A DNA stretch of 64,000 nucleotides, taken from Tyzzerella sp. (lineage in GTDB: Bacteria; Bacillota; Clostridia; Lachnospirales; Lachnospiraceae). The first letter of the stretch is position 1. Every line of letters begins with the position of its first letter. A program made the translations under genes and the position numbers. Below the pieces are notes generated by a model. That model was not told where the DNA came from. It worked only from the letters and a program-made list of their open reading frames with translations, and searched no databases. Of the stretch, positions 1 through 64,000 are shown one piece after another. Location of the stretch: positions 124,001-188,000 of the forward strand of contig JAFQDE010000004.1 in NCBI GenBank assembly GCA_017416155.1. The letters run 5' to 3'.

Positions 1-943
1 AATACGAGTAGATGAATTTTCTCTTGGTATGGGACCGAGATTGTTTAGTTTCGTGAAAGGGGAGACAAGATATTCTTTGAAACTCCTTCCACTCGGTGGT
101 TCCTGTATGATGGGAGAAGACGATGTGGATGATATGAGTGAAGGAAGTTTTAACAGCAAGTCTGTATGGGCGCGTATGTCTGTCGTAGTGGCAGGTGCCG
201 TGTTTAACTTCCTGTTAGCACTTTTGTTTTCTATGATTGTCATCGGATATACCGGCTATGACGAACCAATCATTTCCGGAGTTGTGGAAGGTTTTCCGGC
301 ACAGGAAGCGGGGCTTGAAGAGGGTGACCGTATTGTGAAGATGAACAATAAGAAAATTAACATCTGGCGTGAAATCACTTATTATAATATGTTCCATCCT
401 GGTGAAAAGGTTGAACTTACGTATGAACGTGACGGTGAGAAACATAAAACAACAATTACACCAAAGAAGGATGAAGATGGAAATTATCTGATAGGAATCA
501 CATCGCCGGTGCAGTATGAGAAAGCAAACATTCTCACAGCAGTGCAATATGGTGTCTATGAAGTAAAATTTTGGATATGCACCACACTGGAGAGTCTCAA
601 GATGTTAGTGACAGGTGATGTCGGAGTAGACCAACTGTCCGGACCAGTCGGTATCGTGAGTGTCGTGGATGAAACTTATCAGCAGAGTAAGAGTTATGGT
701 GTTATGATTGTTATCATGCAGATGTTGAACATCGGAATCTTGTTATCAGCTAACCTTGGAGTTATGAACTTATTGCCACTTCCAGCACTGGATGGTGGAA
801 GGTTGGTGTTCATGATTGTGGAGGCGATTCGCGGAAAACGTGTGCCGCCGGATAAGGAAGGTTGGGTGCACGGAATCGGTATGATATTGCTTTTGGCGTT
901 AATGGCATTTGTGATGTTTAATGATGTGAAGAAGTTGTTTTAA
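1..943 (+). CDS. rseP: RIP metalloprotease RseP (site-2 protease), 5' end outside window
   Basis: Partial gene: the frame is already open at base 2 and the first visible residues (VDEFSLGMGPR) are internal to the family, so the start and the HExxH zinc site lie upstream of the window. Visible parts are a transmembrane segment (about VVVAGAVFNFLLALLFSMIV), a PDZ domain (EPIISGVVEGFPAQEAGLEEGDRIV), and the C-terminal membrane block with NLLPLPALDGGR, which carries the third zinc ligand (Asp of LDG). Family knowledge: an intramembrane protease that cuts anti-sigma factors and signal-peptide remnants in the cytoplasmic membrane. In related genomes the gene usually sits beside isoprenoid genes (dxr, ispG); here the next gene is a cortex-lytic enzyme after a terminator. 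Assignment is secure; the substrate is unknown. Confidence 0.95.
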   Translation, partial: IRVDEFSLGMGPRLFSFVKGETRYSLKLLPLGGSCMMGEDDVDDMSEGSFNSKSVWARMSVVVAGAVFNFLLALLFSMIVIGYTGYDEPIISGVVEGFPAQEAGLEEGDRIVKMNNKKINIWREITYYNMFHPGEKVELTYERDGEKHKTTITPKKDEDGNYLIGITSPVQYEKANILTAVQYGVYEVKFWICTTLESLKMLVTGDVGVDQLSGPVGIVSVVDETYQQSKSYGVMIVIMQMLNIGILLSANLGVMNLLPLPALDGGRLVFMIVEAIRGKRVPPDKEGWVHGIGMILLLALMAFVMFNDVKKLF

Positions 944-957
944 ATATGATGGTAGAA

Positions 958-989
958 GGCGAGGAAATATAAAACTTCCTCGTCTTTTT
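958..989 (+). terminator. Intrinsic terminator after rseP
   Basis: Nine-pair stem GGCGAGGAA / TTCCTCGTC followed by five T. It separates rseP from the SleC-like gene. Confidence 0.85.
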
Positions 990-1079
990 GCTTGATTATG
1001 GGTATAAAGAAAGTGGGTTGCACATATTATACCCAGCCTGCATATTATGATAGCAACAGAGTTTCTTAGAGGTATATAC

Positions 1080-2408
1080 ATGAATCACCTTTCAGCATCT
1101 CAGACAAATAACAATCCTAACAATATGAATGGTAATAATGCCAACAATAATATCAACAACAATATCAACAACAATATCGACACCGGTCGTCTTCAAATCA
1201 ACATCACATCCGGTCCGACGTCCTTTCCTGTTTCAGGTGCTACTGTATCCATTTCCTACACTGGTGTTCCGGGTTCTACATTGGAACAATTGCAGACCAA
1301 TTCCTCCGGCCAAACGGAAGTTGTGGAGCTGGATGCACCTCCGCTTGAATTGAGCTTGAATCCAAACAATGAAGTGCAACCTTATGCGGAATATACATTA
1401 GATGTCAATGCACCGGGGTTCGAACCGGTCAGCATCTCCGGTGCTGAGATTCTTGCAGATGTCACAGCCCTTCAAAACATCCGATTACAGCCAAGCGAAC
1501 CACAGGAAACCGGCGAAGAACTATTCGTGATTCCTGCACATACGCTTTATGGAGAATATCCGCCCAAAATTCCGGAAGCGGAGATTAAGCCACTTCGTGA
1601 AACGGGTGAAATCGTACTTAGCCGTGTGGTTGTGCCGGAATTCATTGTTGTGCATGACGGTTCTCCAAATGATCCGACTGCAAGAGATTATTATGTGCGT
1701 TACAGAGACTACATCAAAAATGTGGCTTCCAGTGAAATCTATGCCACATGGCCGGCAAACACCATTCGCGCTAATGTACTCGCCATTATGTCTTTCACCT
1801 TGAATCGTGTCTACACGGAATGGTACAGAAACCAAGGATACGATTTTACCATTACGTCATCTACAGCTTTCGATCACAAATGGATTCCTGAACGAAATAT
1901 TTACGATAACATTTCTGTCATAGTAGACGAACTGTTTGCAAACTATCTTTCTCGTCCGAATGTGCGTCAGCCGATTCTGACACAATATTGTGACGGTAAC
2001 CGCGTAAGTTGTCCCGGTTGGATGACACAGTGGGGTTCCAAGGCTCTTGGTGACCAGGGATATTCTGCTATTGAGATTCTTCGATATTTTTATGGTGACA
2101 ATATGTATATCAACACTGCTGAGGAAATTTCGGGTATACCATCTTCTTGGCCGGGATATGATTTGACAGTCGGTTCATCAGGCGACAAGGTACGTCAGAT
2201 GCAGGAACAACTCAATGTAATCGCGGGTGCATATCCTGCAATTCCAAGGGTTACAGTAGATGGCGTCTATGGACCGGCGACTGCCAACGCAGTAGAAGTG
2301 TTCCAATCGGTATTTGGTTTGCCACAGACGGGAGTTACTGACTATTCAACTTGGTATAAGATTTCTGAAATATATGTAGGTGTATCCAGAATTGCAGAAT
2401 TGGTATAG
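1080..2408 (+). CDS. sleC: SleC-like spore cortex-lytic enzyme with peptidoglycan-binding domain
   Basis: 442 residues. Start chosen at the ATG at 1080 because AGAGG lies 7 bases upstream; an in-frame ATG at 1047 has no ribosome site. Order: an Asn-rich stretch (about residues 7-33); a beta-rich domain (INITSGPTSFPVSGATVSI..., GFEPVSISGAEIL) like the SleC pre-peptide; a SpoIID/lytic-transglycosylase-like domain (ILAIMSFTLNR region, TQYCDGNRVSCPGWMTQWGS, GYSAIEILRYFYGDN); and a C-terminal PG_binding_1 domain (VGSSGDKVRQMQEQLN, VDGVYGPATANAVEVFQ). Family knowledge: SleC of Clostridium is made as a zymogen, stored in the spore cortex, and degrades cortex peptidoglycan at germination after cleavage by Csp proteases. 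No signal peptide is visible, as in SleC. No csp gene is in the window, so the role in this organism is inferred. Confidence 0.82.
   Translation: MNHLSASQTNNNPNNMNGNNANNNINNNINNNIDTGRLQINITSGPTSFPVSGATVSISYTGVPGSTLEQLQTNSSGQTEVVELDAPPLELSLNPNNEVQPYAEYTLDVNAPGFEPVSISGAEILADVTALQNIRLQPSEPQETGEELFVIPAHTLYGEYPPKIPEAEIKPLRETGEIVLSRVVVPEFIVVHDGSPNDPTARDYYVRYRDYIKNVASSEIYATWPANTIRANVLAIMSFTLNRVYTEWYRNQGYDFTITSSTAFDHKWIPERNIYDNISVIVDELFANYLSRPNVRQPILTQYCDGNRVSCPGWMTQWGSKALGDQGYSAIEILRYFYGDNMYINTAEEISGIPSSWPGYDLTVGSSGDKVRQMQEQLNVIAGAYPAIPRVTVDGVYGPATANAVEVFQSVFGLPQTGVTDYSTWYKISEIYVGVSRIAELV
1143..1178 (+). repeat. Three 12-bp tandem repeats coding for Asn/Ile
   Basis: Units AACAATAATATC, AACAACAATATC, AACAACAATATC in frame encode NNNI three times inside the Asn-rich N-terminal segment of the SleC-like protein. 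Perfect identity of two units suggests slippage-type expansion; copy number changes would keep the frame. Confidence 0.85.
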
Positions 2409-2482
2409 ATAAAAATAAGTTGTAATTCCTCACGTACAATGCTATGATTAAAGGTAGTAATTTTACAAAAGCAGGTGCCCAG

Positions 2483-5400
2483 ATGAAGAACAAAATCAAG
2501 CAATTTTCGAAAGGTGATTTTCAAACAAAGCAGCCTGACGTACGCTTCTCTGAAACGCAACTATTTATAACTGTAGGTGAGGGTGAAGTGTACGAAGGGA
2601 GCTTTCTTATAGAGGCTGCAGAAGACGGAAATATCAGAGGTCTCGTATATCCGTCTTCTTTTCGTGTGCATTGCTTGGAGGAAGGCTTCGAAGGTAATCC
2701 AGTCAAGGTGAATTTCACCTATGACAGTACGGGACTTTTGCCAGGACATATCGAGCAGGGCAAATTTACTGTTGTGTGCAATGGAGGGGAATATGATATT
2801 GCTTTTACGGCAATTGTAGAAAAACCTTTTGTTGTGACACAATACGGAAAAGTGCAGTCTTTGGCAGATTTCAAGAAACTTGCTACGCAAGATTTTATGG
2901 AAGCACGGACATTGTTTCGTAGCAGACAATTTTATGAGATTTTAAAGTATGAGGACAAGCGTGCTCTGAATCTATATGACAATATGCGTAAATGGTCATT
3001 GGATGAGCAGGCATTGGAAGAGTTCCTTGTAGGTATCAAACTGAAGGAGAAGATTTTTCTTACACTTTCTGAGGAAAGCGTGAAACTTCAAGATGTCTTG
3101 GAAGAGCAGAAGTGTTGTATTACAATTAGTAAGAATACCTGGGGATTTGCACCGATTCGCATTGAGACAGTCGGTGGGTTTATAGATATTATACAGAAAG
3201 AGATTACAACAGAAGATTTTGTGGGAAGTCATTATCGGCTGGAATATCAGATTTGTTCAAAGAAGCTACATGCGGGTTATAACTTTGGTAGAATTTCTGT
3301 GTCTACACCTTATGAAACTATGAGTGTTGAAGTGACAGTACATCAAAGAGGTTCACGTGATGAAATGCGTGGAATGAAAGGCGTGGTTGCAGGTCGCGGA
3401 CTTAAGGAATACTTGGCGTTTATTTCAGGAAAGACCAGTGTTAGTCAGTGGGTAGAGCAGGCAGTTAAGCGAGTGGGCCAACTTCGTGAATTGGAACCGG
3501 ACAACGAATTGTATCCACTTCTTCAGGCACACATTTATTTACGAGGAAGAAGAGAAGAAGAGGCGAAGTGGATTTTGGAGAATGGTAATTATGACCGTTT
3601 TGTGATTGGAAGAAAAGCAGATGTTAAGGCCTATTACATGTTCCTTACAGCGCTTCTTAAGAATGAGACATTACATACCAATCGGGTTTTAGAGGAAATT
3701 AATCGTATCTATATGAAACATCCTTATACATGGCAGTTGCTTTGTATGATTATTAATCTAGATACGAAATATCGAGATTACACCGATAGGCTACGTGTAC
3801 TGGAACGTCAGTTTTTTAATGGAGCGAATCACATTCTGCTTTATGCAGAGGCTTATCTGTGTTTCCAAGAGCGGGTTGTATTACTTCGCAAACTAGAGTC
3901 TTTTGAAGTTCAAATATTAAATTTTGCAACGAAATACAAAGTAATTACAAGAGACTTAGCAATTCATATGGCCGATTTGGTGTGTAGACAGAAGAAATAC
4001 GATTCTAAACTTTTGCGCATTTTGCAACGTGCATATGACATATATGATGAGCCATTGATTCTAAAGGCGATTTGTACACAGTTGATTTTAGGAGATAAGA
4101 CGGGAAGTGCTTATTTTAAATGGTATGAGGCAGCTGTAAAACAGGAACTCCGTATTGCACAATTATATGAGTACTTTATGATGTCTGTGGACATACAAAG
4201 TATGAAAAATGCTTTTCCACAGATTGTTTATTTGTATTATTCGCATGGAATCAATTTGGACTATAGCAGAATTGCACTTTTATATGAAAATATTTTGACT
4301 TATGAGAGCGAGAACGGTGATATTTATAGACAGTACAAGGAGCAGATGCAAACATTTGCAAAAGAGCAACTGTTAAAACGCCGCATCAATGATTCTCTGC
4401 GTGTGATTTATAATCGTTTTCTTAATCCGAGTACATTGTCCTTAGATGAGGTAGATGCAGTTTATGATATTTATCATGCTTATCAAGTGACAACGAGTGC
4501 GAAAGGTATTAAGTATGTTCTTGTCATTGAAAAAGACGGAAGTGTGAGACAGCGTGTGCCATACAAAACAAAGCGTGGTGCCATGGTGTATCTGTATGAT
4601 AAGGATGCGAGAGTTGTATTTGAAGCAGATAATGGTCTTCATTATACAGATTCTATATCTTATGACGCAAGAAGAGTATTTCATGAACTGCGATTTGCAG
4701 ATGTGTGCAAAAATCGTAAAGTCCTTCAAACAGAGCAGGAAACAAAGGAACAGGAAATACTGCTTTCTTTTGATAATTTGAAGAAGTATGGGATGGAGTG
4801 TTTTGACAAGCAGGAGATTTTCCTTTTATGTACCAAGTGTATTCGTGAGCAGGAACAGGTAGAGGATGATTTTCTATTATATCTGACTTTTGAACTTCTG
4901 AAAGAAGGTCTGTATGATAAAGCAGTTTTGAATTATCTGGCACAATTCTACTGCGGAGCAACATGCGATATGAAATTTGTATGGCAGATGGCAAGAGAGT
5001 ATGGGGTGAATGCCAAAGCCATCGCTGAACGTATCATTACGCAGATGTTGTTTTCCGAGGTGATGTTTGGTGAGGAAGAAGTTTTCGAGGATTACTATAC
5101 GGGAAGACCATATTTTCGATTGAAACAGGCATATCTTGCTTATATATCGAGAATGTATGTTGTGAGAAATCGTTCTATATCCGAACGACTGATTCGTATT
5201 ATGATACAGGAATTTGCGCAGAAGGAATATTTGGCTGATATTTGTAAAGTGGCAATTTTAAAATATTATGTGGGTCGGGAGACAGAAACTGCAATTCAGT
5301 ATATGCTGAAGGAGTTTTTTCTCGAAATGTGCGAGAAGCATATGGTGTTTGCTTTTTATATGGAGTATCCGCAAGAGTGGCTCAGGGAAGTGCAATTGTA

Positions 5401-5773
5401 TGATAAAGTATTAGTAGAGTATCGAGGTGTGATAGACGGAAAGGTGAAAATCTATTATCGCATTCAGAGGGACGGCTTGGAGGTACATGATTATCATTCA
5501 GAAACGTTGCTGCCGATATATGACAATGTGTTTGTGAAGGAGTTCGTTCTTTACGGAGACGAAAGTTTAAAATATTATTTTGAAGAAATGAATCAGGACA
5601 AACAGTTGATAAGTGCTAAGGCTGTTTGCAACAAGACGGATATCGTGTATGAAGCCGGAAAGTTTGGAAGGTTGAATTTGATTTCCCGTCTGTCAAAAGA
5701 AAAGCAATATGAGGCTATGGTTTGCTGTAAGCAAGAGGAACAGATTGCAAAAGAATTGTTCCCGACATACTAA
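2483..5773 (+). CDS. DUF5717-family large cytoplasmic protein (beta-sandwich plus helical solenoid)
   Basis: 1096 residues from the ATG at 2483, preceded by a modest GCAGGTG site; an upstream in-frame ATG at 2444 has none. I recognise the family (DUF5717, which I know mainly from Lachnospiraceae); its function is not known to me. No signal peptide or membrane helix is visible, so it is probably cytoplasmic. The first 125 residues look like two beta-sandwich units (IRGLVYPSSFRVHC..., GEYDIAFTAIVEKPFVV), followed by helices and another beta-unit (about 215-285, ending MSVEVTVHQRG). Most of the rest is alpha-helical with TPR-like spacing (YPLLQAHIYLRGRREEEAKWIL), interrupted near 680-740 and near 980 by beta stretches (KYVLVIEKDGSVRQRV; KVKIYYRIQRDGLEV). 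Its stop is 24 bases before the DUF5716 gene, so the two are probably one operon. A scaffold role is plausible but is inference only. Confidence 0.85.
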   Translation: MKNKIKQFSKGDFQTKQPDVRFSETQLFITVGEGEVYEGSFLIEAAEDGNIRGLVYPSSFRVHCLEEGFEGNPVKVNFTYDSTGLLPGHIEQGKFTVVCNGGEYDIAFTAIVEKPFVVTQYGKVQSLADFKKLATQDFMEARTLFRSRQFYEILKYEDKRALNLYDNMRKWSLDEQALEEFLVGIKLKEKIFLTLSEESVKLQDVLEEQKCCITISKNTWGFAPIRIETVGGFIDIIQKEITTEDFVGSHYRLEYQICSKKLHAGYNFGRISVSTPYETMSVEVTVHQRGSRDEMRGMKGVVAGRGLKEYLAFISGKTSVSQWVEQAVKRVGQLRELEPDNELYPLLQAHIYLRGRREEEAKWILENGNYDRFVIGRKADVKAYYMFLTALLKNETLHTNRVLEEINRIYMKHPYTWQLLCMIINLDTKYRDYTDRLRVLERQFFNGANHILLYAEAYLCFQERVVLLRKLESFEVQILNFATKYKVITRDLAIHMADLVCRQKKYDSKLLRILQRAYDIYDEPLILKAICTQLILGDKTGSAYFKWYEAAVKQELRIAQLYEYFMMSVDIQSMKNAFPQIVYLYYSHGINLDYSRIALLYENILTYESENGDIYRQYKEQMQTFAKEQLLKRRINDSLRVIYNRFLNPSTLSLDEVDAVYDIYHAYQVTTSAKGIKYVLVIEKDGSVRQRVPYKTKRGAMVYLYDKDARVVFEADNGLHYTDSISYDARRVFHELRFADVCKNRKVLQTEQETKEQEILLSFDNLKKYGMECFDKQEIFLLCTKCIREQEQVEDDFLLYLTFELLKEGLYDKAVLNYLAQFYCGATCDMKFVWQMAREYGVNAKAIAERIITQMLFSEVMFGEEEVFEDYYTGRPYFRLKQAYLAYISRMYVVRNRSISERLIRIMIQEFAQKEYLADICKVAILKYYVGRETETAIQYMLKEFFLEMCEKHMVFAFYMEYPQEWLREVQLYDKVLVEYRGVIDGKVKIYYRIQRDGLEVHDYHSETLLPIYDNVFVKEFVLYGDESLKYYFEEMNQDKQLISAKAVCNKTDIVYEAGKFGRLNLISRLSKEKQYEAMVCCKQEEQIAKELFPTY

Positions 5774-5797
5774 AATACGCAAGGGAGGAAATGTGAC

Positions 5798-6964
5798 ATG
5801 TCAAAGAATATGATAGGAATTGACTTAAATGAAAGATATTGTCAGATAAGTTTTTACCATGAAGAACAGCAAGAGCCACAGACATTGGACAATGTCACAT
5901 ATCCGATTGCAGGCCTATATGAGAAAGCGATTGAACAAGCTGGCGGAGAAACAGTTAGAGCGTTGGCAGAACTTATTGAAAGGGCTTTGGCACGTTTTGA
6001 AACTATCGATGAATTGGTATTTACGGTTCCAAGACTGAATATTGATGTTGTCCGTATGCTCAAGGGAATTGGTCAGAGAGTAGGAGTAGATAAACGTCAT
6101 ATTTATGTACAGGATTACAAAGAGAGCTTTTGTAATTATATGTTATATCAGCCAAAAGAATTATGGCAGTATGAGGCGGCATTGTTCCACTGTGACCGAC
6201 ATGAAGTCAAAGCATATATGCTTCGCAAGATTCGTACAGGCTATGGAAAAGGTAGGGATTCTTTTATTACAGTTGACGAGGTTGCGAGTGCACAGATGGA
6301 AGAGTTGGCATCGGTGTATCCGGTACTCAATGTAGACAGGGCAAGAGATGCGGATGTGAGATTCAAACAGTTTGTACAGGGTGTTTTCGAAAAGAAATTA
6401 GTATCTTCAGTATTCTTGGTGGGAGAAGGTTTTGAGAACAACTGGTATCCGCAGTCGCTTCGTGTGATGTGTAATGGAAGAAGGGCATTTCTCGGCAACA
6501 ACCTTTATAGTAAGGGTGCATGTTATACTGCGTTCAAGCGAGCATACAATTATGAAGATGCATTAGTATATTTGGATGAAACTAAAATGCTTGACCAAAT
6601 TTGTCTAAAACTTCGTGTGCAGGGCGTGGATAAATGGTGCCCAATTGTGCCGTGGGGTAGCAGATGGTATGAAGCAGACACAAGTTTTGAATTGCTGTTA
6701 GAAAATACGGATGATATTGAGATTCATATTGAGTCTCTTGCCGGGGCAGAACTACAAGTGGAGCGGATATCATTAGAGGAGCTGCCAAAGCGCAATAACT
6801 ATACACTTAGATTACAGGTAAAAGTAATGATAATGGATGAAAAACATTGTCGCATCAGTGTGAAGGATGTGGGATTTGGAGAATTTTTCCCGGCTACTGA
6901 TTTTTACGTGGAAAAGGATATACATTTAGGAGGAAGCAATGAGCAGTTTAATTCTTTGTCATAA
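5798..6964 (+). CDS. DUF5716-family protein, resembles a degenerate Hsp70 (actin-fold ATPase)
   Basis: 388 residues; ATG at 5798 with GGGAGGA upstream. I place it in DUF5716, a family without known function. What can be seen: the N-terminus IGIDLNERYCQISFY matches the phosphate-1 loop pattern of Hsp70 ([14 protein letters not shown] in the DnaK of this window). Near residue 70, FTVPRLNIDVVRMLKGIG followed by VDKRHIYVQDYKESFCNYML parallels Dna[16 protein letters not shown] and [27 protein letters not shown] and GNNLYSKGACYTA parallel Dna[12 protein letters not shown] and [11 protein letters not shown]. The C-terminal part (CPIVPWGSRWYEADTSFEL, DDIEIHIES) looks like the Hsp70 substrate-domain beta sheet. 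The phosphate-2 loop (DLGGGTFD in DnaK) is replaced by HCDRHEVKAY, so ATP hydrolysis may be lost. The gene sits between DUF5717 and a helical-repeat gene, overlapping the latter by 26 bases. Confidence 0.8.
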   Translation: MSKNMIGIDLNERYCQISFYHEEQQEPQTLDNVTYPIAGLYEKAIEQAGGETVRALAELIERALARFETIDELVFTVPRLNIDVVRMLKGIGQRVGVDKRHIYVQDYKESFCNYMLYQPKELWQYEAALFHCDRHEVKAYMLRKIRTGYGKGRDSFITVDEVASAQMEELASVYPVLNVDRARDADVRFKQFVQGVFEKKLVSSVFLVGEGFENNWYPQSLRVMCNGRRAFLGNNLYSKGACYTAFKRAYNYEDALVYLDETKMLDQICLKLRVQGVDKWCPIVPWGSRWYEADTSFELLLENTDDIEIHIESLAGAELQVERISLEELPKRNNYTLRLQVKVMIMDEKHCRISVKDVGFGEFFPATDFYVEKDIHLGGSNEQFNSLS

Positions 6965-7715
6965 GAAGAAGGCAAGACATGCTTATGAAATTGCGCGTAT
7001 TCATCGCCGCATTTATACAATTGAAGAACTCTGCTATTATCTGTGTAATCACTTATATCTTGTGGATTACACGATTATGAATGAGAAACTGTGCGACTGG
7101 TTGGAAGAAGAATTGGAACTTCAGGAACTTTCCGCCAATCTCAGAGATATGTTGGTACAGAATGCATCTATGGAACAATTCATTGTAACTATATTGGCGC
7201 ATTCGGCCATTTATACAACATCAGAGATCAATCAGATACGGGATGTATTAGACAGGCTGAAAAATCAAAGGCCGATTGAAAAACAGAAATACAAAGCGGA
7301 TAACCTTCTGGAAAGTGGTTCTGTGAAGTCTGCCATTATGGCATATCAGGAGATTATTCATGGTGAGCGTGACGAGAGTATAGACGGCAGATTTTATGGG
7401 AAGGTGTATGCTTGTTTGGGAGCTGCATATGGGCGTCTTTTCTTATATGAAGAGGCGGCAAAAATGTATGAGGCTGCGTTTCAGATATGTGAAGAGCGTT
7501 CTATGTTAAAAGCTTATCTCTATGCTTGCCGTAAATATATGAGAAGCGAGGAATATATGGCACTTTTACAGAAAAGTCATGTATACCAAGCCGTTGATAA
7601 TGAACTTTCTGAGGCAATCACAATGATTGAAGGCCAAATCAAGGTACTTCAATATGAAGATACATTGGAAAACTGGAAAAACCAATATCGCAGAATTAGT
7701 ACGGGCGAAATGTAA
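6939..7715 (+). CDS. Helical-repeat (TPR-like) protein of unknown function
   Basis: 258 residues; ATG at 6939 with AGGAGG 5 bases upstream. It begins inside the DUF5716 gene, so translation is probably coupled. I do not recognise a named family. The sequence is almost fully alpha-helical: residues 1-110 are a compact helical domain (YTIEELCYYLCNHLYLVDYTIM), then about 120-205 read as TPR-like pairs (ADNLLESGSVKSAIMAYQEII; KVYACLGAAYGRLFLYEEAAKMYEAAF, quoted here as separate helices). There is no signal peptide, membrane segment or catalytic motif. As the third gene of the DUF5717/DUF5716 operon it is most likely a binding partner of those proteins; this rests on context alone. Confidence 0.7.
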   Translation: MSSLILCHKKKARHAYEIARIHRRIYTIEELCYYLCNHLYLVDYTIMNEKLCDWLEEELELQELSANLRDMLVQNASMEQFIVTILAHSAIYTTSEINQIRDVLDRLKNQRPIEKQKYKADNLLESGSVKSAIMAYQEIIHGERDESIDGRFYGKVYACLGAAYGRLFLYEEAAKMYEAAFQICEERSMLKAYLYACRKYMRSEEYMALLQKSHVYQAVDNELSEAITMIEGQIKVLQYEDTLENWKNQYRRISTGEM

Positions 7716-7722
7716 AAAGGGA

Positions 7723-7751
7723 TTGATAAATCGTTTGAAATCGTATACACT
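7723..7751 (+). promoter_or_regulatory. Candidate promoter of the aspartate aminotransferase gene
   Basis: TTGATA at 7723 and TACACT at 7746 with a 17-bp spacer, 36 bases before the start codon. Moderate match only. Confidence 0.45.
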
Positions 7752-7786
7752 AGTACATTAGGAAGAAAAGAGGAGGCGTTTTAGGT

Positions 7787-9079
7787 ATGACAGCATATAA
7801 AGATCTAAGTGTAGAAGAGTTATTGTCATTAAAAAAAGAATTGGAAGTAAAGTTTGCAGAGATTAAAGCAAGGAATCTGAAACTTGATATGTCTCGTGGT
7901 AAACCGTCAAAGGCTCAACTTGACTTGTCTATGGGTATGATGGATGTACTCAATAGTGATGTAGACTTGACTTGTGAAGAAGGTGTGGACTGCCGTAACT
8001 ACGGAGTGCTTGACGGAATCAATGAAGCAAAGCAACTTCTTTCAGATATGTCAGAGGTGCCAAAAGAAAATATTGTTATTTTTGGTAACTCTAGTTTGAA
8101 TGTTATGTATGATACAATTTCGCGTTCTATGACACATGGTGTTATGGGAAGTACACCTTGGTGTAAGCTTGACAAAGTAAAATTCTTGTGTCCGGTACCG
8201 GGATATGACAGACATTTTGCAATTACAGAACATTTTGGTATTGAGATGATTAATATCCCAATGACAGAAGAAGGGCCAAATATGGATATGGTAGAGGCAC
8301 TTGTGAATAACGATGACTCTGTAAAAGGTATTTGGTGTGTTCCGAAGTACTCGAACCCACAGGGTATTACATACTCTGACCAGGTAGTACGTCGTTTTGC
8401 AAGATTGAAGCCAGCAGCGAAGGATTTCCGTATCTATTGGGATAATGCATATACCATTCATCATTTGTATGAAGATAAACAAGATTATTTAATTGAGATT
8501 TTGATGGCATGTAAACAGGAGGGTAATCCGGATATGGTTTACAAGTTCTGTTCAACATCAAAAATCAGTTTTCCGGGTTCTGGTATTGCAGCGATAGCAG
8601 CTTCAACAGCGAACCTTGCCGATATCCGTAAACAAATGACGATTCAGACAATAGGTCATGATAAAGTAAATCAGTTGCGTCATGCGCGTTTCTTTGGAGA
8701 TATTCATGGGGTAGTGGAACACATGAAGAAGCATGCTGATATATTGAGACCAAAATTCGAGGCAGTACTTGATGGTCTTGAAAAGGAATTGGGTGGTCTT
8801 GAAATCGGTAACTGGATTCGCCCACGCGGTGGATACTTTATTTCCTTTGACGCATTAGAGGGATGTGCAAAGGCAATTGTTGCAAAAGCAAAAGAAGCAG
8901 GTGTTGTGATGACAGGGGCAGGAGCAACATTCCCTTACGGAAAGGATCCGAAGGATAGCAATATCCGTATTGCACCATCATTCCCGACTCCGGAAGAATT
9001 GGCTTTGGCAACAGAGATTTTTGTATTGAGTGTAAAATTAGTAAGTATTGATAAGATTTTGGGAGAAAAAAATGCCTAA
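7787..9079 (+). CDS. aspT: Aspartate aminotransferase, class Ib AspT type (PLP)
   Basis: 430 residues; ATG at 7787 behind AGGAGG. The sequence fits the PLP fold-type I family formerly called MocR-like aminotransferase, whose characterised member is the Corynebacterium AspT aspartate aminotransferase. Markers: LKLDMSRGKPSKAQLDLS at the N-terminus; the cofactor region IVIFGNSSLN; KYSNPQGITYSDQ; DNAYTIHHLYEDK, where Asp and Tyr hold the PLP ring; and KFCSTSKISFPGSGIAAIA, where the second Lys is the Schiff-base lysine. The C-terminus has the small-domain motif RPRGGYFISFD. Reaction: aspartate plus 2-oxoglutarate to oxaloacetate and glutamate in the cytosol. It overlaps the next gene by 8 bases, so it is cotranscribed with the ThrE-like exporter, which fits amino-acid metabolism. 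Other amino-group donors are possible. Confidence 0.88.
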   Translation: MTAYKDLSVEELLSLKKELEVKFAEIKARNLKLDMSRGKPSKAQLDLSMGMMDVLNSDVDLTCEEGVDCRNYGVLDGINEAKQLLSDMSEVPKENIVIFGNSSLNVMYDTISRSMTHGVMGSTPWCKLDKVKFLCPVPGYDRHFAITEHFGIEMINIPMTEEGPNMDMVEALVNNDDSVKGIWCVPKYSNPQGITYSDQVVRRFARLKPAAKDFRIYWDNAYTIHHLYEDKQDYLIEILMACKQEGNPDMVYKFCSTSKISFPGSGIAAIAASTANLADIRKQMTIQTIGHDKVNQLRHARFFGDIHGVVEHMKKHADILRPKFEAVLDGLEKELGGLEIGNWIRPRGGYFISFDALEGCAKAIVAKAKEAGVVMTGAGATFPYGKDPKDSNIRIAPSFPTPEELALATEIFVLSVKLVSIDKILGEKNA

Positions 9080-9884
9080 TCATGAGATTGTAATCAATGA
9101 GGTACAGAAAGATTCCGAAATGCATCGAGTGTTAGAACTCGCTCTGGAAGCAGGGCGGGTTTTACTGTCGAATGGGGCAGAAATCTTTCGTGTAGAAGAG
9201 ACAATTGAACATATCTGCAAACGCTTTAAGATTGAAGAGATGGATGCCTTTGTAATGAGCAATGGTATTTTTTTGACTGCACACGATAAGGGGCGGGAGA
9301 TTTTTGCAAAAGTTAAACATGTCCCACTTGCCGGAACGAATCTCGAGATTGTTACGGAAGTAAACAACTTATCCCGCGAGATTTCAGCAGGAAACGTGAG
9401 CGTGGAAGAGGCATTTGTGCGTCTTCGTGATATTGAACAATTGCCGCCAAAGAAAAATATTGAGCTTGAAATGGGGGCAGGTATTGGCAGTGGTGTGTTC
9501 TGTTATCTGATGGGTGGAAATATTTATGAAAGTATATTTACAGTCTTAATTGGTTTTTTGCTTTATGCGATTATTTTGTTTGCAGCAAGGCGACAGGTTT
9601 CCAAGATTATCATTAATCTTGTCGGAGGCGCATTTATTACTGTGATGGCACTCGTTGTTTCCAATATTCCGTTTCCGTTTGAAGTTACGCTGGATAAGAT
9701 GATTATCGGATGTATCCTTCCGATGATTCCGGGAGTTGCTTTCGTGAATGCCATTCGAGATATTGCGGACAGTGACTTTATATCTGGCATTGTCAAACTA
9801 TTGGATGCCCTTTTAGTTTTTGTGTACATTGCAATCGGAGTGGGATTTGTACTTTCCATTTACGGAGGAGGGCTCTTATTATGA
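9072..9884 (+). CDS. Threonine/serine exporter ThrE family, N-terminal-type subunit
   Basis: 270 residues. Start taken at the ATG at 9072 with GGGAGA 5 bases before; an earlier ATG at 9048 lies within the aminotransferase and lacks a ribosome site. The first 125 residues are the soluble ThrE domain (ALEAGRVLLSNGAEIFRVEETI; EEMDAFVMSNGIFLTA), followed by five or so hydrophobic segments (IFTVLIGFLLYAIILFAA; IIINLVGGAFITVMALVV; LLDALLVFVYIAIGVGFVLSI). Family knowledge: the soluble part resembles a hydrolase and the membrane part exports threonine and serine by proton motive force. In this organism the protein is split in two, and the partner is encoded immediately downstream with an ATGA overlap. 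Confidence 0.88.
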   Translation: MPNHEIVINEVQKDSEMHRVLELALEAGRVLLSNGAEIFRVEETIEHICKRFKIEEMDAFVMSNGIFLTAHDKGREIFAKVKHVPLAGTNLEIVTEVNNLSREISAGNVSVEEAFVRLRDIEQLPPKKNIELEMGAGIGSGVFCYLMGGNIYESIFTVLIGFLLYAIILFAARRQVSKIIINLVGGAFITVMALVVSNIPFPFEVTLDKMIIGCILPMIPGVAFVNAIRDIADSDFISGIVKLLDALLVFVYIAIGVGFVLSIYGGGLLL

Positions 9885-10339
9885 TAGCGAATATTGTGTG
9901 CTCCTTTGTTGGTACAATTGCATTTTCTATCCTTTTTAATGTACCTTCAAAGTATTATAAATATTGTGGTTTCACAGGCATGGTGGGATGGATGTGTCTG
10001 TATTTCTGCTCGGGCGTTATAAAGGGACCGTTTGCCACGTTTTTGGCTACACTACTTGTAGTGCTTTGCTCCAGAATCTTTGCAGTGTGGAGAAAATGTC
10101 CGATTACGGTATTCTTGATTTCAGGAATCTTTCCGCTTGTTCCGGGGGCTGCAGTCTATTATACGGCTTACAATTTTGTTATGAATGATCTTTCATTAGC
10201 GACAGACAGCGGGATTCACGCACTGAAGACGGCGTTCGCAATTGTACTTGGAATTGTGTTTGTCGTTTCTATTCCGAGACAGTGGTTTAGTATAGAGTAT
10301 TGGAAGTCGAGAGTGTCAAAAAAGAGAGTTGTCAGTTAG
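9881..10339 (+). CDS. Threonine/serine exporter ThrE family, C-terminal-type membrane subunit
   Basis: 152 residues, starting inside the stop of the preceding gene (ATGA overlap), so the two subunits are translated together. It consists almost wholly of membrane helices (MIANIVCSFVGTIAFSILF; TFLATLLVVLCSRIFAVW; TAFAIVLGIVFVVSIP) and has the conserved ISGIFPLVPGAAVYYTAYN signature of the ThrE_2 family. The central PLVPG matches the equivalent MIPGVAFVNAIRD motif in the upstream subunit, consistent with an internally duplicated membrane domain. Confidence 0.88.
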   Translation: MIANIVCSFVGTIAFSILFNVPSKYYKYCGFTGMVGWMCLYFCSGVIKGPFATFLATLLVVLCSRIFAVWRKCPITVFLISGIFPLVPGAAVYYTAYNFVMNDLSLATDSGIHALKTAFAIVLGIVFVVSIPRQWFSIEYWKSRVSKKRVVS

Positions 10340-10357
10340 TTTTAATTGTTATATAAT
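10329..10357 (+). promoter_or_regulatory. Promoter of gltX
   Basis: TTGTCA at 10329 and a perfect TATAAT at 10352 with a 17-bp spacer, 36 bases upstream of the gltX start and overlapping the end of the exporter gene. Confidence 0.7.
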
Positions 10358-10392
10358 GAAGTTCAGCAAAGGAGAATAGAGGAGTGTTAGCT

Positions 10393-11850
10393 ATGAGTAA
10401 AGTAAGAACAAGATTTGCACCAAGTCCAACAGGAAGAATGCACGTTGGTAACCTTAGAACAGCTTTGTATGCGTATCTGATTGCAAAGCATGAGGACGGA
10501 GATTTCCTTCTTCGTATCGAGGATACCGACCAGGAACGTCTGGTGGAGGGCGCCGTTGATATTATATATCGTACATTAGAAAAGACAGGTTTGATTCACG
10601 ATGAAGGTCCGGACAAAGACGGAGGCTTCGGTCCTTATGTACAGAGTGAGAGACAGGCAACCGGTCTTTACTTAGAATATGCGAAGAAGCTGATTGCACA
10701 GGGTGATGCATACTATTGTTTCTGTGACAAAGAGAGATTGGCTTCTCTTAAGAGTGAAGTAAAAGAGGGTGGCGAGGAGATCGTTGTTTACGACAAACAC
10801 TGTCTGCACCTTTCACAGGAGGAGATTGATGCGAACCTCGCGGCAGGCAAACCATATGTAATCCGTATCAATATGCCAACAGAAGGAACAACAACCTTTC
10901 ATGATGATATTTATGGAGATATCACAGTTCCGAATGCAGAACTTGATGATATGATTCTGATCAAGTCAGACGGATATCCAACCTACAATTTTGCAAACGT
11001 AGTAGATGATCATTTGCAAGGAATTACACACGTTGTTCGTGGTAATGAGTATCTTTCATCTGCACCGAAATATAACAGATTATACGAGGCGTTCGGCTGG
11101 GAAGTTCCGACGTATGTACACTGTCCGTTAATTACAGACGAGACACATAAGAAGCTCAGTAAGCGCTGTGGACATTCTTCTTATGAAGATTTGATGGAAC
11201 AGGGTTACATCACAGAAGCAGTCGTTAACTATGTGGCACTTCTTGGATGGAGCTCTACTGACAATCAGGAAATCTTCTCGTTAGAAGAACTTGTGAAAGC
11301 ATTTGATTATCGCCATATGAGTAAGTCGCCGGCAGTATTTGATACTGTGAAATTAAAATGGATGAACGGTGAATACTTAAAGGCAATGGATTTTGACAAG
11401 TTCTATGAGATGGCAGAACCTTACATTAAAGAAGTTATCACAAAAGATTATGATCTCAAGAAGATTGCAGCAATGGTGAAGACAAGAATTGAAATCTTCC
11501 CTGATATCAAGGAGCAGATTGATTTCTTTGAAGAACTTCCGGAGTATGATACAGCAATGTACACACACAAGAAGATGAAGACAAACGAAGAGACTTCACT
11601 TGAAGTACTCAAAGAACTTCTTCCATTATTTGAAGTACATGATGATTATACAAATGATGCATTATATGGTCTGCTTAGCAAATATGTGGAGCAAAAGGGT
11701 TGCAAGAACGGTTATGCAATCTGGCCGGTAAGAACAGCTGTATCCGGTAAGCAGAACACACCGGGTGGTGCAACTGAGATTATGGAAATCTTAGGAAAAG
11801 AAGAATCGCTTGCAAGAATTCGCAAGGGAATTGAATTGCTTAGTAAATAA
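10393..11850 (+). CDS. gltX: Glutamate--tRNA ligase
   Basis: 485 residues from the ATG at 10393, placed 8 bases after GAGGAG; a GTG at 10384 lies within that site. Class I synthetase with a HIGH-type motif ([17 protein letters not shown]) and a KMSKS-type motif ([15 protein letters not shown]). RFAPSPTGR and the [19 protein letters not shown] segment are typical of bacterial GluRS. It charges tRNA-Glu with glutamate; in many Clostridia a non-discriminating GluRS also charges tRNA-Gln for the GatCAB route, and which kind this is cannot be told by eye. It has its own promoter and a following hairpin, so it is probably monocistronic. Confidence 0.95.
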
Positions 11851-11852
11851 TT

Positions 11853-11887
11853 ATAAGGCGGGATTTATTCCCGTCTTATTATGTCTT
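11853..11887 (+). terminator. Hairpin after gltX, probable terminator
   Basis: Eleven-pair stem ATAAGGCGGGA / TCCCGTCTTAT with a 5-base loop immediately after the gltX stop. The following T-rich stretch is interrupted (TATGTCTTTT), so termination efficiency is uncertain. Confidence 0.65.
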
Positions 11888-11896
11888 TTGCAGGGA

Positions 11897-11937
11897 ATTA
11901 CGGTGCGACGGGAATAGATGTCAGTTCACACCGTAAT
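11897..11937. repeat. Perfect 9-bp inverted repeat upstream of the helicase gene
   Basis: ATTACGGTG and CACCGTAAT, separated by 23 bases, end 31 bases before the helicase start. It may be an operator or a leader hairpin. It does not match the LexA box types I know for Firmicutes. Confidence 0.5.
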
Positions 11938-11968
11938 ATATGAATTCAGATATAAAGGGGTAATAGTA

Positions 11969-13810
11969 ATGGGTTTTAATTCAGCTCAACTTCAAGCAAT
12001 TGCCCATAAAGATGGACCATGTATGGTTCTCGCAGGTCCCGGTTCCGGGAAGACCACCGTTATCACAAGACGAATTGAATATCTAATCAAAAAGCATAAG
12101 GTAAATCCGGAAGAGATTCTGGTCATTACCTTCTCTAAAGCTGCGTCTAAAGAGATGAAAAGTAGATTTCAAGCCTTGTGGGGAAACGGAAATGTACCTG
12201 TGACCTTCGGTACCTTTCACGGAATCTATTATGGCATATTAAAATGGGCATATAAATTAACTTCAGATAATATCTTCTCAGACGAGCAGAAGTACGGGCT
12301 TCTGCAGCGTGTAGTAGAACGGATGAATCTTGATATAGACGATGAAAAGGAATTCTTACAGGGAATTGCATCAGAGATTAGCAACATAAAGAATAATCAG
12401 ATTCCGCTCACAGAATATCAGTCAATGAATTGTGAGGAGAAAACATTTTTCGGTATCTATCATGCTTATGAAGAAGAAAGAAAAAGACAAAGAAAAATTG
12501 ATTTCGATGATATGCTGGTGCTGACAAAAGAACTTTTTCATAAACGACCTGACATTCTAGAAATGTGGCAGAAAAAATATAAGTATATCTTAATCGATGA
12601 ATTTCAGGATATTAACAAAGTGCAATATGATGTCATTCGAATGTTGGCAGCACCGGAGAATAACCTGTTCATCGTAGGAGATGATGACCAGTCTATCTAT
12701 CAGTTTCGCGGTGGTAGGCCTGAGATTATGTTGAACTTCCCAACTGATTATCCGGATACAAAACGCATATTGCTAGATGTGAATTATCGTTCCACAAAGT
12801 CCATTGTAAATGGAGCGTCGCGTATAATTGGTCATAATCTGAAACGTTTTCACAAGGATATTGTGACGCAGAATGAGCAGGGAGTGAATGTACATGTGCA
12901 GGAAGTGCGTCATCCAATTGAAGAGAGCAAGTATGTCATCAGTGAGATTCAAAAAGCATTGAAGGCAGGAGTTCAGCCAACGGAGATAGCAGTTCTGTTT
13001 CGTACGAATCAAGAAGCCCGTACACTTGTAGAGACATGCATGGAGTACAGTATGCCTTACTACATGAAAGAACATTTTCCGAATCTGTACGAGCACTTTA
13101 TAGCAAAAAACCTGATTGCATATATGAAGATGGCACTTGGTGAACGCTCGCGAAAGATATTCCTTGAGATTATGAATCGGCCGAACCGTTACATTGGCAG
13201 AGACAGTCTGGAACATGGAGAAGTGTCTTTTGAGGAACTACGCAAATTCTATCAGGACAAAGACTGGATGTTAGACCGGATAGACCAGTTAGAAGTGGAT
13301 TTTCGTATCATCAAACGCTGTGCTCCTTATGCGGCAATTCAATATATTCGAAAGCATATTGGTTATAATGATTTTTTGAAAGAATATGCCATCAAGCGAA
13401 GAATCAAACTAGATGAACTTCAAGACATTTTAAAAGAGATAGAAGAACGTGCGAGAGAGTATAAGACCATAGAAGAGTGGTTTGCACATATTGAGGAGTA
13501 TACAGAACAACTTCGGAGGCAGGCAGAGTATCAAGAGCCGAGCGCAAAGTCTATTTCGCTGATGACGATGCATGGGGCAAAGGGACTGGAATTCCATACG
13601 GTATTTATCATTGGGGCGAATGAAGACATCTGCCCTTACAAAAAAGCGGAGACGCAGGAAGAGATTGAAGAAGAGAGGAGACTTTTCTACGTTGCGATGA
13701 CGAGGGCGAAGAAGAGACTTGTCATTTCTTATAGTAAAGAGAGAAATGGGAAGAAGATGAGACAGTCGAGGTTTGTAGGGGAACTTTTAAATCTAAAGCG
13801 GGATTATTAA
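11969..13810 (+). CDS. UvrD/Rep-family superfamily 1 DNA helicase
   Basis: 613 residues from the ATG at 11969 (AAAGGGG 8 bases upstream; an in-frame start at 11918 lacks a site). SF1A motifs appear in order: Q motif FNSAQLQAIAH; Walker A AGPGSGKTTVITRR; motif Ia TFSKAASKEM; Walker B LIDEFQDIN; motif III VGDDDQSIYQFRG; motif IV LDVNYRST; motif V SLMTMHGAKGLEFHTVFI; motif VI EERRLFYVAMTRAKKRL. It is about 100-150 residues shorter than PcrA/UvrD, with reduced inserted domains and no C-terminal RNA-polymerase-binding tail. It unwinds DNA 3' to 5' in repair or replication restart. In the same genome a longer PcrA is expected elsewhere, so this is probably an accessory paralogue. Confidence 0.88.
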   Translation: MGFNSAQLQAIAHKDGPCMVLAGPGSGKTTVITRRIEYLIKKHKVNPEEILVITFSKAASKEMKSRFQALWGNGNVPVTFGTFHGIYYGILKWAYKLTSDNIFSDEQKYGLLQRVVERMNLDIDDEKEFLQGIASEISNIKNNQIPLTEYQSMNCEEKTFFGIYHAYEEERKRQRKIDFDDMLVLTKELFHKRPDILEMWQKKYKYILIDEFQDINKVQYDVIRMLAAPENNLFIVGDDDQSIYQFRGGRPEIMLNFPTDYPDTKRILLDVNYRSTKSIVNGASRIIGHNLKRFHKDIVTQNEQGVNVHVQEVRHPIEESKYVISEIQKALKAGVQPTEIAVLFRTNQEARTLVETCMEYSMPYYMKEHFPNLYEHFIAKNLIAYMKMALGERSRKIFLEIMNRPNRYIGRDSLEHGEVSFEELRKFYQDKDWMLDRIDQLEVDFRIIKRCAPYAAIQYIRKHIGYNDFLKEYAIKRRIKLDELQDILKEIEERAREYKTIEEWFAHIEEYTEQLRRQAEYQEPSAKSISLMTMHGAKGLEFHTVFIIGANEDICPYKKAETQEEIEEERRLFYVAMTRAKKRLVISYSKERNGKKMRQSRFVGELLNLKRDY

Positions 13811-13868
13811 TAGTTTTGCGGCCTTCAGAAATATGATTGCTTCCTATGGAAGCGGTTTCGGGCAAAAT

Positions 13869-13903
13869 AAAAAGATTGGCGAACCCTTTCAATTTCGCCA
13901 ATC
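13869..13903 (-). terminator. Terminator of the Rpn-family gene
   Basis: Ten-pair stem GATTGGCGAA / TTCGCCAATC; read on the minus strand it is followed by TTTTT (bases 13873-13869). It ends the minus-strand gene and lies between two convergent transcription units. Confidence 0.8.
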
Positions 13904-13910
13904 TGTAACA

Positions 13911-14849
13911 TTAATTTTTAGAAGCTTGTGCTTGGAATTCAGCAAGCTGTTTTCTTAATAAAGCATTTTCATCTTGCAGAGAAGAGATTTCTACTTGCTG
14001 AGAAGCTCTTTTATCTAGTAGGGAGGCTCTTTCGTTTAGTAGGGAAGCCCTTTCGTCTAGTAAGGAAGCTTTTTCATCTAGTGCTTGTTGGTATTTTTCT
14101 TGCAAAATTTTATTGTCCCTCTCCAAGGTCCGTTCCCTGCGAAGTGCATCTTCTCTTGCACGGCATTGTTCGCGGACGATTTCTTCTTCGTTGGCGATAC
14201 GTATTGAACTAGCGGCTTCTTGTAAATATTCATCATTTTGTGCTACCATTTGTAATTCCTCCCAAGTCTTGGCTTTAAAAAGACGAGCCCAGTAATCGAT
14301 TTTTGAGGATTTATCTTCCTCGGTTGCTTTGTCTATCTGAGTTAAGTCTACCACAGACAAGGTAAATTTGTCACTATAAACTTGGGCATGATTTTTAACA
14401 TTTATCATGCGATAGGTTGCATAAAATTCAGGTTCATCAGGAAACAGCGAGAAATCAGTAAATCCGATGTGAATAACAGGAAGTGTTTCTTCGTAGTCTT
14501 GACCGCTTTGCAGTTGATCAAAGGCGCGACAGAGATAAGTCAGAGACCGGTCAGCCCAATTGAATTCGTTTTTGACTTGCATTTCTAAATTTAGTAATTG
14601 GTTACTGTTTAGCAGGACTTTGATGTCCAGTACAAAATCTTTTCCGGTAATGTTTTTTGACAAATCAATGGGATTCCGAATTTCGACGGATACTATCTGA
14701 TTTGGTTTTAGATTGAGTAAGGCACAGATAAGTCCTTTTAATACTTTTTCGTTTTTCTGTAAGATGTAACGAAACATGTAATCATTGGTCATGTTATACT
14801 GAATGACCCCAGTATTGTCCGTATAAGACGGATGCTTAGTGTTTTGCAT
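13911..14849 (-). CDS. Rpn-family PD-(D/E)XK nuclease / putative transposase
   Basis: 312 residues on the minus strand; ATG at 14849 with AGGAGG 9 bases upstream (a TTG at 14855 is nearer to the site and less likely). The N-terminal half fits the PD-(D/E)XK nuclease family of Rpn proteins: MTNDYMFRYILQKNEKVLKGLI, GKDFVLDIKVLLN, LLNLEMQVKNEF with the Asp...(E/Q)xK active-site pattern, and AFDQLQSGQDYEETLPVIHI. Family knowledge: Rpn proteins are RecA-independent recombination-promoting nucleases or accessory defence factors, often found in many copies per genome. The C-terminal 90 residues form a charged coiled coil with heptad repeats encoded by tandem 21-bp units. It is the only + / - switch in the first 20 kb and has its own promoter and terminator, as expected of an inserted single gene. 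Confidence 0.82.
   Translation of the reverse strand: MQNTKHPSYTDNTGVIQYNMTNDYMFRYILQKNEKVLKGLICALLNLKPNQIVSVEIRNPIDLSKNITGKDFVLDIKVLLNSNQLLNLEMQVKNEFNWADRSLTYLCRAFDQLQSGQDYEETLPVIHIGFTDFSLFPDEPEFYATYRMINVKNHAQVYSDKFTLSVVDLTQIDKATEEDKSSKIDYWARLFKAKTWEELQMVAQNDEYLQEAASSIRIANEEEIVREQCRAREDALRRERTLERDNKILQEKYQQALDEKASLLDERASLLNERASLLDKRASQQVEISSLQDENALLRKQLAEFQAQASKN
14002..14085 (-). repeat. Four 21-bp tandem repeats encoding heptads
   Basis: Four adjacent 21-base units (14002-14022, 14023-14043, 14044-14064, 14065-14085) each encode a heptad of the type ASLLDER near the C-terminus of the Rpn protein. Units differ at a few positions each. Expansion or loss would keep the frame and change coiled-coil length by two turns per unit. 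Confidence 0.85.
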
Positions 14850-14893
14850 AGGCAAAATCCTCCTTTGTAAAAAATAATTAAATAATAAGTAAA

Positions 14894-14980
14894 TACTTGG
14901 AACACTGGCGAGTCGCCGGATAAATCAGACCAAGTAGAATGCAAATATCGCACAAGAGTAGTGCTATCATTTGCGTATTC
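14894..14980. other. Two adjacent hairpins in the intergenic space before the Rpn gene
   Basis: Hairpin A has arms TACTTGG (14894) and CCAAGTA (14930) enclosing GGCGAGTCGCC. Hairpin B has arms GAATGCAAAT (14937) and ATTTGCGTATTC (14969) with an inner GCAC...GTGC. Read on the minus strand they would make up most of the 5' leader of the Rpn mRNA; read on the + strand they could belong to a small RNA ending at the terminator at 15042-15068. The 352 bases between the Rpn and hrcA starts hold no other gene. Confidence 0.5.
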
Positions 14981-14982
14981 CT

Positions 14983-15011
14983 AAAATAACATAACAGTCA
15001 TGAAAGTGCAA
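14983..15011 (-). promoter_or_regulatory. Candidate promoter of the Rpn-family gene
   Basis: On the minus strand TTGCAC (15011-15006) and TATTTT (14988-14983) with a 17-bp spacer. It would give a leader of about 125 bases. Confidence 0.4.
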
Positions 15012-15041
15012 GAAAAATTCAGAAAACTTAGAATCTTGAAA

Positions 15042-15068
15042 AATCAGTCGCGTGACGGCTGATTTTTT
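15042..15068 (+). terminator. Orphan intrinsic terminator upstream of hrcA
   Basis: Nine-pair stem AATCAGTCG / CGGCTGATT followed by a T run on the + strand. No + strand gene lies within 1.2 kb upstream, so it either protects hrcA from read-through or ends an unannotated small RNA. Confidence 0.7.
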
Positions 15069-15115
15069 ATGCGCAATTTATCAAGTTGCAAAATCTAAAA
15101 AAAATATAAATATAG

Positions 15116-15144
15116 TTGACAAAACAATCTCATAGTGATATCTT
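15116..15144 (+). promoter_or_regulatory. Sigma-A promoter of the hrcA heat-shock operon
   Basis: TTGACA at 15116 and TATCTT at 15139, 17-bp spacer, directly upstream of the CIRCE element. Confidence 0.85.
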
Positions 15145-15157
15145 ATCAATGTAGATG

Positions 15158-15184
15158 TTAGCACTCAAAAGAAAAGAGTGCTAA
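15158..15184. promoter_or_regulatory. CIRCE operator (HrcA binding site)
   Basis: Perfect inverted repeat TTAGCACTC, 9-base spacer, GAGTGCTAA: the canonical CIRCE. It lies between the promoter and hrcA, so HrcA represses its own operon, and heat-induced loss of HrcA activity releases it. Confidence 0.97.
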
Positions 15185-15207
15185 TAAACAAAAAAGAGGA
15201 GGTATCT

Positions 15208-16248
15208 ATGGAACTGAATCACGAATTAGATGACCGTAAGCTTAAGATTTTACAAGCGGTTATCAAGAACTATTTAGAGACCGGCGAACCGGTTGGCTCC
15301 AGAACGATTTCTAAATACACAGATCTTAATTTGAGTTCTGCAACTATTCGTAATGAGATGGCGGATTTAGAGGATTTGGGTTACATCATACAGCCTCATA
15401 CATCAGCGGGACGTATTCCTTCGGATAAAGGATATCGCCTTTATGTAGATATGCTGATGGCAGAGAAGGAACAGGAAGTCATTGAGATGCGAGAGCAGAT
15501 GCTTGAGAAAGCTGATAAGATGGATAAGATTCTCAAGCAGGCAGCAAAAGTATTGGCAGTTAATACGAATTACGCAACGATGGTTTCTGCACCTAATATG
15601 AATCGAAACAAATTAAAATTCATTCAACTTTCACAGGTTGATGAACACCAGATTATCGCAGTGATTGTGATGGAAGGTAACATTATTAAGAATAAGATTG
15701 TCACAGTGGAAGAGACTCTTAATAATGAGATTATGTTAAAGCTGAATATGCTTCTTAATACAAGCCTTCCGGGCATGTCGATTGAAGAGATTAATCTCGG
15801 AATGATAGCAGCTCTCAAAGAGCAGGCAGGAGCGCAGGCAGAGATTATCGGAGATGTGCTCAATGCAATCGGAAGCACCATTCAGCCGGAAGATTTAGAG
15901 ATTTACACTAGCGGTGCAACAAATGTATTCAAATATCCGGAACTCAGCGACAATCACAGTGCACAGGAGATTATCAATGCATTTGAAGAAAAGCAGATGC
16001 TCCAGGAGATTGTGACACAGACACTTTCAAAAGACGATAATCATGGCATTCAGGTTTACATCGGTAATGAGACGCCGGTTCAATCGATGAAGGATTGTAG
16101 TGTAGTAACTGCAACTTATGAATTGGGTGAAGGAATGCAGGGAACGATAGGTATTATCGGACCGAAACGAATGGATTATGAACATGTAATGAAGACTCTG
16201 AAGACTCTGATGACAGAGCTTGATGAGATTTTCCATAAAGAAGAATAG
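15208..16248 (+). CDS. hrcA: Heat-inducible transcription repressor HrcA
   Basis: 346 residues from the ATG at 15208 (GAGGAGG upstream; a GTG at 15178 lies inside CIRCE and is not used). N-terminal winged helix (LKILQAVIKNYLETGEPVGSRTIS; LSSATIRNEMADLEDLGYI; PHTSAGRIPSDKGYR), then the GAF-like and dimerisation region. It binds CIRCE and needs GroEL for folding, so free chaperone levels set repression. It is the first gene of hrcA-grpE-dnaK-dnaJ, the standard Firmicutes order, with grpE starting 17 bases after its stop. Confidence 0.97.
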   Translation: MELNHELDDRKLKILQAVIKNYLETGEPVGSRTISKYTDLNLSSATIRNEMADLEDLGYIIQPHTSAGRIPSDKGYRLYVDMLMAEKEQEVIEMREQMLEKADKMDKILKQAAKVLAVNTNYATMVSAPNMNRNKLKFIQLSQVDEHQIIAVIVMEGNIIKNKIVTVEETLNNEIMLKLNMLLNTSLPGMSIEEINLGMIAALKEQAGAQAEIIGDVLNAIGSTIQPEDLEIYTSGATNVFKYPELSDNHSAQEIINAFEEKQMLQEIVTQTLSKDDNHGIQVYIGNETPVQSMKDCSVVTATYELGEGMQGTIGIIGPKRMDYEHVMKTLKTLMTELDEIFHKEE

Positions 16249-16265
16249 AAAGGTGGCAAGGTCCA

Positions 16266-16910
16266 TTGGAAGAAAACAAGAATCAAGAAGTGGTAGAGGA
16301 AACTGTGGAAGAGACCACTCAGGCAGAAGAAACTGTTGATGCAGAAAATGCTGATGCGGAAAACGTAGAAGCAGAGGCTGTAGAAACAGAAGCGGAGGCT
16401 GGAGACAAGGTCGAAGTAGAAGAAGCAGCAGAACCTACAAAAGAAAAATCAAAATTATTTAAGAAGAAGAAAGACCCAAAAGACGAAAAAATCGAAGAAC
16501 TCTCAGATAAACTGTTAAGACAGATGGCTGAGTTCGATAATTTCCGTAAACGTACAGAAAAAGAAAAATCAGCAATGTACGAAATCGGTGCAAAAGACAT
16601 CATAGAAAAGTTACTTCCGGTTGTGGATAACTTCGAAAGAGGATTTTCGACAGTAACAGAAGAGGATAAAGAAGATGCATTTGTAACTGGTATGGAGATG
16701 GTATACAAGCAATTGATGACGATGCTTGAGACGGTTGGCGTGAAACCAATCGAGGCAGTAGGACAGGAATTCAATCCGGACCTTCATAATGCGGTGATGC
16801 ATGTAGAAGATGAGACGGTTGGAGATAATATTATTGTAGAAGAATTTCAAAAAGGCTACACATACCGTGACTCCGTTGTGAGATACAGCATGGTGAAGGT
16901 GGCAAACTAA
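16266..16910 (+). CDS. grpE: GrpE nucleotide exchange factor
   Basis: 214 residues with a TTG start at 16266, preceded by AAAGGTGG; no ATG in frame lies near. The N-terminal 60 residues are very acidic and repetitive (EETVEETTQAEETVDAENAD) and low complexity, followed by the long GrpE coiled coil (DKLLRQMAEFDNFRKRTEKEK) and the beta-wing head (GVKPIEAVGQEFNPDLHNAVMHVED; VEEFQKGYTYRDSVVRYSMVKVAN). It releases ADP from DnaK. The weak TTG start may lower its output compared with dnaK. Confidence 0.97.
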   Translation: MEENKNQEVVEETVEETTQAEETVDAENADAENVEAEAVETEAEAGDKVEVEEAAEPTKEKSKLFKKKKDPKDEKIEELSDKLLRQMAEFDNFRKRTEKEKSAMYEIGAKDIIEKLLPVVDNFERGFSTVTEEDKEDAFVTGMEMVYKQLMTMLETVGVKPIEAVGQEFNPDLHNAVMHVEDETVGDNIIVEEFQKGYTYRDSVVRYSMVKVAN

Positions 16911-16931
16911 CAATCAAACATAAATATTTAG

Positions 16932-18812
<1,881 letters not shown>

Positions 18813-18814
18813 AT

Positions 18815-18951
18815 ACAGTTCAGCCATGTGAAAAATATCAGTATTGTATGCGTCATGCTTGCATGTTAGCAAACAATGCTGATATTTGGCGTATGGCGCT
18901 CTGCCTAAGCGAGAAGTAGCGTAGCGGATTCGAGCTTTATGGCTGAACTGT
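18815..18951. repeat. 137-bp element with 13-bp perfect inverted ends between dnaK and dnaJ
   Basis: The ends are ACAGTTCAGCCAT (18815) and ATGGCTGAACTGT (18939). Inside is a second stem of 15 pairs with one G:U (AAATATCAGTATTGT / ACAATGCTGATATTT), itself capped by ATGC...GCAT. The dnaK stop is at 18812 and dnaJ starts at 18986, so the element fills nearly the whole spacer. No T run follows, so it is not a plain terminator. It may be an mRNA-processing or stability element that sets the DnaK:DnaJ ratio, or a small non-autonomous mobile element. No open frame is present in it. Confidence 0.75.
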
Positions 18952-18985
18952 GATGGAATTATAGTAGATAGGAAGGCAGATAATA

Positions 18986-20164
18986 ATGGCTGAAACAAAA
19001 AGAGATTATTATGAGGTGCTTGGTGTAGACAAGAACGCCGACGCCGCAACAATCAAAAAAGCATACAGAGCCTTGGGAAAGAAATATCATCCGGACGCAA
19101 ATCCGGGAGATAAAGAAGCAGAAGCGAAGTTCAAAGAACTGTCAGAAGCTTATGCTGTACTTAGTGACCCGGAAAAGAAACAGAAATACGATCAATTTGG
19201 TCATGCGGCATTTGATGGTGGTGCAGGAGGAGGCTTCGGTGGCTTTGACTTCAGTGGCATGGATTTTACAGATATTTTTGGCGATATTTTCGGCGATATG
19301 TTTGGTGGCGGACGTCGTTCGAGACGTTCTTACAATGGACCGATGCAGGGGGCAAATGTTCGCAAGGGAATTCGCATTACATTTGAGGAAGCAATTTTCG
19401 GATGCGAGAAAGAATTGGATGTTGTCATCAAAGATCCATGTACAACCTGTGGTGGAAACGGTGCGAAACCGGGAACCTCACCGGAGACATGTCCAAAATG
19501 TAACGGACGTGGTCAGGTGGTATATACAACGCAGTCATTCTTTGGAACGATGCAGAACGTACAGACATGTCCGGAGTGTAATGGTTCCGGTAAAGTGATT
19601 CGTGAAAAGTGTTCAGACTGTGGAGGAACCGGTTATGTGGCATCTAAGAAGAAAATATCAGTTAGTATTCCTGCAGGTATCGACAATGGTCAAAGCATTC
19701 GCATCCGTGAAAAAGGTGAACCGGGCATCAACGGAGGTCCAAGAGGCGATTTGCTTGTCGAAGTAACTGTATCAAGACATCCAGTATTCGGACGTCAGGA
19801 TATGCATATTTTCTCTACGGCACCGATAAGTTTTGCGCAGGCAGCACTTGGTGGCGATGTTCGCATCAAGACTGTAGATGGCGATGTGTTATATACAATT
19901 GCACCGGGAACAAAGACAGATACCAAGGTGCGTCTTCGTGGCAAGGGTGTTCCATCTCTTCGCGACAAGAAGATTCGCGGCGACCACTATGTTACACTTG
20001 TGATTCAGACACCGGAGAAATTGAGCTCAGAAGCAAAAGAACTGCTTCGCAAGTTTGATGAAGTGACCGGTAATTCTTTGAAACAGGGCGAAGAGGCTGA
20101 GAAAGAAAAGAAGAATAAGAAAAAAGGCTTTATGGATAAGGTCAAAGAAGCATTTGAGGATTAA
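18986..20164 (+). CDS. dnaJ: Chaperone protein DnaJ (Hsp40)
   Basis: 392 residues. J domain with the HPD tripeptide ([15 protein letters not shown]), Gly/Phe-rich linker ([21 protein letters not shown]), four zinc-finger repeats CxxCxGxG ([32 protein letters not shown]), C-terminal substrate-binding domains and a Lys/Glu-rich tail ([13 protein letters not shown]). It delivers unfolded proteins to DnaK and stimulates its ATPase. It is separated from dnaK by a hairpin element of 137 bases and may therefore be made at a different level. Confidence 0.97.
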
Positions 20165-20182
20165 TATAAGGGAGAGAGTAAG

Positions 20183-20878
20183 TTGACAATTGGTTTTTTG
20201 GATTGGACAATTAATTTTCATGATTTAGGAATTGCAATATTCAAAATTGCTCTGGCACTTATATGTGCCGGAGTAATTGGAATCGAGCGAGGACGAAAGA
20301 AGAGACCTGCAGGATTTCGTACATATATGGTTGTGTGTTTGGGTGCAACCTTGGTAATGATGACAAATGAGTATCTGTGTGAAGTATATGGGACAGGAGA
20401 TGTTGCTCGTCTGGGAGCACAGGTTATCAACGGAATCGGTTTCCTCGGGGCAGGAACCATTATCACAACAGGGCATAATCGAGTAAAAGGATTGACAACA
20501 GCAGCAGGACTCTGGACCTCAGCATGTATCGGCTTAGCAATCGGTAGCGGATATTATGAAGGTGCAATTATCGGTACGTTAGCGATTGTAGTTATCATGG
20601 TAGTGTTACATAGTTTTGACCGCCGCATGACAAATAGTACAAGAACCATTATTCTGTATCTTGAGTTTACAAAAATGTCGATTATTCGAAGTTTGGTTGG
20701 TTTTGCAAGAGAAAACGATATCAAAGTTGAAGATGTAGAAGTAGAGCAGCCAAATGACACCATGGGTGCAAAGATGGCGGCTGTTGTTACATTAAGACTT
20801 CCACACAAAGAAAGCCATTTGGAATTTATAGAAAAGGTGAGCGCTTTAGAGGGTGTTATCTTTGTGGAAGAAATCTAA
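20183..20878 (+). CDS. MgtC/SapB-family membrane protein
   Basis: 231 residues with a TTG start at 20183 behind GGGAGAGAG. Four to five membrane helices in the first 150 residues, with the family signature GVIGIERGRKKRPAGFRTYMVV, GAQVINGIGFLGAGTII and GLTTAAGLWTSACIGLAIG. The C-terminal 80 residues are a soluble ACT-like domain (LVGFARENDIKVEDVEVEQ). Family knowledge: MgtC proteins are linked to growth at low magnesium and to inhibition of the F-type ATP synthase in pathogens; in Clostridia the role is unclear. It follows dnaJ by 18 bases and shares its direction, so it may be a read-through member of the heat-shock operon. Confidence 0.9.
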   Translation: MTIGFLDWTINFHDLGIAIFKIALALICAGVIGIERGRKKRPAGFRTYMVVCLGATLVMMTNEYLCEVYGTGDVARLGAQVINGIGFLGAGTIITTGHNRVKGLTTAAGLWTSACIGLAIGSGYYEGAIIGTLAIVVIMVVLHSFDRRMTNSTRTIILYLEFTKMSIIRSLVGFARENDIKVEDVEVEQPNDTMGAKMAAVVTLRLPHKESHLEFIEKVSALEGVIFVEEI

Positions 20879-20905
20879 CATCATAGTATTTATGAAAGTG
20901 TAATA

Positions 20906-20948
20906 GGAGAAAACTCTCAGTGATTGAGAATTTTCTCCTTTTATTTTT
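20906..20948 (+). terminator. Long-stem terminator closing the heat-shock / mgtC unit
   Basis: Stem starting GGAGAAAA and closing TTTTCTCC, with inner CTCTCA / TGAGAA and one mismatch, followed by TTTTATTTTT. It lies between two convergent genes and stops transcription from the + strand. Confidence 0.88.
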
Positions 20949-20959
20949 AGAAGATATCA

Positions 20960-22120
20960 TTATTGAATCTCTGTTGCGATTGTTTCGTAAGCAGTTGCAA
21001 TTTTTGAAAGTAACTTGGAATCCGTAACACCTGTAATCTCTTTCGCTGCTTCAATCACACCACATTCACGAATCTTTCCCTGAAGCGCCTGACTCTGGGG
21101 GTCTCCTTTGTAATCAAAGTGAAGTGCAGCAGCAATACCTTTAATCAGATTGTCAACTGCAATTCCGTAAGAGTACGAGTTAAGAAGTGGTGCAACCAGA
21201 CGGTCAGAAGGAGCCAGTTTTCTGTTTGGCTCACGCCCAATACGAACAAGGGCATCCTTGAGATATGGATTTTTATAACGTTTAATAATACTCTCCATGT
21301 ATGTCCAATGAATGTTCGGTTCAAATCCGTGTTTTTTGATAAGTCCTTCTCCACTTTCAGTCATGGCACCGTGAACGATTGCGTATATCTTTTCATCAGC
21401 GATAGCCTGGTCGATGGTTTCGTAACCCTTTAAAGAACCAAGATATGCAGTGATACAATGCCCTGTGTTAAGTGTAAATAATTTGCGCTCTAAGTAAGCC
21501 ATTAAGTCCTCTACGATGTGCATTGCAGGAACATTTGGAATCTCACCGCAGAAGCCACAGCGTTCTACGCTCCACTCATAGAATTCTTCCACAACAACAT
21601 CCAATGGGTTTTCAGGGTCGTTTGCAACTGGGGGCACGATACGGTCTACCGCACTGTCCGGGAAACCAATATATTTGTCTGCATAAGCAGCAGTAGCATC
21701 ATCCAGTTTCTCGTAAACTGCTTTTTTGAGTTGTGAAGTTGCGCGAATGGCATTCTCGCATGCGATAATATTTAAATATTCTTTGCAACCGGCATTCATT
21801 CTTTCCTTGATACCATTCGCAACGGCACCTGCGATGCGAGGAAGAATGGTAAGACCTACAGCTGTAGTAACAAGGTCTGCAGTTGCAATTTCTTTTACAA
21901 CTTCATCTGTTGTAGAATTAACGCCGTATACATTCTCAACCAATTGGTCCCGACATTCTGTGTCTCGAATATGAACGGTATATTTTCTTAATGTATTGAG
22001 TTTGTCCAATAAATCTGTGTTTACATCGGCAAATGCTATGCTATATCCTGCTTCTGCTAAAACGGCACCGATAAAACCGCGACCGATATTTCCACCGCCA
22101 AACATAACTGCTTTTTTCAT
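20960..22120 (-). CDS. mtlD: Mannitol-1-phosphate 5-dehydrogenase
   Basis: 386 residues on the minus strand. The ATG at 22120 is preferred because AGGAGG is 9 bases upstream; an ATG at 22126 is only 3 bases from it. Rossmann NAD site KKAVMFGGGNIGRGFIGAVL; family markers DLVTTAVGLTILPRIA, YLNIIACENAIRATSQLKK, FPDSAVDRIVPP and the catalytic region KLFTLNTGHCITAYLG with Lys and His. It oxidises mannitol 1-phosphate to fructose 6-phosphate. No mannitol PTS gene is adjacent, which is unusual for mtlD; the nearest sugar gene is a 1-phosphofructokinase 25 kb away. It is transcribed divergently from a glycerate kinase gene. Confidence 0.93.
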   Translation of the reverse strand: MKKAVMFGGGNIGRGFIGAVLAEAGYSIAFADVNTDLLDKLNTLRKYTVHIRDTECRDQLVENVYGVNSTTDEVVKEIATADLVTTAVGLTILPRIAGAVANGIKERMNAGCKEYLNIIACENAIRATSQLKKAVYEKLDDATAAYADKYIGFPDSAVDRIVPPVANDPENPLDVVVEEFYEWSVERCGFCGEIPNVPAMHIVEDLMAYLERKLFTLNTGHCITAYLGSLKGYETIDQAIADEKIYAIVHGAMTESGEGLIKKHGFEPNIHWTYMESIIKRYKNPYLKDALVRIGREPNRKLAPSDRLVAPLLNSYSYGIAVDNLIKGIAAALHFDYKGDPQSQALQGKIRECGVIEAAKEITGVTDSKLLSKIATAYETIATEIQ

Positions 22121-22198
22121 TGTCATATACCTCCTTTACTGCTTTAAATAATTGACAATAGTTTCGGTTAATATACAGTTTTGATAAAGAGTTTGTGA

Positions 22199-22226
22199 TT
22201 GACTATAATATATGCCACGATATAAT
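22199..22226 (+). promoter_or_regulatory. Promoter of the glycerate kinase gene
   Basis: TTGACT at 22199 and TATAAT at 22221 with a 16-bp spacer, 47 bases before the start codon, in the divergent mtlD / glycerate kinase spacer. Confidence 0.7.
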
Positions 22227-22273
22227 ATGATTATGAGGGACAGACTCATTTATATAGACAAGGAGAATATTGT

Positions 22274-23401
22274 ATGAAGATTATTGTTTCACCGGATTCG
22301 TTTAAAGGAAGTTGTTCGGCCATAGAGGTGGCAAATAGTATAGAAAAAGCAATTTATGATGTGGATAGAACAGTCGATGTTGTTAAAATGCCGGTTGCAG
22401 ACGGCGGAGAAGGAACCATAGATGCAATTACCAGTTGCGTTCCGTCAACGATTTATGAAATGGAAATATGCGACCCGATGGGTAAACGTGCAATGGCAAA
22501 ATATGCTGTCATTGACAATGGAGACACAGCCATTATTGAAATGGCACAAGCTTCCGGCCTTCCAATGGTGCCGGTGGAGGAGAGAAATCCGTTACTGGCT
22601 ACTACATACGGAACGGGGCAACTCATGAAGGATGCCTTGGATAAAGGCGTTAAGAAGATGATTATCGGTATCGGAGGTTCTGCAACAAATGATGGCGGCG
22701 CAGGTATGTTGATGGCACTGGGGGCATCATTTAGAAATATCAAGGGAGAAGAGATTGCACTTGGTGGTGCAGCATTGGCCGAACTCGTAGAGATTGATTT
22801 GTCAGAGTTTGATTCCAGAATCTTTGATGTGGATATTACAGTTGCATGTGATGTAACGAATCCACTTACCGGAGAAAATGGTGCATCCTATGTGTACGGT
22901 CCGCAAAAGGGAGCAACACCTGAGATGGTAGAAGAACTGGATGTGGCACTTTCACATTTTGCCAAATTAAGTGCTAAGGGATTTGGCAAAGATTACAGTA
23001 CATATCCGGGAACCGGAGCAGCAGGAGGACTCGGATTTGCTTTGATTGCTTATTGTAAGGCAAAGTTTGCAGCTGGAATCGATATTGTGCTGAATGTCAG
23101 CGGATTTGAGAAAGAATTAGCAGACGCAGACCTTGTAATTACCGGTGAGGGAAGAATTGATGGGCAATCGGTACAGGGCAAGGTGTTGTACGGAATCGGA
23201 ACTCGTGCGAAAGCGAAAAATGTTCCGGTGATTGCAGTCGGTGGTGCTGTACGCTCAGACAGTGAGGCGCTTCTAAATCACGGCATCACAGCAATGTTCA
23301 GTATCGCAAACGGACCAATGACGCTTGAGTACGCCATGGAACACGGATGCGAATTAATTGAACAGGTTACAAAGAATGTAATGAGAGTATTTCTTCATTA
23401 A
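22274..23401 (+). CDS. Glycerate 2-kinase (GlxK/GarK family)
   Basis: 375 residues; ATG at 22274 with AAGGAG upstream. Family motifs: N-terminal KIIVSPDSFKGSCSAIEVA, MPVADGGEGTIDAI, QLMKDALDKGVKKMIIGIGG followed by SATNDGGAGMLMALG, YPGTGAAGGLGFAL, and ADLVITGEGRIDGQSVQGK. Reaction: D-glycerate plus ATP to 2-phosphoglycerate, feeding glucarate, galactarate or glyoxylate breakdown products into glycolysis. No glycerate-producing enzyme is nearby. Its stop overlaps that of the convergent broken AraC gene by a few bases, so there is no terminator between them. Confidence 0.93.
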   Translation: MKIIVSPDSFKGSCSAIEVANSIEKAIYDVDRTVDVVKMPVADGGEGTIDAITSCVPSTIYEMEICDPMGKRAMAKYAVIDNGDTAIIEMAQASGLPMVPVEERNPLLATTYGTGQLMKDALDKGVKKMIIGIGGSATNDGGAGMLMALGASFRNIKGEEIALGGAALAELVEIDLSEFDSRIFDVDITVACDVTNPLTGENGASYVYGPQKGATPEMVEELDVALSHFAKLSAKGFGKDYSTYPGTGAAGGLGFALIAYCKAKFAAGIDIVLNVSGFEKELADADLVITGEGRIDGQSVQGKVLYGIGTRAKAKNVPVIAVGGAVRSDSEALLNHGITAMFSIANGPMTLEYAMEHGCELIEQVTKNVMRVFLH

Positions 23402-23913
23402 TTTGTATTAAAATGAGCGCGATATTCCAAGGGCGAGGTGTCAAATCTCGCCCGAAATATTCTTGAAAAATAGTTCGCATCAATAAAACCGCATTTCTCA
23501 GCAATTTCGTTTATTTTCAAACTAGTCTCAGTCAGATAGGCAAGGCTTAAATCCAAACGCTTATGATTAATATACTTTGTCGGAGTGATGCCATATCTGT
23601 TTTTAAATATTTGAATAATGTATTGTTTTGTATAATGAAAGTGTGTGGCAATATCTGAAAGTGTAAGAGGCTGTCGCAAATGATTGCAGATATACTGCTC
23701 GATTTCTTCGGCAAGATTATCTGTTTTTTGCATGGAATCGCAAGAGGCCAGACGATTGAGCACATTTAAAAATGATAAGTTCATCCGAAAAGTGCTACCG
23801 GCATTGTAATTTGACATTTCTGAAAGAACATTCCCTAGATAGGAGTGTGTCTTGGGATCCACCTTGCTTACTGCAGGCAAATATATGTGATGAAGTTGCG
23901 AGGCAGAGATCAA
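23398..23913 (-). pseudogene. AraC-family regulator, N-terminal half lost
   Basis: Open for 171 codons on the minus strand. The C-terminal 100 residues are a complete AraC DNA-binding domain with two helix-turn-helix units (PLTLSDIATHFHYTKQYIIQI; TSLKINEIAEKCGFIDANYF followed by SRIFRARFDTSPLEYR). Full-length members have about 280 residues with an N-terminal cupin; here only a short middle segment (LPAVSKVDPKTHSYLGNVL) precedes. The first ATG at 23913 has no ribosome site, and the upstream DNA abruptly becomes the 3' part of an unrelated gene read in the opposite direction. I infer a 5'-truncated pseudogene. A short functional regulator from a fortuitous start cannot be excluded. Confidence 0.7.
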
Positions 23914-24196
23914 TCATTATCGTTGTGAGTTATACAAAGGTAATGAACTGATTGATACGAAGCACCGTCTTGCAAATCATTTTGTCACACCGATTCCGGA
24001 AACTACTTCGGTAACATTCGGGGAATTGGAAATCGGAACAGGGTACACTGTGAAGATATATCCTGTTACATCGTGGGCAAATGAGGGCAAGCGTTTTATT
24101 GATATGACCGGAAATAATGTGAATCATCCGAATGATTTTCTAATCAGATGCCATGCTCATGTGATTTCGGCAATGCTGATAGATTGTAAGGCATAA
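23894..24196 (+). pseudogene. C-terminal remnant of a secreted enzyme, possibly a metallophosphoesterase
   Basis: The + strand is open from 23894 to the TAA at 24194 (100 codons) but has no start codon with a ribosome site. The translation (INHYRCELYKGNELIDTKHR; VTFGELEIGTGYTVKIYPVT; ending HVISAMLIDCKA) reads like a fibronectin-III-type C-terminal module found after metallophosphoesterase domains in Clostridia; that parent is a guess from pattern. Its missing 5' part and the missing 5' part of the AraC gene meet at about 23897, head to head. Confidence 0.55.
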
Positions 24197-24283
24197 AAAG
24201 ATGAGCTGCGACTTATGGAGCTGAGGAAAGTTATCTTGATAAAGTTGATGAGAGCCCGCGAATTATCGGGAAATGATTTTTAC

Positions 24284-24338
24284 GGGGCTGCCGCACTCAC
24301 GAATTTTTATTCGTTAATGCGACAACCCCATCTATTTT
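24284..24338. repeat. Hairpin repeat in the empty stretch 24197-24615, related to one at 56553
   Basis: Outer arms GGGGCTGCCGCA / TGCGACAACCCC with inner CGAAT / ATTCG, then a T-rich tail (CTATTTT). The 11-mer CGCACTCACGA at 24293 occurs identically on the minus strand of the hairpin at 56553-56604. The remaining bases of 24197-24564 carry no gene I can support; a 29-codon frame at 24411 has no recognisable content. Confidence 0.6.
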
Positions 24339-24564
24339 AAACTTGAATTACTACTTGCTACATGATAATATAGTTATACATCTCTAAACATCGATGTCTT
24401 TGAAATCATTATGAGGGCGATTCGCCAATTTTCAAAGTTTGAACAATTGAATATAGGACGGAAGGAAGTGAATACGATTCTTGTGTGGTTTTTGTGTTGA
24501 TTCATCTTTTCATCTTTTGTATTAATAAGAAATGATAATGTACTAATAATGCAAATACAAAGTA

Positions 24565-24593
24565 TTGACATAGCACATGATATATCCTATAGT
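24565..24593 (+). promoter_or_regulatory. Promoter of the toxin-antitoxin operon
   Basis: Consensus TTGACA at 24565 and TATAGT at 24588 with a 17-bp spacer, 22 bases before the antitoxin start. Confidence 0.85.
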
Positions 24594-24605
24594 ATAAGTA
24601 TAGGA
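24585..24605. promoter_or_regulatory. Palindromic operator over the -10 box of the toxin-antitoxin promoter
   Basis: Perfect 7-bp inverted repeat TCCTATA, 7-base spacer, TATAGGA. It covers the -10 box and start point, where an autorepressing antitoxin would be expected to bind. The right arm also merges into the AGGAGG ribosome site. Confidence 0.7.
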
Positions 24606-24615
24606 GGTGGAACAT

Positions 24616-24939
24616 ATGGACAATACGGCAAATACAAACATAACCATAAGAATAGATAAAAAATTAAAGACGCAATTACAAGAGTTAATGTCTGAACTTG
24701 GAATGGATATAACAACTTTTTTTACTCTCGCTGCAAAACAAGCTGTGAGGGAGCAAGCGTTACCATTTCTACCTAGAAGGAATGAAGTTGATTATGGTAT
24801 GAAATCATATCAACTTGCGTTGGAGAACACAAAATACAATACAGAAGGCAAGGCTGTTGTTGAGCAAGGAGACGAATGGATAGAAGAGACAGAGTGGGAT
24901 GAGATGTTCGAGCAAATGAAAAAAGAAAGGAAGTCTTGA
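24616..24939 (+). CDS. RelB/DinJ-family antitoxin
   Basis: 107 residues from the ATG at 24616 (AGGAGGTGG upstream; a GTG at 24607 falls inside that site). The N-terminal 50 residues are a ribbon-helix-helix domain of the RelB/DinJ kind (NITIRIDKKLKTQLQELMSE, LGMDITTFFTLAAKQAVREQ, followed by ALPF). The acidic C-terminus (GDEWIEETEWDEMFEQMKKE) would wrap and neutralise the toxin. It likely represses its own operon through the palindrome at 24585-24605. The usual partner of this antitoxin type is a YafQ/RelE toxin, but the gene next to it encodes a PemK/MazF-type protein. Confidence 0.88.
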   Translation: MDNTANTNITIRIDKKLKTQLQELMSELGMDITTFFTLAAKQAVREQALPFLPRRNEVDYGMKSYQLALENTKYNTEGKAVVEQGDEWIEETEWDEMFEQMKKERKS

Positions 24940-24941
24940 AC

Positions 24942-25271
24942 ATGTATAGAAAAGGGGAAGTCTGGTTTGTAGAATTTCCTTTAGAGGAAGATAATTTGCA
25001 AACAATTAACAGACCGGTTATTGTATTAGATGAAAATACACTTGGTGTTTTGTCTGTAAAAATCACAAAGCATATGCCGAGAACGGAAGACCCGTATGAC
25101 ACGCCAATTTTATATTGGCAGGAAGCAAATCTGAGATTAGCATCTACCGCGAGAGTATCAAAAGTGTATTTGTTACCTCAAGATAGTTTCATATTTAAGA
25201 TTGGAGATTTGCACAAAGAAGATTTGAAACGTGTTGAGAACATGTATCAAAGATATTTGGAAGCAAGATAA
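24942..25271 (+). CDS. PemK/MazF-like toxin (type II)
   Basis: 109 residues from the ATG at 24942, two bases after the antitoxin stop, with AGGAAG upstream. The SH3-like MazF fold is suggested by YRKGEVWFVEFPLEED, the RPVIVLDEN strand, VLSVKITKH and the region STARVSKVYLLPQDSFIFKI that matches MazF S/T...V..L patterns. Family knowledge: MazF/PemK toxins are sequence-specific, ribosome-independent mRNA endonucleases. The similarity is to the more divergent PemK-like branch, so cleavage specificity cannot be told. The pair lies in a gene-poor scar region, as expected of a horizontally moved module. Confidence 0.8.
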   Translation: MYRKGEVWFVEFPLEEDNLQTINRPVIVLDENTLGVLSVKITKHMPRTEDPYDTPILYWQEANLRLASTARVSKVYLLPQDSFIFKIGDLHKEDLKRVENMYQRYLEAR

Positions 25272-25298
25272 GTGAGAGAAAATGGTTTGCCATTGTAA

Positions 25299-25339
25299 TA
25301 CAAAAATAAGCAGGCGAGTAGCCTGCTTATTTTGTATTA
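25299..25339. terminator. Bidirectional terminator between the toxin and ABC-F genes
   Basis: An almost perfect 18-pair stem built on ATAAGCAGGC / GCCTGCTTAT with the 5-base loop GAGTA and A/T runs on both sides, serving two convergent genes. Confidence 0.9.
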
Positions 25340-25347
25340 CACGTATT

Positions 25348-26985
25348 TTAATTATCATCTATACGTTCATCTGCTGTGTATACCTGGCGTTTTCTTGCCA
25401 TTTCATCACTTTCGAGATATTCGTCATAAGTTGTAATCTTATCGATTAATGTACCGCCAGGGAGAATCTCCATGATACGGTTTGCAGTTGTCTGAACAAC
25501 CTGATGGTCACGGGAAGCGAAGAGCAGTACACCCGGGAATTTGATTAATCCATTGTTGAGTGCTGTGATTGCTTCCATGTCAAGGTGGTCAGTCGGTTCG
25601 TCGAGAACGAGTACGTTTGCACCTGAGATCATCATCTTAGAAAGGAGACAACGTACCTTTTCTCCACCGGAAAGAACTTTTACTTTCTTCACACCGTCTT
25701 CACCGGAGAAGAGCATTCTTCCGAGGAAACCACGTACATAAGTTACGTCTTTTTCTTCTGAATATTGTGTAAGCCACTCTACAATCGTATCTTCATTGTC
25801 GAACTCATGTGAGCTGTCTTTTGGGAAGTAAGCCTGAGTTGTAGTAACACCCCATTTGTAGCTTCCTTCATCCGGTTCCATTTCACCTGTTAATATTTTG
25901 AACAATGTTGTCTTCGCAAGTTCATTTCCACCTACAAATGCAACCTTATCTTCGCGTCCAATCGTAAATGAAAGATTATCTAAAATCTTTACACCATCGA
26001 TAGTCTTTGACAGACCTTCTACAGAGAGTACCTCATTTCCAATAGAGCGGTTGGGACGGAAATCGATGTATGGATATTTTCTGCTTGATGGACGAATGTC
26101 TTCCAATTCGATTTTTTCCAACGCACGCTTACGTGAGGTCGCCTGTTTTGATTTGGAAGCATTTGCACTAAAGCGAGAGATAAACTCTTGGAGTTCTTTA
26201 ATCTTTTCTTCTTTCTTGCGGTTTGCTTCTTTCATCTGGCGAATGATTAACTGGCTTGATTCATACCAAAAGTCATAGTTACCTGCGTATAGTTGAATCT
26301 TGCCGTAATCGATATCTGCAATCTGTGTACATACTTTATTTAAGAAGTAACGGTCATGGGATACCACGATTACCGTGTTGTTAAAATTGATTAAGAATTC
26401 TTCTAACCAAGCAATTGCGTCGAGATCTAAGTGGTTGGTAGGCTCGTCAAGAAGCAGAATGTCCGGATTACCGAAGAGTGCTTTTGCAAGAAGAACCTTT
26501 ACCTTCTCTGCACCGGTCAAATCTCTCAAGTATTTGTAGTGAAGGTCTGTATCGATGCCGAGACCGTTTAAGAGGGAAGCGGCGTCTGATTCGGCCTCCC
26601 AACCGTTCATCGTTGCGAATTCACCCTCTAATTCACTAGCCTTGATTCCGTCTTCTTCAGTGAAGTCTTCCTTCATATACAGAGCATCTTTCTCTTTCAT
26701 AATTTCATAGAGACGTCTGTTTCCCATGATAACAGTGTCGAGAACAAGATAATCATCATATTTGAAGTGGTCCTGTTCAAGGAAGGAGAGGCGCTCACCC
26801 GGTGTAATGATAACTTCACCCTTTGAAGGCTCTAACTTTCCGGATAAGATTTTTAAAAATGTAGACTTTCCGGCACCGTTCGCACCGATGAGTCCGTAGC
26901 AGTTGCCTTCGGTAAATTTTACATTTACATCTTCGAACAACGCCTTCTTGCCGACACGCAATGTAACATTACTAGTACTAATCAT
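25348..26985 (-). CDS. ABC-F family ATPase (YbiT/YkpA-like), ribosome-associated
   Basis: 545 residues, minus strand; ATG at 26985 with GGAGGA upstream. Two ABC domains without membrane segments. Domain 1: Walker A GANGAGKST (34-42), signature LTGAEKVKV, Walker B LLLDEPTNHLD, H-loop SHDR. Domain 2: Walker A degenerate (GGNELAKTT, about 351-359), signature LSGGEKVR, Walker B LVLDEPTDHLD, and Arg in place of the H-loop histidine (FASRDHQ). Between them is the charged ABC-F linker (about 240-300: KEANRKKEEKIKELQEFISR). Family knowledge: ABC-F proteins bind the ribosomal E site and act in translation or antibiotic protection. The linker is not of the long drug-resistance kind, so a housekeeping translation factor is more likely. 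Site asymmetry is discussed in the findings. Confidence 0.92.
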   Translation of the reverse strand: MISTSNVTLRVGKKALFEDVNVKFTEGNCYGLIGANGAGKSTFLKILSGKLEPSKGEVIITPGERLSFLEQDHFKYDDYLVLDTVIMGNRRLYEIMKEKDALYMKEDFTEEDGIKASELEGEFATMNGWEAESDAASLLNGLGIDTDLHYKYLRDLTGAEKVKVLLAKALFGNPDILLLDEPTNHLDLDAIAWLEEFLINFNNTVIVVSHDRYFLNKVCTQIADIDYGKIQLYAGNYDFWYESSQLIIRQMKEANRKKEEKIKELQEFISRFSANASKSKQATSRKRALEKIELEDIRPSSRKYPYIDFRPNRSIGNEVLSVEGLSKTIDGVKILDNLSFTIGREDKVAFVGGNELAKTTLFKILTGEMEPDEGSYKWGVTTTQAYFPKDSSHEFDNEDTIVEWLTQYSEEKDVTYVRGFLGRMLFSGEDGVKKVKVLSGGEKVRCLLSKMMISGANVLVLDEPTDHLDMEAITALNNGLIKFPGVLLFASRDHQVVQTTANRIMEILPGGTLIDKITTYDEYLESDEMARKRQVYTADERIDDN

Positions 26986-27054
26986 TTATATATTCCTCCA
27001 TGGATTTATTATTCATAAGTAACCAAAGATTATCTTAACATGGAAAAAAATTCA

Positions 27055-27083
27055 TTGCAAGCCTAAAATAACTATGATATAAT
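27055..27083 (+). promoter_or_regulatory. Promoter of pnp
   Basis: TTGCAA at 27055 and TATAAT at 27078, 17-bp spacer. It implies a transcript start near 27090, immediately before the leader hairpin. Confidence 0.75.
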
Positions 27084-27094
27084 ACAAAGGATTA

Positions 27095-27180
27095 TGGGCT
27101 AAGCCACCGAGCCGAGACCACTGAAGAGTATGTTTGCACAGTAAAACATATTGTTCAGTAGTTTCGGACGGCTTGGCCAC
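27095..27180 (+). promoter_or_regulatory. Long leader hairpin of the pnp mRNA
   Basis: Nested arms: GGCTAAGCC / GGCTTGGCC (outer), ACTGAA / TTCAGT (middle), TATGTTT / AAACATA (inner) around a short loop, about 86 bases in all. No T run follows. It begins a few bases after the predicted transcript start. In enterobacteria the pnp leader is a double-stranded RNase III target through which PNPase represses its own synthesis; the same type of autocontrol is inferred here. Confidence 0.65.
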
Positions 27181-27201
27181 AGTATTAAAAGGAGAAAAAA
27201 T

Positions 27202-29292
27202 ATGTTTAAACAATTTGAAATGGAATTAGCCGGCAGAACTCTCCGAGCAGATATCGGCAGAGTAGCAGCGCAGGCTAACGGTGCAGTTCTTTTGCACTAC
27301 GGTGATACAGTTGTACTTTCAACAGCAACTGCATCAGAAAAACCACGTGAAGGAATCGATTTCTTCCCATTAAGTGTTGAATATGAAGAAAAGATGTACG
27401 CAGTTGGTAAGATCCCTGGAGGATTCAATAAGAGAGAAGGAAAAGCATCTGAGAATGCAATCCTCACATCACGTGTAATTGACAGACCAATGAGACCATT
27501 GTTCCCGAAGGATTACAGAAATGATGTTACTCTTAACAACATGGTAATGTCAGTTGATCCAGACTGCAGCCCGGAACTTACAGCTATGCTTGGCTCTGCA
27601 ATCGCAACAGCAATCTCTGACATCCCATTTGATGGTCCTACATCTACAACACAAGTAGGTTTAATCGACGGAGAATTCGTGTTTAACCCAAATGCAGCTC
27701 AGAGAGCAGTTTCGGATATGCAGCTTACAGTTGCTTCTACTAGAGAAAAAGTAATCATGATTGAAGCAGGTGCGAACGAAGTTCCGGAAGAGAAGATGAT
27801 TGAAGCAATCTTTGCGGCTCACGAAGTGAACCAAGAAGTAATCAAATTCATCGATACAATCGTTGCAGACTGTGGCAAAGCAAAACACGCTTACACAAGC
27901 TGTGCAATTCCGGAAGAATTATTTGCAGCAATGAAGGAGATTGTACCTCCTGCAGAGATGGAAGTAGCAGTCTTCACAGATGAAAAACAAGTAAGAGAAG
28001 AAAATATCCGTGTTATCACAGCAAAATTAGAAGAGGCATTTGCTGACAACGAAGAGTGGCTTGCATTACTTGGTGAAGCTATTTACCAGTATGAGAAGAA
28101 GACTGTTCGTAAGATGATTTTAGTAGACCACAAGCGTCCGGACGGAAGAGCAATCGACCAGATCAGACCGCTTGCAGCTGAGACAGATATCATTCCTAGA
28201 GTTCACGGTTCTGCAATGTTTACACGTGGACAAACTCAGATCTGTACAGTGACAACACTTGGACCTTTATCAGAGGCTCAGAAATTGGATGGTCTTGACG
28301 AGGCTGAGACTTCTAAGAGATATATGCACCACTATAACTTCCCTGCATACTCAGTAGGTGAGACAAAGCCTTCAAGAGGACCGGGACGTCGTGAAATCGG
28401 TCACGGTGCATTGGCAGAGAGAGCACTGGTTCCTGTACTTCCTACAGAAGAGGAGTTCCCATATGCAATCCGTACAGTATCAGAAACATTTGAATCAAAC
28501 GGTTCTACATCGCAGGCTAGTATCTGTGCATCAAGTATGTCACTTATGGCAGCCGGTGTTCCGATTAAATCAGCAGTTGCAGGTATCTCAGCAGGTCTTG
28601 TAACAGGCGATACAGATGATGAATATCTTGTTCTTACAGATATTCAAGGTCTCGAAGACTTCTTCGGAGACATGGACTTCAAGGTAGCAGGTACACACAA
28701 AGGTATCACAGCTATTCAGATGGATATTAAGATTCACGGTCTTACACGTGCAATCATTGAGGAAGCAATTGCATGCACGAAGAAAGCAAGAACTTACATC
28801 TTAGATGAAGTTATGGCAAAAGCAATCGCAGAGCCACGTCCGGAAGTTGGACAGTACGCTCCAAAGATTCAGTCTATGCAGATTGACCCTGCTAAGATTG
28901 GCGATGTGGTCGGACAAAGAGGTAAGACAATTAACGCAATCATCGAGCAGACAGGTGTTAAGATTGATATCACAGATGACGGTGCTGTATCTATCTGCGG
29001 TACAGATGCAGAGAAGATGGAAGAGGCAATGAAGATGATTGCCACTATCGTAACTGATTTCGAAGCAGGTATGGTATTCGAAGGAAAGGTTATTAGTATC
29101 AAAGAATTCGGCGCATTCATCGAATTTGCACCTGGGAAAGAAGGAATGGTACACATTTCTAAGATTTCTAAAGAAAGAATCAAACAAGTAGAAGATGTTC
29201 TTACATTGGGTGACAAGGTAAAAGTTGTTTGTCTTGGCAAAGACAAGATGGGAAGAATCAGCTTCTCAATGAAAGATGTTGTCGAAGAATAA
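27202..29292 (+). CDS. pnp: Polyribonucleotide nucleotidyltransferase (PNPase)
   Basis: 696 residues from the ATG at 27202 (AAAGGAG upstream; the in-frame extension to 27151 overlaps the leader hairpin). Two RNase PH domains (LAGRTLRADIGRVAAQANGAV; KRPDGRAIDQIRPLAAETDII) with GRREIGHGALAERAL and the catalytic region SNGSTSQASICASSMSLMAAGVP, split here into SNGSTSQASIC and ASSMSLMAAGVP. They are followed by KH (KIGDVVGQRGKTINAIIEQT) and S1 (GMVFEGKVISIKEFGAFIEF) domains. It degrades RNA 3' to 5' with phosphate. The gene is usually next to rpsO in Firmicutes; here rpsO is absent and the upstream neighbour is a divergently read ABC-F gene. Confidence 0.97.
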   Translation: MFKQFEMELAGRTLRADIGRVAAQANGAVLLHYGDTVVLSTATASEKPREGIDFFPLSVEYEEKMYAVGKIPGGFNKREGKASENAILTSRVIDRPMRPLFPKDYRNDVTLNNMVMSVDPDCSPELTAMLGSAIATAISDIPFDGPTSTTQVGLIDGEFVFNPNAAQRAVSDMQLTVASTREKVIMIEAGANEVPEEKMIEAIFAAHEVNQEVIKFIDTIVADCGKAKHAYTSCAIPEELFAAMKEIVPPAEMEVAVFTDEKQVREENIRVITAKLEEAFADNEEWLALLGEAIYQYEKKTVRKMILVDHKRPDGRAIDQIRPLAAETDIIPRVHGSAMFTRGQTQICTVTTLGPLSEAQKLDGLDEAETSKRYMHHYNFPAYSVGETKPSRGPGRREIGHGALAERALVPVLPTEEEFPYAIRTVSETFESNGSTSQASICASSMSLMAAGVPIKSAVAGISAGLVTGDTDDEYLVLTDIQGLEDFFGDMDFKVAGTHKGITAIQMDIKIHGLTRAIIEEAIACTKKARTYILDEVMAKAIAEPRPEVGQYAPKIQSMQIDPAKIGDVVGQRGKTINAIIEQTGVKIDITDDGAVSICGTDAEKMEEAMKMIATIVTDFEAGMVFEGKVISIKEFGAFIEFAPGKEGMVHISKISKERIKQVEDVLTLGDKVKVVCLGKDKMGRISFSMKDVVEE

Positions 29293-29310
29293 AAAAACGA
29301 TATTTCATGA

Positions 29311-29340
29311 AAAAAGCAAGCGAATACGCTTGCTTTTTTT
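29311..29340 (+). terminator. Terminator of pnp
   Basis: Stem AAGCAAGCG / CGCTTGCTT with a four-base loop followed by seven T. Confidence 0.92.
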
Positions 29341-29436
29341 GAAGTCATAAGGTAAAATATGAATAATTACATTTCACTTTGTCGCAATAACGCAATAAAG
29401 ATGAAATGAAATAAAATTTAAAGGAGGAGATTAATT

Positions 29437-30585
29437 ATGAAAAAATTAATTTCTATGTTACTTGTTTTAGTAATGGCTTTAGGCTTGGTTGCATGTAGTA
29501 GCAGTGCATCAAAAGATGACAACAAAGATGACGACAAAGCAAAAGTAGATTACAAAATTGGTATTATCACAGGTACAGTATCTCAAGGTGAAGAAGAGTA
29601 CCAGCAAGCTCAAAAGTTAAAAGAGGAATATGGTGATATGGTTGTTACAGCTACATACCCGGACAACTTCTCAACAGAAACAGAGCAGACAATTGCAACT
29701 GTAACTAACATGGCAGCTGACCCGAAAGTAAAAGCTATTATTTTCGTTCAAGCAGTTCCAGGTGCTACAGCAGCAATCCAAAAAGTAAAAGAAACACGTG
29801 ATGATATTCTTTTCATCTCAGGTGTTTGTGCAGAAGACCCAGGCGTTATCGCTGCAGCTTCTGATATCTGTCTCTTAGTTGATGAGATCGCTATGGGAAC
29901 CACAGTTATTGATCAGGCTAAGAAACAAGGTGCTAAGACATTCGTTCACATTTCATTTGAACGTCACTTAGGATACGCTACAATCGCAGCTCGTCAGGCT
30001 GGATTCAAAGCTCGTTGTGCTGAACTTGGAATCAAATACGTTGAAGCTACTGCACCGGACCCAACAGGTGATGCAGGTGTAACAGGTGCTCAGGCATGGA
30101 TTACAGAGAACATCAAAGTTTACGTTGACCAATATGGTGCTGACACAGCATTCTTCTCAACAAACTGTTCACTCCAAGTTCCATTGATCCAAGAAGTTGC
30201 TAAATACAAAGCAATCTTCCCACAACAGTGCTGTCCATCTCCATACCATGCATATCCATCTGCTTTCAATATCAAAACAGAAGGACATGAAGGTGATGTA
30301 GAGTACATGCTCGGAGAAATCAAAAAAGCAGTTGCTGACGCTGGTAACTCAGGACGTATGTCTACATGGGAAGTTCCAATTAACATGATGATGATTGAAG
30401 CTGGTTTCAACTACGCTGTTAAATGGATTGAAGGCGATATCACAGAACGCTGTGATGAAGATGCTTTATTAAAAGAGATGAAAGCTATCTCTGGTGAAGC
30501 TACAACAATTTCTCACTACTCAGATGAAACAGTAGGTGAATTAGATAACTTCTTCTTAATCCTTTGCCCATTCTATGATTTCTAA
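29437..30585 (+). CDS. DUF3798-family substrate-binding lipoprotein of an ABC importer
   Basis: 382 residues; ATG at 29437 behind AAAGGAGG. A lipoprotein signal peptide ends in the lipobox LVAC (Cys near residue 20), then a Ser/Asp-rich spacer (SSSASKDDNKDDDK). The mature part is a two-lobed periplasmic-binding-protein fold (YKIGIITGTVSQGEEEYQQA; VKAIIFVQAVPGATAAIQKV; ATIAARQAGFKARCAELGIK). I recognise DUF3798. The following ATPase and two permeases are of the ribose / BMP type, so this is the binding protein of that importer. The ligand is not evident; a link to the spirochete riboflavin-binding protein RfuA is a memory-based possibility only. No FMN riboswitch was seen upstream. Confidence 0.85.
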   Translation: MKKLISMLLVLVMALGLVACSSSASKDDNKDDDKAKVDYKIGIITGTVSQGEEEYQQAQKLKEEYGDMVVTATYPDNFSTETEQTIATVTNMAADPKVKAIIFVQAVPGATAAIQKVKETRDDILFISGVCAEDPGVIAAASDICLLVDEIAMGTTVIDQAKKQGAKTFVHISFERHLGYATIAARQAGFKARCAELGIKYVEATAPDPTGDAGVTGAQAWITENIKVYVDQYGADTAFFSTNCSLQVPLIQEVAKYKAIFPQQCCPSPYHAYPSAFNIKTEGHEGDVEYMLGEIKKAVADAGNSGRMSTWEVPINMMMIEAGFNYAVKWIEGDITERCDEDALLKEMKAISGEATTISHYSDETVGELDNFFLILCPFYDF

Positions 30586-30611
30586 GAATTAGGTAAAGAG
30601 TTTGTAGATTA

Positions 30612-30673
30612 TTTACACATTTAACTCATGTGATGCGTCTGCCGAGAGTCGGTGGACGCATTCATGTGTGTAA
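30612..30673 (+). promoter_or_regulatory. Intercistronic hairpin between binding-protein and ATPase genes
   Basis: Extended stem with outer TTACACAT / ATGTGTGTAA and inner GATGCGTC / GACGCATT plus CCGA...TCGG, without a T run. Such hairpins usually protect the upstream binding-protein mRNA from 3' decay, so that it is made in excess over the membrane subunits. Confidence 0.6.
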
Positions 30674-30687
30674 AAGGAGCAATAAAA

Positions 30688-32280
30688 ATGGAAAACTTTA
30701 TTTTGAAAATGGATAATATCCAAAAAGAGTATTTTGGCAACAAAGTACTGAAAGGTGTTAAACTTCATGTTGCACCCGGCGAAATCCATGCTCTCATGGG
30801 AGAGAATGGTGCAGGTAAATCCACACTTATGAATATATTATTTGGTATGCCTGTCATTCATAATACAGGCGGTTTCGAGGGAACAATTGAATTCAACGGA
30901 GAGATTGTTACAATTGATAATCCTCAGAAAGCTATGGAACTTGGTATCGGTATGGTACACCAGGAATTCATGTTGATTCCGGGCTTTACAGTTACTGAGA
31001 ATATTAAACTTGGACGCGAAATTTCCACACCGACTGTTGCTAGTGGTGTGTTTGGTAAATCATTAGAAAAATTAGATAAGGAGACAATGGCTTCCGATAC
31101 ACGAAAGGCACTAGACACAATCGGACTTGACGTAGAAGAGCAGGCGATGGTTGGCGGTATGCCGGTCGGATACATGCAATTCATCGAAATCGCTCGTGAA
31201 ATCGACAAGAGTGATATGAAACTCTTAATTTTTGATGAGCCGACAGCTGTTCTTACGGAAAGTGAGGCAGAACGTCTTCTTGAAACGATGCAGTCACTTG
31301 CTGCAAAGGGTATTGCAATCGTATTCATTACCCATCGTATTGATGAGGTTATCCAAGTGACAAATAGCATGACTGTTTTACGTGATGGACAATTTGTAGA
31401 GCACTTGCAGACAAAGGATACAACAGCAGCTGAGATTGCTCAACTTATGGTAGGGCGTAAGGTGGAAAAACTTGTCGATGATGACGGAGAAGATACCCGT
31501 AACATCAAAGCGGATGATATTGTATTAAGTCTTAAGGATTTCCACGTTGACATGCCGGGTGAAAAGGTAAAAGGTATTGATCTTGATATCCGCAGAGGTG
31601 AAGTGTTTGGTATCGGCGGACTTGCGGGTCAAGGTAAGGTTGGTGTGCCAAATGGTATCTTAGGCCTGTTCCCAAGTGCGGGTGAGATTGTATTTGATGG
31701 TGAGAAAATCGACACAACAAAATTAGGGGATGCGCTGAAAAAGCACATCGCATTTGTGTCAGAAGACCGTCGTGGAGTAGGGCTTCTCTTAGAAGAATCT
31801 ATTCAGAATAACATTACATTTACAGCAATGCAGATTGATGATAAGTTCTTAAAAAAATACGGTCCAATTAGATTGTATGATAATAAGAAGGCTCGTGCGC
31901 ATGCATTGGAGATGATTAAACAGTTGGATATTCGTTGTACAGGTCCTGACCAATTGGCAGGTAGATTATCAGGTGGTAATCAACAGAAGGTATGTCTTGC
32001 ACGTGCTCTTACAATGAATCCAAAGTTATTGATTGTATCTGAACCAACTCGTGGTATTGATATCGGTGCTAAGAAACTTGTGTTAGAGCTTCTTGCAAAG
32101 ATGAACCGTGAGGAAGGCATGACTGTTATCATGGTAAGTTCAGAATTGAATGAATTACGTAGCTTATGTGATCGTATTGCGATTGTATCTGATGGTAAAC
32201 TTACCGGTATTTTTACACCGGATGCTTCCGATGCAGAATATGGTATGGCTATGTCAGGTGCGAAAGGAGGTAACGAATAA
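30688..32280 (+). CDS. ABC importer ATPase, ribose/nucleoside type (two ABC domains)
   Basis: 530 residues from the ATG at 30688 (AAAAGGAG upstream). Tandem ABC domains as in RbsA: domain 1 has Walker A GENGAGKST, Q-loop VHQEFML, VGYMQFIEIAREI in the signature position and Walker B LLIFDEPTAVLT. Domain 2 has the altered Walker A GLAGQGKVG, signature LSGGNQQKVCLARAL and VSEPTRGIDIG. The degenerate second Walker A is normal for this subfamily. It energises import through the two permeases that follow; its stop overlaps the next start by one base (TAATG). Confidence 0.92.
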   Translation: MENFILKMDNIQKEYFGNKVLKGVKLHVAPGEIHALMGENGAGKSTLMNILFGMPVIHNTGGFEGTIEFNGEIVTIDNPQKAMELGIGMVHQEFMLIPGFTVTENIKLGREISTPTVASGVFGKSLEKLDKETMASDTRKALDTIGLDVEEQAMVGGMPVGYMQFIEIAREIDKSDMKLLIFDEPTAVLTESEAERLLETMQSLAAKGIAIVFITHRIDEVIQVTNSMTVLRDGQFVEHLQTKDTTAAEIAQLMVGRKVEKLVDDDGEDTRNIKADDIVLSLKDFHVDMPGEKVKGIDLDIRRGEVFGIGGLAGQGKVGVPNGILGLFPSAGEIVFDGEKIDTTKLGDALKKHIAFVSEDRRGVGLLLEESIQNNITFTAMQIDDKFLKKYGPIRLYDNKKARAHALEMIKQLDIRCTGPDQLAGRLSGGNQQKVCLARALTMNPKLLIVSEPTRGIDIGAKKLVLELLAKMNREEGMTVIMVSSELNELRSLCDRIAIVSDGKLTGIFTPDASDAEYGMAMSGAKGGNE

Positions 32281-33377
32281 TGACAAAAGAAAAATTTAAA
32301 AAAGCGATTGATGTCATCGGGTTGCCTCGTTTGATTGTATTTTGTTTCTTTATTGCAATCGTATTGACAGCATATTTTAATGATATTGATGTTCCATCAT
32401 ATTTTTCATCTACGATTAAATATTGGGGAATGTGGGCGGTTCTTGTCTTGGCTATGATACCAACAATCAAATGCGGTATTGGACCGAACTTTGGTGTGAG
32501 TCTTGGTATTGTATGTGGACTCCTCGGAACACTTTTAGCAATTGAATTCCATATCACAGATGTTGTAAATGGAATGCTTCCTGGATTTGGACCATGGGCA
32601 TCTATGGGATTTGCAATTATTATATCCATCGCTACAGCATGGCTTGTGGGTGTTGGTTATGGTAGAGTGCTTAATATGGTAAAAGGTTCAGAGATGACTG
32701 TTACTACATATATTGGATATTCCATTATCTACTTGAGTTGTATTCTTTGGTTCCGTGCACCATTCGGAGCGCCGGAGATTACATGGCCGTTAGGTGGTAA
32801 AGGCGTTCGTAACATGATTGCTATGGACGGAAGTTTTGGATATCTTCTCAATGATGCATGGGGATTCTATATTGGCGGAGAGAAGGGTATCTTCATTCCA
32901 ACAGGATTAGTACTTTTCGTACTCGGTATGTGTGCAATTGTACATTTATACTTCAAGAGCAAAACAGGTCTTGCAATTCAGGCAGTTGGTGCAAACCCGA
33001 ACTTTGCAAAAGCAAGTGGTATTGATGCAGATAAAATGCGTATCAAAGGTGTTGCAATGTCAACCATTCTTGCAGCAATTGGTATTGTTGTATATACACA
33101 GGGGTTTGGTAACCTTCAGGCATATACAGCACCGCTTCAGATGGGATTTATCTGTGTTGCATCTATCTTAATTGGTGGAGCAACAACAACAAAAGCATCC
33201 ATTATCCATGTAATTATAGGTGCATTTTTGTACCAAGGTTTGATTATCTTTACACCACCTGTTTCAAACAAATTGTTGGCAGGTACGGATATCTCTGATA
33301 CAATGCGTCAGATTATCCAAAATGGCGTAATTCTTTATGCGTTAGCAAAGGCGAAAGGAGGTTCTTCAAATGAATAA
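32280..33377 (+). CDS. ABC importer permease (BPD_transp_2), subunit 1
   Basis: 365 residues. The ATG shares its first base with the ATPase stop. About nine hydrophobic helices (LIVFCFFIAIVLTAYF; WAVLVLAMIPTIKCGIGPNF; GLVLFVLGMCAIVHLYF) and the family motif QAVGANPNFAKASGIDADKM followed by GVAMSTILAAIGIVVYTQGF. The GxNxxxAxxxGI loop is the coupling segment that contacts the ATPase in ribose and nucleoside importers. Together with the next gene it forms a heterodimeric channel. Confidence 0.9.
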   Translation: MTKEKFKKAIDVIGLPRLIVFCFFIAIVLTAYFNDIDVPSYFSSTIKYWGMWAVLVLAMIPTIKCGIGPNFGVSLGIVCGLLGTLLAIEFHITDVVNGMLPGFGPWASMGFAIIISIATAWLVGVGYGRVLNMVKGSEMTVTTYIGYSIIYLSCILWFRAPFGAPEITWPLGGKGVRNMIAMDGSFGYLLNDAWGFYIGGEKGIFIPTGLVLFVLGMCAIVHLYFKSKTGLAIQAVGANPNFAKASGIDADKMRIKGVAMSTILAAIGIVVYTQGFGNLQAYTAPLQMGFICVASILIGGATTTKASIIHVIIGAFLYQGLIIFTPPVSNKLLAGTDISDTMRQIIQNGVILYALAKAKGGSSNE

Positions 33378-34869
33378 TAAAACAATGAATAGCCTCAAAA
33401 AAGCGATATTTGATAATAAAGTTATCGTTATGTTTGTTATATTATGTGCTGCATGTATCATTATTTCCGGGACATCGGTTTCATACATTGCAACAGAAGT
33501 ATTTACTCGTTTCGGACGTAACACTTGTCTTGTACTGGCACTTATTATTCCGTGTATGGCCGGTCTTGGCATGAACTTCGGTATTGTTGTCGGTGCGATT
33601 GCAGCTCAGATAGCAGTATTCTTCGTAGTTCACTGGGGATTTACAGGAATCAATGGATTGTTGCTTTGTGTACTGATGTGTACACCGATGGCACTTTTCT
33701 TTGGATGGTTACTTGGTAAAATGTTCAATGCTACAAAGGGTGCAGAGATGATTGCAGGTCTTGTGCTCGGATTCTTTGCAGATGGATTGTACCGTTTGTT
33801 TGTTCTTTACATTCTCGGTGGTGTTATTCCATTCGATGACCCGAACTTACTTCCACGTGGATTCGGTCTTCGTAATGCATTTGATCTGACAGGAAGCCTC
33901 AAATATGCCTTGGACGATATCAGTTTTGCAACTGTATTAATGGTTCTTGGAGCAATCTTAGTTGTGGTTGCTTTTGTGAATTTCTTGTATGGCAAGAAAG
34001 TTGGACAGGAGATGTCTGTAAAAGAGTTTGTTAAGAAGCTGATTACAGGTGTGGTTGTAATTGTAGCATCGGTTGTAATAAAAGTTGTGCTTGGACTGAA
34101 TGTCTTATTTGGCGGAACAAGACTCATTCTTACAGATGTGGCACTCTTCGGTGGTATTGGAGCAATTGCTTATGCAGTTATTCAGTTTGTATTAAAACGT
34201 CCGAAGAAGGGTGAAAAATTATTTGGCAACTTAATTAAAATCGCAGTTGTCGGAGCACTTCTTTTAGTAGGAACTATGATTCCGGCAGTAAGAGAAGTTT
34301 ACCAATCAGTTCGTATTGCAGCATGTACATATGGAATTATCGTATTCTTCTGTATGTTTAACAACTGGCTGACTAATACACGTCTTGGACAAAACATGCG
34401 TACCGTTGGTCAGAATCGTGCAGTTGCAACATCAGCAGGTATTGATGTTGATAAGACACGTATCATTGCTACATGTATCTCTACGGTACTTGCAGCATGG
34501 GGGCAGTTAATCTTCTTACAGAACTTGGGAACATTTAACACAGTTCAACAGCAGTCCAACGTTGGTCTGTACGCAGTAGCTGCTATCTTGGTTGGTGGTG
34601 CTACAGTACAGAAGGCAAGCAACAAGCACGCAGTTGTCGGAGTTATTTTATTCCACACATTGTTCGTAGTTGCTCCTCTTGCAGCAACGAAACTTGCCGG
34701 TGACTCTGCAATCAGTGAGTACATCCGTATGTTTATTTCTTATGGAGTTATTGCAGTATCACTTGCAATGCATGCATGGAAGAGTGTGAAACCAATTTCT
34801 GGTGAGAGAAAAGAAGCAGAAGGTCGTACTACTTGGGGAATCTTCCCTTGCGGTAGTGGGAAAGGCTAA
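33370..34869 (+). CDS. ABC importer permease (BPD_transp_2), subunit 2
   Basis: 499 residues; ATG at 33370 overlaps the previous stop by 8 bases and has AAAGGAGG upstream. Same family as subunit 1 (TVGQNRAVATSAGIDVDKTR; GLYAVAAILVGGATVQKAS) but longer by about 130 residues. The extra part is a middle insertion with charged loops between helices (residues about 200-300: KVGQEMSVKEFVKKLITG; LKRPKKGEKLFGNLIK). The final segment (SGERKEAEGRTTWGIFPCG) is cytoplasmic. Followed by a strong terminator, so it ends the DUF3798 importer operon. Confidence 0.9.
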   Translation: MNNKTMNSLKKAIFDNKVIVMFVILCAACIIISGTSVSYIATEVFTRFGRNTCLVLALIIPCMAGLGMNFGIVVGAIAAQIAVFFVVHWGFTGINGLLLCVLMCTPMALFFGWLLGKMFNATKGAEMIAGLVLGFFADGLYRLFVLYILGGVIPFDDPNLLPRGFGLRNAFDLTGSLKYALDDISFATVLMVLGAILVVVAFVNFLYGKKVGQEMSVKEFVKKLITGVVVIVASVVIKVVLGLNVLFGGTRLILTDVALFGGIGAIAYAVIQFVLKRPKKGEKLFGNLIKIAVVGALLLVGTMIPAVREVYQSVRIAACTYGIIVFFCMFNNWLTNTRLGQNMRTVGQNRAVATSAGIDVDKTRIIATCISTVLAAWGQLIFLQNLGTFNTVQQQSNVGLYAVAAILVGGATVQKASNKHAVVGVILFHTLFVVAPLAATKLAGDSAISEYIRMFISYGVIAVSLAMHAWKSVKPISGERKEAEGRTTWGIFPCGSGKG

Positions 34870-34887
34870 AATAGAATTTTAAATTAG

Positions 34888-34921
34888 GACAACACAGTTA
34901 TATCGACTGTGTTGTCTTTTT
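34888..34921 (+). terminator. Terminator of the DUF3798 importer operon
   Basis: Perfect 11-pair stem GACAACACAGT / ACTGTGTTGTC followed by five T. Confidence 0.95.
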
Positions 34922-34952
34922 ATATGTATTTACATAATTTTGAAAAAGTATA

Positions 34953-34981
34953 TTGACAATATGTCAAAATGAGATTATAGT
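34953..34981 (+). promoter_or_regulatory. Promoter of the sortase-linked surface-protein operon, with palindrome
   Basis: Consensus TTGACA at 34953 and TATAGT at 34976, 17-bp spacer. The -35 region is itself palindromic (TTGAC-AATAT-GTCAA, 34953-34967), a possible operator. Confidence 0.8.
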
Positions 34982-34987
34982 AAAGGC

Positions 34988-35126
34988 ACTCGTCGAAGAA
35001 CAAATCTTATTTCAGTGGGAGTTTCATCCCAAGTATCCAAAACGAGCAGAATTTCATACAGAAGGGTGGAATGATAGGATGATTGTATCTATTTTTGTTA
35101 GTTGATAGCAAAAAGGAGGAAAAAAA
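34988..35126 (+). other. Leader of the surface-protein operon
   Basis: About 139 untranslated bases between predicted transcript start and first gene. A small hairpin TGGGA / TCCCA sits near 35017-35032. I see no riboswitch family I know and no terminator. Confidence 0.4.
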
Positions 35127-36836
35127 TTGAATAATGACAAAAAAATATTGTCACGATTACTTTTGACCATTGCATTTCTGTTGACGGTAAGCAATGCAAT
35201 TGGTGCTCAGGCATCCGCAGGAAGCGTAACCGGTTATCAGAAGATTACCTGGGGAATTAGTACCGGACGTTACTATGTCAATGGGATACATGCATTTTGT
35301 GCACAATACAATAAGTCTTGGCCAACTGTAGGGACAGCAGTAAATGAAATTGTCCCATGCACAAATGAGGTGCTTAGAAAAGCACTCTATTATGGTTACA
35401 ATGGACCAAAAAATACCCTTGGAACCGACGAGAAATCACATGTCTTAACCGCCATCGCGGTATCAGATGCAAATATTGGGGAACCAGAAACAGGAGCAAG
35501 CGCAAAATATGATGCGTTCTACTGGGAATTAGTGAACAACCCATCTAAATATCCTTCTCCGCCAAGTAATTTTAAAGCCTATCTGGCGATTACGGCCTCA
35601 GATGCAATGCAGAACCTTGCATTCTATGAGATGGAGAAAAACGGATATGTAACAGGAATCAAATATTCATCCAATCTACAATTACATAGCGGAAATTCCT
35701 GCTATTCTTTGGAAGGAGCAGAGTACGGAATCTATTCCAGTTCATCCTTAGATGAAAGTACGAGAGTAGGTGTTTTGGCAACAAATGCGAATGGAGAGAT
35801 GAACACATTGGAATTGGAAGCGGGTACATACTATGCGCGTGAAAATGTATCGCCGATGGGTTTTGCGAAAAGCAATGAAGTTACTCAGTTTACCATAACG
35901 GCAGAGAAGACAACGACACTCACATTTACAGATGACCCACAGACCAATCCAATAGATATTCTTGTGCGAAAGATAGATGCAGATACGAATCGAAACGAAC
36001 CACAAGGGAGTGCAAAACTGGATGGGGCACATTTTCGTGTTCAATACTATGCGGGAATTTGGCATAAGGATGAAGATCCGGCAAGTTTAGGACAGACGCC
36101 AACAAGAACCTGGGTGTTTCAAACTGATGAAAATGGTATTGTCAGATATCATAAAGCTTATCTGGTCACAGGGAGTGAATTGTATGAGTCAATGCCACTT
36201 GGAACATTAGTGATTCAAGAAATAAAAGCCTCAGAGGGATATTTACGAAATGATACCGTATATGTGAGACAGATTACATCAAGTGGAGAAGAAATGCATG
36301 TAGCAACCTATGAAGCACCGACTGTTGCACAAACATATATCAAATTGAATTTGGTAATCTCTAAAAGTGACAATTACGGACAAAAACTTAAAGGTGCAGA
36401 GTTTACACTTTATGAAGATGAAGAATGCCTGAGAGAAGTTAAAAGCGGCACCACAGACAAAAATGGTATTCTACAGTTCTCGGGTCTCGCACTCGAGAAG
36501 ATGTATTATTTAAAAGAAACAAAAGCCCCGGCAGGATACAAACTGAAAGTAAGAGAAGACGGTGATGCAGTTATATACAATATATTTACAACAAGTGCAC
36601 CGGAAAGCAACGAGTTTACATGTTATGTTAACGGAAATAAATATGAGAATATTTCCGGAACAGACGACAATCGGGAAGTGAATATCGACATTGTCAATGA
36701 TGTGGAGTTTGTCCTTCCGAAAACCGGCTCAAACACAACCATTCTTATGAGCATGGCAGGAATGGCATTGTGTGGAATGAGCCTGTACCTACATAAAAAA
36801 GAGAAAAAACAAGAAAAAGGAGAACATGTATTATGA
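35127..36836 (+). CDS. LPKTG-anchored surface adhesin with thioester-type and SpaA-like domains
   Basis: 569 residues; TTG start at 35127 spaced well from AGGAGGA. Signal peptide (about 1-30, ending GAQASA). Residues 40-175 fit the Cys-Gln thioester domain of Gram-positive adhesins: Cys58 in HAFCAQYN and Gln162 in SDAMQNLAFYEME are the candidate bond partners. Then three SpaA/Cna-B-type beta domains (GAEYGIYSSS...YYARENVSPMGF; GAHFRVQYYA...LVIQEIKASEGY; KGAEFTLYEDE...YYLKETKAPAGYKL), each with the Lys and Glu positions typical of internal isopeptide bonds. The C-terminus is a sorting signal: LPKTG (530-534), hydrophobic helix, HKKEKKQEK tail. Thioester domains attach covalently to host amines; the target here is unknown. 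It is first in an operon with a dedicated sortase. Confidence 0.85.
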   Translation: MNNDKKILSRLLLTIAFLLTVSNAIGAQASAGSVTGYQKITWGISTGRYYVNGIHAFCAQYNKSWPTVGTAVNEIVPCTNEVLRKALYYGYNGPKNTLGTDEKSHVLTAIAVSDANIGEPETGASAKYDAFYWELVNNPSKYPSPPSNFKAYLAITASDAMQNLAFYEMEKNGYVTGIKYSSNLQLHSGNSCYSLEGAEYGIYSSSSLDESTRVGVLATNANGEMNTLELEAGTYYARENVSPMGFAKSNEVTQFTITAEKTTTLTFTDDPQTNPIDILVRKIDADTNRNEPQGSAKLDGAHFRVQYYAGIWHKDEDPASLGQTPTRTWVFQTDENGIVRYHKAYLVTGSELYESMPLGTLVIQEIKASEGYLRNDTVYVRQITSSGEEMHVATYEAPTVAQTYIKLNLVISKSDNYGQKLKGAEFTLYEDEECLREVKSGTTDKNGILQFSGLALEKMYYLKETKAPAGYKLKVREDGDAVIYNIFTTSAPESNEFTCYVNGNKYENISGTDDNREVNIDIVNDVEFVLPKTGSNTTILMSMAGMALCGMSLYLHKKEKKQEKGEHVL

Positions 36837-37384
36837 AAAAAGTAAAAGTATTATTAGCAGTATTATTATCAATCACAGCAATTTTAGGGTCAGTAGCACC
36901 AGCCTATGCGGCGGAACCTGTTTCAGAGGTCAAAATAGAAATCGAGCCAACGGATATGAATGTTTCTGTTACCGTTCCATCAACATTGCCAATTATCTTT
37001 AATGCAGACGGAAGCAATACTATTCCAAGCAACTGGACAATTGAAAATATCAGTGCACTTGCAGGTATTCATGTAACAAATGTGCATTTGAATGCAAATG
37101 GAACAGGATGGAAATTAACGAATGAATCAGCAACTGTCAAGACACAGAATGTCAATGGAAAAACAGTGAAATTCTTTGCAGGTGTTCCGGGAATAATGAA
37201 ATTAGTAGAGGCAAAAAGTGGATCAACGAGTGAAACAGGAACAGCATCATTTGAGGCTAACGATATCCGTATTGCTTCTGGAGCGACTAAGACTCTTAAC
37301 TTTACGGTAGAAAGAGGTGCATTTACAGAGACAACCGCATCTGCAAAAGCATTTACCATGACAATTGATTTTGCATTTAACTAA
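36833..37384 (+). CDS. Small secreted beta-rich surface protein
   Basis: 183 residues, ATGA overlap with the adhesin. Signal peptide 1-26 (cleavage near AYA-AEP), then a compact beta-sandwich-like domain: VSVTVPSTLPIIFNADGSN, AGIHVTNVHLNANGTGW, TKTLNFTVERGAFTETTA, ending FTMTIDFAFN. There is no sorting signal or membrane anchor. I do not know a family name for certain. The same fold pattern (VSVTIPSSISVIFENTGEN) recurs in the 533-residue protein two genes downstream, so it is a recurring building block of this island, possibly a fibre or accessory subunit. Confidence 0.7.
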   Translation: MKKVKVLLAVLLSITAILGSVAPAYAAEPVSEVKIEIEPTDMNVSVTVPSTLPIIFNADGSNTIPSNWTIENISALAGIHVTNVHLNANGTGWKLTNESATVKTQNVNGKTVKFFAGVPGIMKLVEAKSGSTSETGTASFEANDIRIASGATKTLNFTVERGAFTETTASAKAFTMTIDFAFN

Positions 37385-37397
37385 GAGGTAACAAGAA

Positions 37398-37880
37398 ATG
37401 AATAGAGCGGAGAAGAAACATATTGTAGTTTATGTAGGAATCTGTATGTTCTTCCTGTTATTTATGGCTGTAGTGAGTCATTCATGTGGGCAGGAATTGG
37501 AGGTCTCGGAATATGAAGAGAATGTGAATCAGATAGAAGAGATTGATGCATCAGAAAGGCAGGCAGAACTCAATGCCATTGTAGAAAAAGGGAAAATGAA
37601 CGTGAATTATTCTGCAAAAGCAATTTTTGATGGAACTGTCAGTGAAAACTTTAATGTCAAAAACATCAAGAACAATCATTACCCAATTGTCTTTGAAATA
37701 TTTGATGAAACAGGAGATAGCGTCTATGTATCAAAAAAAATCGAACCGGGATATGAGATAAATCAAATCGAATTAGAAAAGAAACTGTCAAAAGGAACAC
37801 ATGAATGTAAAATAAAGGTGGGTTATGCGGAAGAAGGAAATGTATCTTCCGCATTTCCTCTTACAATTGAGGTGAGATGA
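37398..37880 (+). CDS. Membrane-anchored extracellular protein of unknown function
   Basis: 160 residues. One N-terminal membrane helix (IVVYVGICMFFLLFMAVV, about 9-26) with positively charged residues before it, so the rest faces outside. A short acidic linker with helical character (VSEYEENVNQIEEIDASERQ) leads to a beta-rich domain (NYSAKAIFDGTVSENFNVKN; YPIVFEIFDETGDSVYV) that ends at the last residue. No family recognised. The position between secreted and anchored surface proteins suggests an assembly or anchoring helper; that is inference from context. Confidence 0.65.
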   Translation: MNRAEKKHIVVYVGICMFFLLFMAVVSHSCGQELEVSEYEENVNQIEEIDASERQAELNAIVEKGKMNVNYSAKAIFDGTVSENFNVKNIKNNHYPIVFEIFDETGDSVYVSKKIEPGYEINQIELEKKLSKGTHECKIKVGYAEEGNVSSAFPLTIEVR

Positions 37881-39478
37881 TGAAAAGAATACTATTTTTG
37901 CTTATTGCATGTCTGTTCATCGGAACGACTGTGAATGCGAAAAATTCTATGTCGACAGAGGTTCAAATTGCAATTGAAGCATCAGAAATACAGGAGGAAA
38001 AAGCAAGCGGTGTTCAGACCGGAGATGATAAGCAGTCATGGGGATATGTGCTTGCAATCGGAGTCGCTGTTTTGGTAGGTGTATTTTCCTTGGCTCGCAA
38101 GAGAAGAAAGACATTTGTGGCTGTGTGGCTCTTGTTTCTATCTTTGTTTTTTGCGAGCAATTCTGCATGCGCGGCAGAAAGTACAGAAAATGTGAGTGTA
38201 ACGATTCCAAGTAGTATTTCTGTTATATTCGAAAACACAGGTGAAAACAGTATCAGTGATTTTTCGGTTCTTAATGAGTCAATGGTCCCGATTTCTATCA
38301 ATAAGATAAATGTGGCTGAGTGCAATGGGTGGCGCCTGTGTCGCAGTAAAGAATCTATACCGGTTGATACAAAACAGATGTCATTCATCTTTGATGGAAG
38401 ATGCTTGGAGGCAGGTGAAAATGCATTTGACAGGGTGATAAAAGAAGAAAGCAGTACAAGTTATAATATCAAAATTTACAGAGGAGCATGGACGACTTCT
38501 GCATCGTCAGAGGCTGCTATTCAGATGGAATTTGAATACAGCATTGGAAAAAAAGAGTTTCAATTAAATTTTGACGCGAATGGAGGCACACCGGTCGCTT
38601 CACAGATGATATGCAATGGAGATGAGATTACCTTGCCAAGTACAGAGCGAGAAGGATATGAACTTGCGGGCTGGGAAGATTCCGACGGAAAACTGTTTAC
38701 AGATAAATTTGTCATGCCAATAGGAGACATGACATTAACAGCAAGATGGAAGGAGAAAAAGCCATATGCCATTTATATTGAAGAAGATACTTCGCTGAGA
38801 TTTATTCAGTCCGCAGATGAGGTTGTTCCAGGAGGGAGTTACAAAGGAATGACAATTACAAACGTATTTACCGGATTTGATACGGAAAGGTATACCAGTG
38901 TAAAGCAGGTGCCATGGAATGACGGAAAAGGATATAATGTAAGGCATATCAACAAAGTGATTGTAGAAGATACGATTCAACCGGTCAGCATTGCCTATTG
39001 GTTCTATGAACTCCATGAGGTTGAGTACATTGATGTAAGCAAGTTGGATACCTCCAAAGTGAATGATATGTCCTATGCATTTTACATATTTGCCCGTAGT
39101 TCAACAAAAGTAACATTCATAGGACTGGACAAGTGGAACACATCGAATGTCACAAACATGAAGCGTATGTTTGGATATGCTGCCGTGAATGCATCAAGTG
39201 TTGTCCTTGATATCAGCGGATGGGATGTATCGAACGTGACAGATATGTACAGAATGTTTACTGAGTTTGGTTACAATGCTTCGACATTTGGTTTGGGAGA
39301 TTTGAGTAAATGGGATGTTTCCAACGTAACCGACATGTACGAAATGTTTATCAATGCCGGTTACAAAGCAGAGTGGTATATGGATCTTAGCGGATGGGAT
39401 GTATCAAAAGTAACGCGACATGACTATTTCGACAGTGGTATCGATAGGAAGATAGGAGATCCGCAGTGGGCACGTTAA
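37877..39478 (+). CDS. Chimeric surface protein: sorting-signal-like segment, second signal peptide, InlB and BspA/DUF285 repeats
   Basis: 533 residues, starting in an ATGA overlap. Signal peptide 1-21. Residues 46-78 (VQTGD, hydrophobic helix, RKRRK) look like a complete cell-wall sorting signal, although without the usual Pro. Directly after it residues 79-100 form a second signal-peptide-like segment ending SACAA. Then a beta domain like the small secreted protein upstream (VSVTIPSSISVIF), an InlB-type repeat (FDANGGTPVASQM...YELAGWEDSDG), and BspA/DUF285 units (WNTSNVTNMKRMF; WDVSNVTDMYRMF; WDVSNVTDMYEMF). There is no sorting signal at the true C-terminus. The best reading is an in-frame fusion of two genes. 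Either it is anchored by two membrane helices, or proteolysis separates the parts. Confidence 0.72.
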   Translation: MMKRILFLLIACLFIGTTVNAKNSMSTEVQIAIEASEIQEEKASGVQTGDDKQSWGYVLAIGVAVLVGVFSLARKRRKTFVAVWLLFLSLFFASNSACAAESTENVSVTIPSSISVIFENTGENSISDFSVLNESMVPISINKINVAECNGWRLCRSKESIPVDTKQMSFIFDGRCLEAGENAFDRVIKEESSTSYNIKIYRGAWTTSASSEAAIQMEFEYSIGKKEFQLNFDANGGTPVASQMICNGDEITLPSTEREGYELAGWEDSDGKLFTDKFVMPIGDMTLTARWKEKKPYAIYIEEDTSLRFIQSADEVVPGGSYKGMTITNVFTGFDTERYTSVKQVPWNDGKGYNVRHINKVIVEDTIQPVSIAYWFYELHEVEYIDVSKLDTSKVNDMSYAFYIFARSSTKVTFIGLDKWNTSNVTNMKRMFGYAAVNASSVVLDISGWDVSNVTDMYRMFTEFGYNASTFGLGDLSKWDVSNVTDMYEMFINAGYKAEWYMDLSGWDVSKVTRHDYFDSGIDRKIGDPQWAR

Positions 39479-39981
39479 AACGGATGCTTTTTGCACTTGG
39501 TCTATTACTCTGTATTTATCCCATTGTTGGGCAACACATAAATAAAGTTCAACAGGAGAGCATAGATTCTGAAGGGGTAATTGGACTAATCAGGATTCCT
39601 AAAGTGGATGTTCTGCTTCCTGTTTATGAAGGAACATCAGAAGCAGTTCTCCAAAAAGGAATCGGTCATCTGGAGGCGAGCAGTGCACCCTCGGGAGGAA
39701 TCGGCACACACTGTCTATTGGCAGGACATCGAGGGCTTCCGAATGCAGAACTCTTTAGAAGACTGGGAGAACTGAAGAAAGGTGATTTGTTTTCTATAGA
39801 AGACAAGAGTAATACATACACATACCAAGTATGTAACATTCGGGTGGTGAGACCGGAAGAGACAGAGGGACTGGGGATTTGCAAAGACAGAGACCTAGTC
39901 TCTTTGATTACTTGCACACCGTATGGCATCAATACACACAGATTAATTGTAACAGGAGAAAGAATGGAGGCGAGAAGATGA
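39466..39981 (+). CDS. Sortase, class C-like but short
   Basis: 171 residues with a GTG start at 39466 inside the end of the preceding gene. One N-terminal membrane helix (MLFALGLLLCIYPIVG), then the sortase barrel with His88 (LAGHRGLP), Cys150 (SLITCTPYGINTHR) and Arg159, the full catalytic set. The TCTPYG-NTHR signature is that of pilus-type class C enzymes, yet the protein lacks both the N-terminal lid (DPW-type) and the C-terminal membrane helix and is about 100 residues shorter than they are. It presumably processes the LPKTG adhesin of the same operon. Confidence 0.88.
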   Translation: MGTLKRMLFALGLLLCIYPIVGQHINKVQQESIDSEGVIGLIRIPKVDVLLPVYEGTSEAVLQKGIGHLEASSAPSGGIGTHCLLAGHRGLPNAELFRRLGELKKGDLFSIEDKSNTYTYQVCNIRVVRPEETEGLGICKDRDLVSLITCTPYGINTHRLIVTGERMEARR

Positions 39982-40553
39982 TACAAAAATGTTTACCTGT
40001 TCTAGTTGGCTTCATCATATGTATGTGGCCATTCCCTGCATCTGCAGGGGAAACAGGTAGTATAGAAATGATGCTACCAAAAGAAATGGCGGGGAGGGAA
40101 ATCATATATCAAAGAGATGGAGATGAGCTAAAAGAGATTGCAGTAGATGATGAGGGAATTGCCAAGATAGAAGAATTGCAGGAGGGCAATTATGAAATCA
40201 AAATTTCTGAAACAGAGGATTACAACTTCATGCCGATAAGTGTACATATTCCTTGCTGGAGCGAAGAGGAGGAGCAGATGCTTTATGATATTACAATCAT
40301 TCCTAAATATTCTGTGAAGGAACAGCAGCCCCCTCAGACTTTTGACAGTCATCAAGTCATGAATTATATCTACATCGGTATAATTTCATTGATAATCCTA
40401 GTGATAATGTCTTGTCATAACCGTTTTAATTGTGATACAATGACAGGTAAGTATTCAAAAAACGGAGGACAAAACGATGGGAATGACAATGACACAGAAA
40501 ATCCTTGCAGCTCACGCAGGACTGGACTCAGTAGTCCCGGGTCAGTTGATTGA
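39978..40553 (+). CDS. Secreted single-span membrane protein with a Cna-B-like domain; 3' end runs into leuC
   Basis: 191 residues; ATGA overlap with the sortase gene. Signal peptide 1-23 (ending ASAG), a short beta domain ([40 protein letters not shown]), a Pro/Gln stretch (KEQQPPQ) and a membrane helix ([17 protein letters not shown]). After the helix comes a tail of about 45 residues, whose last 25 codons overlap leuC in another frame (77 bases). The tail ([20 protein letters not shown]) has no recognisable content, so the original stop was probably lost when the island was joined to leuC. Confidence 0.7.
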
Positions 40554-41751
40554 AGCAAAGTTAGATGTAGTCATGGCAAATGATATTACAGGACCAATGG
40601 CAGTTCCTGTATTTAATCAGATGGCAGACAAAGTATTTGATAAAGATAAGGTGGTATTGGTTCCAGACCATTTCACACCAAACAAAGACATTAAGTCAGC
40701 GGAGAATTCGAAATCCATTCGTGAATTTTCAAAATGCCAGTGCTTAAAGCATTATTTTGAAATCGGACAGATGGGAATCGAGCATGCAATCTTACCGGAA
40801 AAAGGAATTGTAGTTGCAGGTGAATGTATCATCGGTGCAGACTCACACACATGTACATACGGCGCACTCGGTGCATTTTCAACAGGTGTTGGAACAACCG
40901 ATATCGCAACAGGAATGGCAACCGGAGAACTCTGGTTCAAGGTTCCAAGTGCAATTAAGTTTGTGCTTACAGGAAAACCAAGTAAGTTTGTAAGCGGTAA
41001 AGACATTATTTTACATATTATCGGACGTATCGGAGTTGACGGCGCACTTTACAAATCTATGGAGTTTGTTGGTGATGGTATTGTACACCTGTCTATGGAT
41101 GACCGTTTTACAATGGCGAATATGGCAATTGAAGCAGGTGCGAAGAATGGTATTTTCCCTGTGGATGAAAAAGCAGAGAATTATATGAAAGAGCATTCAA
41201 AAAAAGAGTACACAATCTACACAGCAGATGAAGACGCTGAGTACGATGAAGTGATAGAAGTAGATCTTTCTCAGGTAAGACCAACAGTAGCATTCCCACA
41301 TTTGCCGGGCAATGCTCATACAATTGATGAGGTCGAGGCAATGGAGCCAATCAAGATTGATCAGGTTGTTATCGGTTCATGTACAAATGGAAGAATGGAA
41401 GATATGAGAAGAGCGGCAGCGGTTCTTAAAGGGCACAAGGTTCATCCGGATGTGCGTGTAATGGTCATCCCGGCAACACAGAAGATTTATTTACAATGTA
41501 TTGAAGAAGGCATTGTAACAACATTTATCGAGGCGGGCTGTGCATTCAACACACCAAGCTGTGGGCCATGTATGGGAGGACACATGGGTGTTATGGCAGC
41601 AGGAGAGAAATGCGTATCTACAACGAATCGCAACTTCGTAGGAAGAATGGGACACGTGGATTCACTCATTTATCTTGCATCGCCGGAAGTGGCGGCAGCA
41701 AGTGCAATCGTAGGATGTATTGCAAATCCGGAGAAAGTAGGTGACAGATAA
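40477..41751 (+). CDS. leuC: 3-isopropylmalate dehydratase, large subunit
   Basis: 424 residues; ATG at 40477 with CGGAGGA upstream. Aconitase-superfamily enzyme of the shorter archaeal/clostridial LeuC type. It carries the [4Fe-4S] cysteines ([30 protein letters not shown]) and substrate motifs ([30 protein letters not shown]). With LeuD it isomerises 2-isopropylmalate to 3-isopropylmalate in leucine synthesis. Short LeuC forms can also serve homoaconitase or citramalate routes. No leuA or leuB is in the window, and no T-box or promoter separates it from the surface island, so it may be read from the island's operon. Confidence 0.93.
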
Positions 41752-42242
41752 TGAAAGCATTAGGACATGTATTTAAATATGGAGACAACGTAGATACAGA
41801 CGTTATCATTCCGGCAAGATATCTCAACTCTTTTGATGGGAAAGAATTGGCAAGCCATGCGATGGTGGATATCGACCCTGAGTTTGCAAAAAAAGTACAG
41901 CCGGGCGATTTGATTGTGGCAAATAAGAACTTTGGTTGCGGTTCTTCCAGAGAGCACGCGCCACTTTGTCTCAAGGAAGCAGGCGTAAGCTGTGTAATCG
42001 CAGAAACATTTGCGAGAATCTTCTATAGAAATGCAATCAATATCGGGCTTCCGATTATTGAGTGTCCGGAGGCAGCAAAAGGCATTGAAGCAGGAGATGA
42101 AGTGGAAGTGGATTTTGACAGTGGTAAAATCTACAACCGTACCAAAGGAACCGAGTTCCAAGGACAGGCATTTCCGGAGTTTATGCAGAAGTTAATCGCA
42201 GCAGGTGGACTTGTGAATTATACCAATAACAAAAGAAAATAA
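41751..42242 (+). CDS. leuD: 3-isopropylmalate dehydratase, small subunit
   Basis: 163 residues; its ATG shares a base with the leuC stop (TAATG). Swivel-domain protein with the signatures [29 protein letters not shown] and [15 protein letters not shown]. It completes the LeuCD heterodimer. Length and sequence match the short LeuD type that pairs with the LeuC form found here. Confidence 0.95.
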
Positions 42243-42259
42243 GTGGAGAATGAATTGAT

Positions 42260-43543
42260 ATGCAGACAGAGAGTAAAGGCAGAGCAATTGCTCTGTTACC
42301 AATCGGTGTGTTTCTTGTAATCTTCTTGGGTTCAGGAATTATTATGAATGATTTTTATGCAATGCCGGCAATCGTAGCATTCTTGATTGCTTTGGTGGTA
42401 GCATTTATGCAAAACCGTAAGGTGTCGTTCGCAGAGAAATTTGCTATTATATCAAAAGGAGTTGGAGATGAGAATATCATTACCATGTGTCTTATCTTCT
42501 TATGTGCAGGTGCATTTTCGGGTGCAGTCACAGCGGCAGGTGGTGTGGAGAGTACAGTTAATTTTGGTCTTTCTATTTTGCCGTCTAATATTGCAGTCGT
42601 AGGACTTTTTGTAATCGGATGTTTTATCTCGGTTTCCATGGGAACATCGATGGGAACGATTGCGGCGTTGGCACCGATTGCAGTCGGAATCAGTGAGAAG
42701 ACAGGATATGCCATGGCAATCTGTATCGGTGCAGTTTTGTGTGGTGCGATGTTTGGTGATAACTTATCAATGATATCAGACACAACCATTGCGGCGGTTA
42801 AGACGCAAGGCTGTGAGATGAAGGATAAGTTCAAAGCAAACTTTTTGATTGTGCTTCCGGCAGCTATTGTGACGATTATCATTTTCCTTCTTATTACAAG
42901 AAACAGTGATTATCAGATGACTGAGGAACTGACATATAATTTATTCCAAATCCTCCCATATATCTTAGTTTTGGTAGGAGCATTGATTGGAATCAACGTG
43001 TTTGTCGTTCTGATTGGAGGAACAATTGTTTCTCTTATCGTAGGTGTTGCAACAGGTACTTTGGCAGTATCAGAGATGTTTACTGTTGTCGGAAACGGCG
43101 TAACCGGAATGTACGATATTACGGTCATCTCTATTGTGGTAGCATGCATCGTATCACTTGTAAAAGAATATGGAGGCATTCAATTTATTTTGAATCTAAT
43201 CCGCAATGGTATTAAAGGAAAGAAGGGTGCTGAGATTGGTATTGCAGGGTTATCGCTTTTGGTTGACGCGTGTACAGCAAACAACACCGTAGCCATTGTA
43301 ATGGCAGGACCGATTGCGAAAGAGATTTCAGAAGAATTCGGTGTAGACGCAAAGCGTTCTGCATCACTTCTTGACATCTTTACGTCAGTTGGACAGGGCC
43401 TCATTCCATACGGCGCACAACTTTTATCAGCAGCAACCTTGACAGCATTGACGCCATTTGACATTTTGCCATATTGTTATTATCCAATCTTAATGGCAGT
43501 TAGCGCACTTGCATTTATCTTGTTGAAAAAGGAGAAAAAATAG
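42260..43543 (+). CDS. Na+/H+ antiporter, NhaC family
   Basis: 427 residues, ATG at 42260, GTGGAG upstream. About eleven membrane helices. NhaC-family markers: AGAFSGAVTAAGGVESTVNF, GTSMGTIAALAPIAVGIS, GAMFGDNLSMISDTTIAA, and in the second half SLLVDACTANNTVAIVMAGP followed by FTSVGQGLIPYGAQLL. The duplicated inverted halves with conserved Asp (GDNLSMISDT) suit an exchanger. The substrate could be Na+/H+ or an organic acid pair such as malate/lactate. It is 17 bases after leuD and 2 bases before thrC, which puts an exchanger inside an amino-acid operon. Confidence 0.88.
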   Translation: MQTESKGRAIALLPIGVFLVIFLGSGIIMNDFYAMPAIVAFLIALVVAFMQNRKVSFAEKFAIISKGVGDENIITMCLIFLCAGAFSGAVTAAGGVESTVNFGLSILPSNIAVVGLFVIGCFISVSMGTSMGTIAALAPIAVGISEKTGYAMAICIGAVLCGAMFGDNLSMISDTTIAAVKTQGCEMKDKFKANFLIVLPAAIVTIIIFLLITRNSDYQMTEELTYNLFQILPYILVLVGALIGINVFVVLIGGTIVSLIVGVATGTLAVSEMFTVVGNGVTGMYDITVISIVVACIVSLVKEYGGIQFILNLIRNGIKGKKGAEIGIAGLSLLVDACTANNTVAIVMAGPIAKEISEEFGVDAKRSASLLDIFTSVGQGLIPYGAQLLSAATLTALTPFDILPYCYYPILMAVSALAFILLKKEKK

Positions 43544-43545
43544 AG

Positions 43546-45033
43546 ATGGAACTTTTATATAAGAGTACTAGAAATTCTGAAAAGACAGTGACAGCCTCTG
43601 AGGCAATTTTGAAAGGTCTTGCAGACGATGGCGGACTTTTTGTGCCGGTCAGTATTCCGAAATTGGATGTGACGTTAAATGAACTCAAAGATATGTCTTA
43701 TCAAGAGACTGCTTATGTAGTTATGAAACAGTTCCTTACGGATTTTACAGAAGAAGAACTGAAAAGCTGTATTGCAAAAGCTTATGATTCGAAATTCGAC
43801 ACAGAGGAGATTGTACCGCTTGCGAAAGTAGAAGATACCTATTATCTGGAATTGTTCCATGGAGCAACAATTGCGTTCAAAGATATGGCACTTTCCATAT
43901 TGCCACACCTTCTTACAACTTCAGCAAAGAAGAACAATGTACAGAATGAAATTGTGATTCTGACTGCGACCTCGGGAGATACAGGGAAAGCAGCACTTGC
44001 GGGCTTCGCAGATGTAGAAGGAACGAAGATTATTGTCTTCTATCCAAAGAACGGTGTAAGTAAAGTGCAGGAACTTCAGATGGTGACTCAGAAGGGTGCA
44101 AATACATCCGTTGTTGCAATTCACGGCAATTTCGACTGTGCACAGAGTGGAGTAAAAGCAATCTTTGAAAATAAAGAGCTTGCAAAAGAGATGCACAAGT
44201 TGGGTTATCAGTTCTCGTCTGCAAATTCTATCAACATCGGACGTCTGGTTCCGCAGATTGTTTACTATGTATATGCATATGCAAAGCTGTTACAAAATGA
44301 AGAAATTGTGGCAGGAGAAGAGATTAACGTGGTGGTGCCTACCGGTAACTTCGGAAATATTCTTGCTGCATACTTTGCAAAACAGATGGGTGTTCCGATT
44401 GACAAACTAATCTGTGCTTCTAACGATAACAAAGTATTATACGACTTTTTCGAAACAGGCGTATATGATAAGAATCGTGAATTTATTCTTACGATTTCGC
44501 CATCTATGGACATCTTGATTTCAAGCAACTTGGAGCGTCTTGTCTATATGATTGCAGGATGTGATGCAAAGAAGAATAGTGAATTGATGGTAGCACTCAA
44601 AGAAAAAGGTGTGTATGAACTCTCAGAGGATATGAAGGCCAATCTTTCTGATTTTGCAGCGGGTTATGCAACAGAAGCAGAAGTTCAGTCCAAGATTGCT
44701 GATGTTTATAAGAAGACAGGATATGTGATGGATACACATACAGCTGTAGCGGCATCAGTATATGAGAAATATAAGGTTGACACTAAGGATAATAAAAAGA
44801 CAATTATTGCATCAACAGCAAGTCCTTACAAGTTCTCAAGAAGTGTTATGACAGCCATCGACCCAAGATATGAAGAATTAGAGGAATTCGATCTTATTGA
44901 TGCTCTTGAAGTGATCTCAAATGTAGAGATTCCAAGCGCTGTGGAAGAGATTCGTGATGCAAAGATTCTTCATACGTTGGAATGTGATGCAGATAAGATG
45001 GAAGAAACCGTAAAAAATATATTAAAAAGTTAA
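43546..45033 (+). CDS. thrC: Threonine synthase
   Basis: 495 residues, two bases after the antiporter stop. PLP enzyme of the yeast/E. coli-type threonine synthase branch: KGLADDGGLFVP near the N-terminus, LFHGATIAFKDMALSILP with the Schiff-base Lys, TATSGDTGKAALAGF for phosphate binding, YPKNGVSKVQELQMVTQ and SANSINIGRLVPQIVYY, then VPTGNFGNILAAYFAKQMG. It converts O-phosphohomoserine to threonine. No hom or thrB is adjacent. It ends the leuCD-nhaC-thrC unit; the next gene has its own promoter. Confidence 0.95.
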   Translation: MELLYKSTRNSEKTVTASEAILKGLADDGGLFVPVSIPKLDVTLNELKDMSYQETAYVVMKQFLTDFTEEELKSCIAKAYDSKFDTEEIVPLAKVEDTYYLELFHGATIAFKDMALSILPHLLTTSAKKNNVQNEIVILTATSGDTGKAALAGFADVEGTKIIVFYPKNGVSKVQELQMVTQKGANTSVVAIHGNFDCAQSGVKAIFENKELAKEMHKLGYQFSSANSINIGRLVPQIVYYVYAYAKLLQNEEIVAGEEINVVVPTGNFGNILAAYFAKQMGVPIDKLICASNDNKVLYDFFETGVYDKNREFILTISPSMDILISSNLERLVYMIAGCDAKKNSELMVALKEKGVYELSEDMKANLSDFAAGYATEAEVQSKIADVYKKTGYVMDTHTAVAASVYEKYKVDTKDNKKTIIASTASPYKFSRSVMTAIDPRYEELEEFDLIDALEVISNVEIPSAVEEIRDAKILHTLECDADKMEETVKNILKS

Positions 45034-45051
45034 AATATTAACGAACATATA

Positions 45052-45080
45052 TTGACGAAATAATCAATATCTAGTATAAT
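45052..45080 (+). promoter_or_regulatory. Promoter of pckA
   Basis: TTGACG at 45052 and TATAAT at 45075, 17-bp spacer, 72 bases before the start codon. Confidence 0.85.
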
Positions 45081-45152
45081 GGCAAGGAAAAATTGCTTTT
45101 TTATACATATAAGCAAGGAATTATACAAAATGAAAAGAAAGAGGTAGGAAAA

Positions 45153-46757
45153 ATGTCAAAAATCAATTTGGAAAACTATGGTATTACCGGAACTACTGAA
45201 ATCGTATACAATCCTTCATACGAAATGTTATTCGAAGAAGAAACAAAAGCTGATTTAGTAGGTTACGAAGTAGGACAGGAAAGCGAACTTGGTGCTGTTA
45301 ACGTTATGACAGGTATCTATACAGGACGTTCTCCTAAAGATAAATATATCGTTATGGATGAAAACTCAAAGGATACAGTATGGTGGACATCTGACGAATA
45401 CAAGAACGATAATCACCCAATCTCAGAAGAAGTTTGGGCAGAACTTAAGAAACTTGCTCTTGCAGAACTTTCTAACAAGAGATTGTTCGTAGTAGACGCA
45501 TTCTGCGGTGCTAACGCTGATTCAAGAATGGCTATCCGTTTCATCGTGGAAGTAGCTTGGCAGGCACACTTTGTTAAGAACATGTTCATCATTCCAACAG
45601 AAGAAGAACTTGCTAATTTTGAGCCTGATTTCGTTATCTACAACGCATCAAAAGCAAAAGTAGAGAACTACAAAGAGTTAGGACTCAACTCAGAAACAGC
45701 AGTAGCATTCAACATCACAAGCAAAGAACAAGTAATCCTTAACACATGGTATGGTGGAGAGATGAAGAAAGGTATGTTCTCTATGATGAACTACTTCCTT
45801 CCGCTCAATGGTATTGCTTCAATGCACTGTTCAGCAAACACAGATATGAACGGTGAAAACACAGCTATTTTCTTCGGCCTTTCAGGAACGGGTAAGACAA
45901 CATTATCTACAGATCCAAAACGTCTTCTCATCGGTGATGACGAACACGGCTGGGATGATGATGGTGTATTCAACTTCGAAGGTGGATGCTACGCAAAAGT
46001 TATCAACCTTGATAAAGAATCAGAACCAGACATCTACAATGCAATCAAACGTAACGCATTATTAGAAAACGTTACATTAGATAAAGATGGAAAAATTGAT
46101 TTTGCTGATGGCAGTGTAACAGAAAACACACGTGTTTCTTACCCAATCAGCCACATTGACAACATTGTACGTCCTGTATCAAAAGCACCGGCTGCAAAAG
46201 ATGTTATCTTCCTTTCAGCTGACGCATTTGGAGTACTTCCTCCAGTTTCAATCTTGACACCAGAGCAGACAAAATACTACTTCTTGTCAGGATTTACAGC
46301 AAAACTTGCTGGTACAGAGCGTGGAATCACAGAACCTACACCAACATTCTCAGCTTGCTTCGGTCAGGCATTCTTGGAATTACATCCAACAAAATATGCT
46401 GAAGAATTAGTTAAGAAGATGGAAGAACATGGTTCAAAAGCTTACTTAGTAAACACAGGATGGAATGGAACAGGAAAGCGTATCTCAATCAAAGATACTC
46501 GTGGTATCATCGATGCAATCCTTGATGGATCAATTGCAAAAGCTGAGACAAAGACAATTCCATTCTTCAACTTCGAAGTACCAACAGAACTTCCGGGAGT
46601 TGACACAAATATCCTTGACCCACGTAACACATACGCTGATGCGGCAGAGTGGGAAGTAAAGGCAAAAGACCTTGCTGGACGTTTCGTGAAGAACTTTGCT
46701 AAATACACAACAAATGAAGCTGGTAAAGCTTTAGTTGAAGCAGGTCCACAGTTATAA
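45153..46757 (+). CDS. pckA: Phosphoenolpyruvate carboxykinase (ATP)
   Basis: 534 residues from the ATG at 45153 (GAGGTAGG upstream); an in-frame TTG-type extension to 45093 falls in the leader. Markers: [15 protein letters not shown] for oxaloacetate binding, [21 protein letters not shown]-loop [16 protein letters not shown], metal site [20 protein letters not shown], and [13 protein letters not shown]. In gut Clostridia the enzyme can run in the carboxylating direction, PEP to oxaloacetate, conserving ATP on the way to succinate or aspartate. Codon choice (many AAA, ACA, GCA) suggests high expression. Confidence 0.96.
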
Positions 46758-46772
46758 GAAATATGTAATAAG

Positions 46773-46807
46773 AGCAGTCGCTTATGATAGGCGACTGCTT
46801 GTTTTTT
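46773..46807 (+). terminator. Terminator of pckA
   Basis: Nine-pair stem AGCAGTCGC / GCGACTGCT followed by TGTTTTTT. Confidence 0.9.
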
Positions 46808-46827
46808 AGTTATATGTGCATTATAAT
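46799..46827 (+). promoter_or_regulatory. Candidate promoter of the 1-phosphofructokinase gene
   Basis: Perfect TATAAT at 46822 with TTGTTT at 46799, 17-bp spacer; the -35 part overlaps the T run of the pckA terminator. Confidence 0.55.
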
Positions 46828-46859
46828 GGTGTAAGAAAAAGAAAAGTCGAGGAATATAT

Positions 46860-47789
46860 ATGATAGTAACGGTAACAATGAATCCGGCAATTGATAAAAC
46901 TGTAAGCTTGGAAACCTTTGTACATGGCGGGCTCAATCGAGTGAAACATATTCTTGTGGATGCAGGTGGAAAAGGGATTAACGTTTCAAAAACGATAAAA
47001 GCTTTGGGTGGTGACAGCATCGCTACCGGTTTCATTGGTGGTAATAACGGTGTTGCAATTGTTGATATGTTAGAAAGAGAACAAATAAATGCAGAGTTTG
47101 TGACAGTAGGAGGAGAGACTAGAATCAACACCAAAATCGCGGAAGCGGATGGAACTGTGACTGAATTAAACGAAGCAGGACCAGAGATTTCTGAGGATGC
47201 GCAAAAAAAACTCGAGGAACAGTTGATGCAATACGCCAAGGAAGGAACTTGGTTCGTGCTTTCCGGAAGTGTACCGGCAGGTGTTCCCAAGAGCATCTAT
47301 GGTGACATCATTCGAAAGGTGCATGAAAAAGGTGCGAAGGTATTTTTGGATGCAGACGGTGAACTGTTTACACAGTCGCTCGCAGCAAAACCTGATGTTA
47401 TCAAGCCGAATCGTATCGAGTTGGAAAAATATATTGATGCTGATCACAGTCTGACAGAAGAGGAACTTTTATGTGTTGGAAACGACCTGTTAGGGCAGGG
47501 AATCGAAACAGTGATCATTTCTCTTGGACATGAGGGAGCCTTGTTTTTAAAGAGAAATCAAGTTATAAAATGTCCGGCAATATCTGCCCCGGTTCACTCT
47601 ACAGTAGGTGCCGGAGATGCCTTGGTTGCAGCATTTACATATGGTATGGATCAGGGAGAAGATTTTGAAACTTGTACGAAATTGGGAATTGCAACTTCAG
47701 CCGGTGCAGTGTCTACAGACGGGACAAAGCCACCAACAAGGCAAATGGTAGATACACTTCTTCAACATGTGAGAATAATAAAAATGTAA
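46860..47789 (+). CDS. fruK: 1-phosphofructokinase (PfkB family)
   Basis: 309 residues, ATG at 46860, CGAGGA upstream. PfkB/ribokinase fold: N-terminal VTVTMNPAIDKTVSLETF, VDAGGKGINVSKTIKALGG for substrate contact, PNRIELEKYI in the middle, and STVGAGDALVAAFTYGMDQG with the catalytic Asp in GAGD. It phosphorylates fructose 1-phosphate to fructose 1,6-bisphosphate. Normal partners fruR and fruA are absent, so tagatose-6-phosphate kinase (LacC), a close relative, remains possible. It is followed by the 6S RNA gene. Confidence 0.85.
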   Translation: MIVTVTMNPAIDKTVSLETFVHGGLNRVKHILVDAGGKGINVSKTIKALGGDSIATGFIGGNNGVAIVDMLEREQINAEFVTVGGETRINTKIAEADGTVTELNEAGPEISEDAQKKLEEQLMQYAKEGTWFVLSGSVPAGVPKSIYGDIIRKVHEKGAKVFLDADGELFTQSLAAKPDVIKPNRIELEKYIDADHSLTEEELLCVGNDLLGQGIETVIISLGHEGALFLKRNQVIKCPAISAPVHSTVGAGDALVAAFTYGMDQGEDFETCTKLGIATSAGAVSTDGTKPPTRQMVDTLLQHVRIIKM

Positions 47790-47819
47790 AAAAAGGACGG
47801 GTAGTCTTAGAATTATCGA

Positions 47820-47848
47820 TTGAAAAAGTCGATATAATAAACTATAAT
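47820..47848 (+). promoter_or_regulatory. Promoter of the 6S RNA gene
   Basis: TTGAAA at 47820 and TATAAT at 47843 with a 17-bp spacer, placing the transcript start at about 47855, at the 5' arm of the closing stem. Confidence 0.8.
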
Positions 47849-47854
47849 AAATAT

Positions 47855-48030
47855 TGAACCTGGGATGTGCGATACTTCTGTTATTTTGAACCTACAATAC
47901 TTTAAACGGGAATCCTATATCTCTGTAATATGTCAGGCCTCCGTTTGCAGTGGAAGACAGAAAAGCAGATGCGGACACCCACCTAGCAGATGCTAGGAGT
48001 CAAAATACGGGAAACGGCATTTTGGGGGAA
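47855..48030 (+). ncRNA. ssrS: 6S RNA (RNA polymerase regulator)
   Basis: About 176 bases, the right size for 6S RNA. The closing stem pairs CCTGGGATGT (47859) with GCATTTTGGG (48017), and the internal part carries TTGAACCTACAATAC and AAACGGGAATCC, which I recognise from clostridial 6S RNAs. The rest can fold into a long irregular rod with a central bubble, with the TGCTAGG / CCTAGCA helix near its 3' end (47981-47997). Family knowledge: 6S RNA mimics an open promoter, sequesters sigma-A holoenzyme in stationary phase and templates product RNAs. It has its own promoter and a separate downstream terminator. It accounts for most of the 501-base gap between fruK and the first adenine deaminase gene. 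Confidence 0.75.
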
Positions 48031-48044
48031 TTACAAAAGATAAA

Positions 48045-48070
48045 AACAGTCGCGGAAGCGGCTGTTTTTT
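48045..48070 (+). terminator. Terminator of the 6S RNA gene
   Basis: Eight-pair stem ACAGTCGC / GCGGCTGT, four-base loop, then TTTTTT. Confidence 0.9.
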
Positions 48071-48081
48071 GTGTCTAACCC

Positions 48082-48110
48082 TTGAAATCTTAAGTGTTAC
48101 TTATTATAAT
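48082..48110 (+). promoter_or_regulatory. Promoter of the purine salvage operon
   Basis: TTGAAA at 48082 and TATAAT at 48105, 17-bp spacer. It implies an untranslated leader of about 174 bases before the first gene. Confidence 0.75.
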
Positions 48111-48167
48111 TTATGTATAAAATTAATTAATAAACATCTCAAAATTTTTGGCGAAATATGTTATTAT

Positions 48168-48201
48168 CTTGTTGAAAATAAAATATATGAAATTCGACAA
48201 G
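48168..48201 (+). promoter_or_regulatory. Inverted repeat in the purine-operon leader
   Basis: CTTGTTGAA (48168) and TTCGACAAG (48193), 9 bp with one mismatch as DNA (a G:U as RNA), separated by 16 bases. Its right arm abuts and shares one base with the terminator stem. It could be an alternative hairpin that competes with the terminator or a protein site; the spacing of TTGAA and TTCG resembles a PurR double box only loosely. Confidence 0.5.
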
Positions 48202-48261
48202 ATGCACTGTAGGACGGGAAACCTACTTATGCCGACATTTGACGGCAGTGTATCTTTTTTT
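48201..48261 (+). terminator. Branched terminator (attenuator candidate) before the adenine deaminase genes
   Basis: Outer 9-pair stem GATGCACTG / CAGTGTATC, or its 8-pair form with the last C in the neighbouring helix. It encloses two side hairpins, TAGG-loop-CCTA (48210-48225) and GCCG-loop-CGGC (48231-48246), and is followed by TTTTTTT. It ends 29 bases before the start codon, the usual geometry for transcription attenuation. It does not match the purine riboswitch core. Confidence 0.7.
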
Positions 48262-48290
48262 AATCAATAAACATAAAAGGAGGAAGCAAC

Positions 48291-50072
48291 ATGGAGAGGA
48301 CAGTAGACAACTTGAAAGTGATGATTCGAGCTGGGCGAGGCAGAATCCCATCACACAAAGTAATTAAAGGAGGACAGCTTGTAAACGTTATGTCGAGCGA
48401 AGTGTATCAAGCAGACATTGCAGTTTATGAAGATATGATTGTGGCAGTCGGTGATGTTTCTGATTATATCGGACCGGACACAGAAATCATTGATGCAACA
48501 GGATATTATCTTGCTCCTGGTATGATTGACGGACATATACATAGCGAATGTAGTAAGCTTAGTATTACAAGCTATGCAAAGGCAGTTGTGCCACGTGGTA
48601 CAACAAGTATGATTTCAGGATTAGATGAGTACATATCAGTTTCAGGCTTAGAAGGTCTCAAAGAGGTTTTGGCGGAAGTAAAACAGAGCCCATTGAAAGT
48701 ATTCTGGGGAGCACCTTACAAGACTCCATATACAATTCCGCAGTCAACAGTGGCTTATAACTTCACGAAAGAAACACATCAAGAGGTGCAGAAATGGCCG
48801 GAATGTTTTGGTGTATGGGAAACAGTTCGCGAATTTTTACAAGAAGAAGACGAAAATACATTAGGTGCAATTGCAGAGGCATTTAAGAACAGATTGCCTG
48901 TATTTGGCTGTGCCCCGATGGCAATGGGAAATGATTTGAACGGATATCTTTGTGGGGGTGTTCGACTTGACCATGAAAGTTATACACACGAAGAAGTAGT
49001 GGAAAAGATGCGTAAAGGTATGCATATGCTGATTCGTGAATCATGTGTTACACATTTCCTTGCAGAAAATATTCGTGCGGTGACAGAAGTAAATCCTGCA
49101 TTTGCAAGACGTGTGAGCTTCTGTACAGATGATGTTATCGCATCAGATATTTTAGAAGAAGGACATTTGGATAACGTAGTTCGTCTTGCAATTAAGGCAG
49201 GAGTAGAGCCTATGACAGCTATTCAGATGGCAACTATCAACAGCGCTGAGGCATATCGAATAGACCATTTGGTAGGTTCTATCTGTCCTGGTAGAATTGC
49301 CGATATCTTGTTTGTAGATGGTATGGAAAGCTTCAACGTGAAGAAGGTTATGACAAATGGTAAGATGGTGGCAGAAAACCACAAGATTTGTTATGACTTA
49401 AAGGCGCCGGAAAGAAGCAGTGTTCTGAAGGGTGAATTAAAGTGTAAATTGACAACAAAAGAGGATTTTGAATATAAAACATCTATCCAAAACGGTGAGG
49501 CAGATGTTCTTGCCATGGATGTAAAAGGGCCATTCGTGCGCAAGAGAAGAGATGTTGTTCTTCAGATTAAAGACGGCATTGTTATTCCGGATACAGAGCA
49601 GGATGTTGCAATGGTATCTGTGTTAGAACGTTTCGGTAAGAATGGTAACAAGTCTCTTGCATTCTGTTCCGGATGGAAACTCAAAAAAGGTGCGATGGCA
49701 TCTTCGGCAGCTCCGGATGACAATGATATCGTAGTTATGGGTGTTAACGCAGAGGATATGTCAATCGCGGTTAACCATTTAATTAAAAATGGTGGTGGAC
49801 AAGTAGTTGTTGCAGATGGAGAAATCTTAGAATTTCTTCCGCTTCCGGTAGGGGGAATTGTAAGTGATGAGGAACCTGAAGTAATCGCAGCACATGAGAA
49901 GAAGATTGATGCAGCAGCAAGAAGTCTGGGCTCAGACCTTCCGAATCCGATGATGTATATGTTCTTCTTGCCAATCACAGCAATTCCGGATTATGCAATC
50001 ACAGATGTTGGTCCGGTAGATTACTGTAACTTGACAATCTTTGACCCGATTTTAAATGTTAGAGAGAAATAG
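48291..50072 (+). CDS. Adenine deaminase paralogue with altered metal-site residues
   Basis: 593 residues, ATG at 48291, AGGAGG upstream. Amidohydrolase of the adenine deaminase (Ade) family with N- and C-terminal Ade domains (MIDGHIHSECSKLS; SFCTDDVIASDILEEGHLDN; GSICPGRIADILFVDG; C-terminal GGGQVVVADGEILEFLPLPV). Against the second copy, the metal motif DSHIHIESSYVS reads DGHIHSECSKLS and the conserved DGHGSGLEGN reads FGCAPMAMGN, so one His that is invariant in canonical Ade is replaced by Cys. The DD and GHLDN motifs remain. It may act on another purine or form a mixed oligomer with the second copy. It is the first gene of the salvage operon. Confidence 0.82.
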   Translation: MERTVDNLKVMIRAGRGRIPSHKVIKGGQLVNVMSSEVYQADIAVYEDMIVAVGDVSDYIGPDTEIIDATGYYLAPGMIDGHIHSECSKLSITSYAKAVVPRGTTSMISGLDEYISVSGLEGLKEVLAEVKQSPLKVFWGAPYKTPYTIPQSTVAYNFTKETHQEVQKWPECFGVWETVREFLQEEDENTLGAIAEAFKNRLPVFGCAPMAMGNDLNGYLCGGVRLDHESYTHEEVVEKMRKGMHMLIRESCVTHFLAENIRAVTEVNPAFARRVSFCTDDVIASDILEEGHLDNVVRLAIKAGVEPMTAIQMATINSAEAYRIDHLVGSICPGRIADILFVDGMESFNVKKVMTNGKMVAENHKICYDLKAPERSSVLKGELKCKLTTKEDFEYKTSIQNGEADVLAMDVKGPFVRKRRDVVLQIKDGIVIPDTEQDVAMVSVLERFGKNGNKSLAFCSGWKLKKGAMASSAAPDDNDIVVMGVNAEDMSIAVNHLIKNGGGQVVVADGEILEFLPLPVGGIVSDEEPEVIAAHEKKIDAAARSLGSDLPNPMMYMFFLPITAIPDYAITDVGPVDYCNLTIFDPILNVREK

Positions 50073-50085
50073 GAGAGATATGACG

Positions 50086-51819
50086 ATGAAAGATTCTTTG
50101 AAAAAATTAATTGATGTTGCAATGGGAAGAGTTCCTGCAGATGTAGTGATTAAGAATTGTAAGGTTGTAAATGTATTTTCCGGTGAAATCACAGAGGGAA
50201 ACATTGCAATCAGCGACGGACAGATTGCAGGTATCGGTGAATATGAAGGAAAAGAAGTGATTGATGCTGAGGGCAGATATGCTGCTCCTGGTTTTATCGA
50301 CAGTCACATCCATATTGAATCATCATATGTAAGTCCGGAGGAACTCGGAAGACTCTTAGTTCCTCACGGTGGAACAACAATTATGGCAGACCCGCATGAA
50401 ATAGCAAATGTTTGCGGAGAGCAAGGTCTTGCATATATGGTAGAGGCAGGAACACGTACTGCCTTAGATATCAAATATGAGTTGCCATCCTGCGTTCCTG
50501 CAACGCCTTTTGAAAATGCAGGTGCGGTTTTAGGTGCAAGAGAAATCGAGAAGTTAATTCCAAGCAATGATTTCATTGGCCTTGGTGAATTCATGAATTT
50601 CCCGGGTGTTATTTATAACGATGAGGATGTGATTGATAAACTTGTAGCTGCTAAGAAGCAGGGTAAATGGATTGACGGACATGGTTCGGGGCTTGAAGGA
50701 AATGCACTGAATGCGTATGCTTCCGCAGGAATTCTTGCTGACCACGAATGCTCGACTGTAGAAGAGATGAAAGAACGTCTGGCAAGAGGACAGTACATAC
50801 TCTTAAGACAAGGTTCTGCGTGTCATAACCTCCGCACATTGCTTCGTGGAGTTACACCTGAGAACAGCAGAAGATGTTTACTTTGCTCTGATGACCGTCA
50901 GCCAAAAACAATTTTACACGAAGGACATTTGGACAACCATCTTCGTATTTGTGTGGAAGAGGGAATTGACCCTGTAACAGCGATTCGTATGGCAACGCTC
51001 AATGCTGCAGAATGCTTTGGATTAAAAGACAGAGGTGCAATTGCACCTGGATATCGCGCAGATATCGTACTTATGGATGACTTGAAGGATTTCCAAGTGA
51101 ATCGTGTATGGATAGAAGGTAAATTGGTAGCACAGGAAGGCGCTTATCTTCCAAAGATTGAGAAATATGATATTTCTTCTGTAAAAGGAAGTGTTGTATT
51201 AAAGGATTTCTCGAAGGATAAATTCAAAATGAATTTAAAGAGCAACAAAGTGAATGTAATCGGCATTTTACCAGGTGGAGTTGTAACAGAGAAACTGACC
51301 GCAGAAATTGAACTGGATGAAAACGGTGAATTTGTATGGAATCCGGATGAAGATATCGTAAAAGTTGCTGTATTGGAACGCCATCATATGACGGGAAATG
51401 TTGCATGTGGATTCCTAAAAGGTTATGGAATCAAAGAAGGTGCTGTTGCACTTTCCATCGCGCATGATTCTCACAACATTATCGTTGTCGGTGTCAATGA
51501 TGAGGAGATGGAATTTGCTGTGAAAGCATTAGTAGAGCAAGAAGGCGGAATCGTTCTTGTGAAAGAAGGAAAAGTGATTGAGAGCATGCCAATGCCAATC
51601 GCAGGACTTATGAGTGACCAAAGCGGAGAATGGGTAGATGAGAAGCTTACAGCAATTCATGACAAAGCATATGCTGAGCTTGGTATCTGTGGAGAAGTAG
51701 AGCCGGTGATGACACTTTGCTTTATGTCATTAATCGTAATTCCGGCTGTTAAGATTACAGATACGGGACTGTTTGATGTGACAACATTCTCATTTATACC
51801 GGTAGAAATTAACGAATAG
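50086..51819 (+). CDS. ade: Adenine deaminase
   Basis: 577 residues from the ATG at 50086, which is 8 bases from AGGAGAG; the ATG at 50080 is too close to it. Canonical Ade: GFIDSHIHIESSYVSPEELG, LVPHGGTTIMADPHEIANVC, GLGEFMNFPGV, WIDGHGSGLEGNALNAYAS, ADHECST, CSDDRQPKTILHEGHLDNHL and the C-terminal Ade domain (VALSIAHDSHNIIVVGVNDE). It converts adenine to hypoxanthine plus ammonia in the cytosol with a di-metal centre. It directly follows its divergent paralogue and precedes a BMP-type importer, consistent with uptake and deamination of adenine or adenosine-derived base. Confidence 0.94.
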   Translation: MKDSLKKLIDVAMGRVPADVVIKNCKVVNVFSGEITEGNIAISDGQIAGIGEYEGKEVIDAEGRYAAPGFIDSHIHIESSYVSPEELGRLLVPHGGTTIMADPHEIANVCGEQGLAYMVEAGTRTALDIKYELPSCVPATPFENAGAVLGAREIEKLIPSNDFIGLGEFMNFPGVIYNDEDVIDKLVAAKKQGKWIDGHGSGLEGNALNAYASAGILADHECSTVEEMKERLARGQYILLRQGSACHNLRTLLRGVTPENSRRCLLCSDDRQPKTILHEGHLDNHLRICVEEGIDPVTAIRMATLNAAECFGLKDRGAIAPGYRADIVLMDDLKDFQVNRVWIEGKLVAQEGAYLPKIEKYDISSVKGSVVLKDFSKDKFKMNLKSNKVNVIGILPGGVVTEKLTAEIELDENGEFVWNPDEDIVKVAVLERHHMTGNVACGFLKGYGIKEGAVALSIAHDSHNIIVVGVNDEEMEFAVKALVEQEGGIVLVKEGKVIESMPMPIAGLMSDQSGEWVDEKLTAIHDKAYAELGICGEVEPVMTLCFMSLIVIPAVKITDTGLFDVTTFSFIPVEINE

Positions 51820-51837
51820 TAAAATGGAGATGTACAG

Positions 51838-53352
51838 ATGAAAGAACCGATTTTGGAAATGCGGAATATCACCAAAAAGTTTGGCAAGGTTGTGGCAAAT
51901 GAGGATGTCAACCTTACGCTAAATGAAGGTGAAATTCATGCATTGCTCGGAGAAAACGGTGCCGGAAAAAGTACACTTATGAATGTCTTGACAGGAATTT
52001 ATAAGCCAAATTCCGGGGCTATATATTACAAAGGAAATAAGGTGAAAATCAAGTCGCCGCGCCACGCAGTAGACTTGGGCATTGGTATGGTACACCAGCA
52101 TTTTCATCTGATTCCAACATTGTCTGCCGCAGAAAACGTATTTTTATATACACCGAGTTGTAAAAGAGTGTTACATAAAAAAGAAATGGAAGATGCCATA
52201 GAAAATTGTTCTAAAGAATTCCATTTGGATGTTGATCCTTCTGCAAAGATATGGCAAATGTCAGTTGGAGAACAGCAGAGAGTTGAGATTATCAAACTTC
52301 TTTATCGTGGGGCAGATATTCTGATTCTCGACGAACCATCTGCTGTACTTACCGCACAGGAAGCGGTGGAAATGTTCAAGAATCTACGCAAAATGGCAGA
52401 AAGTGGTAAGAGCGTAGTAGTCATTTCCCATAAGATGAACGAGGTTATGCAGTTTGCTGACCGAATTACAGTTTTAAAAGGCGGAAAAGTGGAGGATACC
52501 ATGCTTGCAGAAGAGGCGACTGTTGAGCGTCTGACAAAAGCAGTTGTGGGTGATCGCGAATTCGTTCCGCAGACGAATGAGGGAAGTGCAAAGAAGGAAC
52601 AAGTTGTTCTTGAAATGAAAGATGTTGTAGTAAAGAATGACAAGGGACTCAATGCATTGAAAAATGTTTCTCTCAATATTCATGCAGGTGAGATTTTTGG
52701 AATTGCCGGTGTTGCAGGAAATGGACAAAAAGAGTTGGCTGAAGTAATAGCGGGACTTCGAAAAGCAGAAGAAGGTACTATTTTCTTGAATGGTGAGGAC
52801 GTGACTAAGCTAAGTGTGAAAGAGCGTATCCGGAAAAAGATAGCCTTTATTCCCGAAGACCGTCTAACAATGGGACTCGTTCCGGGAATGACCATGGATG
52901 AAAATCGTGTTCTTAAGCAATACAATGAGCAACAATTCAGTAAACACGGTATTTTGAAGAAGAAAGCGATATCTGATGCAGTAGATGCAGAAATTGAACG
53001 ACATGAGATTAAAATTGTTGGCAAGAGTGCCCCGGTATCTTTGATGTCAGGAGGTAACCAGCAGAAACTGATTATTGCTAGAGAAATCAGTGGAGAGCCT
53101 ACACTTTTGATTTGCGCGTATCCATCCAGAGGATTGGATATGGGGGCGGCAGAAGCGGTACGTCAGATTTTACTTGAACAGTGTAAGAAAGGTGTCGCAG
53201 TTCTTATGATATCAGAAGAATTAGATGAATTATTCCAGATGTCAGATCGTATAGGTGTTCTTTGCGATGGTGAGATGATGGCCATTTTGGACAGCCATGA
53301 GACGGACTATGAAACAGTAGGAAGGTTAATGTCGGGTGAGCGCTATGAATAA
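51838..53352 (+). CDS. Nucleoside/purine ABC importer ATPase (NupA/BMP type)
   Basis: 504 residues, ATG at 51838, AATGGAG upstream. Tandem ABC domains: Walker A GENGAGKST, VHQHFHLIPTLSA, signature region MSVGEQQRVEIIKLLYRGA, Walker B LILDEPSAVLT in domain 1; GVAGNGQKELAEVIAG, IPEDRLTMGLVPGMT, MSGGNQQKLIIAREI and AYPSRGLDMGA in domain 2. This is the arrangement of nucleoside importers such as NupABC or RnsBCD. Its stop overlaps the following permease start, so expression is coupled. Confidence 0.93.
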   Translation: MKEPILEMRNITKKFGKVVANEDVNLTLNEGEIHALLGENGAGKSTLMNVLTGIYKPNSGAIYYKGNKVKIKSPRHAVDLGIGMVHQHFHLIPTLSAAENVFLYTPSCKRVLHKKEMEDAIENCSKEFHLDVDPSAKIWQMSVGEQQRVEIIKLLYRGADILILDEPSAVLTAQEAVEMFKNLRKMAESGKSVVVISHKMNEVMQFADRITVLKGGKVEDTMLAEEATVERLTKAVVGDREFVPQTNEGSAKKEQVVLEMKDVVVKNDKGLNALKNVSLNIHAGEIFGIAGVAGNGQKELAEVIAGLRKAEEGTIFLNGEDVTKLSVKERIRKKIAFIPEDRLTMGLVPGMTMDENRVLKQYNEQQFSKHGILKKKAISDAVDAEIERHEIKIVGKSAPVSLMSGGNQQKLIIAREISGEPTLLICAYPSRGLDMGAAEAVRQILLEQCKKGVAVLMISEELDELFQMSDRIGVLCDGEMMAILDSHETDYETVGRLMSGERYE

Positions 53353-54415
53353 ATTCAGATTTGAAAAAAGAGAAAAACAAAGTGCTCTTCGTACGTTGAT
53401 TATAACCGCAGTTTCTGTTTTGTTGGCGCTGGTGTGTTGTGGTATTCTCATTTTTTCGGTAGGAAGTAAACCTTTGAAAGTATATGAAACCATGCTGACA
53501 CAAGTGTTTCTCTCCCCAACGGGAATTAAAAATATGTTGCGTTCAAGCTTGCCGCTGATGTTCTGTGGACTGGGCGTTGCATTGACTTTTAAAATGAACC
53601 TGAATAATATCGGAGCAGAAGGGCAGTATGCAGCAGGCGTAATTGCCGGCGGCGCGTTTGTACTTTTCGGACCGGATATCGAAGGAGTTCCGGGGATGAT
53701 TATCACGGCTCTGTGCTGTTTTCTTGGTGGAGCTATTTGGGCATTGATTTGTGCAATACCAAAAGCTTATTGGGGTGTCAATGAAAGTATTACGACATTG
53801 ATGATGAATTATATTGCACTCATGATTTTGGCATATCTTTGCTTGGGGCCTTGGAAGATGCCGAGACAGAATACCGGTATGACAGAACGTATTCCTAGAA
53901 GCATGGATATTCCTGAGATTATGATAGGAGATATACAGATTAGTGTCGGAGTTTTTATCGGAATTATTGTAGCTGCACTCATATATTGTGCCTATAAATA
54001 CACAACCGGCGGTTATCAGCTCACGGTTATCAGTAAGAGTCCGAAATCAGCGCAATATGCAGGCATCAGTATCAAGAAAAATATTTTGATGGTAATGTCA
54101 TTAAGCGGTGGTCTTGCAGGCCTTGCAGGATTCATGCAGTATGCAGGTGTCGCACATCGAATTGTGGAAAATATGCCGAACAATGCCGGCTATACGGCGA
54201 TTGTCATTGCATACTTAAGTCGCTTGAATCCATTTACAGTTGTAGTAGTATCCATTTTGTTCGGAGGTTTGCAAAACAGTACGGCATACGTGCAGAGTTT
54301 GGGCGTGCCGTCACAGATTGCTACCATGATGCAAGGTGTGATCATGATATTCGTTATCGCGGGAGATTTCTTCCAAAGATATAGATTAGTGATAGCAAAG
54401 GAGGGGAAAGCATGA
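53345..54415 (+). CDS. Nucleoside/purine ABC importer permease 1
   Basis: 356 residues from the ATG at 53345, overlapping the ATPase stop by 8 bases (GGGTGAG upstream). Eight to nine membrane helices, with the BPD_transp_2 signatures SLPLMFCGLGVALTFKMNLN, NIGAEGQYAAGVIAGGAFV, WGVNESITTLMMNYIALMI and the coupling loop SKSPKSAQYAGISIKKN. GVAHRIVENMPNNAGYTAI and AYLSRLNPFTVVVVS are characteristic of nucleoside permease NupB/RnsC-like proteins. It forms a dimer with the following permease. Confidence 0.92.
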   Translation: MNKFRFEKREKQSALRTLIITAVSVLLALVCCGILIFSVGSKPLKVYETMLTQVFLSPTGIKNMLRSSLPLMFCGLGVALTFKMNLNNIGAEGQYAAGVIAGGAFVLFGPDIEGVPGMIITALCCFLGGAIWALICAIPKAYWGVNESITTLMMNYIALMILAYLCLGPWKMPRQNTGMTERIPRSMDIPEIMIGDIQISVGVFIGIIVAALIYCAYKYTTGGYQLTVISKSPKSAQYAGISIKKNILMVMSLSGGLAGLAGFMQYAGVAHRIVENMPNNAGYTAIVIAYLSRLNPFTVVVVSILFGGLQNSTAYVQSLGVPSQIATMMQGVIMIFVIAGDFFQRYRLVIAKEGKA

Positions 54416-55341
54416 TGAATTTGATTGTTGCGATTCTCTCAGGAGCAGTTGTGTATGCAGTTTCTGTACTGTATGCCGGAATCGGCGAAACATTTACAGA
54501 GCGTTCAGGTGTTATGAATCTGGGTGTGGAAGGCATTATGCTAATGGGAGCTATGAGTGGCTGTGTTACAGCATTCCATACAAGAAACCTTGCACTTGCC
54601 ATGTTGATAGTTATTCTGACCGGAGCGGTACTAGGATTGATTTTTGCATTTTTAACCGTAACATTACAGTCAGACCAGACGGTATGCGGAATGGCAATGT
54701 TAATATTGGGAACCGGACTCTCTGGTTTCCTCGGAGAAGACATTGCCAGCAAACCAATTAATTTGAAGTTTACGAAAATACCACTTCCGGTGCTCTCAGA
54801 GATACCGATTATTGGAGATATTCTCTTCAACCAGAACCTGTTGGTATATATTATGTATCTTCTTCTACCTTTAGCTACATTTTACATCTACAAGACAAGA
54901 TGGGGACTCAAACTTCGGGCACTTGGTGAGAATCCGGCGGTGCTTGATGCAGCAGGCGAGAATGTATTCGCAATGAGATATGGATATATTGTTTTCGGAA
55001 CAACTATGATGGCAATCAGCGGTGCATTTGTTTCATTGGCACAGACAAATGTTTGGCAGGAAGGAATGACTGCAGGTAAAGGTTGGATTGCATTTGCACT
55101 TGTGGCATTCTCATCTTGGAATCCAGCCACGTTGGCTTTGGGAGCATTGTTGTTTGGCTTTATCAGTAATTTGGGAAGTAATCTGCAGATATATCTGCCG
55201 GGTGTCCCGACAGAAATCTTTAGTGCGATGCCATATGTGGCAACGATTGTAGTATTGATTATTTCCACAGGTAATTTCCGCAAGAAACATACTGCCGAAC
55301 CGGCAGCACTTGCGAAAGCGTACGACCGTGAAAGTCGTTAA
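54412..55341 (+). CDS. Nucleoside/purine ABC importer permease 2
   Basis: 309 residues; ATGATG start in an overlap with permease 1 (AAAGGAGGGG upstream). Markers of the NupC/RnsD type: TFTERSGVMNLGVEGIMLMG, GMAMLILGTGLSGFLGED, LGENPAVLDAAGENVFAMRY, YIVFGTTMMAISGAFVSLAQ and WQEGMTAGKGWIAFALVAF followed by SSWNPATLALGALLFG. Eight or so membrane helices. A short hairpin follows before the binding-protein gene. Confidence 0.92.
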   Translation: MMNLIVAILSGAVVYAVSVLYAGIGETFTERSGVMNLGVEGIMLMGAMSGCVTAFHTRNLALAMLIVILTGAVLGLIFAFLTVTLQSDQTVCGMAMLILGTGLSGFLGEDIASKPINLKFTKIPLPVLSEIPIIGDILFNQNLLVYIMYLLLPLATFYIYKTRWGLKLRALGENPAVLDAAGENVFAMRYGYIVFGTTMMAISGAFVSLAQTNVWQEGMTAGKGWIAFALVAFSSWNPATLALGALLFGFISNLGSNLQIYLPGVPTEIFSAMPYVATIVVLIISTGNFRKKHTAEPAALAKAYDRESR

Positions 55342-55351
55342 TTTACGCGAA

Positions 55352-55382
55352 TGTAATTGCCCACACATCGATGGGCATTGCA
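55352..55382 (+). promoter_or_regulatory. Small hairpin between permease and binding-protein genes
   Basis: Arms TGTAATTGCCCA / TGGGCATTGCA with one bulge and no T run. Likely a processing or stability element, located upstream of the binding-protein gene. Confidence 0.5.
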
Positions 55383-55410
55383 GATAAATATTTTAAGGAG
55401 GAACTTAAAA

Positions 55411-56529
55411 ATGAAAAAACTACTTAGTTTATTGCTTGTAGGAGTTATGGTGTTATCTTTAGTAGCATGTGGAACAAAAGATAAAGACGATACAAGCAAA
55501 GGAAAAGGCACAAAAGATGTGTCAGAATTAGTAATCGGTGAACTTCACTATTCTGTTGTAGAAGATGGTGGTTGGGCACAAGCTATGCACGAAGGTATTG
55601 TAAAAGCATGTAAGACTCTCGGTATTGATACAGAGAAACAGCTTTTAACAAGAGAAAACATTTCTGAAGAAGATATCGCGCTTGTAGAATCAACAGTAGA
55701 AGAATTGGTTGATAACGGTGCAGACATCATCTTTGGATGTTCAGCAGGTTATGCCACAATCTTAGCTGAGATTCAACCGGATTACCCGGATGTAATCTTT
55801 GCTCAGCAGGGAAATGATGTGTATGACAACATCGTTGAATTCCAGATTCGTGGATACGAAGGTGAATTCTTGGCAGGATACTTGTGTGCACTTCTGAATC
55901 AAGGTTCTAACGAACTCGGATTCTGTGCATCAATGGATGAAGCATCTGTTCGTACAGCTTTAAACGGATTTGCTCTCGGTGCAAAATATGCAAACCCAGA
56001 AGCAAAAGTTCAGGTTATCTGGGCTGACAGCTGGTATGATTTGGACATCGAATCAACAAATGCAGAAACATTAATCAACAAAGGTATCAAATACATGGGT
56101 ATGGAAGCTTCTTCACCGGCTATTCCACAGAAATGTGAAGAAAAAGGCGCATACTGCATCGGATACAACATTGATATGGAAGCAAATGCTCCAAAAGCAG
56201 TTCTCACATCATTTGTATGGAACTGGGCTCCGATTTTCGAAGATATCATGAAGAAAACAGCAGAAGGAACAATGAAAAATTCTGCAAACTACTACGAAGG
56301 TGGAGAGTGTGCACAACTTGCAGACTTCAACGATGAGTTGGTATCAGAAGATATTCAGGAAAGAGTGAATGAATTAAAAGATAAAGTTGCAAAGGGTGAA
56401 GTTGTTATCTATGGCGGCGAATTAAAAGACGATAAAGGTAATGTACTTGTAGCTGCAGGCCAGACAATGAGCGATGAAGATATTCTTGCACAAGAATTTT
56501 TCGTAGAAAACGTTGTTGGTGGCAAATAA
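55411..56529 (+). CDS. BMP-family (Med/PnrA-like) purine nucleoside-binding lipoprotein
   Basis: 372 residues from the ATG at 55411 with AAGGAGG upstream. Lipoprotein signal MKKLLSLLLVGVMVLSLVAC with the lipobox Cys, then a charged spacer (GTKDKDDTSKGKG). The mature part is a BMP/PnrA binding fold: VVEDGGWAQAMHEGIVKA, ADIIFGCSAGYATILAEI, PDVIFAQQGNDVYDNIVEFQ, YEGEFLAGYLCALLNQGSNE, SFVWNWAPIFEDIMKK. PnrA-type proteins bind purine nucleosides, with an aromatic residue and an Asp or Glu fixing base and ribose. It is last in the operon with the deaminases, so the ligand is probably adenosine, adenine or a related purine. Confidence 0.92.
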   Translation: MKKLLSLLLVGVMVLSLVACGTKDKDDTSKGKGTKDVSELVIGELHYSVVEDGGWAQAMHEGIVKACKTLGIDTEKQLLTRENISEEDIALVESTVEELVDNGADIIFGCSAGYATILAEIQPDYPDVIFAQQGNDVYDNIVEFQIRGYEGEFLAGYLCALLNQGSNELGFCASMDEASVRTALNGFALGAKYANPEAKVQVIWADSWYDLDIESTNAETLINKGIKYMGMEASSPAIPQKCEEKGAYCIGYNIDMEANAPKAVLTSFVWNWAPIFEDIMKKTAEGTMKNSANYYEGGECAQLADFNDELVSEDIQERVNELKDKVAKGEVVIYGGELKDDKGNVLVAAGQTMSDEDILAQEFFVENVVGGK

Positions 56530-56552
56530 AACTAAATAGTGAGTATATTAGG

Positions 56553-56604
56553 AAGTGCTGTTGCATCTACGCGAAAGAATCGTGAGTGCGACAGCACTTT
56601 TTTT
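56553..56604 (+). terminator. Terminator of the purine salvage operon; repeat-family hairpin
   Basis: Stem AAGTGCTGTTGCA / TGCGACAGCACTT with an inner CGCGAAAGAATCGTG loop region and a seven-T tail. Its reverse strand shares the 11-mer CGCACTCACGA and overall layout with the hairpin at 24284-24338. Confidence 0.88.
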
Positions 56605-56663
56605 GAATGTGACGACATTTATTTGCATATAATGCAAAAAAGAGTGGACAAGAAGAGATTTAT

Positions 56664-57980
56664 GTGAAAAGAAGAACACAAGCGATATATATATGTTTTG
56701 CAATAGTCATGGCTGGCTTGCTTTCAACAATTATGATACATAACTTGCAACAGAAGAAAGTGCAAAAACAAAGTCAAGTGGAATCCAACCTACCAACAGG
56801 TGATTACCTTCCGGATGCAGAGTGTCCGTTAATTCGCGTAGTGATTAAGACAAATGGATTCAGCCAGATTGCGCACTCAAAGGTTGAGGCTTCTGCACAG
56901 AATGGTTTGAATATCTCATATGCTGACCAGGATAGAAATGTAAGTGTAGCATGTGAGTCTGGAACTACACTTACACTTTCCCCCGATGACCCCAGATTCC
57001 AATCAGGGACAATTTGTATTGAGGCAAAAGATCCGGCGGAACGCATTACAATCAATTCCCTTACACGTGGATACGGAGTGCCATCCTATCGCGGCAAGCT
57101 AGAATTCTTTGCAACAGCAGAAGGAATTGTGATTGTCAATGAACTTCCACTGGAAGAATATCTTTATGCTGTAGTTCCAAGTGAGATGCCGGCATCCTAT
57201 GAGGTTGAGGCGCTCAAGTGTCAGGCAGTCTGTGCACGAAGCTATGCACATTGTCAGATGCTTGCATTTGGATATCCGGAGTACAGTGCACATGTGGATG
57301 ACAGTGTGTCCTACCAAGTGTACGGCAATTCCAAGGAGCAGGAGACAACCATTCGTGCAGTGCAAGAGACAGAGGGAGAGAGATTGTGGCATCAGAATCA
57401 AGTTGTAAAGAGTTATTATTATTCTACATCCTGCGGGCATTCGACCAGTATCGCAGCATGGGGAAGTGCGCTATCAGATGCCAATCAATATCTGAAAGGT
57501 GTCAGTATCTGTAACGAAGAAGGCCATGCATACGAAGAAGATTTACCCTGGTATCGCTGGAAGGCTACTATTCCTGAAAAGATACTGTCTAATCTCATCG
57601 AACTCAATACAGGGAAAGAGATTGGTATGCTACAGAATGTCAACGTTACAAAGCAAGGTGTAGGAGGAATTGCTCTTCAAATTGTGGCGACAGGAACCAA
57701 GGGAAAAGTAACGGTTGATACAGAAAATAAGATTCGTTCTGCTCTTGGTGGTGACGGATATGAGATTACAAAAAACGATGGGACCATTGTCAAAAGTACT
57801 AAATTGTTGCCAAGTGCCTTTTTTACCATTGCAAAAACCGGAGGAAACTATATAATTGAAGGAGGGGGATATGGTCACGGAATCGGAATGAGCCAGAATG
57901 GAGCGAATGAAATGGCGAAAGCAGGAAAGACTTATGATGAGATCCTACAATTTTTCTATCCGGGCACAGAGGTAAAATAG
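56664..57980 (+). CDS. spoIID: SpoIID/LytB-domain protein (stage II sporulation protein D)
   Basis: 438 residues with a GTG start at 56664, AAGAAGAGA upstream. N-terminal membrane helix (IYICFAIVMAGLLSTIMI), then a SPOR-free extracellular region and the SpoIID domain: LPLEEYLYAVVPSEMPASYE, VEALKCQAVCARSYAHCQM, YYYSTSCGHSTSIAAWG, and the C-terminal GGYGHGIGMSQNGANEMAK followed by YDEILQFFYPGTEV. The Glu of VPSEMP is the catalytic residue of SpoIID lytic transglycosylases. Family knowledge: it trims peptidoglycan during forespore engulfment with SpoIIP and SpoIIM. The usual neighbour spoIIID or spoIIQ is not here, so a vegetative paralogue is also possible. It overlaps no neighbour; yihY starts two bases after its stop. 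Confidence 0.85.
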   Translation: MKRRTQAIYICFAIVMAGLLSTIMIHNLQQKKVQKQSQVESNLPTGDYLPDAECPLIRVVIKTNGFSQIAHSKVEASAQNGLNISYADQDRNVSVACESGTTLTLSPDDPRFQSGTICIEAKDPAERITINSLTRGYGVPSYRGKLEFFATAEGIVIVNELPLEEYLYAVVPSEMPASYEVEALKCQAVCARSYAHCQMLAFGYPEYSAHVDDSVSYQVYGNSKEQETTIRAVQETEGERLWHQNQVVKSYYYSTSCGHSTSIAAWGSALSDANQYLKGVSICNEEGHAYEEDLPWYRWKATIPEKILSNLIELNTGKEIGMLQNVNVTKQGVGGIALQIVATGTKGKVTVDTENKIRSALGGDGYEITKNDGTIVKSTKLLPSAFFTIAKTGGNYIIEGGGYGHGIGMSQNGANEMAKAGKTYDEILQFFYPGTEVK

Positions 57981-57982
57981 CG

Positions 57983-58813
57983 ATGAGAGAAATCCTAAAG
58001 AAAATTAAAAATATTACAGATAAAATAGCAGAGGACCACATCAGCGCCTACGCTGCACAGTCGGCCTTTTTTATCATGTTGTCACTAGTACCGATTCTTC
58101 TGCTATTAATGACGCTAGTGAGATTTACGCCCATTACACAGGCAGATATTATGGCTGCGGCATACGAATTATTTCCAAAGACGGTCAGTTCTACCATTAT
58201 CTCAATCGTAAATGAGGTTTATAATCAGACCGGAACAGCGATTTCAGTCAGTTTACTGGTTGCATTATGGTCAGCAGGGAAAGGTGTTCTGGCAATGTCC
58301 AATGGACTTAACACGATTCGAGGAGAAGCAGAGACAAGAAATTATTTTTTTCTGAGATTGCGTGCTGCAGTGTATACAATATTGTTTCTTTTGGCAATCA
58401 TTTTGAGTTTGGTATTCTTGGGATTTGGTAACAGTATCAGCATGCTTGTCAACAAGTACGCACCGGTATTAAAGTACATTATGGATTTCATTATTGAAAC
58501 GCGAACGATAGTCATGATACTGGTTCTGATTGTGTTTTCATTAAGTATTTATATGTTCTTGCCAAATAAGAGAAGAAGACTTCGAAGTCAGTTGCCGGGC
58601 GCAATATTTACAGCATTTGGCTGGACCTTGGCGTCCTTTATCTTTTCCGTGTATATGGATATTTTCAAAGGATTTTCCAATATGTACGGAAGCCTGACAA
58701 CCATTGTCATTATCATGCTATGGCTATATTTTTGCATGTATGTCATGTTGCTTGGTGGTGAAATGAACGATTTGCTCGAACAATGGGTTGACAATTCCCG
58801 TAAAAATGGTTAA
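57983..58813 (+). CDS. YihY/BrkB-family inner membrane protein
   Basis: 276 residues; ATG at 57983 follows spoIID by 2 bases. Six membrane helices. The family start pattern DHISAYAAQSAFFIMLSLVP, ALWSAGKGVLAMSNGLNTI, the FLPNKRRRLRSQLPGAIFTA loop and NMYGSLTTIVIIMLWLYFCM followed by LGGEMN are all present. It was once called ribonuclease BN; that activity belongs elsewhere. The function is unknown, possibly lipid or solute transport. Cotranscription with a SpoIID-type gene hints at envelope work. Confidence 0.9.
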   Translation: MREILKKIKNITDKIAEDHISAYAAQSAFFIMLSLVPILLLLMTLVRFTPITQADIMAAAYELFPKTVSSTIISIVNEVYNQTGTAISVSLLVALWSAGKGVLAMSNGLNTIRGEAETRNYFFLRLRAAVYTILFLLAIILSLVFLGFGNSISMLVNKYAPVLKYIMDFIIETRTIVMILVLIVFSLSIYMFLPNKRRRLRSQLPGAIFTAFGWTLASFIFSVYMDIFKGFSNMYGSLTTIVIIMLWLYFCMYVMLLGGEMNDLLEQWVDNSRKNG

Positions 58814-58816
58814 AAT
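58788..58816 (+). promoter_or_regulatory. Promoter of the pheST T-box leader
   Basis: TTGACA at 58788 and TAAAAT at 58811 with a 17-bp spacer, overlapping the last codons of yihY. Transcript start near 58823. Confidence 0.75.
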
Positions 58817-58840
58817 GGTTAAAGTGTTTTGAATAACAAA

Positions 58841-59080
58841 AGGCAATGAACGTGTTTAGTAGAGAACTATTTCCCAACAGAGAGAGGAAATCATCGGCTG
58901 TAAGTTTCCTTTGGTTCAGATAGGAATCGAATTTCGCACGGGAGCTGTATCTTTGAACATAAGAAAAGTAGGAGATAACGTATGCTGCACGTTACGCAGT
59001 CCGAGAGTCCGATATGCACATATCGGGAATTAGGGTGGTACCGCGATTGACCTCGTCCCTTTTGGGGGACGAGTTTTTTT
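58841..59080 (+). promoter_or_regulatory. T-box leader (tRNA-Phe) with terminator, controlling pheST
   Basis: Stem I begins with GGCAATGAACGTG and an AGTAGAGA region. A specifier TTC (Phe) is proposed at 58933-58935 in GAATTTCG. The hallmark T-box AGGGTGGTACCGCG lies at 59032-59045, followed by the terminator CTCGTCCC / GGGACGAG (59052-59073) and seven T. Uncharged tRNA-Phe pairs with the specifier and with the T-box UGGN bulge, favouring the antiterminator and expression of pheS and pheT. The 298 bases between yihY and pheS are wholly explained by this leader. Confidence 0.95.
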
Positions 59081-59111
59081 ATGCAACAAATAATCAAAAG
59101 GAGAAATCAAA

Positions 59112-60128
59112 ATGAGTATGGAAACAATCAAAATCCAATGTCAGGAAGAACTGAAGTTAGTAGAAGACGCAAAGCAACTCGGCGATTTTTGGGCGAAATA
59201 CCTTGGAAAAGGTGGCGAAGTTCAGAAGTTGATGAGCGGCATTAAAAATGTGCCAAATGAAGAAAAGAAGGCATATGGACAGGCTGTCAACGAAGTGAAG
59301 AACTGGGTACAGGATCTGTATGATGAGAAGAAAGTAGAGATTGACAACAAGGCGATGATGGCTCGTTACGAGGATGAGACATTAGATGTAACACTTCCTG
59401 TAAAAGAAGTGGCAGCAGGTAACCTTCATCCATTGACTTGTATTAAGAATGAAATCATCGATGTGTTCGTGGGAATGGGCTTCGACGTATTTGAAGGACC
59501 GGAAATTGAAGATGACGACCACAACTTTACAAGATTAAATGTATTAAAAGATCATCCGTCAAGAGATATGCAGGACACCTTCTGGCTCACAGAAGATTTG
59601 CTTCTTCGTACACATACATCACCGGGACAGATTCGTGTAATGGACAATCAGGCACCTCCTATCAAGGTATTGGTACCTGGTAAAGTGTTCCGCTCAGACA
59701 GTGATGCGACACACTCACCGATGTTCAGCCAGATGGAAGGTTTGGTTGTAGATAAACATATCACACTCTGTGATTTGCAAGGTATGTTGGATGCGTTTGT
59801 AAAAGCATTGTTTTCAGATGAAGCCAAGACAAGACTTCGTCCTTCTTACTTCCCATTTACAGAGCCGTCAGTAGAGGTAGACGTAAGCTGCTTCAAGTGC
59901 GGTGGCAAGGGCTGTTCACTCTGTAAAGGAACCGGCTGGATTGAAGTACTCGGCGGTGGTGTTGTCAATAAAAAGGTACTTGAAAACTGTGGCATTGATT
60001 CAAGCAAATATTCAGGTCTTGCATTTGGTATTGGTATTGAGCGTATCGCAATGCTCAAATACGGCATCAACCACATGGGCAAGTTATTTGAAAATGACGT
60101 AGAATTCTTGAAACAGTTTAAGGCATAA
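59112..60128 (+). CDS. pheS: Phenylalanine--tRNA ligase, alpha subunit
   Basis: 338 residues, ATG at 59112 with AAAGGAG. N-terminal coiled coil for tRNA binding (about 1-90), then class II synthetase motifs: [70 protein letters not shown], and motif 3 [19 protein letters not shown] four-cysteine cluster ([16 protein letters not shown]) is inserted near residue 260; it looks like a zinc site found in some clostridial PheS proteins. It forms an alpha2-beta2 enzyme with PheT. Confidence 0.97.
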
Positions 60129-60141
60129 AACGGAGGGTATT

Positions 60142-62553
60142 ATGAAAGTATTATATAGTTGGTTAAAAGATTATGTAGATACCGACATCGAGCCAAAAGA
60201 GCTAGAGACAAAACTTTTCTCAGCAGGCTTCGAGGTAGAAGGAATCGAATATTTAGGAGAGAATCTCGACAAAGTCGTAGTTGGTCAGATTACATCGATG
60301 GAACACTATGAAGGAACACACTTGCAAATCTGTCACGTAGACTGTGGTGATATGGGACATGACCACCTCATCTTGACAGGTGCTGACAATGTATTTGTAG
60401 GTGCAAAAGTTCCGGCAGCACTTGTGGGAGCAAAACTTCCATGTGGACTTGATATTCAGCCAAGAAAAATGGTAGATATGATGTCTTATGGGATGCTCTG
60501 CTCAGGTGAGGAAATGTGCCTCGACGCGAACTGGTATCCGGGAGCAGATGTAAACGGAATCATGATTTTAGATGAAAATGCACCACTCGGAATGGAGATG
60601 AGAGACTATCTCGAGTTAGATGATTATTTATTTGACATTTCCATCACGGCAAACCGTCCGGACTGCCAATCAGTTATTGGTATCGCAAAAGAAGTGGCAG
60701 CATTCTTAAATAAGCCATTCAAGGCTCCGGATTACAGCTATGAGGAAGATGGCACAGTAAATGAAAATATCAGCATCGAAGTTATCGATAAAGAGACATG
60801 TCCAAGATATTTGGGACACTACATCTATGATGTGAAATACATGGAGTCTCCGCTTTGGATGAAGAGAAGGCTTATCGCAGTGGGACATAATGCAATTAAT
60901 GCCATGGTTGATATCACGAACTACGTGCTTGTAGAAATCGGTCAGCCAATGCATGCATTTGACTTAAATACATTAGAAGGTTCCTCTATCGTTGTAAGAA
61001 GAGCAGAGGATGGAGAGAAACTTATTACATTGGACGAAAAAGAGCGCGTGCTGAGCAACAGCAACCTGCTTATTTGCGATAAGGTAAAACCGGTTGGTCT
61101 TGCAGGTGTTATGGGTGGTCTCAACAGCGAGATTACAGAGAATACGAAAGAGGTTGTATTCGAGTCAGCCAAATTCCTAAAAGACAGCGTGCGTAAGACA
61201 TCAAGAGGTCTCGGACTTCGCTCGGATGCGGCAGCAAGATTCGAAAAAGGTATCGATGAGTATACCGTAGAATGTGGTATGGCGAGAGCGCTGAACCTTG
61301 CGCAGACACTCGGAGTTGCGAAAATCAGCTCTAGCCATTTTGACGTATCAGGTGGCGCTTCTACTGAGAAACGCGTGATTACCGTAGAGACAGCACAGGT
61401 AAATGACGTACTTGGAATCGAAGTGCCGGAAGAAGAGATGGTGAAAATTCTCTCAGCTCTTCAATTTGAGGTAGAATTAAAAGACGGTGTTCTTACACTT
61501 GCAGTGCCGAGATACCGTGAAGATATCGAAAACTATCAGGATATCGCTGAGGAAGTCATCCGTGAGTACGGTTATGATAAAGTGGTTCCGACGTTCCTTG
61601 ATGCTGCGCAGGTTACAAACGGGGGGCTTAACAGATACCAGTCCAAAGAACTTGCAGTGAAAGAGTATATGTGCTCACAAGGATACTATGAGATTCAGAC
61701 AATTGCGATGACAGCAAAGACAGACTTTGATATGTTCTTAATTCCTGAGGATGCAAAAGAAAGAGAAGTCGTAGAACTTCTAAACCCAATCACAGAGAAT
61801 CTCAGCATCATGAGAACACTTATGGCGCCATCTATGGTAAAAGTGATTGAGAATAACATTAAGAACGGCAACGAAGCAATGCGTTTCTTCGAACTTGCGA
61901 ACATCTATCTTCCAAAGGCATTGCCACTCACAGAACCACCGGTAGAGAAGAAGATTCTTTGTCTTGGAACATGTGGCGCAGAAGAAGATTTCTTCGCAAT
62001 GAAAGAGACTTTGGAAAGCTTTGCAAGCTACAATGATTTGACATTCACATACAAGAGAGGCGAGGCACCTTACTTGCATCCGGGCAGAACTGCAGATGTA
62101 TACTGTAAGGGAGAAAAGATTGGTCACTTCGGACAACTTCGTTATGAAGTGGTTGACAGCATGAATATTGCCGGCGGAAAGAAAGCCGATACAAAGATCT
62201 TTATCGCAGAACTTGATTACAGCACAATCTCTGAACTCTTTAAGACAGCAATTAAGTATATTCCGGAGAGCGGATTCAAAGGCAATAGCCGTGACATTTC
62301 TATCTTGATTGATAAGAAAGTAGAGTGTGGAACAACGATTGATGCAATCTCAGCGTGTGATGCGTTCATCAAGAAAGTAACACTCTTTGATATCTTTGAG
62401 AGTGAAAAACTTGGCGCAGATAAGAAGGGTATGGCGTTTAACATCAAGCTTGCATCAGACACAGAAGATGTGACAGATGAGATGACAGATGCAGTGATGG
62501 ATAAAGTAGTGAAGGCACTTGGAGATGCGTTCGGTGCACAGATGAGAGCATAA
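60142..62553 (+). CDS. pheT: Phenylalanine--tRNA ligase, beta subunit
   Basis: 803 residues, ATG at 60142 (CGGAGG upstream). Full-length: tRNA-binding EMAP-like domain (VVGQITSMEHYEGTHLQICH; DIQPRKMVDMMSYGMLCSGE), B3/B4 editing domain (GHNAINAMVDITNYVLVEIG; LAGVMGGLNSEITENTK), B5 (RYREDIENYQDIAEEVIREY), synthetase-like core and the C-terminal ferredoxin-like anticodon-binding domain (GNSRDISILIDKKV). It overlaps no other gene and follows pheS by 13 bases under T-box control. Confidence 0.97.
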   Translation: MKVLYSWLKDYVDTDIEPKELETKLFSAGFEVEGIEYLGENLDKVVVGQITSMEHYEGTHLQICHVDCGDMGHDHLILTGADNVFVGAKVPAALVGAKLPCGLDIQPRKMVDMMSYGMLCSGEEMCLDANWYPGADVNGIMILDENAPLGMEMRDYLELDDYLFDISITANRPDCQSVIGIAKEVAAFLNKPFKAPDYSYEEDGTVNENISIEVIDKETCPRYLGHYIYDVKYMESPLWMKRRLIAVGHNAINAMVDITNYVLVEIGQPMHAFDLNTLEGSSIVVRRAEDGEKLITLDEKERVLSNSNLLICDKVKPVGLAGVMGGLNSEITENTKEVVFESAKFLKDSVRKTSRGLGLRSDAAARFEKGIDEYTVECGMARALNLAQTLGVAKISSSHFDVSGGASTEKRVITVETAQVNDVLGIEVPEEEMVKILSALQFEVELKDGVLTLAVPRYREDIENYQDIAEEVIREYGYDKVVPTFLDAAQVTNGGLNRYQSKELAVKEYMCSQGYYEIQTIAMTAKTDFDMFLIPEDAKEREVVELLNPITENLSIMRTLMAPSMVKVIENNIKNGNEAMRFFELANIYLPKALPLTEPPVEKKILCLGTCGAEEDFFAMKETLESFASYNDLTFTYKRGEAPYLHPGRTADVYCKGEKIGHFGQLRYEVVDSMNIAGGKKADTKIFIAELDYSTISELFKTAIKYIPESGFKGNSRDISILIDKKVECGTTIDAISACDAFIKKVTLFDIFESEKLGADKKGMAFNIKLASDTEDVTDEMTDAVMDKVVKALGDAFGAQMRA

Positions 62554-62566
62554 GAAATAAAAACAC

Positions 62567-62590
62567 GTGGGTTCGGGGTTCCGGACCCAC
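62567..62590 (+). other. GC-rich hairpin after pheT
   Basis: Nine-pair stem GTGGGTTCG / CGGACCCAC without a T tail, 14 bases after the pheT stop. It could be a weak transcript end or a stability element. Confidence 0.5.
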
Positions 62591-62715
62591 TTGGTGCGTT
62601 GTGAGGAGGATTCTCGGCCTGTGGGTATAGATTAAGAAAAAGTAAATTTTTTGTGTATATACCCATAGATATGTGTTATAATGAGCCGAAAGATATACAG
62701 AAAGGAATGCAAATT

Positions 62716-63474
62716 ATGAAGTATGAAGATATTCTCACATGGTGGAAAAATGAGAAGAAAGTTACAAAAGAAGATATCTATACGTTATTAGATAATTTCA
62801 AAATATTGTTTGCCTATCATTCGGGAAAAATTGAAAACGACACCATTACACTCCATGATACAAGAGAAATCTTCGAAAATGGAAGTGTCATCAACTACAC
62901 AGGTGATTTGCGTACCTTGTTCGAAATAAAAAATCAAAAAGATTGCTTTGATTCTTTGGTTGAAAAGATTGTTGCAAAGCAAGAGATTTCCTTGGATTTG
63001 ATTTTGGAGTTACATCGTCAACTGATGAAAGGGTGCTATGATGAAACACGTTATCTAAAAGGTGAGAGGCCGGGTGAGTGGAAAAAGCATGACTACGTTA
63101 CAGGAGACGGAGTTGGCGCCATGCCGGAGGATGTCCCGGAAGAACTTCAGGAATTGCTTGATGAAATAAAAGAGGCAGAAGGGAAGGATGTTCTTACCAT
63201 TGCAGCCTATCTGCATCTTCGTTTTGAGGAAATACATCCATTTGCAGATGGTAATGGGAGAGTAGGAAGAACTTTGCTTAATTACTTTCTGATGACACAC
63301 GGATATCCGCCGCTTGTATTATACAGTGAGGATAAGAAAACGTACTATCTTGCGTTGTCTGTCTATGATAAGACCGGACAGATAGAAGGGTTCAAGGAAT
63401 TCCTAAAAGAGCAGATGATAAAGACTTGGGAAAAGAGAAAGAGAGTGCCTGTCAATTTGAACATGTTTTTGTAG
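62716..63474 (+). CDS. Fic-domain AMPylase, class II (N-terminal inhibitory motif)
   Basis: 252 residues from the ATG at 62716 (GAAAGGA upstream; an in-frame ATG at 62653 is without a site). Core motif [12 protein letters not shown] at 174-185 fits HPFx(D/E)GNGRxxR with an intact catalytic His. The N-terminal SGKIEN (36-41) matches the (S/T)xxxE(G/N) autoinhibitory motif before the Fic core, defining class II. Family knowledge: class II Fic proteins transfer AMP to target proteins and are held off by the inhibitory Glu. TATAAT at 62677 may be the -10 box. It is a single gene between pheST and queA with no antitoxin gene; the target is unknown. Confidence 0.92.
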
Positions 63475-63496
63475 GCACATAGAAAGGCATAAATAC

Positions 63497-64000
63497 ATGA
63501 GAAAAGAAGACTTTTATTTTGATTTACCGGAAGAACTGATTGCGCAGGACCCGTTAGAGGATCGCTCATCATCCAGACTTTTGGTACTAGATAAGAATAC
63601 TGGAGAAGTAGAACATCACGTATTCAAGGAAGTGATAGACTACTTGAACGAAGGCGATTGCCTTGTCATCAATGAGACAAAGGTCATCCCTGCAAGACTC
63701 TTCGGAGCAAAAGTAGGAACCGATGCGAAGATTGAAGTGCTCTTGTTGAAACGTGGTGAAAACGATACATGGGAAACGCTTGTGAGACCGGGCAAGAAGG
63801 CGAAGGTCGGCACACGCATCAGTTTTGGTGACGGCTTATTGGTTGGAGAAGTAGTGGATGTGGTAGAAGAAGGGAATCGTTTGATTCGCTTTGAATACGA
63901 GGGCATCTTTGAAGAAATCCTTGACCAATTAGGTCAGATGCCATTGCCACCATACATTACACATCAGTTGGAGGATAAGAATCGCTATCAGACCGTGTAT
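63497..64000 (+). CDS. queA: tRNA preQ1(34) S-adenosylmethionine ribosyltransferase-isomerase, 3' end outside window
   Basis: 168 codons visible from the ATG at 63497 (AGAAAGG upstream). Typical QueA start: [20 protein letters not shown], then [72 protein letters not shown] and [10 protein letters not shown] near the edge. It adds an epoxycyclopentanediol to preQ1 at the tRNA wobble position in queuosine synthesis. The frame is open to the last base. tgt normally follows. Confidence 0.95.

Follow-up and report, generated by a model that had tools for sequence, protein, structure and literature searches.

A degenerate Hsp70 and its two gene neighbours in Lachnospiraceae, apparently retained from a larger chaperone cluster

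What does an Hsp70-like protein do once its ATPase motifs are gone, and why is its gene held between the genes of a DUF5717 protein and a TPR-like protein (T)? The question is raised by three same-strand (+) open reading frames (2444/2483–5773, 5798–6964 and 6939–7715) in the window, the 64,000-nucleotide stretch of Tyzzerella sp. DNA analysed here.

Gene layout and conservation of the unit

The genes and their associated signals are as follows.

2483..5773, + strand: DUF5717 gene (PF18984 and PF18983), 1096 aa; putative partner or scaffold
5798..6964, + strand: DUF5716 gene, 388 aa; degenerate Hsp70, ATPase motifs absent and subdomain IIB mostly deleted
6939..7715, + strand: gene of the TPR-like protein T, 258 aa
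2420..2448, + strand: weak promoter-like site from a consensus scan (TTGTAA, 17 nt, TATGAT, extended TG), preceding the operon
5783..5789, + strand: Shine-Dalgarno-like GGGAGGA, from the sequence, upstream of the DUF5716 gene
6928..6933, + strand: Shine-Dalgarno-like AGGAGG of gene T, from the sequence, within the DUF5716 reading frame

For the DUF5717 gene, the start at 2483 (1096 aa) is preferred because the corresponding reading frames at loci L100 and L101 are also 1096 aa, and because the promoter-like site overlaps the upstream ATG at 2444. The site itself is weak evidence, since such matches are common in the region (33, where shuffled sequence gives 18.0 ± 4.9). An overlap of 26 bases, as described in an earlier note, is present between the DUF5716 and T genes (6939–6964); of 72 named loci with each of the three genes selected, 44 show an overlap of 26 nt and 25 one of 29 nt, and in the remaining three it varies with the start codon chosen by the ORF caller.

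DUF5716 and DUF5717 were each found in 195 of 200 sampled Lachnospiraceae genomes, and together in 194, with DUF5716 mostly in single copy. At 98 loci inspected for neighbours, DUF5716 has DUF5717 beside it in 96 and has the TPR-like gene beside it in 91, which supports the proposal of a conserved three-gene unit. Comparison of the window genes with relatives gives pS of 0.72–0.81 and pN of 0.14–0.21, which shows purifying selection on the unit. The unit is dispensable in the four family genomes that lack both DUF genes, as two of these are 98–99% complete. The proposal that the unit is undescribed also stands, as no account of it was found in the literature searched.

The genes downstream were considered as part of the unit and rejected, since their positions change between loci. 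A cluster of 477-aa downstream genes is present at 74 of the 98 loci. At locus L085 the downstream genes encode a solute-binding protein, a permease and an ATPase of an ABC transporter, then SAICAR synthetase, and also a glutamine amidotransferase/phosphoribosyltransferase and an adenylosuccinate-lyase-like protein.

Hsp70 ancestry and loss of the ATPase motifs in DUF5716

Judged from sequence profiles, alignment and phylogeny, DUF5716 is a degenerate Hsp70 by descent, as had been suggested. A profile built from Lachnospiraceae DUF5716 proteins only, searched against solved structures (PDB), gave eight matches, all to DnaK (best E 8.8e-5). In hhalign the same family profile aligned lengthwise with intact Hsp70s over 408 columns (99.65%, E 4.6e-25), whereas six controls reached at most 0.9%. 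These results together place the likeness beyond chance. The Pfam HSP70 model matched none of 19 DUF5716 relatives. A PDB search with the window protein alone likewise returned no Hsp70; its only matches, to apocytochrome f (E 0.24–0.39), were judged to be chance. In alignment with the DnaK encoded in the window, the motifs of DUF5716 follow the same order, in agreement with the earlier note: phosphate-1 aligns at G6/D8, the TVP segment at P143, and LVGEGF of the adenosine motif with LLVGGST, followed by the substrate-domain tail. The equivalent segments in the window are:

5813..5857, + strand: phosphate-1 equivalent IGIDLNERYCQISFY, by alignment; G6 and D8 kept, TTN lost
6020..6061, + strand: connect-segment equivalent FTVPRLNIDVVRML, by alignment
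6176..6211, + strand: phosphate-2 equivalent AALFHCDRHEVK, by alignment; DLGGGTFD lost
6404..6526, + strand: adenosine-motif equivalent SSVFLVGEGF...GNNLYSKGACY, by alignment; best conserved region of the family
6599..6928, + strand: SBD-beta equivalent, ending ..VKDVGFGEFFP.., by profile and alignment; bounds approximate

In other families of the order an orthologue of DUF5716 (B) is encoded in a cluster with the intact Hsp70s A, C and D. A tree separates A, C, D and DnaK from B and the Lachnospiraceae proteins with support 100, and groups the Lachnospiraceae proteins with the B of locus L060 (SH-aLRT 98). This tree comes from a short search in which D was trimmed to its first 500 residues, and its branches are long for B and for part of the Lachnospiraceae proteins. 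One of the B proteins, that of L070, is placed with the Lachnospiraceae (support 92), and the finer branching was therefore not used. A bridge between DUF5716 and Hsp70 is provided by the 523-aa B of L072, which matches both DUF5716_C (E 2.2e-33) and HSP70 (E 1.8e-14). Of 18 diverse Lachnospiraceae members, 16 share only 23–31% identity with the window protein.

Residue counts were made on the 32 distinct rows of a Lachnospiraceae alignment of 39 rows (7 duplicates). In phosphate-1 (GIDLGTTN), T11, T12 and N13 are kept in 0/32, and the remnants are G6 (32/32), D8 (27/32) and G10 (10/32). The catalytic residues K70 and E171 are each kept in 0/32, as against 39/39 in A, C and D. The phosphate-2 loop (DLGGGTFD), previously described as destroyed, is indeed so, with D194 in 18 rows, G197 in 4, G196 in 2, T199 and D201 in 1 each, and G198 in none. 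One glycine of the adenosine motif is invariant (32/32) and the second, G342, is absent from all rows (0/32), while the adenine-contact columns E267, K270 and S274 are gaps in 32/32. The median distance from phosphate-2 to the adenosine motif is 71 residues, compared with 144–180 in B, C, D and A; the part containing subdomain IIB has been cut by about half, and 10 IIB columns are filled, where B fills 75 and C fills 72. DUF5716 of the window, L100 and L101 has lost another 39 alignment columns. Because the ATPase motifs are absent and subdomain IIB is mostly deleted, ATP binding by DUF5716 is unlikely on sequence grounds, and the earlier suggestion that the protein may bind but not hydrolyse ATP finds no support.

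The tail of DUF5716 aligns with SBD-beta of Hsp70 both by profile and by alignment. The mean majority frequency in Lachnospiraceae is 0.43 in the substrate-domain columns, 0.41 in lobe I and 0.64 in the adenosine region. Peptide binding by this putative substrate domain is not specifically supported by these values, since its columns are no better conserved than lobe I.

The larger Hsp70 cluster in other Lachnospirales families

The cluster in the other families comprises eight genes: a DUF5717 split in most of these clusters into two genes (N and M), the intact Hsp70s A, C and D, of which D also bears a vWA domain, the gene of a GrpE-ended protein (G), the DUF5716 orthologue B, already ATPase-defective, and, at the end of the cluster, a TPR protein (T, about 380–440 aa) to which the 258-aa T of the window is orthologous. 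No J domain was found among ten L072 proteins scanned. The same query for D gave 69 positives among 196 genomes of the order, and none among 200 Lachnospiraceae genomes, 196 of the class sample and 199 of the phylum sample.

Genome-wide, A and C were sought in the source genome, in six other family genomes (four without both DUF genes and one without DUF5716) and in G215, a genome of another family; the presence of G was judged from gene neighbourhood. In the source genome (84% complete) the search gave a single DnaK, together with a weak match resembling MreB by eye, and none of the cluster Hsp70s was seen. G091, one of the six family genomes, has a second match to Hsp70, with 37% identity to C. 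Lachnospiraceae apparently retain three of the eight genes, and the unit would be a remnant of the larger chaperone cluster. G215, which has DUF5717 and B, with T on a separate contig, and no A, C or D, appears to have been reduced independently in a similar way.

All 43 DUF5717 members examined carry DUF5717_N and DUF5717, and their other Pfam matches are weak and scattered, with one TPR at E 0.28. DUF5717 profiles gave no significant match to solved structures in the PDB; a TPR stretch of BepA (E 0.066) is at most a hint of helical repeats, and immunoglobulin light chains, matched by the N-terminal part (E 0.12), at most a hint of a beta-sandwich. The idea that DUF5717 forms a beta/alpha solenoid thus gained no significant support from either search. 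The N-terminal domain of T matched no Pfam model, and the T profile matched a designed TPR protein in the PDB at E 0.53. DUF5718 was rejected as the identity of this third protein (E 0.015, non-collinear).

Possible roles and relation to known Hsp70 systems

The prokaryotic Hsp70 types given in a review are DnaK, HscA and HscC, with a size of 550–580 aa for HscC (PMC8215388). DUF5716 resembles DnaK/HscC in the lengthwise profile match, the motif order and the SBD-beta tail, but its ATPase motifs and the greater part of IIB are missing, and it stops soon after the beta domain. Cluster proteins A (551–571 aa) and C (539–585 aa) are near the HscC size in that review. Among eukaryotes, yeast Ssz1 of the ribosome-associated complex and Sse are presented as non-canonical Hsp70s that work beside canonical ones (PMC8476630). 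By gene neighbourhood, B adjoining A, C and D is comparable; DUF5716, however, groups with bacterial B, and its former partner D is missing from the Lachnospiraceae sample. Hsp70-like SglK and StkA of Myxococcus xanthus are described as specialised bacterial Hsp70 paralogues. SglK is associated with a GrpE-like protein. The window genes are clear members of Pfam DUF5716_C (PF18980) and DUF5717_N/DUF5717 (PF18984/PF18983), whose descriptions read "unknown function" and contain no link to Hsp70.

We favour, with moderate confidence, a scaffold or holdase complex derived from Hsp70 that would work independently of nucleotide and descend from an order-specific Hsp70 machine. DUF5716 would derive from subunit B of this eight-gene machine. 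There B, an Hsp70 subunit without catalytic activity, probably served to position either clients or the catalytic Hsp70s, by analogy with Ssz1, and DUF5717 and T would have formed a scaffold. Lachnospiraceae would then have lost the catalytic Hsp70s of the cluster, and B would have been trimmed in its nucleotide-binding half, leaving the substrate-domain region and the adenosine-site sheet, without ATP drive, between DUF5717 and T. Such a unit would most likely act as a constitutive protein-binding scaffold or holdase, with possible hand-over of clients to the housekeeping DnaK. Assembly of the eight or the three proteins into a complex, and the larger cluster as the ancestral type, are presumed in this scheme. 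The evolutionary scenario as a whole, in which Lachnospirales have an order-wide multi-Hsp70 machine with GrpE-ended and vWA-bearing parts of its own, and this machine was reduced in Lachnospiraceae to a nucleotide-free, passive scaffold or holdase core retained by almost all sampled members, and was reduced at least once more elsewhere, we regard as evenly balanced.

It is doubtful, though worth considering, that the three genes are no longer chaperone-like and that the Hsp70 fold now serves as a structural component in some unrelated assembly, such as one centred on the large DUF5717 protein. The absence of D from the family sample and of any cluster Hsp70 seen in the source genome, together with the low identity of the window protein to most diverse family members, would fit such a change; against it, other families encode the orthologues of DUF5717 and T in one cluster with a GrpE-ended protein and Hsp70s that are catalytic, an arrangement that suggests descent from a chaperone system. 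A role for DUF5716 as a protein that binds nucleotide without hydrolysis, like some eukaryotic atypical Hsp70s, and serves as an ATP-dependent switch or as an exchange factor for DnaK, is unlikely. Yeast does have atypical Hsp70s beside canonical ones, and G6, D8 and one adenosine glycine are retained in all or most rows, but T11, T12, N13, K70, E171, G198 and G342 are absent throughout, the adenine-contact columns are gapped, the IIB stretch is halved, and the clade of the window, L100 and L101 has lost still more.

The stepwise loss of motifs, which advances from B through the Lachnospiraceae proteins to the clade of the window, and the four genomes without both DUF genes, could also be read as decay of a remnant that is being lost. 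This is very improbable given the presence of both genes in nearly all family genomes, a conservation strongly contrary to decay, and the combination of near-saturated synonymous change with low amino-acid change. Defence systems often contain large proteins of unknown function, yet a defence or mobile-element function is the least credible reading, since PADLOC gave no match for DUF5717 or DUF5716 and one for T at E 0.05 only, and the unit is near-universal, mostly single-copy and fixed in gene order.

The related clusters constitute a natural series in which Hsp70 is first intact, then ATPase-defective and finally trimmed, and in which the catalytic partners were lost on two separate occasions; the role of an Hsp70 substrate domain without its motor thereby becomes testable in bacteria. 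Three Pfam models without an assigned function, and the unnamed N-terminal domain of T, also gain a concrete hypothesis. In the Lachnospiraceae, a major family of gut bacteria, DUF5716 represents a further Hsp70 lineage beyond DnaK, HscA and HscC, one that has lost its ATPase motifs and is still retained in nearly all sampled genomes of the family.

The three-gene unit and its conservation in Lachnospiraceae

The three genes of the unit are tightly spaced or overlapping, and all lie on the plus strand:

2483-5773, plus strand: first gene, ORF encoding the DUF5717 protein (Pfam DUF5717_N, 689.9 bits, and DUF5717, 274.8 bits)
5798-6964, plus strand: second gene, ORF encoding the DUF5716 protein (Pfam DUF5716_C, 338.9 bits)
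6939-7715, plus strand: third gene, ORF encoding the TPR-like protein T (Pfam yields nothing beyond weak TPR matches, the best at E 0.0042 and under the cut-off)

None of the three proteins has an NCBIfam match above the cut-off or a significant match in PADLOC. A start at 2483 is the most probable for the first gene, since its relatives at loci L100 and L101 comprise 1096 residues and, as weak evidence, a promoter-like site overlaps an earlier ATG. The ribosome-binding site and start of the third gene sit within the final codons of the second, which suggests that translation of the two is coupled. The length of this overlap varies with the choice of start codon: across 72 named loci with all three ORFs called, it measures 26 nt in 44 cases and 29 nt in 25, and exceeds these values in the other three. 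For all three genes, comparison of the window with L100-L103 gives pS values of 0.72-0.81 versus pN values of 0.14-0.21 (dS is mostly beyond correction), indicating strong purifying selection.

DUF5716_C and DUF5717 are each detected in 195 of the same 200 family genomes, the former twice in two genomes and once in the others. The two co-occur in 194 (Fisher p = 3.8e-7) and are both missing from four (G029, G091, G098 and G128); G020 (67% complete) has DUF5716 without DUF5717, and G146 (68% complete) the reverse. Neither model matches any of 14 control genomes. Among the best 80 of 389 relatives, the closest are three Tyzzerella sp. MAGs and two uncultured Clostridia/Clostridiales (66-78% identity), followed by Dorea, Claveliimonas, Mediterraneibacter and others; the name Lachnospiraceae for the family is based on these relatives. 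These 80 named loci, together with 20 others, were used for the neighbourhood survey. A DUF5716 ORF was picked in 98 of the 100, immediately preceded by DUF5717 in 96 and immediately followed by T in 91. The complete order is found by BLAST in 72 of 78 named loci and in 20/20 of the others; of the six incomplete ones, one stops at a contig end, and in the other five the ORF selected was an antisense one.

The gene at 1047-2408 (peptidoglycan-binding domain, weak SpoIID match, asparagine-rich N-terminus) was rejected as an operon member because its L100 counterpart is on the opposite strand. About 7.5 kb downstream of the unit is an operon that by eye is of the hrcA-grpE-dnaK-dnaJ type (15178-20164). 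hrcA, grpE and dnaK are also near the unit in L101, but not in most other loci listed, so that this closeness is probably local. Elsewhere, the window encodes a 314-residue PD-(D/E)XK nuclease-family protein (PDDEXK_2; 13911-14855, minus strand) with a short ERASLLD-like unit repeated C-terminally, and a surface-protein cluster (35127-40553) with a SpaA-type protein (thioester domain, LPXTG anchor), a DUF285 repeat protein and a sortase.

A larger Hsp70 cluster in Lachnospirales

In the order beyond the family, DUF5716_C commonly matches two longer frames per genome. It is detected in 89 of 196 order genomes (82 above the cut-off), a count that includes 22 of the window's own family and some non-family genomes matched through the C paralogue only. 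Neighbourhoods were read at 20 loci from 18 genomes. Ten loci (L060, L063, L065, L067, L069-L073 and L079) have the order N-M-A-G-B-C-D-T, complete or lacking only N, where B is the DUF5716 orthologue; L069 and L079 have additional small ORFs in between, G is short and D and T are in broken frames in L060, and the L073 cluster begins inside M at a contig end. The same order, cut by contig ends, is seen in L064, L066, L068 and L077. The genes are dispersed in G203 and G238, of the Lachnospiraceae type in G359 and reduced in G215.

In L072, N and M are two parts of DUF5717, and three intact Hsp70s match the HSP70 model: A (559 aa, E 6.2e-78), C (546 aa, 1.6e-63) and D (691 aa, 8.1e-92), the last also carrying a VWA_4 domain (1.4e-10). 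G (630 aa) has a GrpE domain at its end (7.1e-11), and T has TPR repeats (2.7e-20) and an N-terminal region that it shares with the window's third protein. Across L072:4377-19501 and L060-L079, four Hsp70-like genes are clustered with a GrpE-ended protein, one Hsp70 bearing the vWA domain. Most D proteins carry a MIDAS-like DTTGSMD, and most A proteins share an acidic, TELSVDELY-like C-terminal peptide, possibly a candidate TPR-binding tail.

A profile of the T N-terminal region matches 88/196 order genomes, one copy each, 87 of which also have DUF5716_C (Fisher p 2e-52); DUF5716_C occurs without T in G331 and G382, and T without DUF5716_C in G334. D is found in 69/196 order genomes, and in 0/200 family, 0/196 class-sample and 0/199 phylum-sample genomes. 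Because of this absence of D, and because the DUF5716_C matches in the class sample (6/196) are all from the window's family, the system appears restricted to the order within the samples searched.

Hsp70 descent and the nucleotide site

Judged by sequence relationships, the DUF5716 protein is an Hsp70 by descent. Annotation misses this kinship because, even at E <= 1, none of 19 diverse family members is recognised by the Pfam HSP70 model. When a profile built from these 19 was run against all PDB sequences, each of its eight matches was a protein called DnaK (best E 8.8e-5); they lie in the N-lobe, with weak matching also to the last substrate-domain strands. Profile-profile comparison of 32 distinct Lachnospiraceae DUF5716 proteins with 40 intact Hsp70s (39 from the cluster and the window's DnaK) aligns 408 columns at 99.65% (E 4.6e-25); controls with four reversed profiles, DUF5717 and T reach at most 0.9%. 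These results uphold the earlier reading of the middle gene as a degenerate Hsp70. The family profile is strongest against C (E 7.8e-27), followed by A (8.9e-9) and D (5.8e-8), and B of L072 (523 aa), which matches both DUF5716_C (2.2e-33) and HSP70 (1.8e-14), is by these matches a direct bridge between the two.

Residues of the nucleotide site are named by E. coli DnaK numbering, and their alignment columns were located from the motifs of the DnaK encoded in the window. All 39 A, C and D rows keep G6, D8, G10, T11, T12, N13, K70, P143, E171, D194, G196, G197, G198, T199, D201, G341 and G342. In 16 outgroup B rows, G6, D8 and G341 are kept in 16, G10 and D194 in 15, G342 and G196 in 13, T11 and E171 in 2, and T12, N13, K70, G198, T199 and D201 in none. 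In the 32 Lachnospiraceae rows, G6, G341, G373 and A374 are invariant, D8 is kept in 27 and D194 in 18, and T11, T12, N13, K70, E171, G198 and G342 in none. The IIB columns E267, K270 and S274 are gaps in 32/32, only 10 GGDD-to-FDEL columns are filled (75 in B, 72 in C), and the median distance from the phosphate-2 to the adenosine motif is 71 residues (B 144, C 146, D 153, A 180). The window, L100 and L101 lack a further 39 N-terminal columns, of which L102 retains 10. Since B is without ATPase motifs yet has the full IIB stretch, the motifs were lost already in B and IIB later. The earlier note held that the protein may bind, but not hydrolyse, ATP; with many nucleotide-site residues and most IIB columns lost, binding too is unlikely.

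Two adjoining adenine-deaminase-like genes (48291-51819, 17-base overlap, Amidohydro_1 and Adenine_deam_C in both) are perhaps another active/inactive pair; by eye, apparently catalytic residues of the second are missing from the first.

Probable reduction of the cluster and proposed function

In a tree of 88 proteins, all 32 Lachnospiraceae DUF5716 proteins fall on one branch adjoined by L060 B (SH-aLRT 98), and A, C, D and DnaK group apart from B and the family proteins (support 100). L060 looks intermediate: the cluster is still there and the IIB stretch is of full length (139 residues), with the family signature around the adenosine site already present. This genome's B is the nearest to Lachnospiraceae; the broken D and T frames (G202:C25, about 36865-39000) reflect either early decay or an assembly error. 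In the window's genome, which is 84% complete, a single DnaK was found, along with a weak match in a 354-aa frame that by eye resembles MreB.

G215 would represent a second, similar reduction. Its N, M and B genes share a contig, T is located on a different one, and its only Hsp70s are a DnaK-like protein and B. D is present in four other sampled genomes of its family (G243, G253, G264 and G273), one with the full cluster (L067); in G231, of the same family, none of DUF5716, D and T is matched. Survival of the same parts in two reductions suggests that DUF5717, B/DUF5716 and T form a functional core.

In the literature searched, which omits most subscription journals, we found no DUF5717, and no report of an Hsp70 and GrpE gene cluster in Lachnospirales or of an Hsp70 with von Willebrand factor A in Lachnospiraceae; DUF5716 occurs in a single paper, whose title indicates an unrelated subject. 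The main text of a DnaK-paralogue survey (PMC11019930) contains no word starting with Lachno or Clostridi.

Without a nucleotide cycle, the retained substrate-domain region of DUF5716 could bind clients at fixed affinity only, and DUF5717 and T would determine where and with whom it acts. Speaking against this reading, the substrate-domain columns (mean majority frequency 0.43) are conserved no better than lobe I (0.41; adenosine region 0.64). For the ancestral, non-reduced system, a natural comparison by analogy would be Ssz1, an atypical member of the Hsp70s that, according to PMC8476630, is paired with a canonical one. DUF5716 itself is a degenerate Hsp70 whose source is apparently a new, order-specific chaperone gene cluster.
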